Below, one piece after another: positions 1-43,456 of a stretch of DNA of 43,456 bases. Made by a program: the position numbers and the translations under genes. The stretch comes from Opitutales bacterium. Lineage in GTDB: Bacteria > Verrucomicrobiota > Verrucomicrobiia > Opitutales > Oceanipulchritudinaceae. Position 1 is the first letter of the stretch. Each line of letters opens with the position of its first letter. The stretch is taken from the NCBI GenBank assembly GCA_020831485.1, contig JAFIGG010000029.1:1-43456 (forward strand). The letters are read 5' to 3'. The notes beneath the pieces are model-generated. The model was given only the letters and a program-made list of their open reading frames with translations, was not told the origin of the DNA and made no database searches.

Positions 1-83
1 ACCGCACTTTCGGCCACATAGGCCGAGGGATCCAACTGGGGCTCACGGGTCAGAAATTTTTCCAAACGCTCGTCAATAGTCAT
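1..83 (-). CDS. Gamma carbonic anhydrase-like hexapeptide-repeat protein, N-terminal fragment
   Basis: Only the first 27 codons are inside the window; the gene runs off the left edge. The ATG at 83-81 opens a peptide starting MTIDERLEKF and reaching YVAESAV. That entry into a left-handed beta-helix (DPSAYVAESA...) is typical of the gamma carbonic anhydrase/YrdA group of hexapeptide-repeat proteins, which form trimers and may bind zinc. The assignment rests on this short stretch alone; another hexapeptide-repeat acyltransferase cannot be excluded. It is divergent from the tRNA-Leu gene, with about 117 bp between them. Confidence 0.5.
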   Translation of the reverse strand, partial: MTIDERLEKFLTREPQLDPSAYVAESA

Positions 84-200
84 GCCGGAACGCTGACATT
101 GGAGAGCCCTTGAGTAAAGCGATTCCGATGAACTGAAAAACTTCTCAGAAAAAGCTTGATCCAATGCCCCCAGCTACGTTTCTTCAGAGCCTTCATTGAT

Positions 201-285
201 GCTCAGGTGGTGGAATTGGTAGACACGCACGCTTGAGGGGCGTGTGCCGAAAGGTGTATGGGTTCAAGTCCCATCCTGAGCACCA
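201..285 (+). tRNA. tRNA-Leu (anticodon GAG)
   Basis: Class II tRNA of 85 nt including an encoded CCA. The acceptor stem GCTCAGG (201-207) pairs with CCTGAGC (275-281). The D-arm contains the usual TGGTGGAATTGGTAGACA signature of leucine tRNAs. The anticodon stem is CACGC/GCGTG with loop TTGAGGG, giving anticodon GAG. A variable arm follows (GTGCCGAAAGGTGT region), then the T-loop GGTTCAAGTCC. A run of six T directly after the CCA may help termination. It reads CUC/CUU codons. Confidence 0.97.
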
Positions 286-302
286 TTTTTTGCCCTGGAT
301 CC

Positions 303-425
303 GACTGGAATGTTGGAATAGGGGATTGTTGGAATGATGAAATGTAGCGAAGGAACGATAGTCCTTCGGAGGAGTCGTAATGTGGTCCGGCTTCGTAGGT
401 CTGTGCGGTAGGACGGTTCCTTTCC
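303..425 (+). repeat. Dispersed intergenic repeat, copy 1 (short form)
   Basis: This stretch between the tRNA and the next gene resembles the intergenic repeats near 34.5, 36.8 and 40.8 kb. It begins with TGGAATGTTGGAAT-type GT-rich sequence, carries the core hairpin at 346-366 (stem CGAAGGA/TCCTTCG) and continues into GGTCCGGCTTCGTAGG, which matches the far end of the longer copies. The middle module found in those copies is missing. Confidence 0.65.
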
Positions 426-468
426 TCTTTGACTCCGGTGGCCGGGAGGGGCTGAATGGAAAAACTGT

Positions 469-903
469 ATGAAAACCAGATTTAAATCGGCCGTTGATGT
501 TTGGGTTCTGCTCTTTCTTGTGGGCACGCCTGTGTTGTTGATTGCGCTTGGGGCCTCGAAGCTGGATAGCGCGCCGGGGGCTGCCTATTTTCAAATGGGC
601 TTCGGGGTTCTGGTAGGTGCTTTGATCGCTTTGCTGTCGATCCCCTGTTATTACGACATGGATGATCAGGAGCTGACCATTCGCGGGGGCTTTTTTGCTT
701 ACAGCCTTCCGCTGAACCGCATTCACAAAGTCGAATTGGCCAACGGCCTGTGGGTGGCACCGGCTTTGTCCGTGAAGCGCATTTGCATCGTTATGGACGA
801 TGCGCAAAGCCACATGATCTCACCCAAGGACCGTGAGGCATTTATCCGGGAGCTGGAGGATCGTTGTGACCGATCTTTGCGACTAGGGACTACCCAGAGC
901 TGA
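469..903 (+). CDS. Small membrane protein with YyaB-like PH domain (bPH)
   Basis: 144 residues. Two hydrophobic segments (about residues 9-28 and 41-60) form a membrane hairpin at the N-terminus. A compact PH-like domain follows, with a typical order of features: a Y-Y-D-M-D strand, 'LTIRGGFF', 'LPLNRIHKVE', a leucine/serine strand with basic residues, and 'ISPKDREAFIREL' near the C-terminus. That last motif is characteristic of the YyaB-like PH family. No enzymatic function is expected; these domains are thought to sit on the inner face of the membrane. The start at 469 is the only ATG in frame after an upstream stop, but the best Shine-Dalgarno (GGAGGGG, 445-451) is 17 nt away and fits a tiny ORF at 456 better. 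Confidence 0.75.
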   Translation: MKTRFKSAVDVWVLLFLVGTPVLLIALGASKLDSAPGAAYFQMGFGVLVGALIALLSIPCYYDMDDQELTIRGGFFAYSLPLNRIHKVELANGLWVAPALSVKRICIVMDDAQSHMISPKDREAFIRELEDRCDRSLRLGTTQS

Positions 904-991
904 ATACCGGTTTTCCCATGGAGATACTTGTTGCCAGCAGTAAGCAGATCCTTTTTTACTGTTGGCTTCTACCTCCACCTATACCCTTAGT

Positions 992-3187
992 ATGCATCCA
1001 TTCATTTCTGTTCGACAGGCTTTGTCTGTTGCCTTGCTTTTGTATTTCATTCCGCCTTTCCAAGGCTATCTAAACGCTCAGATGATCGTTGAGGATTTGG
1101 ACAGAGGCTTGGTTGCCATCCGCCAGGGGGAGGGCTACCTGCTGAGTTGGCGGCATTTGGGAACAGAACCCTACGATACCGGTTACCAGGTTTACCGTGA
1201 GAGCCAATTGTTGACGCCGGATCCCCTGACTGGTCCGACGCAGTATTTGGATCCCATCGCGCCGCTGAACAGCAGCTATACGGTTCGGTCCATCAACTTC
1301 GGCCAGTTGGGTGCGGAGAGTAAACCGGCGCGTTTAATCAACCAGGTTCAGGGTGACCATGCTGGCTATTTCGATATTCCTTTACAGCGCCCAGTTACGG
1401 GGCCGCTTGGGGGTAGTTATACCCCGAATGATGCCAGTGCTGGCGATCTGACGGGTGATGGACAGTATGAAATCGTACTGATGTGGGAGCCCTCCAATGC
1501 CAAAGACAATTCCCAGTCCGGACATACGGACGTGGTCTATCTCGATGCTTATACCTTGGATGGCGTGCACTTATGGCGCATTGACCTCGGGCCCAATATC
1601 CGGGCGGGTGCACATTACACTCAATTCATGGTCTACGATTTTAATGGCAACGGCCGTGCCGAGATTATGGTTAAGACCGCTCCCGGAACCCGCGCAGGCG
1701 ATGGAGCATTCATTCAGAAAGGTCCAGCTGCTTCAGCCAATCACGGCATGGATTATCGCAACAGTGGCGGTTACATACTACAGGGACCGGAATACCTGAC
1801 CGTTTTTGATGGTTTGACCGGTGAGGAATTGGATACTGCCGAATACATACCGGTGCGTGGGCTTGTTTCCAGCTGGGGCGATAACTATGGTAATCGTGTC
1901 GACCGTTTCAACGCAGCGGTCGCATACCTGGACGGTGAGAGGCCAAGTGCGGTTTTTCAGCGGGGCTATTACACCCGGATGGTGCTTGCGGCCTGGGATT
2001 ATCGTGACGGTGCACTGACAAATCGTTGGACCTTTGATTCGAACGACCCGGGCAATAGCAGCTATGCAGGGCAGGGTAATCACCAGCTTTCAGTTGTCGA
2101 TGCCAACAATGACGGCCGGCACGATATCGTGACGGGAGCAGCTGTGATTGGCAGTGACGGCACTGGAATGAACAACGTGAGCCAGACGATCAACCCAGAT
2201 GGCCATGGCGATGCGCTGCACGTAGCGCACATGGTTAAGGATGATCCAATTCCCTATATCTTCATGCCCTTCGAGGGGGCGGGTGGACTGGCCTTGCGGC
2301 CGGCAAATTCCGGACAGTATTTCTGGTATCATGAGCAGGGTCAGGACCGTGGTCGCGGGGTTGCTGCGGAGATTGATCCCGAGAGGCCCGGATTTCATTT
2401 CTGGGCCGGGCCGACCCTCTATGACCTGGCTGGCAATGCGGTTGGCACTCGGCCAAATTCAACCAATCACGTGATTTGGTGGAACGGGGAGTTGAGTCGC
2501 GAGCTTTTAAATAGCAATACTATCGACCAGTGGAGCATTGTCAGCGGGAGTGCCACTCGACTGCTGACGGCTCAGGGAACGAGCTCCATCAACGGCACCA
2601 AGGCCAATCCGAATCTGCAAGCGGACCTTTTTGGTGATTGGAGGGAAGAGGTGATCTTTAACCGCAACAATACTCACTTGAGGGTCTACACGAGCACAAT
2701 GCCGACTTCTTACCGCTTGCCGACCTTGATGCACGACCCTGTCTACCGAGTGGCGATTGCCTGGCAGAACTCTTCCTACAATCAGCCCCCGCATCCGGGA
2801 TATTACATTGCAACGGATATGGATTTTCCACCTCCAGCTCTAAATATTCGACTGCTCAAATCGGTTGAACCTGATGATGGACGCGTCCGCATCGGGCCAT
2901 GGTTGTGGGTGCCGGAGTTGGACAACTTTTTTTATGTGGATTCGGCCTTCGTTTCTGGCAGTGGGATATGGGTCTATGCACCGCAGTCGGGTAACAGCGA
3001 TCTGTCGCCAGAAATCGAGTTAAAGACTCAGATCCAAACCGGCGCCTTTCTCGGTCGCCTTAGCCGGGCTCAAGGCGCCTGGATGTTTGCGCACGACCTG
3101 CAGAGCTTCATCTATTTGCCGCTGGGTTCCTATCAAGCCGGGAAGGGTGCCTGGGTGTTTGTCCCCGACAATTCCCTGATCGATTAA
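992..3187 (+). CDS. Secreted rhamnogalacturonan lyase, polysaccharide lyase family 11
   Basis: About 731 residues from the ATG at 992, which gives a normal signal peptide (MHPFISVRQALSVALLLYF...); a TTG 30 bp upstream is also open but less likely. Residues after the signal match the PL11 (YesW/YesX) fold: 'DRGLVAIRQGEGYLLSWR' opens the family, followed by an eight-bladed propeller with Asp-rich calcium loops ('DLTGDGQYEIVLMWEPSNAKDNS', 'DFNGNGRAEIMVKTAPGT', 'DANNDGRHDIVTGA', 'DLFGDWREEVIFNR'). PL11 enzymes cleave the rhamnose-galacturonate backbone of pectin by beta-elimination, outside the cytoplasm. After the lyase domain, about 100 extra residues are rich in Trp, Tyr and Phe ('GPWLWVPELDNFFYVDS'); they resemble the C-termini of the genes at 26638 and 29546. 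No other pectin genes are nearby. It converges on the next gene with only 15 bp between. Confidence 0.92.
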   Translation: MHPFISVRQALSVALLLYFIPPFQGYLNAQMIVEDLDRGLVAIRQGEGYLLSWRHLGTEPYDTGYQVYRESQLLTPDPLTGPTQYLDPIAPLNSSYTVRSINFGQLGAESKPARLINQVQGDHAGYFDIPLQRPVTGPLGGSYTPNDASAGDLTGDGQYEIVLMWEPSNAKDNSQSGHTDVVYLDAYTLDGVHLWRIDLGPNIRAGAHYTQFMVYDFNGNGRAEIMVKTAPGTRAGDGAFIQKGPAASANHGMDYRNSGGYILQGPEYLTVFDGLTGEELDTAEYIPVRGLVSSWGDNYGNRVDRFNAAVAYLDGERPSAVFQRGYYTRMVLAAWDYRDGALTNRWTFDSNDPGNSSYAGQGNHQLSVVDANNDGRHDIVTGAAVIGSDGTGMNNVSQTINPDGHGDALHVAHMVKDDPIPYIFMPFEGAGGLALRPANSGQYFWYHEQGQDRGRGVAAEIDPERPGFHFWAGPTLYDLAGNAVGTRPNSTNHVIWWNGELSRELLNSNTIDQWSIVSGSATRLLTAQGTSSINGTKANPNLQADLFGDWREEVIFNRNNTHLRVYTSTMPTSYRLPTLMHDPVYRVAIAWQNSSYNQPPHPGYYIATDMDFPPPALNIRLLKSVEPDDGRVRIGPWLWVPELDNFFYVDSAFVSGSGIWVYAPQSGNSDLSPEIELKTQIQTGAFLGRLSRAQGAWMFAHDLQSFIYLPLGSYQAGKGAWVFVPDNSLID

Positions 3188-3202
3188 GGTACCGAAGACC
3201 AT

Positions 3203-4864
3203 TCAGCGCAGTTCCTCAAGCCGTCCGCGGTAGCGCAGTGCATCCTGAACTTTACCGAGTTTGTCGGCATAGCGGATGGCCTGATCCAGTAGCCGGCGTT
3301 CGGTGCGGGCGGGAAGGTTTGAGCTCTTTAGAAGCTTTTCCATCAGTTCAAACGCGGCCTCGGTTTCCTGCAGAGTATCCAGCTTGGCCGCGATTTCAGC
3401 CATCAGGATCCAGTCCATGCTGTTGAATCGTTCCATGTAGCGGGTGAAGCCGAGTGCGTTGCGTGCCTGGGTAGGGTTGTCTGCTTCCAGATGGATTTGA
3501 GCCGCTCTCAATGCTATCGCGGGGCTTGGGATGTTGAACATGGCGCGCCGGGCCAGTGAGCGGGCGCGGTCGGTTTCGCCGTTGGCCTGGGCGGTATTGA
3601 TCGCGCGCAGAATAGTGTAGGTATCGTAGGGGTCGGAGCTGCCCTCGTAGATTCGCGCCAGCTGGGTGATCAGCTCGACCTTGAAGGGCTGATAAAGCGG
3701 ATCGCCGAGCACAATGGCCTGCCAACTGAGGCCGGGCAGTGAGGCGTAGGCCGCATCGCCGAGTTTGGCTCCACTGGCGAGGGCAGCAAAAAATAGCTGC
3801 AGGTGGTGGCTGAGTCCGAGAAAGGGTTCGGCGGTGTTTCCCAGGGTTGCCGAGGCACCGCGGGCGATCAATGGACCGCTCCAGTTGCGACGGTCCTGGC
3901 GCAGGTTCTGAGCTGAGAAACTGTGAATGTGGACTGCGACCGCACCGGGAGCGAAGCGGAAGCCGGGCAGGGTGAAGACACCGCTGACATGATGGGCATA
4001 CCAACCTGCGTAGAGCACTGGAGCGTCGAAGCGGACATCGGTTTGAAATACTTCGCGGTTTTCATCGATGACGGTGTCGTAGCCGAGCCGCTCGAAAATC
4101 GTCGCGGCCTCACGTAACCAGTCATTGCCCATAGCGTAGGCTCCACCGCGTCGATCGGGGTCAACATAGGCCCGGCCGCGGAGTCCCTTCTGCTCCGCTT
4201 CGATGCCGCGGTCGATCATCTGCCTGACATGGCGTGCAGAGGGCCCATCGAGCCGACTGACGCGCAGGATCTCCGGGTGGGCCGTGTAATCCTCACTGCC
4301 GAAGAGTGGGTTGGGGACGAAACCGGTGAGCGGTGTATTGGCGCGGAGCAGCAGGCTGAGCTCGCTGTCGACCGCAGCCTCGTTGCGGGCGAGTCCTCCG
4401 TTTTCAAACTGGGCTGCTTGCTCGTTTCCGCGAAACCAGGCGGCGCGGATGTCCGCGTCGTCCAGTTCAGAAGCCTCCGAAATGTGCACTGGAATGCCAT
4501 AGACCGTTACCAAGTAGCGTATTGAACTGCTCTGGAAGTTGGGCCGAAGACGCCCCAGTTCGTCCTTGCCTTCCCGTATCAACAGTTTGATCAGCCCTCG
4601 CTCCTCGATCCTGCGCAGCAGTGGGTTATGGATGCGCTCGATATAGTTTTCGCGGTCGATAGTGAGGCTTTCCGGCGTATCGAGCCCGATTAGATGGGAC
4701 TCGGGAATCGCCCGTTGTTCGGCGTAGTGTTGGGCAATTGCACGCGAATCGGGACTGTTCAGGTTGTAGACCACCAGAACCGAGTCACCGGAGGCCAGCG
4801 CCTTGACGCAGAAGGCGATTGCCGGGAGACAGAACCATAACAGGCGTAGCATGAGGTACACCAT
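3203..4864 (-). CDS. TIGR03790 family protein (exported, function unknown)
   Basis: About 553 residues from the ATG at 4864, chosen because it gives a signal peptide (MVYLMLRLLWFCLPAIAFCVKALAS); the frame is open up to 4945 but that start would overlap the divergent gene. The mature protein opens with 'DSVLVVYNLNSPDSRAIAQHYAEQRAIPESHLIGLD', the hallmark of the TIGR03790 family seen in Verrucomicrobiota, Planctomycetota and Acidobacteriota. A middle block ('LYAGWYAHHVSGVF') and 'GATLGNTAEPFLGLSHHLQLFFAALASGAKLGDAA...LGDPLYQPF' resemble caspase/gingipain-like folds, but no catalytic residues can be named with confidence. The last ~130 residues are alanine-rich helices suggestive of TPR-like repeats. 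Divergent from the GST-like gene across about 80 bp. Confidence 0.8.
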   Translation of the reverse strand: MVYLMLRLLWFCLPAIAFCVKALASGDSVLVVYNLNSPDSRAIAQHYAEQRAIPESHLIGLDTPESLTIDRENYIERIHNPLLRRIEERGLIKLLIREGKDELGRLRPNFQSSSIRYLVTVYGIPVHISEASELDDADIRAAWFRGNEQAAQFENGGLARNEAAVDSELSLLLRANTPLTGFVPNPLFGSEDYTAHPEILRVSRLDGPSARHVRQMIDRGIEAEQKGLRGRAYVDPDRRGGAYAMGNDWLREAATIFERLGYDTVIDENREVFQTDVRFDAPVLYAGWYAHHVSGVFTLPGFRFAPGAVAVHIHSFSAQNLRQDRRNWSGPLIARGASATLGNTAEPFLGLSHHLQLFFAALASGAKLGDAAYASLPGLSWQAIVLGDPLYQPFKVELITQLARIYEGSSDPYDTYTILRAINTAQANGETDRARSLARRAMFNIPSPAIALRAAQIHLEADNPTQARNALGFTRYMERFNSMDWILMAEIAAKLDTLQETEAAFELMEKLLKSSNLPARTERRLLDQAIRYADKLGKVQDALRYRGRLEELR

Positions 4865-4943
4865 GCCCCGATCGAGCCCTTCCGCAATATTAACTTCCAA
4901 TTGGTGCTTGGAAAATGGAGCTTTTCGGCTAATTTGCAACCAC

Positions 4944-5870
4944 ATGGTTGCTTCAGGTCAATTTCCCGATGAACAGTCGGAGGATGGAGATTTTAAACGC
5001 CAGGAGGATGCTTTCCGCAACTGGGTTTCTGCCGATGAAGGCAGTGGCGAGCATCCGGTTGAACCGGGACGCTACCAGCTGTATGTTTCACTGGCTTGTC
5101 CCTGGGCGCACCGGGCATTGATTGTGCGCAACCTTTGCGGATTGGAGTTGGCGATTCCGGTGGAGGTCGTGGACCCCGAGCGCGACGAGCGTGGCTGGGC
5201 GCTGCGGAAAGGCGAGGGCCATGGGCCGGACCGGCTGAACGGCTTCAAGTTTCTCAGCGAGGCCTATAAGGCAAGTGACCCGGATTTCTCCGGGCGGGTG
5301 ACGGTGCCGGTTTTATGGGATTCGCAGCGGCGTTGCATTGTCAACAATTCAGAAGACGACCTGTGCCGCATGTTTCATTCCGAATTCGGCCGTCTGCGCA
5401 CTTCGGAGACGGAGCTTTTCCCGGCAGATATCGAAAAGGAGCACAGTGCGCTGGCCGACTTCATTTATGAGAACATCAACAACGGTGTGTATGAGGCCGG
5501 TTTTGCGACGAAGCAATCGGTCTACGAACAAGCGGTTGGAAAGCTTTTCGAGGCTTTGGACACTATTGAAACGCGCCTGGATAAATCCGGACCCTATCTA
5601 TTTGGCGATCGCATTGTAGAAGCCGATTGGCGCTTGTTCTGCACCTTGATCCGTTTCGATGCGGTCTACCACGGGCATTTCAAATGCAATTTGCGGCGCA
5701 TTGTCGATTATCCAAAACTGCAGGCGCATACGGAGGCGCTCTACAAGGTGCCAGGGATTGCGGATACGGTGAATTTCGATCACATCAAACGTCATTACTA
5801 CCGCACGCACGATGAAATCAATCCGACGCGGATCGTTCCGCTCGGCCCCGCCCAACACTGGCAGGTGTAA
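4944..5870 (+). CDS. Glutathionyl-hydroquinone reductase (YqjG/ECM4-type GST)
   Basis: 308 residues from the ATG at 4944; the frame is open further upstream but that part has no similarity and would overlap the divergent gene. The motif LYVSLACPWAHR places the catalytic cysteine at about residue 52, the diagnostic Cys-Pro-Trp-Ala-His of Xi-class GSTs that reduce glutathionyl-hydroquinones. Other family hallmarks are 'GRVTVPVLWD', 'VNNSEDDLCRMF' and 'EADWRLFCTLIRFDAVYHGHFKCNLRRI'. Family members use glutathione to release hydroquinones; the window does not show whether this organism makes glutathione. The stop is 2 bp before the NDH-2 start, so both are almost certainly co-transcribed, which fits a shared link to quinone chemistry. 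Confidence 0.93.
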   Translation: MVASGQFPDEQSEDGDFKRQEDAFRNWVSADEGSGEHPVEPGRYQLYVSLACPWAHRALIVRNLCGLELAIPVEVVDPERDERGWALRKGEGHGPDRLNGFKFLSEAYKASDPDFSGRVTVPVLWDSQRRCIVNNSEDDLCRMFHSEFGRLRTSETELFPADIEKEHSALADFIYENINNGVYEAGFATKQSVYEQAVGKLFEALDTIETRLDKSGPYLFGDRIVEADWRLFCTLIRFDAVYHGHFKCNLRRIVDYPKLQAHTEALYKVPGIADTVNFDHIKRHYYRTHDEINPTRIVPLGPAQHWQV

Positions 5871-5872
5871 GT

Positions 5873-7897
5873 ATGGAAGTGGATGTAGCTGTTATTGGAG
5901 GGGGCTTCGCCGGTGTGTATGCGGCAAAGTCCCTGAGACGTCATTTGCGGAAACGGGACGATATCCGGATCGCCCTGTTCTCAGACCAGAATTACATGGT
6001 CTTCCAGCCGATGCTGGCCGAGGTGGTTGGTGCTGAATTGTCGCCACGCCACGTGGTCAATCCGATCCGGCGACTGTGTAAAGGTGTCGATGTGTACCGT
6101 GCGGCAGTGCAGTCCCTTAATCCGCAGAATCGCAGCTTTCAGATAAGTGCCGGTGATTTTACCGCGGATCAGACCGTACATTATCGGCACCTGGTATTGG
6201 CCCCGGGTGCGGAAATCGACCTGAGTCGGGTACCTGGCATGCCTGAGCACGCGCTGCTGATGCAGAATGTGGGTGACGCGATGAAACTGCGTGCAACGGT
6301 GATCGGACGCTGCGAGGAAGCCAACTTGATTCAGGACGCTGACAAGCGGCGGCAGTTGTTAAGTATTGTAGTGGTCGGGGGCGGTTATTCCGGCGTTGAA
6401 ACGGCGGGTCAGATACTGGACCTGTTGAAGGATGTTCACCGGGATTACAGCAATATCAACGAATCCGATTTTCGCGTGGTTCTGATTCACAGCGGCAGTC
6501 ATCTGTTGCCGACCCTGAATGAATCGCTTGGGCGCTATGCAAAGAAGCAGTTGGTAAAGCGCGGCATGGAGGTGATTCTCAACAGCCGGGCGCGGGCATT
6601 GACTGCCAATAAGGTCTATCTTGACAACGGCGATGTCATCGAAAGCTCCACCTGTATTTCAACCGTGGGCAATGCGCCGCACCGGTTGCTGCGCGGGTTG
6701 GAGAAGCAGGAGGGCATGCCTATGGAGCGTGGGCGGATTCGGGTCAATGAGTTCCTTCAGGCCGACAGTGAGCACCCCGATGCGTTTGCTCTCTGGTCGG
6801 CCGGCGACTGCGCCATGGTGCCGATGAAGGGTGGGGGCTTTTGTCCGCCGACCGCCCAGTTTGCAATGCGTCAGGGTTTGATGCTGGGGCGGAATCTGGC
6901 TGCCGTTTTGAATGAAAAACCGCTGAAGCCGTTCCGCTTTACCGGACTGGGTGAACTGGCCACAATTGGCCGTAGGACAGCGGTTGCCAGTGTTTTTGGA
7001 ATGCGTTTCTCCGGCTTTTTTGCCTGGTGGATGTGGCGCTCGATCTACTTGTCCAAACTGCCTGGTTTCGAGCGCAAATTGCGGGTTCTAATCGATTGGA
7101 CACTGGACCTGTTTTTCCCGCGTGACATCAATCTCCTGAACCCACGCTACACGCGATTGCTGAAGGAAGTGTGGCTGGAAAAGGGCGACCGTCTATTCAA
7201 TCCGGGCGAGCCGGCCTTTTCGTTCTATGTAGTCCAGAGCGGGCGGATGGAAGTTCACGATGGTGACAAGTTGATCAAGGTCATCGAACACGGGGGTTTC
7301 TTCGGCGAGCGCGCTCTACTGCACGATCACACCTGGCACTTCACGGCAACGGCAACGGAACCGACGCGCTTGCTGGCCCTGGATGTGGCGGCCTTCAAGC
7401 CATTGGCCGAGAGCAGCGAAGTACTAAACCGGCTGTTTTCCCAAAGTTCCATCCAGTATTCCTCTGTGGATGAAATCAACCGCATGAAGGAGCGTATTCC
7501 GGAGCGGGCAAGGCGCCTTCCAGTGGGGGACCTGATGCATTCGGAGGTGACCATTTTGCGTCGACGCAATACCATCGCCGATACCCTGAGCCTGTTGCAG
7601 AGTCATCGCCACAGCACCTATCCGGTAGTGGATTTCGAAGGCAGACTGGTCGGTGCTCTGAACCGCAATGACTTTTATGAGTATTTGAAACGCCCGGATG
7701 TGGATCCTACGCAAACACTGGCTGAGTTGCCACTGAGTCGGGTTCCGACGATTTCCCAATACGAGCCCATTGAAACCCTGATTGAGGTCATGGTGCGCAA
7801 TGGCAGCAGCAAGGTATTTGTGCTCAGCAAAGATCAGGAGCTGAGGGGCATCGTGACCCTCGTGGATCTGGTGCGCTTGATTGCTGAAAAGCGCTGA
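5873..7897 (+). CDS. NDH-2-type NADH dehydrogenase fused to cNMP-binding-like and CBS domains
   Basis: 674 residues. Residues 1-~410 are a type II NADH:quinone oxidoreductase-like flavoprotein: FAD site 'VAVIGGGFAGVYAAKSL' near residue 5, NAD site 'VVVGGGYSGVETAG' near 165, the FAD-contacting 'LWSAGDCAMVP' near 310, and 'CPPTAQFAMRQG' next to it. An aromatic, amphipathic stretch (WWMWRSIYLSKLPG) probably docks on the membrane. Residues ~425-525 form a cyclic-nucleotide-binding-type jelly roll ('VQSGRMEVHDGDKLIKVIEHGGFFGERALL'), but the Arg that normally contacts the cyclic phosphate is not in the expected place. Residues ~545-674 are a CBS pair ('VGDLMHSEVTILRRRNTIAD', 'LPLSRVPTISQYEPIETL'). 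NDH-2 passes electrons from NADH to quinone without pumping protons. The fused domains suggest allosteric control by a nucleotide; this is inference. Confidence 0.9.
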   Translation: MEVDVAVIGGGFAGVYAAKSLRRHLRKRDDIRIALFSDQNYMVFQPMLAEVVGAELSPRHVVNPIRRLCKGVDVYRAAVQSLNPQNRSFQISAGDFTADQTVHYRHLVLAPGAEIDLSRVPGMPEHALLMQNVGDAMKLRATVIGRCEEANLIQDADKRRQLLSIVVVGGGYSGVETAGQILDLLKDVHRDYSNINESDFRVVLIHSGSHLLPTLNESLGRYAKKQLVKRGMEVILNSRARALTANKVYLDNGDVIESSTCISTVGNAPHRLLRGLEKQEGMPMERGRIRVNEFLQADSEHPDAFALWSAGDCAMVPMKGGGFCPPTAQFAMRQGLMLGRNLAAVLNEKPLKPFRFTGLGELATIGRRTAVASVFGMRFSGFFAWWMWRSIYLSKLPGFERKLRVLIDWTLDLFFPRDINLLNPRYTRLLKEVWLEKGDRLFNPGEPAFSFYVVQSGRMEVHDGDKLIKVIEHGGFFGERALLHDHTWHFTATATEPTRLLALDVAAFKPLAESSEVLNRLFSQSSIQYSSVDEINRMKERIPERARRLPVGDLMHSEVTILRRRNTIADTLSLLQSHRHSTYPVVDFEGRLVGALNRNDFYEYLKRPDVDPTQTLAELPLSRVPTISQYEPIETLIEVMVRNGSSKVFVLSKDQELRGIVTLVDLVRLIAEKR

Positions 7898-7911
7898 CAA
7901 ACAAAGACAGA

Positions 7912-9018
7912 TCAGGCGTGGATGGCGTAACGGTTGGCCGCCCAGCGGGTGAGCGAGACCCAGGCCTTCCAGGTGGCGCGGAGTTCGCGTCGCAGGCGGC
8001 GGATTTCGATACGCAGCAAATTGCGCTGATGCTCGGAAGCCGAGCGTAGGTCGCGCAGGGTACGGCTAAGGGCTGTGGCGTTCGATTCAAATTTTGCTGA
8101 CAACTCTTCGATGCGAGCCCGCAGGTCCAAGGCGAGGGCATCGCTTTCTTTGCTCAGGCGCTCCATGAACAGTTGTTTGTCCTTCTGCACTAATGTTTTC
8201 TGAATGCGAACCTGCTGAATGGTGCGCAACTTTGAGGCCAGACCGATGCGTGCCGCAGTCCAGACCAACCATTTGGTAGGATCAAAGTGATACCAGCGGA
8301 TGCCGTTGCGGTAGTCGGTCGCAAAAGCATGGTGGTAATTGTGGTAACCTTCACCGAAAGTCAAAAAGGCCACGATGGCATTGTCTACCGCGCTCAATTC
8401 GCGGGCATAGGTGTGCGCTCCCCAGGTGTGGGCGAGTGAGTTGATGAACCAGGTGCAGTGGTGGATGGCAAAAATGCGCAGCAGGATAACGGCCCAGAGG
8501 GCCGCCAGTGGGTGCATGAAGAGGCAGGCTATGCCGAGGACGGCCGCATTAACCACGATCGCGAGCAGGAGGTAGTAACGGTCCTGCAACACCACACGGC
8601 GGTTTTTCAGCAGGTCGTTAACAATCTGCGGTTGGAATTGGCGTTTGTAGGTGAAAAGCCACAACATGTGGGCATGCCAGAAGCCTTTTTTGACCGAGTA
8701 GGGATCCTTGTCGGTATCGACATGGTTGTGGTGCAAGCGGTGATCGTGGGACCACATCAGGGCCGACCATTGGAAGGCCAGGGTTGAAAGAATGAGCACT
8801 GCCCATTCAAACACCGGGTGGGCCTGATAGGCGTTGTGCGCGTATAGGCGGTGATAGCCGGCGGTAATGGTCAAGCCACCCAAAACATAGGTCAGAAGAA
8901 ATCCGGCCCACGCCGCCGCATTCAATTCGCCGATAACAAATGGCAGCAGGGCAATCAGGAGCACATGGTAGCTGAGGACGAAGCCAAGTGGTAGCCAGTT
9001 GAGTTGTTTTGCTTGCAT
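7912..9018 (-). CDS. Membrane acyl-CoA (delta-9 type) fatty acid desaturase with coiled-coil tail
   Basis: About 368 residues from the ATG at 9018. Di-iron ligands are clear: HRLYAH (about 56-61), HRLHH (93-97) and HNYHH (about 230), with four hydrophobic membrane segments between them. This is the classic stearoyl-CoA/delta-9 desaturase arrangement, inserting a cis double bond into a saturated acyl chain at the membrane. From about residue 275 the protein continues for ~95 residues as a highly charged helix ('LRARIEELSAKFES', 'LRIEIRRLRRELRAT') that should form a coiled coil and is not part of the catalytic family. It converges with the NDH-2 gene, 14 bp apart. No redox partner is adjacent. 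Confidence 0.93.
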   Translation of the reverse strand: MQAKQLNWLPLGFVLSYHVLLIALLPFVIGELNAAAWAGFLLTYVLGGLTITAGYHRLYAHNAYQAHPVFEWAVLILSTLAFQWSALMWSHDHRLHHNHVDTDKDPYSVKKGFWHAHMLWLFTYKRQFQPQIVNDLLKNRRVVLQDRYYLLLAIVVNAAVLGIACLFMHPLAALWAVILLRIFAIHHCTWFINSLAHTWGAHTYARELSAVDNAIVAFLTFGEGYHNYHHAFATDYRNGIRWYHFDPTKWLVWTAARIGLASKLRTIQQVRIQKTLVQKDKQLFMERLSKESDALALDLRARIEELSAKFESNATALSRTLRDLRSASEHQRNLLRIEIRRLRRELRATWKAWVSLTRWAANRYAIHA

Positions 9019-9098
9019 ATATCTACTTCTCAGTTTGCTTCCGTCGCCGGGGAATGTCAACGGGAAGGCGGAGGTTTGAGGCGCAAGTGTTAAGTGGA

Positions 9099-10655
9099 TC
9101 AGGCGAGGCCTAGCAGTTCCCGGGTCTCGGGGATGTCTGAAATAATCTGATCAGGTTCCGGGCCAACGCCAATGTAGCGCAGATTGGGCAGTGCCTTGGG
9201 CCACACGGCAGTGTCCGCACCATAGGCAACTTCGAGCGTAGAGCGCACCATGACACGAACGTAGCGCTGCGCATTTTCCGGGAGATCGGTATAGTTGCGG
9301 ATGCCGCTGATGTCTTCAGACCAACCCGGAACCTCAGTGTAGATCGGCTTGACCCGGGTGTGCTGCGCTGTGGAGCGGGGTACGTGACGCACGATGCTGC
9401 CATCGCTGTCCTCGTAGCTCGTGCAAACCAGAAGGTTGCCCGAGTTCCAGTCGCCACTGTAGCTGAGGGCATCCAGCTTATTGATGCACAGATCCTGGAA
9501 TCCCCCGTAGCGCAGGGCATCGCCTTTTTCAACCGCGTCGAACCAGCCGACCATGCGTTGCCGGCCGGTAGTGACGCCAAATTCGATTTTGGAGAGCTTT
9601 TGTCCCAGAGGGTGATCCGTCGGAAAACGGCAGATGAAATGGTGGGTGCCCACCTTCGTGTCGTAGGCTTTGCAGACGCCGACCGTGTGGACCGGTTGAA
9701 CCGGAACTCCGGCGCTGACGTAAAATTCGCCCGGCAGGGTATGTGAAGCCGTGACGTTGGGTGGGAAGCCGAAGCGCTTATCCAGCCAGAATGCCTGGCC
9801 GAACTCACCGATGACGGTGTGGCCGGCCGCAATGGTCTGCAGGATGTGTTCGCGCACGTCGCCTATGTTTGGCTTCAGCATCTGTCCGGCGGTCCAGTAT
9901 GCTTCGACCAGGGCATCCATATCCAGAGTGAAGGGCTTTGAGCCTTTGAAGCGCTCGAAATTAAAGGCTTCAGCGGGCAGGATGCCCGCATCGATCAACT
10001 CCTTGTGCGCACGGGTCTCGGCCTGGGTAAGGGTTTGGAAAAACCCGTTCCAACTGGCTTCATCTACCTGGCAGACTGCCTGCAGGGTGAGCAGGGCGCG
10101 GCTCATGCGTTGACGCAGTTTTCGCTCAAAGGCCGCGCGACCGTTGGTGAAATCTGCATAGAAAATAGGGAAGTGGGCGGTTTCGTCGCAATAGGCCGGT
10201 GAGATTCCGCGGCCTGTGCTGCCGCGAGCTTCTTCGCCAATCACATGCGTGCGGTAGTGCTCCCAACCAAGGTCCAGCAGGCGGTGGGACAGGTCGCTGA
10301 CCATGGTGCGCTCATCGATCAGGAGTCGCTCTTTGACTGAATAACCGTGCTTTTCAATGTAGGCACCTTCCCAGACGAATTTGTGCGGATCCGCGACCAC
10401 CCCAGAGCCGATGGCGAGGGTGGCCACTGATTCTTCAACCACGCCGGCAGGGTAGAGGTTCAGTTTTAGTCCTCCCGAAGTGTGCCCAGAATTGGCGCCA
10501 CCGTTGACTTTAATAACTGTGCTCACCGGATTCGATTTCCCCGTGCTTTGCTGGAGCTCGTGGATGATTTCGGGAATCAGGCGACCCTTACCCTCGTCGC
10601 CCATGCTGATGCCGGTGTCGAGGATGATCTGACTACTGAATGCTGGCTTTGCCAT
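9099..10655 (-). CDS. purA: Adenylosuccinate synthetase, long divergent form
   Basis: 518 residues, versus about 430 for the usual enzyme. It joins IMP and aspartate using GTP, the first step from IMP to AMP. Recognisable family blocks in order: 'GISMGDEGKGRLIPE' (in place of the usual G-x-Q-W-GDEGKGK, catalytic Asp kept), 'NGGANSGHT' (catalytic His kept), 'STGRGISPAYCDE', 'GEFGQAFWLD', 'PPNVTASH', 'VGVCKAYDTKVGTH', 'EFGVTTGRQRMVGWFDAV' and 'CINKLDALS'. Extra sequence lies in the middle (about 180-260) and near the C-terminus. The conserved Asp argues against the phage-type PurZ enzyme, in which that residue is replaced. No Shine-Dalgarno is visible before the ATG at 10655. A promoter-like element and a terminator-like hairpin precede it. 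Whether a standard purA exists elsewhere cannot be seen. Confidence 0.88.
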   Translation of the reverse strand: MAKPAFSSQIILDTGISMGDEGKGRLIPEIIHELQQSTGKSNPVSTVIKVNGGANSGHTSGGLKLNLYPAGVVEESVATLAIGSGVVADPHKFVWEGAYIEKHGYSVKERLLIDERTMVSDLSHRLLDLGWEHYRTHVIGEEARGSTGRGISPAYCDETAHFPIFYADFTNGRAAFERKLRQRMSRALLTLQAVCQVDEASWNGFFQTLTQAETRAHKELIDAGILPAEAFNFERFKGSKPFTLDMDALVEAYWTAGQMLKPNIGDVREHILQTIAAGHTVIGEFGQAFWLDKRFGFPPNVTASHTLPGEFYVSAGVPVQPVHTVGVCKAYDTKVGTHHFICRFPTDHPLGQKLSKIEFGVTTGRQRMVGWFDAVEKGDALRYGGFQDLCINKLDALSYSGDWNSGNLLVCTSYEDSDGSIVRHVPRSTAQHTRVKPIYTEVPGWSEDISGIRNYTDLPENAQRYVRVMVRSTLEVAYGADTAVWPKALPNLRYIGVGPEPDQIISDIPETRELLGLA

Positions 10656-10676
10656 GAATGGATGGATGGTTTTGAG

Positions 10677-10719
10677 AAAAAGCGAAATGCGCCCTTCGCA
10701 TGGAGCAAAAGGCGCATTT
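10677..10719 (-). promoter_or_regulatory. Terminator-like hairpin in the purA leader (possible attenuator)
   Basis: On the minus strand AAATGCGCC (10719-10711) pairs perfectly with GGCGCATTT (10693-10685), followed after two bases by a run of five T (10681-10677). It ends about 20 nt before the purA ATG. Because the likely promoter lies upstream of it, the hairpin would be in the purA transcript and could act as an attenuator or a 5' stabiliser. No known purine riboswitch fold was recognised. Confidence 0.45.
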
Positions 10720-10724
10720 TCCAG

Positions 10725-10754
10725 AATCTAGACGGAGCTTCCGCAGGCTGGCAA
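10725..10754 (-). promoter_or_regulatory. Candidate sigma-70-type promoter for purA
   Basis: On the minus strand TTGCCA (10754-10749) and TAGATT (10730-10725) are separated by 18 bp. They sit between the terminator of the upstream gene and the purA leader hairpin. Transcription would begin near 10718, at the hairpin. This is a pattern match only. Confidence 0.4.
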
Positions 10755-10755
10755 G

Positions 10756-10793
10756 CAAAAGACAAAGAACCCCCCGCGCCGAAGCACGGGGGG
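10756..10793 (-). terminator. Rho-independent terminator after the coiled-coil protein gene
   Basis: Read on the minus strand, a stem of CCCCCCGTGC against GCGCGGGGGG closed by a TTCG loop is followed by a T-rich tail (TTCTTTGTCTTTT). It lies about 60 bp after the stop of the gene ending at 10852. Confidence 0.85.
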
Positions 10794-10851
10794 CCCAATC
10801 GTGTGAGTGTTCTAAAACTTGTTGGAGTTCAGACGTATCTCACGGGAAGCT

Positions 10852-11436
10852 TCAGCCCCCTTGAGGGCCCATAGGTTGGGTCATCCCCTGCTGAAGCTCC
10901 TGAAATTCGCGATAGGCTTCTTCGCGGGCGTCCAGAAGATCGTCAATACCGCTGTCGATTTGACGCATCTGGCTGATCAGCGTTTCCTGAAACTCTTCGC
11001 GGGCTTCCTGGACTTCGGCTTCATTCATGGCCTGGTCGGCAAGCGTCTGCAACTGGCTGTCCACCTGCTGATACTCCTGGACCATTGTTTGATAATTGGC
11101 TTGGTCTTCTTCGCTCAGGGCATCGTAGGGGCCCATGTCGACGAGTTCGCTGTAAAGTTCATCTTTGCGCTCCTGGTACTCCTCGGCATTTGGGTCGACT
11201 GCAGCCATTGCCCCGTCAAGGGTATCGCTGAAAGTGTCGCGTGCTTCCTGCACTTCAGCTTCGGCCATGGCCTGTTGCTGAACTTCCTGCAGGCGGAGTT
11301 CATATTCCTGGAGCTGGGATTGCAGCTCCTGGAGTCGGGATTGAGCATCGTCCTGAGCCGTGAGGCTCAAAGCGCCAACAGTGGCAAGGGCGATGACTGC
11401 TGCGAAAATACGTTTCGATTGGTTTTTCATATTCAT
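10852..11436 (-). CDS. Secreted coiled-coil protein with internal duplication
   Basis: 194 residues from the ATG at 11436, preceded by GGAAGG; a second ATG two codons on is an alternative. A signal peptide (RIFAAVIALATVGALSLTAQ) is followed by almost pure charged, Gln-rich helix. Two halves repeat each other: 'QAMAEAEVQEARDTFSDTL' near residue 55 and 'QAMNEAEVQEAREEFQETL' near 139, each followed by a D-x-x-EE/DDL-x-x-R(K)-x-E-Y segment. No enzyme motif is visible. It is probably a periplasmic structural or chaperone-like protein; the function is unknown. Monocistronic, with its own terminator at 10756-10793. Confidence 0.75.
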   Translation of the reverse strand: MNMKNQSKRIFAAVIALATVGALSLTAQDDAQSRLQELQSQLQEYELRLQEVQQQAMAEAEVQEARDTFSDTLDGAMAAVDPNAEEYQERKDELYSELVDMGPYDALSEEDQANYQTMVQEYQQVDSQLQTLADQAMNEAEVQEAREEFQETLISQMRQIDSGIDDLLDAREEAYREFQELQQGMTQPMGPQGG

Positions 11437-11575
11437 ATCACCTTCCAATGTTGCAGCGTCCGTGCCAATTGTTGATTGGGTTTGTAAGCAACTGATATTC
11501 AAAGGTAAGGGCGTTTTATGCCTGAGCTTTAACTTGCTCTGTGAGGCGCACATGTGCGGAATTCGCACACTTGCA

Positions 11576-12154
11576 CTAACGCCCCCTCAGCCAGAAGAAC
11601 CCGCAGAGGCCTCCAACCACGCCGCCGGCGATATGAGCGAAGTGGGCTGTATCGGAGCGCCCCTGAAATGCTTGATACAATTCGCTGCCGAGAAAAATGA
11701 TGGCGATTAGGATGAATGTCAGAGGAATGGAACCAGAGCGGGCCTTGGCAAAGCTGGAAAGGATGATGAGAGCAAATACGATTCCACTGGCCCCCAGAAG
11801 CAGGCCGCGGAAGAGCAGGAGCATTATGATCCCGGTGACGAGCGCTGTGATTGCTGAAATGAGGGTAAGCCGCCACCAGCCATAGCTCTCCTCCAGACGG
11901 GGCCCGAGTAGCAGGATAAAGATCAAATTGCCGAACAGGTGCTCAAAGTGGGCGTGTCCGAGGACATGCAGAAACAATCGTGGCCAGGTAGTCCAGTTTG
12001 CAAGCGAGGCCGAACCATCGAGGGAAAAGAGATGGGTTTGAGTCCAACCGCCGCTGAGAGCAAATGTCAGAAAAACTGCCAGACAAGCTAGACAAAAGGT
12101 TAGGCTGAACGGCGCATTGTAGTCGATCCGGGGAAGTTTGAAGGATGCGGGCAT
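11576..12154 (-). CDS. Rhomboid family intramembrane serine protease
   Basis: About 192 residues from the ATG at 12154 (MPASFKLPRIDY...). Six hydrophobic segments are visible. The catalytic serine is in 'LLLGASGIVFAL' (GxSG motif) and the catalytic histidine in 'FAHIAGGVVGGL'. The conserved first-loop block appears as 'WPRLFLHVLGHAHFEHLFGNLIFILLLGPRLEESYG', where H-x-x-x-N is typical. Rhomboids cut single-pass membrane proteins within the bilayer. The substrate is unknown. The gene is divergent from the WalJ-like hydrolase. Confidence 0.92.
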   Translation of the reverse strand: MPASFKLPRIDYNAPFSLTFCLACLAVFLTFALSGGWTQTHLFSLDGSASLANWTTWPRLFLHVLGHAHFEHLFGNLIFILLLGPRLEESYGWWRLTLISAITALVTGIIMLLLFRGLLLGASGIVFALIILSSFAKARSGSIPLTFILIAIIFLGSELYQAFQGRSDTAHFAHIAGGVVGGLCGFFWLRGR

Positions 12155-12239
12155 GGCATTGGAAGATAGGCAGGATGCAAATGAACGCAAGCCCATGCAG
12201 GTAGACCCGTCTTCGTTGCACTACGCCGTGACGAGGTGG

Positions 12240-12260
12240 GGCGGTCTCGCCGAGACCGCC
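12240..12260. repeat. Perfect odd-length palindrome (TCG-C-CGA centre)
   Basis: A 21-bp element in which GGCGGTCTCG and CGAGACCGCC flank a single central C. It lies between the divergent rhomboid and WalJ-like genes. It shares its centre form (TCG-N-CGA) with two palindromes near 37 kb. It could be a protein-binding site or a REP-like hairpin. Confidence 0.5.
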
Positions 12261-12339
12261 GGTGGTCCGCCTCTGAATATTTTCTATTCTTTGGACGTGA
12301 CAGGCTGCCCGTGGCATGGCCTATCTCATAGGCATGAGC

Positions 12340-13137
12340 ATGCGCTTTCAGATACTTGGCAGCAGCAGCAGCGGCAATTGCAGTCTGCTTGAAACCGCAG
12401 AGACACGGATCCTGATCGACGCGGGCTTCAGTGGACGGCGCATCGAAAACCTGTTGAAATCAGTGGGACGGCGCATTGAGGAGATTGATGCGGTGTTTCT
12501 GACGCATGAGCACAGTGATCACGCGTCCGGAGTTCGCGGTTTGTCGCGGCATGGGCATCTGCATTATTTCGCGAGTTATCCGACTGCGCGGGTCATCCAG
12601 GAGGGGCTCAAGCGGGATATCAGCTGGAAGATTTTTGAGTCGGGTGCGCGTTTTGAGTACCGGGATATCAAAATTGAGGCGGTTAAGCTGCCGCATGATG
12701 CACACGATCCGGTGGGGTTTATCTTTCAGTCCGGCGGTCAGGACTTGTTCAACCCGGCCCGGAGTGTGGCCTGGTTGACGGACATGGGCTACGTGCCGGA
12801 TTATTTGCCGGAAAAGCTGCGACACACCGATGTGCTTGTGCTTGAGGCGAATCATGACCTGGAGCTGTTAGAGGCCGATGTGCGGCGACCCTTTTCGGTG
12901 AAACAGCGTATTCGCGGGCGCCATGGGCATTTGTCCAACCATGCGGTGCGGGATTTTTTACAGACCTACTCCAGCCCTTACTGGCACAAGATTTACCTCG
13001 CCCATATCAGCCGCGACTGCAATTGCCTCGAGCGGGTGACCCGGACTTTTTGTGAAGGTCAGTTTCCCTGGCTGATAGAAGTCGTCAATCCCGAGGCCGG
13101 TCCTACGGAGTTGCTGGACCTGGCGAAACTTGGATAG
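12340..13137 (+). CDS. MBL-fold metallo-hydrolase, WalJ/YycJ type
   Basis: About 265 residues. The ATG at 12340 is chosen because the product then begins MRFQILGSSSSGNC, as family members do (M-K-F-x-x-LGS-x-SSGN), and an AGG lies 7 nt upstream; ATGs at 12334 and 12316 are also in frame. The metal-binding motif is 'LTHEHSDHASGV'; other metal ligands appear in 'LPHDAHDPVGF', 'WLTDMGY', 'LEANHD' and 'GRHGHLSN'. WalJ proteins are putative nucleases or phosphodiesterases with a role linked to cell wall or DNA maintenance; the exact substrate is unresolved in the family. It converges on the gene ending at 13144, 6 bp apart. Confidence 0.9.
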   Translation: MRFQILGSSSSGNCSLLETAETRILIDAGFSGRRIENLLKSVGRRIEEIDAVFLTHEHSDHASGVRGLSRHGHLHYFASYPTARVIQEGLKRDISWKIFESGARFEYRDIKIEAVKLPHDAHDPVGFIFQSGGQDLFNPARSVAWLTDMGYVPDYLPEKLRHTDVLVLEANHDLELLEADVRRPFSVKQRIRGRHGHLSNHAVRDFLQTYSSPYWHKIYLAHISRDCNCLERVTRTFCEGQFPWLIEVVNPEAGPTELLDLAKLG

Positions 13138-13143
13138 AGTTTT

Positions 13144-13737
13144 TCAGCGGGTGCTGAATTGCTCCAGCTCGATCGTCACCCCGTCTGGAGTTGCTTCCAG
13201 AATGCGGAATTGAAAATCGACAAAGGCATCCGGCAGAAGTAGCGAGCCCTGTACCTGGACATCGCGAATGTCGTAGTCCCAACCGCGCTGATCGAGGAGG
13301 CTCAGAGAGCGGATGGATTGCTGCCGCATCCAGCGTTCGTGCTCTTCCGGCCCGACTTCGTTGAGGTATTGCCCCATGTCGAGCATGTCGCCCACGCGCA
13401 TCTGCGAGAGGTCGATAAAGACGCGCTCGAAGTTGCCGGAGCTGACAACGATTTTGCGTTCGGTCACCAAGGGTAGCAGCGATCCGCGCAGTTCGAGGTC
13501 CTTTATCTCCACACCATTGAGGCCTTCCAGAACAAAAATCCCTCGGGCTTCGAGGCCGTCGGGGAAGACCTTGAAGGATTCCATCTGATAGCTGCGGCGT
13601 GGGTCTTTCTCGAGGAAATGCAGGAGGATGGACTTCTGCAGGTCCGGCACGAAAAAGACCACCACAGCGACCGTCAGCACGGCCGCGATCAGAGCGAGGG
13701 CGAGGTTGAACAGGAGCTTGAAGAGCAATCGGAACAT
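13144..13737 (-). CDS. Membrane-anchored protein, AsmA/DUF748-like N-terminal pattern
   Basis: About 197 residues from the ATG at 13737 (MFRLLFKLLFNLALALIAAVLTVAVVVFFV). One N-terminal membrane helix is followed by a beta-rich region with 'YQMESFKVFPDGLEARGIFVLEGLNGVEIKDLELRGSL'. This alternation resembles the start of AsmA-like or DUF748 proteins, which span the periplasm, but the protein is short. It overlaps the end of malQ? No: its start lies 20 bp after the malQ stop, so the two are probably co-transcribed. Function unknown. Confidence 0.6.
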   Translation of the reverse strand: MFRLLFKLLFNLALALIAAVLTVAVVVFFVPDLQKSILLHFLEKDPRRSYQMESFKVFPDGLEARGIFVLEGLNGVEIKDLELRGSLLPLVTERKIVVSSGNFERVFIDLSQMRVGDMLDMGQYLNEVGPEEHERWMRQQSIRSLSLLDQRGWDYDIRDVQVQGSLLLPDAFVDFQFRILEATPDGVTIELEQFSTR

Positions 13738-13756
13738 CAGAAGTCTTGTATTTGAA

Positions 13757-15274
13757 TCAACGGTCGTAGAGCCACGCCAACTCAGCAAGATAGCCGGCGC
13801 TCTCAGTTTGCCAATTGAATTCCTCGTTGGTCATCCGCCATTCCCAATTGCCCTGACTGGTGCCCGGCCGGTTCATGCGGCTGCGGGCGTCCAGAGATAA
13901 GAGGTCCTGCATGGGGACAATGCACATACGGCTGGTAGAACTGTAGGCCGCACGGATGAAATCCCAGGAAATGTCGTCCCCGCTGATGCGAAAATAGCGT
14001 CTGAGCTGATCCTGCACTTCAGTGGAAGCGGATTCATACCAGCCGAGGGTTGTGTCGTTGTCGTGGGTGCCGGTGTAGAGCACACTGTTGGTGTTCAGGT
14101 TGTGCGGCAGGTAGAGGTTTTTGTTGTCCCCATCAAAGGCAAACTGCAGAACTGCCATGCCCGGGAATCCGGTGTCCTCGCGCAGTTGGTGCACCGCATC
14201 GTCAATGTCGCCCAGATCTTCGGCGATGATGCGTGCTTCCGGCAGGGCTTTGAAAACCGCATTGAACAAGTCCATGCCGGGTCCGGCTCGCCAGCGGCCG
14301 GATTTGGCGGTGGCGGCATCGGCAGGTATTTCCCAGTAGGCCTGGAAACCACGGAAATGATCGATGCGGATGATATCGAACAAAGTAAAGTTCAGATCAA
14401 AGCGCTTCAACCACCAGCGGTAACCGGTTTCCGCCAATCGGTCCCAGTCGTAGAGCGGATTGCCCCAGAGCTGGCCGTCTTCAGCAAAATAGTCGGGTGG
14501 CACCCCAGCCACACGGCGTGGGTTACCCGCGTCGTCAATTTCGAAATCTTTACGGTTGGCCCAGACGTCGGCGCTGTCCATTGCGACAAAAATGGGCATG
14601 TCGCCAACGATCTGCACGCCTTTGCGCTGCGCATGCTGCCGCAGCTTCAGCCATTGTCCGAAAAAGATATACTGCACGAAGCAGTGGAACTCGATGACTT
14701 CGGCGAGCTTCGGGTGCTGCCATTCCGCCTTTGGCACTTTTGCGGATCGAAAGGGTTCCGGCCAGCTGGACCATTGGCGACCACCGAACTTGTCTTTGAG
14801 CGCCATGAAACGCGCATAGGGAATCAGCCAGTCACCGTGTTTGGACTTGAATTCATCATACATGCCATAATTGGGCACGTAGGCACGGCCACTCTGGATG
14901 AACTGACGAAATGCGTGCCGCAAAATCGGCCATTTAACCTGATAAAGGCTACCAAAATCGACCCGCGAACTGCGCAGGCTGCGAACCGAACCCAGGTCGG
15001 CCTCAGACAGCAGGCCATGGTGGGCCAACTCTTCGAGGCAGATCAGGTAAGGATTGCCGGCAAAAGCCGAAAAACTCTGGTAGGGCGAATTGCCATATCC
15101 GGTTGGTCCCAGTGGCAACAGTTGCCAGTAGAGAACTTCGGCCTCGGCGAGAAAATCGATGAACGACTCGGCTTCAGCACCGAGCACTCCTATGCCTTCG
15201 GAACTGGGCAGAGAAGTCGGGTGCAAAAGAATGCCGGCACCGCGTTCTGTGAGCCAGTTGGATCGTGCGGTCAC
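13757..15274 (-). CDS. malQ: 4-alpha-glucanotransferase (GH77, amylomaltase)
   Basis: 505 residues with a GTG start at 15274, 3 bp after the lipocalin stop. Family landmarks in order: 'RGAGILLHPTSLPSSEGIGVLG' at the N-terminus, 'YWQLLPLGPTGYGNSPYQSFSAFAGNPYLI', 'VQIVGDMPIFVAMDSADVW', 'RIDHFRGFQAYWEIPA' (nucleophile Asp in RIDHFRG), 'IIAEDLGDID' (acid/base Glu) and 'YTGTHDNDTTLGWY' (third carboxylate). It transfers segments of alpha-1,4-glucans between chains in the cytoplasm, in maltodextrin or glycogen turnover. No other glycogen gene is adjacent; the neighbours (lipocalin and AsmA-like) do not explain its position. Confidence 0.96.
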   Translation of the reverse strand: MTARSNWLTERGAGILLHPTSLPSSEGIGVLGAEAESFIDFLAEAEVLYWQLLPLGPTGYGNSPYQSFSAFAGNPYLICLEELAHHGLLSEADLGSVRSLRSSRVDFGSLYQVKWPILRHAFRQFIQSGRAYVPNYGMYDEFKSKHGDWLIPYARFMALKDKFGGRQWSSWPEPFRSAKVPKAEWQHPKLAEVIEFHCFVQYIFFGQWLKLRQHAQRKGVQIVGDMPIFVAMDSADVWANRKDFEIDDAGNPRRVAGVPPDYFAEDGQLWGNPLYDWDRLAETGYRWWLKRFDLNFTLFDIIRIDHFRGFQAYWEIPADAATAKSGRWRAGPGMDLFNAVFKALPEARIIAEDLGDIDDAVHQLREDTGFPGMAVLQFAFDGDNKNLYLPHNLNTNSVLYTGTHDNDTTLGWYESASTEVQDQLRRYFRISGDDISWDFIRAAYSSTSRMCIVPMQDLLSLDARSRMNRPGTSQGNWEWRMTNEEFNWQTESAGYLAELAWLYDR

Positions 15275-15277
15275 AAT

Positions 15278-15823
15278 TTATTGGTTTTGCGGCACCCGGC
15301 GGACGCGGCTGATGTCGTAGCCCATGTTCTGGGCCTGAATCATCATATCCGAATAACGGTGATTTGGGATGGTTTGCTCCCGAGCCAGAATGCGCAGGTT
15401 GTTGCGCCGGTCGTCACCCATCAACACGAGGTCGTAGTTTTCGGAAAGATACAGGATCCGGAAGTTCTGGCGAATGGGCCAGGTGTAGGAAATCTCCCAC
15501 TCCGCATTTGTCCGGATATTGCGGATTCGCGCCGAACCTTCGTACATCTTCCACTCCGGTTCTTCATCTCCTGACAGCATGTAGGACTCAATTTTGATGC
15601 TGCCGTCGTCCAGTTGCTGCATGTCCTTGAGCGCGTTTTGTGAGTTGCGGTGGCGCACTCCCGGAGTGGTCGCGATCACATACCAGCGCCCCATAAAGGC
15701 GTCGATGTCGACGTAACTAACCGATTGGGGCGGGGGTGTCTCGTCCTGTTGCAACGGACCGACACAAGCTGCCAGCCCAAATAACACGAGAACACCGCAA
15801 ATACCGTATGTAAGCTTTTTCAT
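15278..15823 (-). CDS. Lipocalin lipoprotein (Blc-like)
   Basis: 181 residues. The signal peptide ends in a lipobox (LFGLAAC, Cys at about 20), so the protein should be lipid-anchored, probably to the outer membrane. The lipocalin G-x-W motif is 'FMGRWYVIATTPG'. The second signature block is 'YDLVLMGDDRRNNLRILARE', and the end 'AQNMGYDISRVRRVPQ' matches Blc-type lipocalins. Members bind lipids or lysophospholipids and help in envelope maintenance or stress. It is 3 bp upstream of malQ and likely co-transcribed with it. The phosphorus operon ends upstream, separated by a long hairpin. Confidence 0.9.
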   Translation of the reverse strand: MKKLTYGICGVLVLFGLAACVGPLQQDETPPPQSVSYVDIDAFMGRWYVIATTPGVRHRNSQNALKDMQQLDDGSIKIESYMLSGDEEPEWKMYEGSARIRNIRTNAEWEISYTWPIRQNFRILYLSENYDLVLMGDDRRNNLRILAREQTIPNHRYSDMMIQAQNMGYDISRVRRVPQNQ

Positions 15824-15959
15824 GATTCGACCTTAATGCGATTCACTCTAGGACCAATCGCCGACATTTCAAGGAGGATTATCAGCTGACTCTGTGGACG
15901 GGTGCAATCACACTTGGTAGCAACTCAAATTCCAGTCCAATTCTTTTTCTTTATCCGGG

Positions 15960-16048
15960 GATCAAGATCAAGATTAAGAACCAAGATCAAGAATGGTGAT
16001 GCCAGAAATCCTCCCTCTTGATCTTTTTCTTGGGTCTTGATCTTGATC
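15960..16048. repeat. Long GATCAA-rich inverted repeat, probable bidirectional hairpin/terminator
   Basis: The left arm (15960-15991) and right arm (16017-16048) are inverted copies: the outer 14 bp (GATCAAGATCAAGA) and inner 9 bp (AAGATCAAG) match exactly, with a mismatched 9-bp section between them and a loop of about 25 nt. Each arm is itself built from a GATCAA hexamer period. It lies about 24 bp past the end of the phosphorus operon, so it may end that transcript, although no long T run follows. Confidence 0.7.
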
Positions 16049-16071
16049 TCAAATCTCAGAGCTGATCAATT

Positions 16072-17082
16072 CTACCGAGACCGCTCCTGCAGGTATTTGC
16101 GGGTGGCTTTGGGGTGGTCGGTGAAAATACCATCGGCTCCGGCGCCGAACAGGATGCGGTCGAGCAGCTGTTCAAAACTGTCGATGCCGGCGGGCAATGC
16201 ATCGGTTCGGGCGGTGTAGGGGTGGACTACCAATCCGCGCTGATGGGCGGCGGAGACGAGATTGTTGGGGCGGACTTTGCCTTGATCATCGATGATGCGG
16301 GCCTGCGATGGGCCGATCCCGTCGGCATAGCTTGCGATGTGGTCGAGGCCTTCGTCAGTGACCAGTGCGTCCTGAGCCCTGCCGCCGCTGATCAACTGAA
16401 CCAGGCGCAGCTTGCAGCCCAGCTCGCGCAGGCGCAGCAAGGATTCCGGTTCGAATGACTGAACGATGACTGCATCGTCCCGGGTTTCGTAGCCATGGCG
16501 CTGCAGAATGTCCAACAGGATGGCCTCGAAGTCGTGATCCTGATCGGCGTGCCAGGCGGAAAACTTGATTTCCGGATAGATGCCGGTCGATTGGCCGGTG
16601 ACGCGGTTGAGTCCCTGCACCAGTTCGATGATTTCTTCCAGTGTCGCGATGCGGAAATGCAGATGCCGATGGCTGTTGTCCCAACGTTCGGGGTAGCGGA
16701 GTTCACCGCTGGCGGCCTCGACACGCTCGCGGACGCGCAGCTGTTTGATCTCGGCCAGGTCGAAGTCGATGGCATAGAAGCGGCCGTCTTCTCTGGCGCG
16801 TTGTGGAAACCGTTCGGCGACGTCCGTGGTAGCGTCGAGCGTGCGGTCGTGCAGTGCTATGGGCACGCCGTCACGTGTCAGCATCAAGTCCGGTTCAATG
16901 TAGTCTGCACCGAGACCGTAGGCGAGGGTGTAGGCTTCGAGGGTATGTTCCGGCAGCTTTCCGGATGCGCCGCGGTGGGCGATGACGGATTTAGGTTCCG
17001 TGGATTCGGTGGACTCTGGCGGAGGCAGAGAATGCGCTGCAGGAATTAATATCAACGCTGCCAACAGGAAGCACTTGTCCAT
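16072..17082 (-). CDS. Exported glycerophosphodiester phosphodiesterase (GDPD)
   Basis: About 336 residues from the ATG at 17082, which gives a short signal peptide (MDKCFLLAALILIPAAHS); the ATG at 17100 is an alternative. Catalytic landmarks: 'VIAHRGASGKLPEHTLEAY' (catalytic His, Arg), 'GADYIEPDLMLTRDGVPIALHDRTLDATTDV' (metal ligands Glu and Asp, second catalytic His), 'YPEIKFSAW' (metal ligand Glu) and 'GADGIFTDHPK' at the end. It hydrolyses glycerophosphodiesters to glycerol-3-phosphate plus an alcohol, here probably in the periplasm like GlpQ. It is the last gene of the seven-gene phosphorus operon. Length is normal for GlpQ-type enzymes. Confidence 0.95.
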   Translation of the reverse strand: MDKCFLLAALILIPAAHSLPPPESTESTEPKSVIAHRGASGKLPEHTLEAYTLAYGLGADYIEPDLMLTRDGVPIALHDRTLDATTDVAERFPQRAREDGRFYAIDFDLAEIKQLRVRERVEAASGELRYPERWDNSHRHLHFRIATLEEIIELVQGLNRVTGQSTGIYPEIKFSAWHADQDHDFEAILLDILQRHGYETRDDAVIVQSFEPESLLRLRELGCKLRLVQLISGGRAQDALVTDEGLDHIASYADGIGPSQARIIDDQGKVRPNNLVSAAHQRGLVVHPYTARTDALPAGIDSFEQLLDRILFGAGADGIFTDHPKATRKYLQERSR

Positions 17083-17104
17083 GAAATTGAGTGGGCCCAT
17101 AGTT

Positions 17105-18826
17105 TTATGCAGGGCTTCGAGTTCCCTGATTGAGGTGATCCAGTTGGGCCTTATCGCGGGCCACTGCGAAGGTTTTTTGGTCTTGCCAGTGTTCGCCGGG
17201 GCCATTGCGGACTTCAATGCTGAGCGTGTGCCAGCCTTCGTCGAGACCGTGTGGGAGTTTTGCCCTCCATTGGTGGTCGGTTTTCATGGGTGCCGGCAGA
17301 ATGCCCTGGCCGGATTCCGGATGGGTCTCGCTGCGCTCGCGCAAAGCGATGTAGCTAGGGTCTTCAATCTCCATCTGCGTCATCGGAATCCAGCGGCCGT
17401 CGTTGACCCGCATCCGGACCATGCTTTGCTCCGAGCCGGCGAAAACGTTCACGTGGACTTCGGTGCTGTCCAGTTCGGCGGATTCAACAACACTGGGCAG
17501 CGTGATGGTCATACGGTCGCCTTCGGGTTTACCCAGTGAACGGATGTCGATCTGATAGCGGTCGGCGCCCTCGAAGCGAACAACGGCATAGCCTTTGGGG
17601 GATCCGTCTCTGCCGGGGCTGAAGGGTACTCCCTCGGCGTCGAGTGGGCCGCGGTACCAACTGCCACAGGTGGCTGTCAGGTTGCAGTGGTGGTGCTCAG
17701 CGCCGCCCGGGGCGCGGTAGCCCTCGTTGGCACCCAGGAAGTAGTTCATGTTGATATGGGTGTGGCCGGAGAAGGAGAGGGTATAGCGGTGACCGGACAA
17801 GACCTCAAGCAACTCCCGGGTTTCCGCGGTTTCGTGTTTCCTGTCGCTGTCCGCAGTATTTGCGAGGGGAATGTGGGAGCAGATCACGATGCGTTCATCT
17901 GCCGGAACATGCTGTAGGTAATTCCTGATGTACTGGAATTGTTCGGGTCGGATGTGACCCCGATACTGTCCGCGTCGTGGCCAGCCATCGGCACGCATTT
18001 GGGTGAAGCCTTCCCAGTAGACATTGTTGAGGACTAAGAAGTGAACACGACTATACTGGAATGCGTAAGTGGTTGGGCCGTAGATCCGCTTGAAAGTCTC
18101 TTCTGAATAGCGGTCTTCTTTGGCCATGAAGTTGAGGTCATGGTTTCCAATGACGTTGTGCCAGGGAAAACTGCAGCGTGCATTGATTTTGTTGTAGGGC
18201 CCGTAGATGTCGAGATGGTCGCCGACTATATCGCCCAGCGCTACTGCGAATGCGACTGGCAGAGAACTGAACGCTCGAGTCGTTTCCTTCGCATACCATT
18301 TGAGGTGTTCGAGGTGGTAGCACTGAGGGTCGGCGGTGAAAAGCACCTCGAAGGACTCTGGCTCCACTTGTTGGTGTAAAGGGAAATCAATGCTCTCCGG
18401 CAAGGGTCCGGTTGGGGCAATGCCCTTGTAGATGAAATCCTCATCCGGGCTGCCTTCAGGCTTGTGGATGTAGTAGAACTTGGGAAGCTTTAGTTCATCT
18501 ATTTTAGTGGCATAGCCTCGGGGTTTAATTACGTGCAGAATTGTATCGTCTGAAACAGGTATGCGGTAGTTTCCGTTGGCATCTGTGCGGACAATGTCGG
18601 TTCCGTTTGAAACCAGCACGCCGGGGATTCCTGTCTGGCCCTCGGCGCGGCCGTCTCTGCGACTGTCGAGAAATACCTTACCGGTCGCCTCTTCCTGATT
18701 GCGCCCTACAGGGGCGGATGCGCCGGATGCGCCGGATGCGAGCGCCATGCCGCCCAAAGCGGCCAATGAGAACTGGCCGGAACGTTTAATGAAATTGCGA
18801 CGGGGATTTTCTGATTCTGTGTTCAT
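17105..18826 (-). CDS. Tat-exported calcineurin-like phosphoesterase (MetallophosN-Metallophos-MetallophosC)
   Basis: 573 residues. A twin-arginine signal (RRNFIKRSGQFSLAALGGMALASG) predicts export of the folded metalloprotein. Residues ~48-110 form an Ig-like N-terminal domain ('GKVFLDSRRDGR...PGVLVSNGTDIVRTDANGNY'). The phosphoesterase core shows 'FTADPQCYHLEH' (D-x-x-x-x-H), 'ALGDIVGDHLD', 'NVIGNHDLNFM', 'ICSHIPL' and 'FSGHTHINMNYF', the full set of binuclear metal ligands. The last ~150 residues are the C-terminal beta domain. Family members cleave phosphomono- or diesters; the substrate is unknown. It sits 17 bp after the HAD phosphatase gene and just before GDPD, so a role in phosphorus release is likely. 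Confidence 0.93.
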   Translation of the reverse strand: MNTESENPRRNFIKRSGQFSLAALGGMALASGASGASAPVGRNQEEATGKVFLDSRRDGRAEGQTGIPGVLVSNGTDIVRTDANGNYRIPVSDDTILHVIKPRGYATKIDELKLPKFYYIHKPEGSPDEDFIYKGIAPTGPLPESIDFPLHQQVEPESFEVLFTADPQCYHLEHLKWYAKETTRAFSSLPVAFAVALGDIVGDHLDIYGPYNKINARCSFPWHNVIGNHDLNFMAKEDRYSEETFKRIYGPTTYAFQYSRVHFLVLNNVYWEGFTQMRADGWPRRGQYRGHIRPEQFQYIRNYLQHVPADERIVICSHIPLANTADSDRKHETAETRELLEVLSGHRYTLSFSGHTHINMNYFLGANEGYRAPGGAEHHHCNLTATCGSWYRGPLDAEGVPFSPGRDGSPKGYAVVRFEGADRYQIDIRSLGKPEGDRMTITLPSVVESAELDSTEVHVNVFAGSEQSMVRMRVNDGRWIPMTQMEIEDPSYIALRERSETHPESGQGILPAPMKTDHQWRAKLPHGLDEGWHTLSIEVRNGPGEHWQDQKTFAVARDKAQLDHLNQGTRSPA

Positions 18827-18843
18827 TTTTGCTTTTAAACCGG

Positions 18844-19695
18844 TTAGCGTTGTTGGGTGGAGCGAAAGCTTTCGGTCAGCGCCTCACCGAGTTCGGCGAC
18901 GCTCTGGAAAACGAAGTCGGGCTGAAAGGGACTGTTAGCCATGTCGGCCCGGGTGGCTTCGCCGGTCAGTACGAGGGCGCTGTGGACGCCGACTGCATTG
19001 GCCATGGCGATGTCTGTGTAGAGCCGGTCGCCAACGACCATGAGTTGAGAGTGACTCAGCTGCCGGCGCTTGAGGATGCCTTCGATCATGATCGGGTGGG
19101 GCTTACCCATGGTGGCGACCGGTGCTCTGCCAGTCGCGGCTTCGATCGCCGCGCAGAGTGCTCCACAGTCGAGGACGAGGGTGGGTTGATCGGTCGGACA
19201 AACAAAGTCCGGGTGGGTGGCAACGTAGTCCAGACCACGATCAATCCAGTATGCGGCCTTGCACAGGTCCGTATAGCTGAGGCTTGGGTCGAAGCCAACT
19301 ATGATCAGTTCGGGCTTGGCACGGGTCAGTCTGTAGCCCGCCTGATACAGCTCGGCCCGAAGACCCGGGGTGCCGACGACAAACAGGGATTTGACTCCCG
19401 GATAGTTGAGCTTCAGGTAATCGACAGTGGCGTGGGCGGAGGTCCGTATCTGCTCAACCCTGGCTTCGATGCCCAGGTCGGCAAGGTTGTCGACGTGCTC
19501 ATCGGCGCTACGGGAAGAGTTATTGGTGAAAAACGTATAGGTAATCCCATGCGTCTTCAGGCACTCCATGAAGGGCTTGGCTGCCGCGAACAGGGTGCTG
19601 CCCTTGTACAAGGTTCCGTCCATGTCCAGAGCCAGGTGCAGGGTGCCGTTGAGGATACTGTGGCGGGTTGTTTCGTCGTGAGGCTTTGGGTTCAT
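18844..19695 (-). CDS. HAD-IIA family phosphatase (NagD-like)
   Basis: About 283 residues. The ATG at 19695 overlaps the stop of the upstream permease gene by ATGA, indicating translational coupling; the frame is open further upstream but inside phnE. Motif I is 'LALDMDGTLYKG' (nucleophile and acid/base Asp), motif II 'FFTNNSSRS', the C2-type cap lies between, motif III Lys is in 'MGKPHPIMIEG' and motif IV is 'VVGDRLYTDIAMA'. This is the NagD/p-nitrophenylphosphatase pattern. There is no signal peptide, so it acts in the cytoplasm, where it could release phosphate from an imported phosphate ester. The natural substrate cannot be read from sequence. Confidence 0.93.
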   Translation of the reverse strand: MNPKPHDETTRHSILNGTLHLALDMDGTLYKGSTLFAAAKPFMECLKTHGITYTFFTNNSSRSADEHVDNLADLGIEARVEQIRTSAHATVDYLKLNYPGVKSLFVVGTPGLRAELYQAGYRLTRAKPELIIVGFDPSLSYTDLCKAAYWIDRGLDYVATHPDFVCPTDQPTLVLDCGALCAAIEAATGRAPVATMGKPHPIMIEGILKRRQLSHSQLMVVGDRLYTDIAMANAVGVHSALVLTGEATRADMANSPFQPDFVFQSVAELGEALTESFRSTQQR

Positions 19696-20504
19696 GATAC
19701 GGCCTTTCGGATGCGGGCGGAAAGCCATTCGCTGAACACAACCATGAGGAAGATGATTACCAAAATCATGCTGACTTGAGACCAGCGCAGTGCGTTGACG
19801 GAAGCGTCGAGTTGCAGGCCGATTCCACCGGCGCCGACAAGACCGACAATAGTGGATTCCCGGATGTTGATATCCCAACGAAACACTGAAATACCGACAA
19901 AGGCCGGAAATACCTGGGGAACGATGCCATAAGTGAGGACCTGGAGCGGTGTGCTTCCGGTCGCCCGGATTGCTTCAACCGGTTCATTGGAAATTTCTTC
20001 AATCGATTCATAAAGTAGTTTCGCGATGAATCCGACTGACCGCAGGGTGATTGCCATGATTCCGGCGACGACTCCGGGACCGAACAGGATTACAAACAGA
20101 ATGGCCCAGATCAGCGTGTTGATGGAGCGGCTGGAAACGACGACCAGCAGGGCAATTTGGCGGATCAGCTTGTGCGGTGTTGTGTTGTTGGCTGAAAGGA
20201 ATGCCAGCGGGAGAGCAATAACGATGGCGAAAAAGGTTCCCAATGTGGCAATGTTCAGTGTGTCCCAAAGCGGCCTCCAGATCGATGTCATGTAGGAGGT
20301 TTTTGGTGGAATCATGCGCTCGATCAGGTCGCCCGCCTGGCGGTGCGCATCAGCGACGAATATCCACAAGGTTGCCGCGCTGATTTCGCGAAAAGAGAGC
20401 AGAAGCAAGGCCAGGAAAAACAGCCATCCGAGCCAGGTCAGCAGTCGGGTTTTCGGCGTTCGTCGTTGCCAGGTTTTGGTTCCGTTGTGTTCGTTGGTGG
20501 CCAT
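19692..20504 (-). CDS. phnE: Phn-type ABC transporter permease, second copy
   Basis: 270 residues with about six membrane segments. The ATPase-coupling loop is 'EAIRATGSTPLQVLTYGIVPQVFP', the EAA motif of the phosphonate-type permease family, and the C-terminal block 'FRWDINIRESTIVGLVGAGGIGLQLD' is highly typical of PhnE. It starts within the stop of the first permease gene (TAATG overlap). The two permeases are similar in length and in these blocks, so they probably form a heterodimeric pore. They carry the ligand delivered by PhnD (phosphonate, phosphite or a phosphate ester) across the inner membrane. Confidence 0.94.
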   Translation of the reverse strand: MATNEHNGTKTWQRRTPKTRLLTWLGWLFFLALLLLSFREISAATLWIFVADAHRQAGDLIERMIPPKTSYMTSIWRPLWDTLNIATLGTFFAIVIALPLAFLSANNTTPHKLIRQIALLVVVSSRSINTLIWAILFVILFGPGVVAGIMAITLRSVGFIAKLLYESIEEISNEPVEAIRATGSTPLQVLTYGIVPQVFPAFVGISVFRWDINIRESTIVGLVGAGGIGLQLDASVNALRWSQVSMILVIIFLMVVFSEWLSARIRKAVS

Positions 20505-21319
20505 TACAGCAAGCGTTTGCGGATGAGTCCGGAAATGTTTTCGGTGAGCAGCACGATAAGAATGATCAGGATCAGGATCGCTGCAGCGCTGGAAAACTCG
20601 TAGCGGTTCAATGTGGTGCTGAGAGTCGCTCCAATGCCGCCTGCGCCAACGACGCCAATGATCGCCGATTCGCGGAAGTTGATGTCCAGCCGGTAGAGGC
20701 TGAGCCCAACCAGTCTGGGGAAGACTTGTGGCAGCAGTGCAAAGATCAGTATCTGCGGAGTGGATGCCCCCGTGGCGCGGATCGCTTCAATTTGATCGCG
20801 CGAACAGGCTTCAATATCTTCGGCCAGCAATTTTCCAAGAAAACCCACTGTGGCCACAACCAGTGTTACCAAACCGGCAAAGGGGCCGAATCCAAACATC
20901 ACGACAAAGAAGATCGCGATCATTACCTCAGGGAAGGTGCGACTGAGAGCGATTATCGCCCGGCAGACCAGATACACTGGCGTTGGGGCAAAATTTCGCG
21001 CTGCGCCAATGCTCAGCGGTATCGATAAAACCACTCCCAATGCGGTTGCTACCAGAGTCATCGTCAGGCTCTCGATGAATCCTTTGATGATTTCGTCGGA
21101 GCGTGTGATGAAGTCGGGCCAGAAAAATCCGCCGATGAATTCGCTGGCCCTTGGGATGCCTGCGAGAAAGCGCGGGACATCGATGCCGAGGGTTATCAGG
21201 GCAAAGAAAAGATAGAGTGTGCCGCCGGAAATCAAAGCCCATCGGAGTAGAGGGCTTTCAATCAGCCGAGGACGCCGCCAAATACCTGAGGATGGCGACT
21301 TGGGTTCAGGATTGCTCAT
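20504..21319 (-). CDS. phnE: Phn-type ABC transporter permease, first copy
   Basis: About 271 residues from the ATG at 21319 ([11 protein letters not shown]), overlapping the end of phnC by 14 bp; an ATG at 21334 is also possible. Six hydrophobic segments are visible, with the coupling loop '[28 protein letters not shown]' and the family block '[25 protein letters not shown]'. It is a paralogue of the next gene rather than a fragment, since both have full-length membrane domains. Part of the phnD-phnC-phnE-phnE transporter set. Confidence 0.94.
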
Positions 21320-22100
21320 CGTCTTGCTCTCCATCCGTAGACCAGCTTTCTTCTCCGTAAATGGTACTCAGAACGCTGTTTTCAAGTTGATTGGGTTTGC
21401 CTTCGAAAACCACTGTGCCGTCGCGCAGGCCAACGATCCGATCCGAGAACATGCGCGCGAGCTCAACATCGTGCAGATTGGCAATGACTCCCAGGTTGCT
21501 CTCTTTTGCCAGTTCGCGCAGCAGTCGCATGATCTGACGCGCGGTTTTTGGGTCGAGGCTTGCGGTCGGTTCATCGACCAAAAGCAGCTCAGGCGACTGC
21601 AGTAACGCGCGGGCGATGCCAACGCGCTGGCGCTGACCGCCGGATAAGCGGTCGGCGCGTCGGTTCTCGAATCCATCGAGACCCACGCGCTCCAGCAGCT
21701 CGAATGCGCGGTTTATGTCCGCCTGGGGAAATTTCCTTCGCCAGCTTTGCCAAAAGCCCGTGTATCCGAGACGTCCGGAGAGGACGTTCTCCATGACTGT
21801 CAGGCGGTCCACCAAGGCATAGGACTGGAAGATCATGCCAATGCGCCGGCGGACCCGGCGAATTGCCGCTCCGTGAAGCCCGAGAACTTCTGAGTTCTTG
21901 AGTTTGCAGCTCCCTGAGCTGGCTTCTACCAGGCCGTTGATGCAGCGCAATAGAGTGCTTTTGCCGGCTCCCGAGGGCCCGATGACGGTGAGGAACTCCC
22001 CGCAGCCGAGGCTGATATCTATGCCCTTCAGAACCTCAGGTCCAGCGGCATACTGTTTGCGCAAAGCGTTAATTTGTAGGATTGTTGTATCGGTAGTCAT
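21306..22100 (-). CDS. phnC: Phn-type ABC transporter ATP-binding protein
   Basis: 264 residues. Walker A '[18 protein letters not shown]', Q-loop '[26 protein letters not shown]', signature '[32 protein letters not shown]' with Walker B, and the switch His in '[13 protein letters not shown]'. The 'NVLSGRLGY' block is characteristic of PhnC. It powers import through the two PhnE subunits. Its ATG overlaps the phnD stop by 4 bp (22097-22100), so translation is coupled. Confidence 0.95.
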
Positions 22101-23077
22101 CGGTCCGAATAAGTGATGCCAAAGCCACGGTCGACGAGGCGTATAACCTCCCAGTGTTCTTTGTAGCTGATGGGTATGAACTGGTTTTCCCGGTATTCCC
22201 TGCCGAGGCCGGTGGCTTCCCAGTCGAAACTGAAAAAGGCCTCACGGATCTTTTCGGCAAGGTCCGGATGTAAATTGTAGGCATGGCCGTAGGCCGTGGT
22301 CGGGAAAGTAGGAGAGCGGTAGATGGTCCGAACCTGATCTTCCGCGAGAATACCGCGGTCTGTCATTCGGTGCAGGACGGTGTTGGCAATAGCCGCCGCA
22401 TCGTAGTCATTATTCGCGACTCCCAGGATCGAGTTATCGTGTTTTCCCGAGAAGCGTGCCTCGAAATCGATATCGACCTCCATCTGGAATTCTTCTCTGA
22501 GGATTACGGAGGGTGCCTTGAAACCGCTGTTGGATGTGGGCGAGGTGAATGCGATGGTTTGGCCCCGTAATTCTTCTACACTCTGAATGGGGCTGTCTGC
22601 TGGGACGATGATTTCCATCTCATATCCGAAGCTTCCATCTTCCATTGCCATCATGGCAAAGGGAACGAATCCACACACATTCACTGCCAGAGGCACGCTG
22701 CCGGTGTTGAAACCGGTGACATGTAAGCGTCCTGCGCGCATGGCCTCCAGTTGAGCAGCATTGGACTGAACGGGAAAGAAGACGACTTCACGCCCGGTTG
22801 TTTCCGCGAGGTGGTCAAGGAATTCAGCCCAGACATCTCTATAGACAGCTGGATCCTCCACTGGCGTGTAGGCAAAAACGATTTTCCGCGGATCACTCCA
22901 GTCGCTTGGGTTGTCGGGCAGATCTGCCACCATGTCACCATTTTCGTCAATGAAGCGTGTCGAGAGATCTCCGTTGCCAGACGGCGGTTGTTCGGTACAA
23001 GCGCTGGTGATAAGCGCCATTATTAAGGCCGGGAGGATCTTTAATAGATAACGCTGGAGTCGGCTAGGGCGATGCAT
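22097..23077 (-). CDS. phnD: Phosphonate/phosphite-type substrate-binding lipoprotein
   Basis: 326 residues. The signal peptide ends in a lipobox-like 'LITSAC', so the protein is probably lipid-anchored in the periplasm. The mature domain matches PhnD-type binding proteins: '[69 protein letters not shown]', then '[24 protein letters not shown]' and '[14 protein letters not shown]'. The SPTSNSG segment should contact the phosphorus oxyanion. It is the first gene of a seven-gene operon. AGAGGG abuts the ATG directly, so the transcript may be nearly leaderless. A Pho-box-like array (23109-23137) ends 31 nt upstream of the ATG. Confidence 0.93.
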
Positions 23078-23108
23078 CCCTCTAGACTAGCTTCTGAATC
23101 TGTCGATT

Positions 23109-23137
23109 ATGCTACGGACGTGTGACGATTGTGTTAC
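23109..23137 (-). promoter_or_regulatory. Pho-box-like array upstream of phnD
   Basis: On the minus strand, three 7-mers TTGTAAC, TCGTCAC and CCGTAGC are spaced by 4 bp each (11-bp period), the arrangement of PhoB direct repeats. The last repeat ends 31 nt before the phnD ATG. A TAGTCT element lies between and could serve as the -10. Confidence 0.65.
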
Positions 23138-23227
23138 AAGAAGAAATAGAAGTTAAATTGTTAAATTTACTGTATTTAAAATCGAGTGTATCGTAAAGCA
23201 ATTACAAGCGATCCGGAAAATTCTGCT

Positions 23228-23256
23228 GTGTAACCGAATCGTAACCGACCTGTCAC
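23228..23256 (+). promoter_or_regulatory. Pho-box-like array upstream of the TonB-dependent receptor
   Basis: On the plus strand GTGTAAC, TCGTAAC and CTGTCAC are separated by two 4-bp spacers, again an 11-bp period. The array ends 35 nt before the receptor ATG at 23292. It faces away from the phnD array, so the divergent intergenic region seems to carry one box per direction. Confidence 0.65.
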
Positions 23257-23291
23257 GGGAAAGCCACGAATGGGGTGTAGGTTTGGCAACG

Positions 23292-26200
23292 ATGATTTTC
23301 TCTGCTAGTTTAAAGAAAGTGTGCAGCCTTTACGCTGCGGTAACGCTCGGGATGATTCCCGGGATTTCAGCTTGGTCGGCCGTGATCTCAGGGACGGTCT
23401 ATGACCAGGACAACGCCATCTACCTTGAAGGGGTGCGTGTCTCGATTCCCTCTCTGGAACGCAGTGTAACCACGGATCGTGGGGGCCGTTACCGGTTCAG
23501 CAATGTTCCCGAAGGGTCGTTCACCGTTGTGGCTACACCGACAGGGGTCCCTGCCGAGCGCCGGCCGGTCGTTCTGGAAAGTGTAAATGATGAAGTCACA
23601 ATGAACTTCCTATTTACTCGCGAAGGCCAGATTTTCGATCTGGAAGCATTTGCGGTTGAGGGCTCATTGATCGGCGCGGCCAAGGCGATGGATATTCGGC
23701 GAGCGGCCCGCGATTACCGTGAGGTTGTTTCGTCCGATGCCTTCGGTCAGTTCACCGACCGGAATCCGGCGGAAGCCCTCCAGCGGGCTGCGGGCGTTAC
23801 CATGGAAACCGATCAGGGCGACGGCAGCTTCGTGATTGTACGCGGTGGCGCGCCGGAATACAGTTCGGTGCAGATCGACGGGGTTTCTCTGGCAACACCT
23901 GAAGAGGATGGGCGCAGGGTGAACATGAACGTGATAACCAACGATCAAATCGAGCGCATTGAGCTTTCCAAGACTTGGCTTCCGGAACAAAAGGGCAATG
24001 TCATTGGTGGAACGGTCAATCTGATTACCCGGAGTGCGCTCGACCGCGGCTCCCGATTTGCAAGGATCGAGACCAGTGGGACCTATCGGGACCACCAGGA
24101 CCGCTGGAGTTACCGGGGTGCCGTAACCTATGGAGAAGTCATTGATGGTCAGACCCTTTCCTTTCTCGGCGAAGGTGCCATCGGCTTACAGTTGTCTGTG
24201 AATCAGGGAGTGGACTACTCGGGCTCCGACACGGTGACCTGGGGATGGAACCTGGATAAGGGTTACCCGTTTCGCACCCGCCCGGGAGAGGACCGCCCCC
24301 GCGGCTTCTCGCTGCAGAATCTGGACATGCGCCATTTCAACATTGAGCGCGACCGTCAGGGCGCTTCCGGCCGCCTCGAATACCGCATTAATCCAAATCA
24401 CGAAGTTTACCTTTCTGCCAGTTATAACCGCTTTGAAGACACCGTTAACGAGCATCTGTTCTCGCAGAGCCTCACCGACAGCAGCCAGTTTTATTCAGGC
24501 ACTCAACTGTTCACCTCGTCCGTGGCTCAGCAGCTGGACGCGGATTTGGACGACCCCTTCAATGCCGAGCGCCTGGCCATGTCGCCGAACAACACGAACA
24601 AACGGATTACTTTTAATGAGGCCATTCAGCTCGGGCAACTGGCCTACGATGAAGACAATCGCCTGTTCACCCGCGGTGGTTTGTGGCCCCTGAACATGAG
24701 CCGCACCTACCGGCACACACTCCGTGAAGACCGGATCACAACCTATCAGCTCGGAGGCACCAGCCGCCTGCCGATGGAAATCGATGTGGAATGGAAACTG
24801 TATAACTCGGAAGCGCGTCAGGATTCGGAATTGAACTGGATGGATTTCGCGACTGAAAGCTCAACAGGATCGGGAGCCATTCCGGTCGCTGGGGTTGAGA
24901 ATCCCTATATCCAGGATCCGGGTGGAGACAATCCGGTGATTTCACGAAAGGGGTCTTTCGGAGCGTATTCGAACCTCACGGGTCGGACCGTGCACCGCAA
25001 TACAAAGACCTTGAGTCTGGATGAGCGCAGTGGTGGTGATCTGGATGTTTCGAAGGAGTTCGATGTAGGGTCGACTCTCTGGACTACGCAAATTGGTTTT
25101 TCCCTTGATCGCCGGGACAAGGAATACCGGATCGACCGCACCTCTTACGGGCTTGCTCAGGGGAGTCTGGATCCGGAACGCTGGCCAACGGGTGTCATGA
25201 CTTTGGCCGATCCGTTTTTCGACGGCGGTGACATCGAAGGGTTCCGAAAGAACTTTGGCGAAGAACTTCGCTTTGGTCCTTCGTTCCACGAAGCAAACAC
25301 CCTGGCCTTCATGAAAGGGGAGCAGGCGGAAGGGCTGATTTCTTGGAATCAGGTGCCCAACATGATCAATAATGATTTTACTGCGAGGGTTCAGAACAAC
25401 TACGACTCCACGGAAGATATTTCCGGGTTCTACTTTCAACAGAGCATTGAGTGGCGTGCCTGGACAGCGATCTTCGGGGCTCGCTACGAGCGCACTGAAA
25501 ATTCCTTCCGCAACCTCGAGATCATAACGGACGGGACCGAAGGCGGCGTTTCCGGCCTGCCGCCGTTTATTTCCCCGGCTTTGTGGCGCTTGTTGCCGGA
25601 AGAGGCTTTCGGTCGCCAGGTTCTCAATGAACGCGATTACAGTCACCTGCTGCCTGCCGTTCACGTTATTCGCACTTTGGGCGAAAATGCAGTTGTTCGG
25701 GCCTCGGTAACCAAGACCATCTCCCGACCACTCTTTTCAGACCTGATTCCACGCGAGATTCCTTCGATTTCCGGAGGTAATTTCCAAAGCGACATTCAGC
25801 TGCCAGCCTTTGACCTCGAAGCGACCGAATCGGTGAATCTGGACCTTTCGCTGGACTACTATTTCGAACCTATTGGCATGTTTTCAGTGGCAGTCTATTA
25901 CAAAGAACTGGATGGCCCTATCTATGATGAGGTTCGCCTGAATGTGGGTCCGAACGAAGAAACTGCAGCCTGGGCTCTGAAATACGACAGTCGCAATGTC
26001 AACTGGCAGCCGGGTGATCCGATTTTCAATGACAATGACTATACCTTTCGACGCAAACGTAATGCTGGCAAGGGTGCACTCTCTGGAGCAGAAATCACAT
26101 TTAACCGACGTTTCGATTTTCTGCCAGGGGTCTGGAATGGATTTGGCATCAACTCGAACATTGCCTGGTTCAGCTCCCGCGCCGAACTCCTGACCGAGGC

Positions 26201-26585
26201 CCGCTTTGGGGAGACCGTCAATTTGTTTAAACAGCCTAAAATGACAGGGAACCTTGCTCTGTATTTTGAGAAGCATGGACTGTATGCGCGTCTTGGATAC
26301 AATATGCGCGGGCGCTATCTCGACAGTGTTTCCGGTGGAACGGCTACGGTCAATCGACTGGATCAGATGGGGCTGCATCCAAACTCCTACGACATTATGG
26401 TGGATCGCCGTTCCCAGCTCGATCTTTCCCTGCGTTACCGGATTCGCGGATCGTTTCAGGTTTTCGCTGAAGCCAGTAATTTGACCAACGAGCCCTTCGT
26501 TCGAATTCGGCGCGACCGCTCACGCCCGCACTCAAGGCAATACACCGGCCAGGTGTACACCATAGGCGTCAACTGGACGCTCTGA
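23292..26585 (+). CDS. TonB-dependent outer-membrane receptor
   Basis: About 1097 residues from the ATG at 23292; a TTG 9 bp upstream is also open. A signal peptide (about 1-30) is followed by a carboxypeptidase-regulatory-like beta domain (about 32-115; 'ISGTVYDQDNAIYLEGVRVSIPSLERSVTTDRGGRYRF'), a plug domain ('DRNPAEALQRAAGVTMETDQGDGSFVIVRG', 'SSVQIDGVSLATPEEDGRRVNMNVI', 'IERIELSKTWLPEQKGNVIGGTVNLITR') and a long beta-barrel ending in the aromatic strand 'VYTIGVNWTL'. The plug matches the TonB-Xanth-Caul type of receptors, often used for sugars, phytate or other complex ligands. No SusD partner follows. The Pho-box-like array upstream and the co-directional secreted proteins suggest uptake of a phosphorus-containing ligand. 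Confidence 0.93.
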   Translation: MIFSASLKKVCSLYAAVTLGMIPGISAWSAVISGTVYDQDNAIYLEGVRVSIPSLERSVTTDRGGRYRFSNVPEGSFTVVATPTGVPAERRPVVLESVNDEVTMNFLFTREGQIFDLEAFAVEGSLIGAAKAMDIRRAARDYREVVSSDAFGQFTDRNPAEALQRAAGVTMETDQGDGSFVIVRGGAPEYSSVQIDGVSLATPEEDGRRVNMNVITNDQIERIELSKTWLPEQKGNVIGGTVNLITRSALDRGSRFARIETSGTYRDHQDRWSYRGAVTYGEVIDGQTLSFLGEGAIGLQLSVNQGVDYSGSDTVTWGWNLDKGYPFRTRPGEDRPRGFSLQNLDMRHFNIERDRQGASGRLEYRINPNHEVYLSASYNRFEDTVNEHLFSQSLTDSSQFYSGTQLFTSSVAQQLDADLDDPFNAERLAMSPNNTNKRITFNEAIQLGQLAYDEDNRLFTRGGLWPLNMSRTYRHTLREDRITTYQLGGTSRLPMEIDVEWKLYNSEARQDSELNWMDFATESSTGSGAIPVAGVENPYIQDPGGDNPVISRKGSFGAYSNLTGRTVHRNTKTLSLDERSGGDLDVSKEFDVGSTLWTTQIGFSLDRRDKEYRIDRTSYGLAQGSLDPERWPTGVMTLADPFFDGGDIEGFRKNFGEELRFGPSFHEANTLAFMKGEQAEGLISWNQVPNMINNDFTARVQNNYDSTEDISGFYFQQSIEWRAWTAIFGARYERTENSFRNLEIITDGTEGGVSGLPPFISPALWRLLPEEAFGRQVLNERDYSHLLPAVHVIRTLGENAVVRASVTKTISRPLFSDLIPREIPSISGGNFQSDIQLPAFDLEATESVNLDLSLDYYFEPIGMFSVAVYYKELDGPIYDEVRLNVGPNEETAAWALKYDSRNVNWQPGDPIFNDNDYTFRRKRNAGKGALSGAEITFNRRFDFLPGVWNGFGINSNIAWFSSRAELLTEARFGETVNLFKQPKMTGNLALYFEKHGLYARLGYNMRGRYLDSVSGGTATVNRLDQMGLHPNSYDIMVDRRSQLDLSLRYRIRGSFQVFAEASNLTNEPFVRIRRDRSRPHSRQYTGQVYTIGVNWTL

Positions 26586-26637
26586 CCGGCATTTTTCTCT
26601 CAAATCTATTAACCACATTGAACTCGCAGATTCACAA

Positions 26638-29523
26638 ATGAAACGATTAACAAAAACAATCAAGACCTGCTTATTGGCAGGTGCTTTCGCGCTCGCTGGA
26701 CAGTTTGCTTCCGCTCAGGAAATGCTGTTTCAGGAGAGCTTTGAGACAGATGGAGAGGGTGAGCGCTACATAGTCATCGGTGGCGGTGACAATCCCGATG
26801 ATCCACGCATGGCCTTTGCCCGTCGAAGGGTAGGAACAACCGGTACTCTAGGCCAGGGCGATCTGCTAGATGGAGATTGGATGTGGATGGCCCGGCGCAT
26901 GACGACGGTTCCGGGACCACGTGGGGATGAATTCGAAGGCGAAGGCCTTTCGGACCGGGATGCCCGCCTCAAGTTTCCCGATATTGATGTCTCTGGTTAT
27001 GGAGAGTTGTCCGTCCGCCTCGTGATTATGGTGGGCGCTCCAGGTCACGAGCCGAACGACGATTTTAAAATGCGGGTTCGTTTCGACGGTGGCGAATGGC
27101 AGGAAATTGGAGGCTTTCGCAGTTCGACGAGTAACTCCTGGCCAATCTATTACCAGGGCCCTTCGGACACAATGACGGTTCAGGACGATCCGAATAAACT
27201 GATCCGATTCTTCACTGAGTGGGAGTGGCCTATCTACAACCACGGCGATGAAATGGAGCTGCAACTGACCTTCTCGGGAAATGCTTTCAATGAAGATTGG
27301 TATGTCGACAATATCCGGATCTTTGGTGAGTCGGATCTCGGATTCTTTGACCTCAGTTTTGCCGAGGACCAGGTGACTGAACCTGAGGCTGGAGCCGATG
27401 GTGTTCGGAATGACCTTACAATTACTCTCAACGAGCCAGCTCCAGCTGGTGGAGCCAGTTTTACGCTCACCCCACCGGATTACCGCACGGCAAGTTCACT
27501 CAGCCTGCCCGAAGAGCCTGTTGTCATCGCAGAGGGCGAAACCTCGGTCGTTGTGCCGGTTGAAATCGTTCAGGACAATCAGTATACCGGTTTGAAGCGC
27601 ATCGATCTTTTTGTCTCAGGCGAAGGTTACAACACTGGGTTCGCAAGAACCTTTGTGGAGAATGTGACACCACGACCCAAGCTGATTTTCACCGAAGCAT
27701 TGAATGTGGTTCCCGGCATTGGCGTTGGCAATATCGTCGAAGTGCCTGTGGGCGACGCGAACAACGACGGAGATATTCACAATACCCGCGACCAGTTCAT
27801 CGAGTTGGTCAACATCGACGACCATCCGGTGGACCTGAGTGGCTACCGTATCGGTGATGACCTGGATGATAGGCACTTGATTCCGGATGGCACCATACTT
27901 TATCCAAACACCGCATTGGTTGTTTTCGGTGGCGGTGAGCCACGGGGAACTTTTGGTGGGGCTATCGTGCAAGTAGCATCTGGCGGCGGCAACGGTCTCG
28001 GGCTGAACATCGCCAGCCGCGCTGAAATCATGTACCTGACGGCTCCGTTTGGCGCCGAAGTGGAACTGGTGAATATCTGGATGCAGCGGGCGGATATCTG
28101 GGCGATTACACAGGAACTCGATCCCGAGCACCATGCTTACAACCTCTCAGGTTCCTTTCACCGAACCTCCCTGGAGTGGACTGAGCCGGGTTTTGAATTT
28201 GGACCTGAACACCTTCACTTCAATATTCCGGGAGCGACCCAGAATCTATATGCTCCGGGCACTTGGTATGACGGGACTCCCTATTTTGATCCCGAGAACG
28301 AATTGACGCTGACGGTTAGTGAGGAAACGATTCTGAAGACCGATGGTCGCAACGCCGCCGTTGGCCAGATTGTATTGGCCGAACCGGCTCCAGAGGATGG
28401 TTTGAAAATCACTCTGGATACCAATGGTGTGCGCAGTGGAGCCAATGGCGAAGTGATTCCATACATCATCGATTTGGATTCGATAGAGTTGATGGTGCCG
28501 GCAGGGGACACTTCCATCGAATTTCGCATTGGCGCTCACAACGACGGCGTATTGACCGGAGATCGAATTGTTGGTCTGACCGCACGCGCGGGACCTTACG
28601 TTCTCCCTGGCTTTCAGGAGTTCACTGTTCTTGAAACCATGGAAGACGACCTGAATCTGGTTATCAATGAAGTCTATATTGATTCCGAAGGAGGTGCCAT
28701 CGACATGAACGGCGATGGGATTTCCGGTGACCCTATGAGCGATCAGTTTATTGAAATCGTCAATCTATCCGGACGTCCGGTGAATCTTGCTGGATTTCGT
28801 ATCTGGTGGGACTCAGGCAGTGCCTTTGCCATCCCACGCGATGTCCATTATTTCTCAGGTGGTACCTGGATTCCCGATCAGGGTGCTGTGGTGGTTTTCG
28901 GAACCTTTCCTCAGGACACCATGCAGCATCCGGATTATGGTGGTGCCACCGTGCTTGGCGCCCGCAATGCGGATGGAAGCCTCAAACGAAATGGTCTTGA
29001 CCTGGATACGAGTAACATGACTTTACGGATCGACAATCCTTATGGTTATACTGTTGCCGAGGCAGAGATCGATTCCAGCCTTACGGCGCAGGACCAGTCG
29101 ATGGTCCGGAGTCCCGAACTGACCGGCGAATTCAAGCTCCATCTTGAAGTGGCCAGTACCGAATACCTGCGCTTTGACATCGCGACTCCCGGTCTGGCGA
29201 CTTCTGGAGATCCATTCGCAGGGAATGGAGGATTGCTTTCGCCGTTTATCTACTTCCCCCAGATCGTGGAAAAAGTGGTTCCAGGCCTCTGGTATCGGGA
29301 TTCCAGCTTTGGCTGGATCGGATTGGATGCTCAGCAAAATTCGGATTCCGCCTGGGTTTATGCCGCGAGCTTCAATTCATGGTGGTACCTGCCCGAAAGC
29401 TATGACAATGGACTGTGGATCTATGATCAGAATCACGAAACATGGTTCTTCACGCATTATAACTACACTCCGTGGATGTGGAATTATAACACCGAAGAGT
29501 GGGTCGATCGTTCCGCCCTCTAA
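26638..29523 (+). CDS. Secreted protein with two lamin-tail domains and Trp-rich C-terminus
   Basis: 961 residues. Signal peptide 1-26 (ending ASA). Residues ~30-230 are a beta-sandwich-like region ('EDWYVDNIRIFG' at its end). Residues ~235-340 and ~565-660 look like Calx-beta or Ig-like domains ('LTITLNEPAPAGGASFTL', 'IVLAEPAPEDGLKITLD'). Two lamin-tail domains (LTD) lie at ~347-480 ('LIFTEALNVVPG...DQFIELVNIDDHPVDLSGYRIGD') and ~671-800 ('LVINEVYIDSEGG...DQFIEIVNLSGRPVNLAGFRIWW'). Bacterial LTDs often accompany extracellular nucleases and phosphatases. No catalytic domain is seen, so it may be a binding or scaffold protein. The end (~882-961, 'GLWYRDSSFGWIGLD...WVYAASFNSWWYLP') is the Trp-rich domain. 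It is 52 bp after the receptor gene, likely the same transcript. Confidence 0.85.
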   Translation: MKRLTKTIKTCLLAGAFALAGQFASAQEMLFQESFETDGEGERYIVIGGGDNPDDPRMAFARRRVGTTGTLGQGDLLDGDWMWMARRMTTVPGPRGDEFEGEGLSDRDARLKFPDIDVSGYGELSVRLVIMVGAPGHEPNDDFKMRVRFDGGEWQEIGGFRSSTSNSWPIYYQGPSDTMTVQDDPNKLIRFFTEWEWPIYNHGDEMELQLTFSGNAFNEDWYVDNIRIFGESDLGFFDLSFAEDQVTEPEAGADGVRNDLTITLNEPAPAGGASFTLTPPDYRTASSLSLPEEPVVIAEGETSVVVPVEIVQDNQYTGLKRIDLFVSGEGYNTGFARTFVENVTPRPKLIFTEALNVVPGIGVGNIVEVPVGDANNDGDIHNTRDQFIELVNIDDHPVDLSGYRIGDDLDDRHLIPDGTILYPNTALVVFGGGEPRGTFGGAIVQVASGGGNGLGLNIASRAEIMYLTAPFGAEVELVNIWMQRADIWAITQELDPEHHAYNLSGSFHRTSLEWTEPGFEFGPEHLHFNIPGATQNLYAPGTWYDGTPYFDPENELTLTVSEETILKTDGRNAAVGQIVLAEPAPEDGLKITLDTNGVRSGANGEVIPYIIDLDSIELMVPAGDTSIEFRIGAHNDGVLTGDRIVGLTARAGPYVLPGFQEFTVLETMEDDLNLVINEVYIDSEGGAIDMNGDGISGDPMSDQFIEIVNLSGRPVNLAGFRIWWDSGSAFAIPRDVHYFSGGTWIPDQGAVVVFGTFPQDTMQHPDYGGATVLGARNADGSLKRNGLDLDTSNMTLRIDNPYGYTVAEAEIDSSLTAQDQSMVRSPELTGEFKLHLEVASTEYLRFDIATPGLATSGDPFAGNGGLLSPFIYFPQIVEKVVPGLWYRDSSFGWIGLDAQQNSDSAWVYAASFNSWWYLPESYDNGLWIYDQNHETWFFTHYNYTPWMWNYNTEEWVDRSAL

Positions 29524-29545
29524 GTTTCAGTATTAATTTAAATCA

Positions 29546-32128
29546 ATGATGAATAAATTTCTTAAAATTCAATGCCTGCTGCCGAGCCTTTTGCTGGTTC
29601 CGGTCCTGCAGGGAAGTCCCGTGTTGTTTGAAGGCACTCCAATAGTGGAAAACTTCAACTCCATTTTTGTGCCGGCTCCGGACTCGGAAGAGGATCCGAC
29701 CGTGCTCACTGGAACCAACACCGTGGGCAACCAGGTTGCGATTCCAGACCTGCCGGGTTGGCAAGCGGCTCGCATCGGTGGGTCAGGGTCCTCAAACATC
29801 GCGATTTGGGGCGATTCTCCCAATGCCGGTGGTCGCTTTCACGCCTGGGGCGAGGATGGCGATCGATCGTTCGGGTCGCTGTCCTCAGGTGCCAACAATC
29901 AGGGTTTCGGACTGGTCATCGAGAATGACACCGGAGACACCTTGAATGAGGTGAGCATCACCTACACGCGCCGTATTTGGCATGCGCAGGGCACCTCTAC
30001 GAGTAATCCGTTTGAGAGCTTCATGGAATTCTCTTATGGGGTGGAATCCGATGGGATCGAGGAGACAGACTTCATTACCAGCACGGCGATGACCCGTTTC
30101 CTCGATCTGGATGCCGTCAGCCCGGCTTCAAATACAGTCCTGGAAGTTTCCGGTGGCACGGATCCGGACCGGAGACGAGACGGCTTCGATTCCGAATGGA
30201 ACGAGGAAGTCAGCGGAACGATCACGGGCATCGTATGGGAACCGGGTGAATTGCTGTTCATACGTTGGAATGACTTCAATCAGAGTGGTTTCAATGCCGG
30301 GCTGGCGATTGACGACTTCGAACTGACTGCAACCTTTGATCCGGATGTGGAACCGCCTGAGGAGGAACCCGAGCCAATCACCAACAGCTATACCGGAGGA
30401 ACCTGGCTCGAGACCTTTGATAGCCTGGTGGCTATCGACAGCGACAACCGTCCGGCTCTTACCGGCACAGGGGTAGTTGGCAATCAAGTCGAGATCCCCA
30501 ATCTCAATGGCTGGCAAGCCGCCCGCCTTGGCGGATCGAGCACAGCAGATATCACCTTGTGGGAAGATTCTCCGGGCGCCGGGGGTCGATTCTACGCCTG
30601 GGGTGATGATGTTAACCGATCCTTGGGTTCTATCGCATCCGGTGCCAGTATTCAGGGTTTTGGAACGGCACTGGTCAATGAAACCGATGAGACTTACGAT
30701 TCGGTAACGATCACCTACACCCGTCGTATCTGGCATCTGCAGGGGACTGGTGGCGATGGTCTCTACGAGAACTGGCTTGAGTTTGCCTACGGTTTTTCCG
30801 GAGAGGACATCACTGCAGAGAACTTCATCACTCATGTGGACATGATTCGCGTGGAGGATCTCGATGCCGTGAGCGATGAGGAGAATACGGTTACCGGTAC
30901 CAGCTCTGGAACCGACCCGGACCGTCGGGTAAATGGCTTTGACGCCGAGTGGACAGAGGTGGTTACAGCCACGCTGACCGATATCAATTGGGAACCAGGC
31001 GAAATGTTGTTCCTTCGCTGGAACGACTTTGACCAGACAGGTTTCGATGCCGGTATCGCGGTCGATGACCTCCGGGTGCGTGCCGATGACTCGACCGGAC
31101 CTCAGCCAATTGCTTACAGTGGTGGCTTCTGGACAGAGGATTTTGACTCGATCCCCGTTGTAGATACGGACTCCCGTGTCTCGCTGACAGGAACCAATGT
31201 CGTCGGTAACCATGTCGCCCTGCCAGGATTGGAAGGCTGGTATGGCGCTCGCTTGGGTGGCTCAGGAACCGGGAATATTACCCTCTGGGAAGACTCTCCC
31301 GGTGCAGGTGGTCGCTTCTATGCGTGGGGCCAGGGAACGAATCGCTCCCTTGGCTCATTGGCCTCCGGTGCAAGTGTTCAGGGCTTCGGCGTGGCACTGC
31401 GAAATGATAGCTCAGAAACCTATCGGGAAATCGTCCTTTCCTATACACAGCGTATCTGGCACCGGCAGGGAACCAGCACGGACAACCTCTACCGAAACTG
31501 GCTCGAGTTCGGCTATGGCCTGTCCACGGATGGGGTGGGGATCAATAACTTCCTGGTCAGTGAATCAGTCACAGAATATCCGGAGATGGATGTGGTCAGT
31601 TCGGCTTCCAATACGGTTACCGGAACCAACGCCGGAACGGATCCGGATCGCCGGGTAAACGGCATGGATCCACAATGGAGCCAACGCCGTTCCACTCGTA
31701 TTTCGGATATCGAATGGGCTCCTGGCGAAACCCTGTTCCTGCGTTGGAATGATTTTGACCAGGATGGATTCGATGCGGGAATGGCCATTGACGATTTGGA
31801 AATGATCGCATTGTCCGTCCCGGGAGCAGCCATTTTCCCAGCCGATACCTTTGTGCAGGCCATTCCTTATGGGGGCGGTGCCTGGTATCGCGACCCAAGT
31901 TTTGGCTGGCTGGGTCTTGCAGAGCCAATGGACCTTGGGAATCCTTGGATCTATGCATTCGACCATCAGGCATGGTGGTTTGTTGTTCAGGTGGATGGCG
32001 ACGGTTTCTGGCTTTTTGATACCGTCGAGGAAGCCTGGTTCTTCACCAGCTATGACATCGCGCCCTGGATGTACCAGCTCACTGACGACTCTGAAGGTGA
32101 GTGGGTCTATCGTGGCTCGGATGAGTAA
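29546..32128 (+). CDS. Secreted protein with three tandem 'FDSL' modules and Trp-rich C-terminus
   Basis: 860 residues with a signal peptide (about 1-23). Three modules of ~230 residues follow one another (about 33-275, 288-515 and 530-755). Each opens with F-N/D-S-I/L, then 'GTNTVGNQVAIPDLPGWQAAR' or its variants, 'GGRFYAWGDDVNRSLGSIASGASIQGFG', 'SVTITYTRRIWHLQGT' and 'LFLRWNDFDQTGFDAGIAVDDL'. The G-Y/H-A-W-G...R-S-L-G-S-x-A-S-G-A core is a pattern known from N-terminal regions of secreted nucleases and PEP-CTERM proteins. It probably forms a jelly-roll binding domain. The last ~85 residues ('AWYRDPSFGWLGLAEP...PWMYQL') are the Trp-rich domain. No catalytic motif was found. It starts 22 bp after the LTD gene and is followed by a strong terminator. 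Confidence 0.82.
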   Translation: MMNKFLKIQCLLPSLLLVPVLQGSPVLFEGTPIVENFNSIFVPAPDSEEDPTVLTGTNTVGNQVAIPDLPGWQAARIGGSGSSNIAIWGDSPNAGGRFHAWGEDGDRSFGSLSSGANNQGFGLVIENDTGDTLNEVSITYTRRIWHAQGTSTSNPFESFMEFSYGVESDGIEETDFITSTAMTRFLDLDAVSPASNTVLEVSGGTDPDRRRDGFDSEWNEEVSGTITGIVWEPGELLFIRWNDFNQSGFNAGLAIDDFELTATFDPDVEPPEEEPEPITNSYTGGTWLETFDSLVAIDSDNRPALTGTGVVGNQVEIPNLNGWQAARLGGSSTADITLWEDSPGAGGRFYAWGDDVNRSLGSIASGASIQGFGTALVNETDETYDSVTITYTRRIWHLQGTGGDGLYENWLEFAYGFSGEDITAENFITHVDMIRVEDLDAVSDEENTVTGTSSGTDPDRRVNGFDAEWTEVVTATLTDINWEPGEMLFLRWNDFDQTGFDAGIAVDDLRVRADDSTGPQPIAYSGGFWTEDFDSIPVVDTDSRVSLTGTNVVGNHVALPGLEGWYGARLGGSGTGNITLWEDSPGAGGRFYAWGQGTNRSLGSLASGASVQGFGVALRNDSSETYREIVLSYTQRIWHRQGTSTDNLYRNWLEFGYGLSTDGVGINNFLVSESVTEYPEMDVVSSASNTVTGTNAGTDPDRRVNGMDPQWSQRRSTRISDIEWAPGETLFLRWNDFDQDGFDAGMAIDDLEMIALSVPGAAIFPADTFVQAIPYGGGAWYRDPSFGWLGLAEPMDLGNPWIYAFDHQAWWFVVQVDGDGFWLFDTVEEAWFFTSYDIAPWMYQLTDDSEGEWVYRGSDE
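29646..31810 (+). repeat. Three in-frame tandem repeats of about 0.7 kb inside the coding sequence
   Basis: Units lie at about 29646-30335, 30405-31090 and 31138-31810. DNA similarity is still visible in places, for example 'TCGCTGGAACGACTTTGACCAG' and its variants at the end of each unit, and 'GGTCGCTTCTATGCGTGGGG' and its variants in the middle. Units 2 and 3 look closest to each other, which points to duplication within the gene. Confidence 0.75.
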
Positions 32129-32207
32129 GTGAAGCGATCTAAATATTGAATACACCCTTTTGTTTGTTTGTTCGGAGTTAGGGGTAAGTCCAGTAGCAAT
32201 ACTGATT

Positions 32208-32234
32208 GGGGGAGGCGTTGCCTCCCCCTTTTTT
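32208..32234 (+). terminator. Rho-independent terminator closing the receptor operon
   Basis: GGGGGAGGC (32208-32216) pairs perfectly with GCCTCCCCC (32220-32228) around a GTT loop, followed by six T. It sits 80 bp after the stop of the triple-module gene and 25 bp before the next gene, which may therefore depend on read-through or an undetected promoter. Confidence 0.93.
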
Positions 32235-32259
32235 GCGATAATCTTTAAGGTAAATTTTA

Positions 32260-34428
32260 ATGAAAATTAACAAGAGAAATAGAGTCAGGATTTTCTCGCT
32301 GACTGCGCTGGCAATGGTATTGCTTTCGACGGTTACCAGTGGCCAACAAACCATGTACCGTTTCAGTTTGTTCGAGTCCGCGAAATACTCGGGACAGTTC
32401 AATTCAGCTCTGGACGCTTTGCAATCCAACATGCCCGCTGAACGCAGAGTCGAAAGAGGCAGCACCTATGGCTTCGAGGATTTCGTCTTCGCTGAATTCT
32501 CCAGTGATCAGAGCGTCGTTTTTGCGCCCAGGTCGGGAGTCAACCTGCCGAGCGGTGACTTTTCAATAGTAGCTCATATACGTCCGGTGGAGCTGACGGG
32601 TGAACAGTGGATTCTTCAGACCCCTGAGTCGAGCCATGGTTATCTGGCAATGGGCCTGGACGGGGGTCGCTTGTTTGGAGAGGTTCTGGTTGCCAATGGG
32701 GATCAATCGGTTTTCCAGCGAATCCATGCACCTGAAGCTTTGGAGAGCGGCGTTTGGTATCGGCTGGTCTATACCGTTTCGGATCAGGGAACGGATGGCA
32801 TAGTTCATTCGCTTTGGATTGACGAGGATCTGGTGGTCCGTGAGCAGACACCAGAAATACGGCTGCAACCTGATCCCGACGGATCTGAGGTTCCAACGGT
32901 CGGTGGTTCTCTGGATGCGGATGTGTTTGCGGTGGAACTATTTGATTACGAGCTTGCCGACTATTTCCTCGAGAGTCCTTTGATCCGCGACGGTTCGGCC
33001 TACTTCGGGATGCCTGCATACTTTGGCGAGCTTGCGGGAGGACGACACGTTGTGCCGCTGGATCAACGTTTAATGACCACCATTCGAAATCCCAATGGCT
33101 CAATGCGCTACCCTGAAATGGAGGCTCGATTGGAGAATCGCTGGATATTTCCCTTTCACAACGATTCCTTTGTGATTCAGGGGATTGCTGCCGATCCTGA
33201 AAACGGTCGAATCTTTCTCGGAATGTATCACCGTTCCGCGGACAATGTATCCTATGGCTTTCCAAGTATCGTCGTAGAGTTGTTTGTCCCCGAGGGCAGG
33301 ATGGGGAATGTGTTTGTTTTACAGACTCCTGATGGAGCTCCATTTACCTCTCACATGGGAGGGATTGCCTACTGGGACGAACTTGTTTTCGTTCCGGGAC
33401 CCAGCCGTGGATCCGCTATGGATCCGGACCTGTATGTATTTGATGTCTCAAGTGTCGATGCTTCGGATTTTGACCCGGGAACGATGGAAGGATTCGAATT
33501 GAAATTGCTGCCTGCCCTCCACCGCTACACCGATCCTCTCGGAGTTCTTGGGAGTGAGGGGCGTTTCAACAGTCTTTCCTATATGGATATTCATGTGGAC
33601 AAGGAAGATCGGATTCTACTCAACATCGGCAATTTTCAGGCCGACGTGGCGCGGCCGGTCCACTCCTTCCATCTGTTGTTTACGGATCGACGGCATCCAT
33701 ACCTTATGCAGCCCCGAACTGTGATGCAGACCAATCGCAGGGCACAGGGCGGAGTCTATTACCTTGATGTGGAAACACCATCTGGCGTGCAGGCCCGGCG
33801 CATGCTGCTTTCGACCAGCTTCGGAGACAGCGACAGTGTGATCTTTAATTCACTGTATCTGGAACCGGACCCGCAGCCACGAACCAGTCAGGAATGGATG
33901 CGCTTGCCCGCTGGCTTGGAAGATATGACCCAAATGGGCAACAGCCTGTGGACGACTTCTGAGTCTGGAATGGTCTATTTTCAGAAACGACCCTCCAATC
34001 CCTGGACGGATCTTTTCCCGTTTTTGATACAAATTGATATGGGCGACCTGATCGACACCCGGGGGCACGGAGTCACCGACGCCTGGTACACCAAACACGG
34101 TCTGACGGGTTCCGTCGATCCAGCTACCGATCGCGATGGCGATGGATTCAGCATCAGGGACGAGTATCTATGGGACACGGATCCCGAGGATCCCGCAGTC
34201 TATCCCTGGTCAGGAGCCGAAGTGCACGCAAGCCACCTGAGCGTTGAGACCTCTCTGCGCCGGTTCTACACCCTGCAGCGTCTGGATCTTGACTCAGGTA
34301 GCTGGGAAAATGTGCCGGATCAGGTCAACCGCCGCGGCAATGGCGGTCTTATGGATTTCCCCCTGCCTGAGCTTGAGTCGGAAGACGCGAACTTTTACCG
34401 GGTCGTAGTCGGGACCGGACCCCAATAG
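32260..34428 (+). CDS. Secreted protein, LamG-like and EF/TSP3-like regions, function unknown
   Basis: 722 residues with a signal peptide (about 1-30). Residues ~70-215 resemble a LamG/concanavalin-like sandwich ('FEDFVFAEFSSDQSVVFAPRSGVNLPSGDFSIVAHIRPVE', 'LWIDEDLVVRE'). Residues ~255-590 are a beta-rich region of propeller type with 'GIAADPENGRIFLGMYHRSADNVSYGFPSIVVE'; related BNR-like proteins act on or bind polysaccharides, but no catalytic residues can be pointed to. A calcium-binding-like segment 'DPATDRDGDGFSIRDEYLWDTDPEDP' lies at ~625. The C-terminus ('RRFYTLQRLDLDSGSW...NFYRVVVG') is the FYRV-type domain common on verrucomicrobial secreted proteins. It follows the terminator at 32208-32234. 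Converges on the PLD gene across repeat copy 2. Confidence 0.72.
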   Translation: MKINKRNRVRIFSLTALAMVLLSTVTSGQQTMYRFSLFESAKYSGQFNSALDALQSNMPAERRVERGSTYGFEDFVFAEFSSDQSVVFAPRSGVNLPSGDFSIVAHIRPVELTGEQWILQTPESSHGYLAMGLDGGRLFGEVLVANGDQSVFQRIHAPEALESGVWYRLVYTVSDQGTDGIVHSLWIDEDLVVREQTPEIRLQPDPDGSEVPTVGGSLDADVFAVELFDYELADYFLESPLIRDGSAYFGMPAYFGELAGGRHVVPLDQRLMTTIRNPNGSMRYPEMEARLENRWIFPFHNDSFVIQGIAADPENGRIFLGMYHRSADNVSYGFPSIVVELFVPEGRMGNVFVLQTPDGAPFTSHMGGIAYWDELVFVPGPSRGSAMDPDLYVFDVSSVDASDFDPGTMEGFELKLLPALHRYTDPLGVLGSEGRFNSLSYMDIHVDKEDRILLNIGNFQADVARPVHSFHLLFTDRRHPYLMQPRTVMQTNRRAQGGVYYLDVETPSGVQARRMLLSTSFGDSDSVIFNSLYLEPDPQPRTSQEWMRLPAGLEDMTQMGNSLWTTSESGMVYFQKRPSNPWTDLFPFLIQIDMGDLIDTRGHGVTDAWYTKHGLTGSVDPATDRDGDGFSIRDEYLWDTDPEDPAVYPWSGAEVHASHLSVETSLRRFYTLQRLDLDSGSWENVPDQVNRRGNGGLMDFPLPELESEDANFYRVVVGTGPQ

Positions 34429-34431
34429 GTA

Positions 34432-34681
34432 GGTCCGTAGAGAGCGACGAAGCCGGACCGTTGGAGCACAAGCTTTAGCTTGAGTCCGCGCCTCCAGCCA
34501 GCGAATCGGAGGCCGCGCTCCAACAGTACAACAAAGAACCAAGAACTAACCAGCCCAACAACGAAAGGCTGTCGCTCTTTCGCTACTTCTCCACCAATCC
34601 ACAATTCCAATATTCCACCATTCCCTGCATCTCTCCCGACTTCCACCCATCCAACAATCCATTTTTCCACCTTTCCAGCCC
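34432..34681 (-). repeat. Dispersed intergenic repeat, copy 2 (inverted)
   Basis: The whole gap between the convergent genes is filled by one repeat, in the opposite orientation to the copy at 36717-36971. Read on the minus strand it carries GGTGGAAGTCGGGAGAGATG, the core hairpin (34564-34584 region, stem CGAAAG/CTTTCG), then TTGGAGCGCGGCC, GATTCGCTGGCTGGAG, CTCAAGCTAAAGCTTGTGCT and GGTCCGGCTTCGTCGC. All of these blocks recur in the other long copy in the same order. Confidence 0.88.
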
Positions 34682-36643
34682 TTATTGCGGCTGGATCAGC
34701 GGATGCGTCGACATGGATTTCCAATCGGCCAGGAGCGAGTCGTGGATGGCGGGATCATACAATTCCAGCAGAACCTCATCGTTGCTGCGCAAAGCGGGGC
34801 TGGTGTAGTTGTGCGATCCGGTCAGGCTTACCTGGCGCCGTTGTCCGTCGACAGGGTAATCGAGCAGCATGGTCTTCGAATGCAATGTGCTTAAAAGTGA
34901 AACATCGACACTGGCATCCAGCAAAATTGAAATAACATTTTCGCCGGCACTTTCTGGATTCATGATCACTTGAATATCCGCTCCGGCCTGACTGAGTGCG
35001 GCCAGGCGACGGGCGATCGCGGCGCGGGCATTGGTCCAGAATGCCATGCCGACGTGAATGCGGACGGATTCCATGTCGACTGGCTGAGTCGGTGGAATCA
35101 GGGCGAAAAAGTTGCCGGCCTTGGCAATTTGAAAACCGAGCTCCTCGGCCATCTGCTCTAGCCGCAGCGCAACTGGATCGCCGGCACCCGTATCGCCGTT
35201 GCCGTCGAAATAGGGTGCGAAATAGATGCGGTCTCCGGTCGGTAAGGTCTCTTGGCGATTGTAGTTCGGCATGGAGACATTGGCGTTCAAGTCTTCCCAG
35301 TAGCTGTCAAAAACATCATACATCGCCGCATGGTTGCGAAAGATCAACATCACGTTGTGATTGACTATCTGGGGGTTGGTGAAGTTTGCGGAGGACTGAA
35401 TAACCACGTCACGGGATCCATCCGAGAGCTCTGAGAATAGGAAAAACTTGTTGTGATTGATGCCACCGCCAAGGCAGGAACTGGCCAGATTGCTGCTGTC
35501 CAGACAGCGTTGAATCCGGCCTGGCATGGCCGCTTCCAGTTGGCTGACGGCGGCAAAGTCGCTACCGATTACCAGTTCGATATCGACGCCGCGGTTGTGG
35601 GCGGCGATGAAGGCATCAGCCATGCGGGAACGGCTCCAGGTGTAGAGGGCGCCGCGCACCTTTGTGCCGGGAACTGCGAGTTCCAGCAGTTCGATAACCT
35701 TGTCTTCCAGCGTGAGATCCTCCTCGGTTCCGGTCGGGCCGCCAATGCTGTAAAAGATCTCGTTGACGGGGCTCTCTTCGGGTCCTTCCTGCGTGACCCG
35801 GTAGAATTGCGAGTCTGCGTCAAAGGCCAATTCGGAGCTGCTGCTCCAGCTGTCGGCCAGTAGCTTTGTCGCATCCAGTTGATCCCAGCTATTCAGGTCT
35901 TCGGAGACCTGGATGCCATAGCGGTATCCAGGGCGACTGGACCATTGCAGATTACCGGATGGAGTTGATCCGTTCTCAGCCCAGCTCAATCGGGTCTGCA
36001 AAGGCAGCACATCGTGGATGCGCCCAATCAGCTTTGGACCCTGACTGCGGCCCAAGGCGGCTACTGCCTGGGCGGATTCCGCGTCCCAGGCATACAGGCG
36101 AAACTCGATCGTTTGTCCGGGTTCGACAACAAAGCCTTCAGGCAGGTCTACACTAAAGTGTTGACCGCTTTCGGCATCGGGAGCGTGTTCAGTGTAACTG
36201 GAGCTGTGTAGCGACATTGATTCGGATGCAAACCCATCGCGGCTCAGGCGCAGCTCAAAGCTTGCTGGAGCCTCCGAACTGTTGCGCACGAGCTGAAATT
36301 CGACGCGCTCCAGATGCAATCGGTAATCTGCCCGCGTCTGGGCTCCGAAACTCCAGTATTGGTCCTCACTAAGTTCATTCGCTTCAGTTCCTGTATTCCA
36401 GCCCGTTGCCGCGAAACTCTGAGACAGGATTGCCACCTCCAAGCCGGGACCTCGGGTCAATTCCTCCGCGTGCAAACCGAGCGCTACCAAATTGGCCTCC
36501 CGCGCCGGATCCTGCGCCGAAGTCGCAGTCGCAAGGCGATAGTTCAAGACTGGATTCTGAGCCGATGCGGCGAGCGTGAATGTTAAAAGCAAAGCCGGCA
36601 GTGCCCAGCTCCGCCCGAGGGATTTGGAAGCAGATATCATCAT
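34682..36643 (-). CDS. Secreted phospholipase D-superfamily enzyme
   Basis: 653 residues with a signal peptide (MMISASKSLGRSWALPALLLTFTLAASAQ). Residues ~30-185 are a beta domain; ~190-285 carry a FYRV-type module ('SSRPGYRYGIQVSEDLNSWDQLD...DSQFYRVTQEG'). The PLD domain follows with two catalytic motifs: HNKFFLFS (about 397, His and Lys kept, acidic position replaced by Ser) and HSKTMLLD (about 582, complete), each followed by a Ser/Gly-x-x-N-x-T element ('QSSANFTNP', 'GSHNYTSPAL'). The superfamily includes phospholipases D, endonucleases such as Nuc and lipid synthases; here an extracellular phosphodiesterase is most likely. It is flanked by inverted repeat copies and preceded by a Pho-box-like array. 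Confidence 0.9.
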   Translation of the reverse strand: MMISASKSLGRSWALPALLLTFTLAASAQNPVLNYRLATATSAQDPAREANLVALGLHAEELTRGPGLEVAILSQSFAATGWNTGTEANELSEDQYWSFGAQTRADYRLHLERVEFQLVRNSSEAPASFELRLSRDGFASESMSLHSSSYTEHAPDAESGQHFSVDLPEGFVVEPGQTIEFRLYAWDAESAQAVAALGRSQGPKLIGRIHDVLPLQTRLSWAENGSTPSGNLQWSSRPGYRYGIQVSEDLNSWDQLDATKLLADSWSSSSELAFDADSQFYRVTQEGPEESPVNEIFYSIGGPTGTEEDLTLEDKVIELLELAVPGTKVRGALYTWSRSRMADAFIAAHNRGVDIELVIGSDFAAVSQLEAAMPGRIQRCLDSSNLASSCLGGGINHNKFFLFSELSDGSRDVVIQSSANFTNPQIVNHNVMLIFRNHAAMYDVFDSYWEDLNANVSMPNYNRQETLPTGDRIYFAPYFDGNGDTGAGDPVALRLEQMAEELGFQIAKAGNFFALIPPTQPVDMESVRIHVGMAFWTNARAAIARRLAALSQAGADIQVIMNPESAGENVISILLDASVDVSLLSTLHSKTMLLDYPVDGQRRQVSLTGSHNYTSPALRSNDEVLLELYDPAIHDSLLADWKSMSTHPLIQPQ

Positions 36644-36660
36644 TCTGCTGCCTAGTTTAG

Positions 36661-36709
36661 GTCACGATTGCGTCACGATGGTGTCGAGTGTGTGACGATT
36701 GAGTGACAA
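36661..36709 (-). promoter_or_regulatory. Pho-box-like array upstream of the PLD gene
   Basis: On the minus strand three 7-mers TTGTCAC, TCGTCAC and TCGACAC are spaced by 4 bp (36709-36681), and after a 2-bp gap a second pair TCGTGAC, TCGTGAC with a 4-bp spacer follows (36678-36661). The triple ends 37 nt before the ATG. A TAAACT element at 36659-36654 could be a -10. This is the strongest of the three arrays in the window. Confidence 0.7.
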
Positions 36710-36716
36710 CCGCATG

Positions 36717-36971
36717 GTGGAGTGGATGGGTGGATTGTTGGAATGTTGGATGGGTGGAAGGCGGGAGAGATGCAGGGAATGGTGAATATTGGAATTGTGG
36801 ATTTGTGGAGAAGTAGCGAAAGAGCGACAGCCTTTCGTTGTTGGGCTGTTGGAGCGCGGCCTTCAGGCCGAATGCCGGGCATTGGCGGGACCGATTCGCT
36901 GGCTGGAGTCGCGGCCTCAAGCTAAAGCTTGTGCTCCAACGGTCCGGCTTTGTTGCGCTAAGCTGTGACAA
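36717..36971 (+). repeat. Dispersed intergenic repeat, copy 3
   Basis: This is part of the 475-bp gene-free stretch 36644-37118. GT-rich segments such as TGTTGGATGGGTGGAAG are followed by GGGAGAGATGCAGGGAATGG, the core hairpin at 36817-36837 (stem CGAAAG/CTTTCG), TTGGAGCGCGGCC, GATTCGCTGGCTGGAG, CTCAAGCTAAAGCTTGTGCT and GGTCCGGCTTTGTTGCG. It is the inverted partner of copy 2, on the other side of the PLD gene. Compared with copy 2 it has a CTTCAGGCCGAATGCCGGG insert and lacks the TTCTTGGTTC stretch. Confidence 0.88.
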
Positions 36972-37099
36972 GGTAGGGTCCGGTTCGACGAACCGGCCGT
37001 TCATCGGACCTGCAATGCCGTTCCGATTTAAAATGTCTAGATCGGATCTTCCAAAATTGGTCGAATCGGGCGGTTCCTTTCGTCGAAAGGAACCCTACC
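36972..37099. mobile_element. MITE-like element bounded by GGTAGGGT / ACCCTACC
   Basis: About 128 bp. Inverted ends GGTAGGGT (36972-36979) and ACCCTACC (37092-37099) each abut or overlap a perfect odd-length palindrome: 36980-36996 (CCGGTTCG-A-CGAACCGG) and 37072-37094 (11-bp arms around a T). It has no coding capacity and lies between repeat copy 3 and the helicase gene. The element type is inferred from structure only; no transposase is visible. Confidence 0.45.
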
Positions 37100-37118
37100 T
37101 GGAGTGGATGGAATCTAA

Positions 37119-39575
37119 TCAATCAAAGCGCAGGAAACTCTTGTGGCGGCGGCGTTGGGCTGCTGTGAGTGGAGGGAAATTGTCGTGGGTTTTTGGGGCG
37201 GGCAGCTGGTCGAGACGTTCGATGGCGGTGCGTTGGAAGTCGAGCCAGCGGTCCCAGCCGAGGGCTGGGGCATTGCTGATGTGCTGGAGGAGGCTGCGCC
37301 ATTCCAGTTTGACGCGTTCGACGTCGCCCTGGCCGAGTTCGCTTTGGCGAAGGCTGCGGCGCTGGTGGCTGCCGCTGACGGTGAACAGCCATTCGGCGGC
37401 GCCGTCACCGTAGCCTTCTGGAAGGCCTTTCAATAGATAGCCCTCGATATTGCGGAAGCCGTAGGTAGCGCGGCAAACGGAGCCGAGGCGGCCGGAGGAG
37501 ACTTCATGTTCGCTGAACCGGTGGCCAGCGCGGAGGTTGGCGATGTGCTCGACGAGTTCGTCGATGGGGTAGCTGGAGTCCTCAAGGGCCGCCGCGATGG
37601 CGAGGCCTTCGCCGTGATTGAAAAAGCTGAACAGCAATCCGCGGCGGGTGGGTCGGGCATTGTCGTCGATCAAACCGAGTTGATACCAGGCCTCCGCTGC
37701 GGTGTCGGGTGTCGGGGCGGCACTGGCTTTCTGCGAGATGGGACCGAAATCCAGTCGCGCCTCATGGACCTGCAGGCGTTCCGGGGCGTTGATCAATCCG
37801 CGTTTCTGACTGTCGACGATGGCATTGGTCTCGGCGCGGCTGTAGTCGAGGCGGACGAAAAAACTGCCATTGCGCTCCAGCCATTCAACGGGTTCTCCAC
37901 CCTGGGTGAGAGCAGGAAGTTTTGGAAAAATTTGCCGCTCCACCCGGTCGAGAGTCCAACCGAAGCGGTGCAGGCGTTTGTTCTTTGAGTCCTCGGATTG
38001 CAGCAAGCGCAACAGGGAGCGGGTAAGGACCAGCTCGCCTTCCTTTTCGGTTCGTCCCATGCGGGCAACGGGTAGTTCGCGGCCGTATTTGATTTTCAGT
38101 TCGCCGCTGTCGCTCAGGCGACAGAGGGAGCCGTGCTCGAGGTTCGCAAGCAGGTCCGGGTACGACAAAGCGGGCAGCCAACGTTCTTTCACGTGGATCC
38201 AGGTTTGGGCCAGTGGATACCGTCGTCCGGCGCGGCGGCGTTCCCAGTCGCCGTCGGGATTCTGGAATTCGACGACCTTCTGGCGCACCACAGAGCCCTC
38301 GTTGAGGACTTTTGCGGGTGCGCCGTTTTGACGAAAATCGTTCAAGCCGAGCGGGATGCGTTCGTCGTGAAAGAGCCGGGCGGAGAGGTTCTGGGCGGCG
38401 GGTACGGGGTCGTGTCCGGCCTCCACCGCGTGTTGCATCACCGAGATAAGGCTCGGCCAGTCGGTCTGGTTGTGTCGGCGCAGGTGCAGCGGGCGCGCTT
38501 CCATAAGGCGCGGTTTCCCGGGTGCCACAAGCACGTAGCCAATGCGGTCCAGCCCGCGCCGTCCGGCGCGGCCAAACATCTGCAGCAGCTCGTCCGGGCG
38601 GACCAGGCGGTTGTGGTCGGCCACCCGGTATTCGCGTCCGGTGACCAGCACGCTACGCATGGAAAAATTGATGCCGGAAGCCAGGCCCATGGTCGCGACA
38701 ACCACGCGGAGCTGTCCAGCCTTCGCCAGCGGCTCGACCAAGCCGGCCCGCTGACGGTAATCGAGGCCACTGTGATGGTAGGCGATGCGGGCTTTTAGCA
38801 GACGGCCGAGTGCGGTGCCGGCGAGTCGCTGCTGTTCCGGAGTGAGGATCAAGGGATCTTCTTCCGGCAGCATGCGGGCGAGTTGAAAGGCGAGGTCCTC
38901 GGCAGCTTTGCGCTGCGGAGTAAAGGTGATGAGAGGGGCCATTTCGGACCGCAGGGCGCGGGCGACGACCCGCGGCCAGAAGCCCTGCACAGAACTGGGA
39001 ACCCGGTCGGGGAGGGCGTCGACATGGACCTCCTCCAGGGGCACGGGTCGTTCGGTGTGATGGATGCAGGTGGCGTCGCGGCCGAGGCGACCGAGCCAGG
39101 ACGCAACGGACTGCGGATTCTTGACGGAACCGCTGAGCAGCAGGAGCTGGGTGTCCGGCGGTGCCGAAGCGATTGCCAGCTCGTAGTGCATGCCGCGGTC
39201 CGGGTCGCCGATCATCTGGTATTCATCGATGACCAACAGGTCGGGCCCGCTGCCGCGCAGGAGGCGGTGCCGCTGGGTTTCGAGAGTTGCAACAACCACT
39301 GGCGCGTCGAGATTCTCGGAGCGGTCGCCGGTCTGAAGGCCAACATCCCAGCGCTTGTGCATCCACTCCATGCGTTTGTCATTCGCGAGAGCCCGGGTGG
39401 GGACCGTATAAACAGCGCGACCGGCAAAGCCGGCCTCGATCAAACGCTCAAAAATATAGGTTTTACCCGCTCCAGTCGGAGCGGATACAATGACATCCTT
39501 TCCTTCCTGGAGCGCTTGAATTGCTCGCTGCTGCCAGAGATCGGGTATAATGATCGGTGTCGCGAGCGTTTCCAT
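37119..39575 (-). CDS. Ski2-like superfamily 2 DEAD/H-box helicase
   Basis: 818 residues. Helicase motifs: Q-like 'WQQRAIQAL', Walker A 'VSAPTGAGKTYIFE' (about 30-42), Ia 'YTVPTRALANDK', Walker B as 'LLVIDEYQMIGD' (DEYQ rather than DEAH/DEVH), III 'LLLLSGSV', then RecA2 with 'AYHHSGLDYRQRAGLVEPL', 'VVVATMGLASGINF' and motif VI 'LLQMFGRAGRRGLDRIGY'. The HHSGL and the GRAGRRG blocks are typical of Ski2/Mtr4/Hel308-like enzymes. The C-terminal ~400 residues are a large alpha-rich region without a recognised domain. It probably unwinds RNA or DNA; the partner is unknown. The neighbouring YhaM-like exoribonuclease, about 70 bp upstream on the same strand, hints at RNA turnover. Confidence 0.9.
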   Translation of the reverse strand: METLATPIIIPDLWQQRAIQALQEGKDVIVSAPTGAGKTYIFERLIEAGFAGRAVYTVPTRALANDKRMEWMHKRWDVGLQTGDRSENLDAPVVVATLETQRHRLLRGSGPDLLVIDEYQMIGDPDRGMHYELAIASAPPDTQLLLLSGSVKNPQSVASWLGRLGRDATCIHHTERPVPLEEVHVDALPDRVPSSVQGFWPRVVARALRSEMAPLITFTPQRKAAEDLAFQLARMLPEEDPLILTPEQQRLAGTALGRLLKARIAYHHSGLDYRQRAGLVEPLAKAGQLRVVVATMGLASGINFSMRSVLVTGREYRVADHNRLVRPDELLQMFGRAGRRGLDRIGYVLVAPGKPRLMEARPLHLRRHNQTDWPSLISVMQHAVEAGHDPVPAAQNLSARLFHDERIPLGLNDFRQNGAPAKVLNEGSVVRQKVVEFQNPDGDWERRRAGRRYPLAQTWIHVKERWLPALSYPDLLANLEHGSLCRLSDSGELKIKYGRELPVARMGRTEKEGELVLTRSLLRLLQSEDSKNKRLHRFGWTLDRVERQIFPKLPALTQGGEPVEWLERNGSFFVRLDYSRAETNAIVDSQKRGLINAPERLQVHEARLDFGPISQKASAAPTPDTAAEAWYQLGLIDDNARPTRRGLLFSFFNHGEGLAIAAALEDSSYPIDELVEHIANLRAGHRFSEHEVSSGRLGSVCRATYGFRNIEGYLLKGLPEGYGDGAAEWLFTVSGSHQRRSLRQSELGQGDVERVKLEWRSLLQHISNAPALGWDRWLDFQRTAIERLDQLPAPKTHDNFPPLTAAQRRRHKSFLRFD

Positions 39576-39645
39576 GATAACGCTTCACAGCGTACTAAAA
39601 GCGACCGCCGCAGCAAGTGCGATTGCGAAATATTTCCGGAAAGCG

Positions 39646-40608
39646 TCAGTCCAGTGTCTTCGTCAGCACCGGTGCCCCGAGTCCGGCGACATATTCGGAC
39701 ATCACTTCCGAGCCGGGAGTCGTGCGCAGGGCGTACTGCACCATGCCCATCTTGGCGTCGAGGTTGTCGACCATGCTGACAAAAACAGCTTCGGGGGTGG
39801 CGGCTTTGGCGGCGGCGCCCCATTCGAGCTCGCCCTGGTGACTGAGCACAATGTGTTCGAGGCGTTCCTGCCATTCCGGGTCGAGTTTTGCCTTGATGGC
39901 TGCCCTGCGGACCTGCCGGTAGCCGAGAACCACGTGGCCCTGCATGATGCCGAGCGGAGTGCGGCGGGTGGCCATGTCCTGCGAGTATTCCAGGCATTTG
40001 CCAAGGTCGTGCACGAGCACGCCAGCCATAGCCATGTCCGCATTGACCTCGGGATACAGGGGCAGCAGGGCTTTGGCCGCACGGGCCATGCGCACACTGT
40101 GCTCAATCAAACCACCGCGGTATGCGTGGTGCATGGAGACAGCAGCTGGTCCTGTGCGGAAGGATTCTTCGAGTTCGCCAATGGCTTCCTTGACCGTTGC
40201 CTTGAGCTCCGGGTGCTCAATCCCATCAGTGAAGTCATTGAATTCCTTCCACAAATCATCGAGTGGAATGGGCGCCGTTTCGATCAGGCGCTCGAGGTAA
40301 TGCCCCAGTTGCTCCTGCGGCAATTTTTCAACATATGACAGGTTGGGTGAGAATCGATTCTGGTAGTAGCCGGTGCTGCCTTGCACCCGAACCACCGTTC
40401 CCTCGTCCAGATTTTGGAAAAACTGAAAATTCGAAGAGTTTTCGAAGCAAACGACATGGAAAATCCCGGTCTTGTCGCCCAGCTCGACCATCAGGAACTC
40501 AGAATCGTTGCGCGCCCGGCGAATACTCGCCTTACGCAGAATCAGGACCGCCTCAAAGCTGACCTTCTGGTCGCGCGGTTCGTTTTTTAAATCGGCAATG
40601 GTTTGCAT
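39646..40608 (-). CDS. yhaM: YhaM-like 3'-5' exoribonuclease (OB fold + HD domain)
   Basis: 320 residues, close to the ~314 of Bacillus YhaM. Residues ~10-95 form an OB-fold ('SEFLMVELGDKTGIFHVVCFE', 'GTVVRVQGSTGYYQN'). The HD phosphohydrolase domain shows 'MHHAYRGGLIEHSVRMARAAKALLPLYPEVNADMAMAGVLVHDLGKCLEY' (HD ligands), 'GHVVLGYRQV', 'IVLSHQGELEWGAA' and 'MVDNLDAKMGMV', the same order as in YhaM. Members trim RNA and short DNA from the 3' end with metal help. It lies upstream of the Ski2-like helicase on the same strand, a pairing that would suit RNA decay. Confidence 0.9.
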   Translation of the reverse strand: MQTIADLKNEPRDQKVSFEAVLILRKASIRRARNDSEFLMVELGDKTGIFHVVCFENSSNFQFFQNLDEGTVVRVQGSTGYYQNRFSPNLSYVEKLPQEQLGHYLERLIETAPIPLDDLWKEFNDFTDGIEHPELKATVKEAIGELEESFRTGPAAVSMHHAYRGGLIEHSVRMARAAKALLPLYPEVNADMAMAGVLVHDLGKCLEYSQDMATRRTPLGIMQGHVVLGYRQVRRAAIKAKLDPEWQERLEHIVLSHQGELEWGAAAKAATPEAVFVSMVDNLDAKMGMVQYALRTTPGSEVMSEYVAGLGAPVLTKTLD

Positions 40609-40663
40609 AGTGTTTCAGGAGTCTGACCCCAGCAAAGCCGAAACGGCAAAGGAAAAAATCAGT

Positions 40664-40850
40664 GAAGTTGGAGGATGGGTGGAGAGGTGCGGATTGGTGG
40701 AGGGGTGGAGGGGTGGATTGGTGGAGGGGTGGATTGGTGGAGCTGAGGGGCTGATGAGCTGAGGGGTTGAGGTGGGGGGTAGCAAAAGAGCGATAGCTTT
40801 TCGTTGTGGGGCTGTGGGGTTCTTTATTCTTTGTTCTTGGTTGGATTGGT
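40664..40850 (+). repeat. Dispersed intergenic repeat, copy 4 (diverged)
   Basis: This lies in the 351-bp gene-free stretch 40609-40959. The start is a simple tandem array of GGATTGGTGGAGGGGTGG-type units (about 40685-40745), which expands the GT-rich segment of the other copies. The core hairpin at 40781-40801 is AAAAG/CTTTT, followed by TTGTGGGGCTGTGGGG and TTCTTTGTTCTTGGTTGG, which matches copy 2. The second half of the long copies is absent. Nothing else is recognised from 40850 to 40959. Confidence 0.65.
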
Positions 40851-40959
40851 GGACAAGCCCTTAAGCCGCGAAGTTGCGGGGGTATGGGTTGTGGCGATGT
40901 TGGGTTCTCGGGCTCTTGTTTGCTCTTGCTGAAAACTGAATTCAAATCACCCTGACACT

Positions 40960-41421
40960 ATGGAATTGTTCCGAGAATTCTTTGCTGTTATTCAGGCGCT
41001 GAACGAGGAAGGGTTAGATTACTCGGTTGTGGGAGGTATTGCGCTGGCTTTCCATGCTCAGCCGCGCTTCACGCGGGACATCGATATTTTGGCGCTGCCA
41101 GCCGACTTGGATCGCTATCGAACGGTCTTTTCGAGTTTGGATTATATGGAGCTGGCGGAACCTTGGACTTTTAAGGATACTGACGTCACTTTACACCGGT
41201 TTGGCAAACAAAGCAGCGAGCAAGATGCGGATTTGATCGTGATCGATTTGTTGCTGGGCAATGAGGAGAGGCACGGTGAGATTATTAAAAGGAGCACTGT
41301 TGACCGATCACCTGTTGGCAAAGTGCGGCTGGCAACTCGAGAAGATTTGATCTGGATGAAACGCATTCGTGGGTCGAAGCAGGATCAAGCGGACATTGAG
41401 AAGTTGGAGGCCGAGCAATGA
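40960..41421 (+). CDS. MNT/AbiEii-like nucleotidyltransferase
   Basis: 153 residues. The start 'MELFREFFAVIQALNEEGLDYSVVGGIALAFHAQPRFTRDIDILA' carries the minimal nucleotidyltransferase motif: VVGG-x-A-x-x-x-H, then R-x-T-x-DIDI with two Asp for metal. A third acidic strand appears at 'DADLIVIDLLLG'. The end 'VRLATREDLIWMKRIRGSKQDQADIEKLEAE' is the usual closing block of DUF6036/AbiEii-like proteins ('K...R.KD..DIE.L'). Such genes often form toxin-antitoxin or MNT-HEPN pairs. The stop overlaps the next small ORF by 4 bp (ATGA). Confidence 0.85.
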   Translation: MELFREFFAVIQALNEEGLDYSVVGGIALAFHAQPRFTRDIDILALPADLDRYRTVFSSLDYMELAEPWTFKDTDVTLHRFGKQSSEQDADLIVIDLLLGNEERHGEIIKRSTVDRSPVGKVRLATREDLIWMKRIRGSKQDQADIEKLEAEQ

Positions 41422-41609
41422 GCCGGATCGAGGAGGTAATGCGAGAATTGAGTGACCTCAGGGATTTTTACCTGAAGATTCAGAAAAGGCATCAGAAGGA
41501 TGGACCTGCGGCGTCTGTATCAGAGAATTCCGTTGGATATAATCAGGGTAAAGATTCCGAGAGTTTAGTCAGTCACCCAAAGCGCCTCCTCCCGGGAAAT
41601 CAGGGCTGA
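41418..41609 (+). CDS. Small partner of the nucleotidyltransferase
   Basis: 63 residues, starting within the stop of the nucleotidyltransferase gene. The first half is a charged helix (MSRIEEVMRELSDLRDFYLKIQKRH); the second half is Ser/Gly-rich and looks disordered, so the coding part may have been shortened or frameshifted. Its 3' end overlaps the convergent DinG-like gene by 10 bp. No domain is recognised. By position it could be the second half of a toxin-antitoxin-type pair. Confidence 0.6.
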   Translation: MSRIEEVMRELSDLRDFYLKIQKRHQKDGPAASVSENSVGYNQGKDSESLVSHPKRLLPGNQG

Positions 41610-43456
41610 AAAACCTGTTGTCGGTTTTCTTTTCGGAAGGCTTTCCAGTTGGAGTGGGGCAGGGTTTCGAGGAAGGCTTTGCCGTAGGTTTTGTGGAGGA
41701 TGCGGGAATCGAGGATGACGAGGCTGCCGCTGTCGGTTTTGCTGCGGATCAGGCGGCCGAGGCCTTGGCGGAAGGGGATCAGGGCTTCGGGCAGGGTCAG
41801 TTCGAAAAAGGGTTGGCCGCCGCGTTCGCGGCAGAGTTCGTGGCGGGCTTCGGTGATGGGGTGGCTGGGGTTGGCAAAGGGAAGGCGGGTGATGATGACC
41901 TGGGAAAGGGCGGGGCCGGCGATGTCGACGCCGGTCCAGAAGCTGTCGGTGCCGAGGAGAATGGCATTGCCTTCGGAACGCATGCGCTCGACGAGTTGAC
42001 TGCGGGGTCCATCCTGGCCCTGGCAAAGCAGGCTGCGGTCGCTGGTTTCGAACTGCGGTCGCAGCCCTTCGGCGACGGCGTTGAGGTCCTGATAACTGGT
42101 GAACAAGACCAGGGTACCGCCTTCCACCTGCTCCACACAGAAGCGGATGGAGTCGATCAGAAAAGCTTTGTCGAGGCGCTGGTTGCCGGGCTGCAGGACC
42201 GGGGCGTCACTGGCGATGAAGATTTGCAGATTGCGCTCATAATCAAAGGGCGAGTGTTCCTGATAGGCGTGCTCGGTGAAGGCGCCGACTTTGCGTTTGA
42301 AGGACTCCATATCAGTGCCCTCGGCAAGTGTTGCACTGGTGAGGACAACGCCGGTGTCGCGTTCGAACAAATGCTGACGAAGAATTGGGGCGACGTCGAT
42401 CGGCGCGGAGCGCACGTGAATCGTGGATTCGCGTCGGCCGGTGCGTTCCACCCAGTAAACCGCCTCGGGGTTGCCGAGGTCCAGGGCTTCGCGCAGTCCA
42501 TCCCGGTAGCCCAGAATGCTGGCGCGGAGTCCCTTCAGTTCATCGCGGGCGGGGCCTTCCTCAAGACGGTATTCACATTTGCCTATGCCGTTGGCAAGTT
42601 CGCTCAGGGGTTCATCCAGGTCGTTCAGGGTCCAGCCTTCTTCCCGCACCCGCACGCAGCTGCTTTTGTTGAGCAGGTCTTCATGGATTCGGGCAAAAAA
42701 TTGCCGACTGGCTTCGAGGGCGGTGTCGACCATGCGGCATTGGGCGATGGTGCCGTAGCGGTGGAGCAGGCCACGGGCCTTCTTGCGCTTCGATTGATAG
42801 AGCCGCATCAGTTGTCGACGCAAGCCATAGGAACTGATGCGCAGGCCAAAGTGTTCGGCAGCGATGGCCGGTAGGCGGTGGGCCTCGTCCACAACCAGAA
42901 AATCATTCGGAAACAGCACGCCCGGCTGTTTGCGTCCGGGTGAATGACCGCTCGCCAACAGCGCCATCAGCAGGCTGTGGTTGACGATTATTACCTGAGC
43001 CTTGCGCAGTGCTGCCCGGGCCTTGCGGTAGAAGCAGGTATGGGTGTTGCAGTTGCGGTTGTTGCAGGCGGATCCGTCGGCGTGTACCCATTCCCAAACA
43101 TCGTGTGAAGGGATCGGATCGAGTTCTGAGATAAGACCGGTCTGGGTCTGTTCCGCCCAATTCGCGATGCGCTCCAGTTCCTTCTGTTCGCTGGAGGGAA
43201 ACAGCTCGGTGCGGGTGGACAGCGCCTGGCGCAGTCGGCTGCCGCAAAGGTAGTTGGATTTGCCGACAAGCAGTGCGTGTTTGAAATCCTTGTATTTTTC
43301 CAGGCTCGGGTCTGCGCGGAACAGGCTGCGACAGAGCTCGAGGTCTTTGTTTTGAATCTGCTCTTGCAACGCAATCGTATGACTCGAAACCAGCAGCGGT
43401 CTTTCGGTCTCAATGGCATGAATCAGGCCCGGGATCAGGTAGGCGAGGCTCTTGCC
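41600..43456 (-). CDS. dinG: DinG-like ATP-dependent helicase, partial (5' end beyond the window)
   Basis: About 618 residues are visible; the frame stays open to the right edge, where the Walker A is cut to GKSLAYLIPG. Family features: 'VSSHTIALQEQI' (Ia), four cysteines in 'SNYLCGSR', 'GSACNNRNCNTHTCFYRKA' for a 4Fe-4S cluster, 'VIIVNHSLLMALL', Walker B 'LVVDEAHRLP' (DEAH), 'VLTSATLAEGTDM', 'GTLVLFTSYQDLNAVAEGL', 'LLGTDSFWTGVDIAGPALSQVIITRLPFANP' and 'GLGRLIRSKTDSGSLVILDSRI' (motif VI). DinG/YoaA helicases of the XPD group unwind damaged or structured DNA 5' to 3'. The missing N-terminus should hold the Q motif. Confidence 0.93.
   Translation of the reverse strand, partial: GKSLAYLIPGLIHAIETERPLLVSSHTIALQEQIQNKDLELCRSLFRADPSLEKYKDFKHALLVGKSNYLCGSRLRQALSTRTELFPSSEQKELERIANWAEQTQTGLISELDPIPSHDVWEWVHADGSACNNRNCNTHTCFYRKARAALRKAQVIIVNHSLLMALLASGHSPGRKQPGVLFPNDFLVVDEAHRLPAIAAEHFGLRISSYGLRRQLMRLYQSKRKKARGLLHRYGTIAQCRMVDTALEASRQFFARIHEDLLNKSSCVRVREEGWTLNDLDEPLSELANGIGKCEYRLEEGPARDELKGLRASILGYRDGLREALDLGNPEAVYWVERTGRRESTIHVRSAPIDVAPILRQHLFERDTGVVLTSATLAEGTDMESFKRKVGAFTEHAYQEHSPFDYERNLQIFIASDAPVLQPGNQRLDKAFLIDSIRFCVEQVEGGTLVLFTSYQDLNAVAEGLRPQFETSDRSLLCQGQDGPRSQLVERMRSEGNAILLGTDSFWTGVDIAGPALSQVIITRLPFANPSHPITEARHELCRERGGQPFFELTLPEALIPFRQGLGRLIRSKTDSGSLVILDSRILHKTYGKAFLETLPHSNWKAFRKENRQQVFQP

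Follow-up and report, generated by a model that had tools for sequence, protein, structure and literature searches.

Predicted divergent Pho-type promoters between a phnD-like operon and a TonB-dependent receptor gene in an Opitutales bacterium

Direct-repeat arrays in the shared intergenic region

The 43,456-nucleotide stretch of DNA analyzed here (the window) raises the question of what controls two operons that leave one intergenic region in opposite directions, one starting with a phnD-like gene and the other with the gene for a TonB-dependent receptor (TBDT). Their intergenic DNA holds a back-to-back pair of three-unit direct-repeat arrays, one per direction (Table 1). The unit sequences are present as the first-pass annotation had claimed, and the 4-bp spacers and 11-bp period are exact in both arrays. 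The TBDT array ends 35 nt before the ATG at 23292, as had been stated, and the distance from the phnD array to the ATG at 23077, given earlier as 31 nt, was measured as 33 nt. The half-site proposed at the time, nYGTnAC, describes five of the six units and fails for CCGTAGC, the third unit of the phnD array. A PHO box is defined by 11-bp direct repeats of seven conserved and four less conserved bases (PMC4415409), and at least two direct repeats of this kind are found in both arrays.

Table 1. Coordinates of the genes and candidate regulatory elements discussed in the text
Feature	Position	Strand	Sequence or basis
Glycerophosphodiester phosphodiesterase (GDPD)	16072..17217	-	PF03009
Calcineurin-like metallophosphoesterase	17105..18826	-	PF16370, PF16371, PF00149
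HAD-IIA family phosphatase	18844..19878	-	TIGR01460 over cut-off; ORF start mechanical, true start probably near 19692
PhnE permease 2	19692..20504	-	TIGR01097 over cut-off
PhnE permease 1	20504..21334	-	TIGR01097 over cut-off
PhnC ATP-binding subunit	21306..22100	-	TIGR02315 over cut-off
PhnD-like ABC substrate-binding protein	22097..23077	-	PF12974 9.8e-64; TIGR01098 over cut-off, TIGR03431 (PhnD) below
-10-like hexamer, phnD promoter	23106..23111	-	CATAAT, 10 bp past 18-bp box
Three-unit array, candidate Pho box of phnD	23111..23139	-	TTGTAAC acaa TCGTCAC acgt CCGTAGC
Units of phnD array	23133-23139; 23122-23128; 23111-23117	-	TTGTAAC; TCGTCAC; CCGTAGC
Core two-unit box of phnD array	23122-23139	-	
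Three-unit array, candidate Pho box of TBDT	23228..23256	+	GTGTAAC cgaa TCGTAAC cgac CTGTCAC
Units of TBDT array	23228-23234; 23239-23245; 23250-23256	+	GTGTAAC; TCGTAAC; CTGTCAC
TBDT	23292..26585	+	TIGR01782 over cut-off
Secreted protein, lamin-tail domain, downstream of TBDT	26638..29523	+	PF00932; synteny
Secreted protein without assigned family, same module	29546..32128	+	synteny
Secreted protein, weak laminin-G-like match, same module	32260..34428	+	synteny
Secreted PLD-like domain protein	34682..36643	-	PF13091; downstream of next site
Second candidate Pho site of window	36661..36709	-	TTGTCAC tcaa TCGTCAC acac TCGACAC ca TCGTGAC gcaa TCGTGAC

The phnD promoter reads TTGTAACACAATCGTCAC-ACGTCCGTAG-CATAAT, where ACGTCCGTAG is the N10 between the 18-bp box and the -10 hexamer. 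The genome's own pst promoter reads TCGTAACGCAACTGTAAC-AAAACCTTCA-TAAAAT and the Escherichia coli phoA promoter CTGTCATAAAGTTGTCAC-GGCCGAGACT-TATAGT, with AAAACCTTCA and GGCCGAGACT again being N10. Given that the phnD layout matches both, its promoter has the classical spacing. No convincing -10 hexamer follows the TBDT array, where the expected place holds just CGAATG or GGGAAA. In this clade, pst promoters often have a degenerate third unit, approximately ccGnCAC, and behind it a tail like nnAAtCGnC. This combination is shared by phnD and less well by TBDT, with equal scores reached at 1.6e-4 of window positions for phnD and 0.0018 for TBDT. The third unit of the TBDT array is itself better than that of the phnD array, its three units scoring 7.5, 10.2 and 9.4.

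A model built from the pst promoters of relatives

Across the 3.86-Mb genome the strict three-unit pattern was matched once, by the TBDT array, compared to a chance expectation of about 0.06 from base counts. The two-unit pattern was not enriched genome-wide (18 matches versus 22+24 for the backward control), with some matches intragenic and one before an Hsp70 gene. As proof, the plain two-unit scan was uninformative given that it returned fewer matches than its control; the pattern alone would be no proof, and a fairer test was therefore required. We searched for PstS in 89 related genomes, with a match in 64. In the best of these, the region preceding the porin-pst operon or pstS was inspected, and many showed sites of the same form. 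A weight matrix was made from the pst promoters of 11 relatives, with no site of the own genome included. On the 43-kb window its seven best positions fell at phnD, TBDT and 36659-36709, all intergenic, and first-order Markov sequences gave an expectation of 0 to 0.075 sites per window at those scores.

A sequence-only model of the same 11 pst sites (38 bp each) was run on the whole 3.86-Mb genome; in these genome scans no more than 150 first-look candidates were scored for each genome, and weak sites may be missed. Five matches were obtained up to E 10: the genome's own porin-pstSCAB-phoU promoter on contig C131 (E 7e-4), phnD (E 0.0028), the PLD-like gene in the window (E 0.29), position 23186 of contig C53, directly upstream of a Porin_O_P gene and ABC operon (E 0.40), and TBDT (E 0.60). 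Four of these precede genes of phosphorus-transport type and the fifth precedes the PLD-like gene, while the reversed-column model had 0 matches in the same genome. The ABC transporter parts of the Porin_O_P operon best match 2-aminoethylphosphonate families, below cut-off. The same motif thus stands upstream of pst and of further phosphate genes of one genome, the recurrence by which a PHO box is recognized. The first-pass annotation had predicted that a genome scan would find phosphate genes, and a non-circular model did recover porin-pst-phoU and phosphorus-transport-type genes instead of a random scatter. Its view that the arrays are hard to explain by chance is likewise borne out, given that a matrix from other genomes ranks them at the top of both window and genome.

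The site at 36661-36709 consists of five half-sites, a triple and then a pair beginning 31 bp after the triple start, and makes the PLD-like gene a candidate third Pho target in the window. Two dimers were also noted elsewhere in the genome. A strong one, TTGTTACAAAACTGTAAC, lies on the plus strand of the Porin_O_P contig (G000:C53:28588-28605; L031:6589-6606; matrix score 20.8), in front of a 288-aa gene with no Pfam match and after the Porin_O_P/ABC operon that also bears a site. The other, TTGTCACGAAAACGTAAC, on the minus strand of G000:C61 (L035:5829-5847), has TAATTT 10 bp downstream and precedes a 173-aa gene without Pfam match.

Across 17 genomes of the family, the relatives' model gave 26 matches with E no higher than 0.5, spread over 13 of the genomes, versus 1 match for the reversed-column control. 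The training set accounts for four of the 26 (G001, G002, G005, G009) and for none of the own-genome matches. Non-training matches lie before a Na/Pi cotransporter gene (G013), before pstS-like genes (G012, G015) and in the mnmG-phoB gap of G002, and some family matches precede genes without an evident phosphorus link. Sites of this motif precede pst operons in the family and in the order at large. The comparison of phnD upstream regions covered just three good orthologues: the upstream DNA of G002 ends at the contig end, and the phnD homologues of G056 and G069 had no box upstream.

Several sites in relatives are recorded as observations in their own right. The Pho-like dimer between mnmG and the phoB-phoR pair of G002 (C82; L157:4393-4410) suggests phoB autoregulation in that genome; upstream of the own phoB gene no such box was seen. 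Three-unit arrays precede a 133-aa ORF in G003 (C15:66233-66264; L136) and G010 (C17:29771-29802; L144), which by eye has the look of a TonB C-terminal protein. A site in G004 (C117:10645-10669; L149) precedes a glycosyltransferase gene, SqdX-like by eye, and possibly points to lipid remodeling at low phosphate. A TBDT site in G011, TTGTAACAAATGCGTCAC, was set aside as weak because it overlaps the likely start codon.

Operon genes and comparable systems

The PhnD-like protein scored 142 bits with the PhnD equivalog model, whose cut-off is 261, and PhnJ (C-P lyase) is absent from the genome, which is 96.8% complete. The name phnD is therefore used loosely, and phosphonate use is not established. 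In the relative G002 the module genes are collinear on one strand, from phnD through a 722-aa homologue, and the TBDT, 62% identical, has an array directly upstream, in the GDPD-TBDT gap, that makes up the two top-scoring sites of an 18-kb stretch. That the TBDT keeps its own array even where the genes are collinear argues for a function in common and for a separate Pho promoter of the TBDT. It is possible, if somewhat doubtful, that both operons belong to one system under Pho control whose substrates are phosphodiesters or organic phosphorus of a similar kind. On this tentative reading, the system would consist of a TBDT of its own and the secreted partners of that receptor, of phosphoesterases, and of a PhnCDE-like importer with a role other than phosphonate breakdown by C-P lyase, in a module conserved despite a change of order (collinear in the relative, divergent here).

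The E. coli PhoB promoters phoA and pstS (PMC4415409) are alike in having two 11-bp repeats of 7+4 bp and, as at phnD and pst here, 10 bp to the -10, and the systems share a PhoB-PhoR pair with pst and phn-type genes as targets, predicted ones in the present case. They differ in the half-site (CTGTCAT in E. coli, nYGTnAC here), in the degenerate third unit that is common here and in the absence of PhnJ from the present genome. In Flavobacterium, TBDT and PusCD loci are induced on phosphate depletion and are co-localized with phosphomonoesterases and phosphodiesterases (PMC8115612). The present TBDT likewise stands beside phosphoesterases, with phosphate control predicted, but adjoins a PhnCDE-type ABC transporter, has explicit Pho sites and, among the genes scanned, no SusD partner. 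Pho boxes are also predicted upstream of the plcP lipid-remodeling clusters, which are phosphoesterase gene clusters of several clades (PMC4796936), although their gene set is another one and the one here is a transporter-receptor module. A literature search on Verrucomicrobia and PhoB found almost nothing on Pho boxes in this lineage, lipid remodeling being the exception.

The likely regulator and the alternatives

The best match to TIGR02154 (PhoB) in the genome is encoded at C24:25883-26554 and is followed by a PhoR/PnpS-type kinase gene; a phoB-phoR pair is thus present, with both members scoring below the NCBIfam equivalog cut-offs. The PhoB homologue shares 41% identity with E. coli PhoB, and its recognition helix, RTIDTHIRRLR, is nearly identical to RTVDVHIRRLR of E. 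coli. This weighs against a reading in which the arrays belong to another OmpR-family response regulator that also uses 11-bp direct repeats. Full-length OmpR/PhoB-type regulators on contigs C129 and C81 could play such a part, but the same motif precedes pst operons in the family and order, the G002 phoB and the Na/Pi cotransporter gene, and we consider this reading improbable. Chance repeats in AT-rich intergenic DNA would agree with the two-unit count, which did not exceed its backward control, but these sites are top-ranked in window and genome by a matrix from other loci in other genomes, where simulation expects practically none per window, so that chance is the least credible of the readings and is very unlikely for the phnD array at genome scale.

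Somewhat less improbable, but still unlikely, is that the phnD array alone works as a Pho box, with the TBDT array weaker or auxiliary (extra PhoB loading, for example) and the TBDT under another regulator or promoter. The difference between the two E values and the lack of a good -10 at the expected distance favor this possibility. It is opposed by the three good units of the TBDT array, by the lack of any other strict three-unit match in the genome and by the array that also directly precedes the G002 TBDT, the best in its 18 kb.

We therefore prefer, with considerable confidence, to read the region as two divergent PhoB-activated promoters. Points that count against this reading are the E of 0.60 and the missing clear -10 of the TBDT array, the PhoB and PhoR scores below cut-off, the boxless phnD homologues of G056 and G069, the G011 TBDT site on the likely start codon and the family matches before genes without an evident phosphorus link. 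That the arrays are Pho boxes of the same kind as before the own pst operon is a well-supported prediction, and their likeness to the sites of that phosphate-uptake operon means that both operons are very likely induced together at low phosphate. The earlier proposal of a single PhoB-type regulator gains support from the pst-model scan and the presence of phoB-phoR, and control of both operons by such a regulator is, on sequence grounds, very likely. We infer binding by the own PhoB, the phosphate response, activation as its direction, the operon extent and the substrate. At low phosphate, the PhoR-type kinase would phosphorylate the PhoB-type regulator, which would occupy the 11-bp repeats of both arrays in head-to-tail orientation and substitute for the -35 contact of RNA polymerase. 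Leftward, phnDCEE-HAD-metallophosphoesterase-GDPD would be switched on; rightward, the TBDT and three secreted proteins. Together these would form a phosphorus-scavenging module, with uptake at the outer membrane, cleavage of phosphoesters and import at the inner membrane.

In summary, the predicted arrangement is an ordinary Pho regulon design with a clade-specific half-site, nYGTnAC, and its control system is already well known. Our analysis yields a Pho-box model, tested by computation, for a lineage on whose Pho boxes we found very little literature. The TBDT and its three secreted proteins are now tied, by prediction, to phosphorus starvation, which makes substrate tests for the TBDT and the PhnD-like protein easier to choose.
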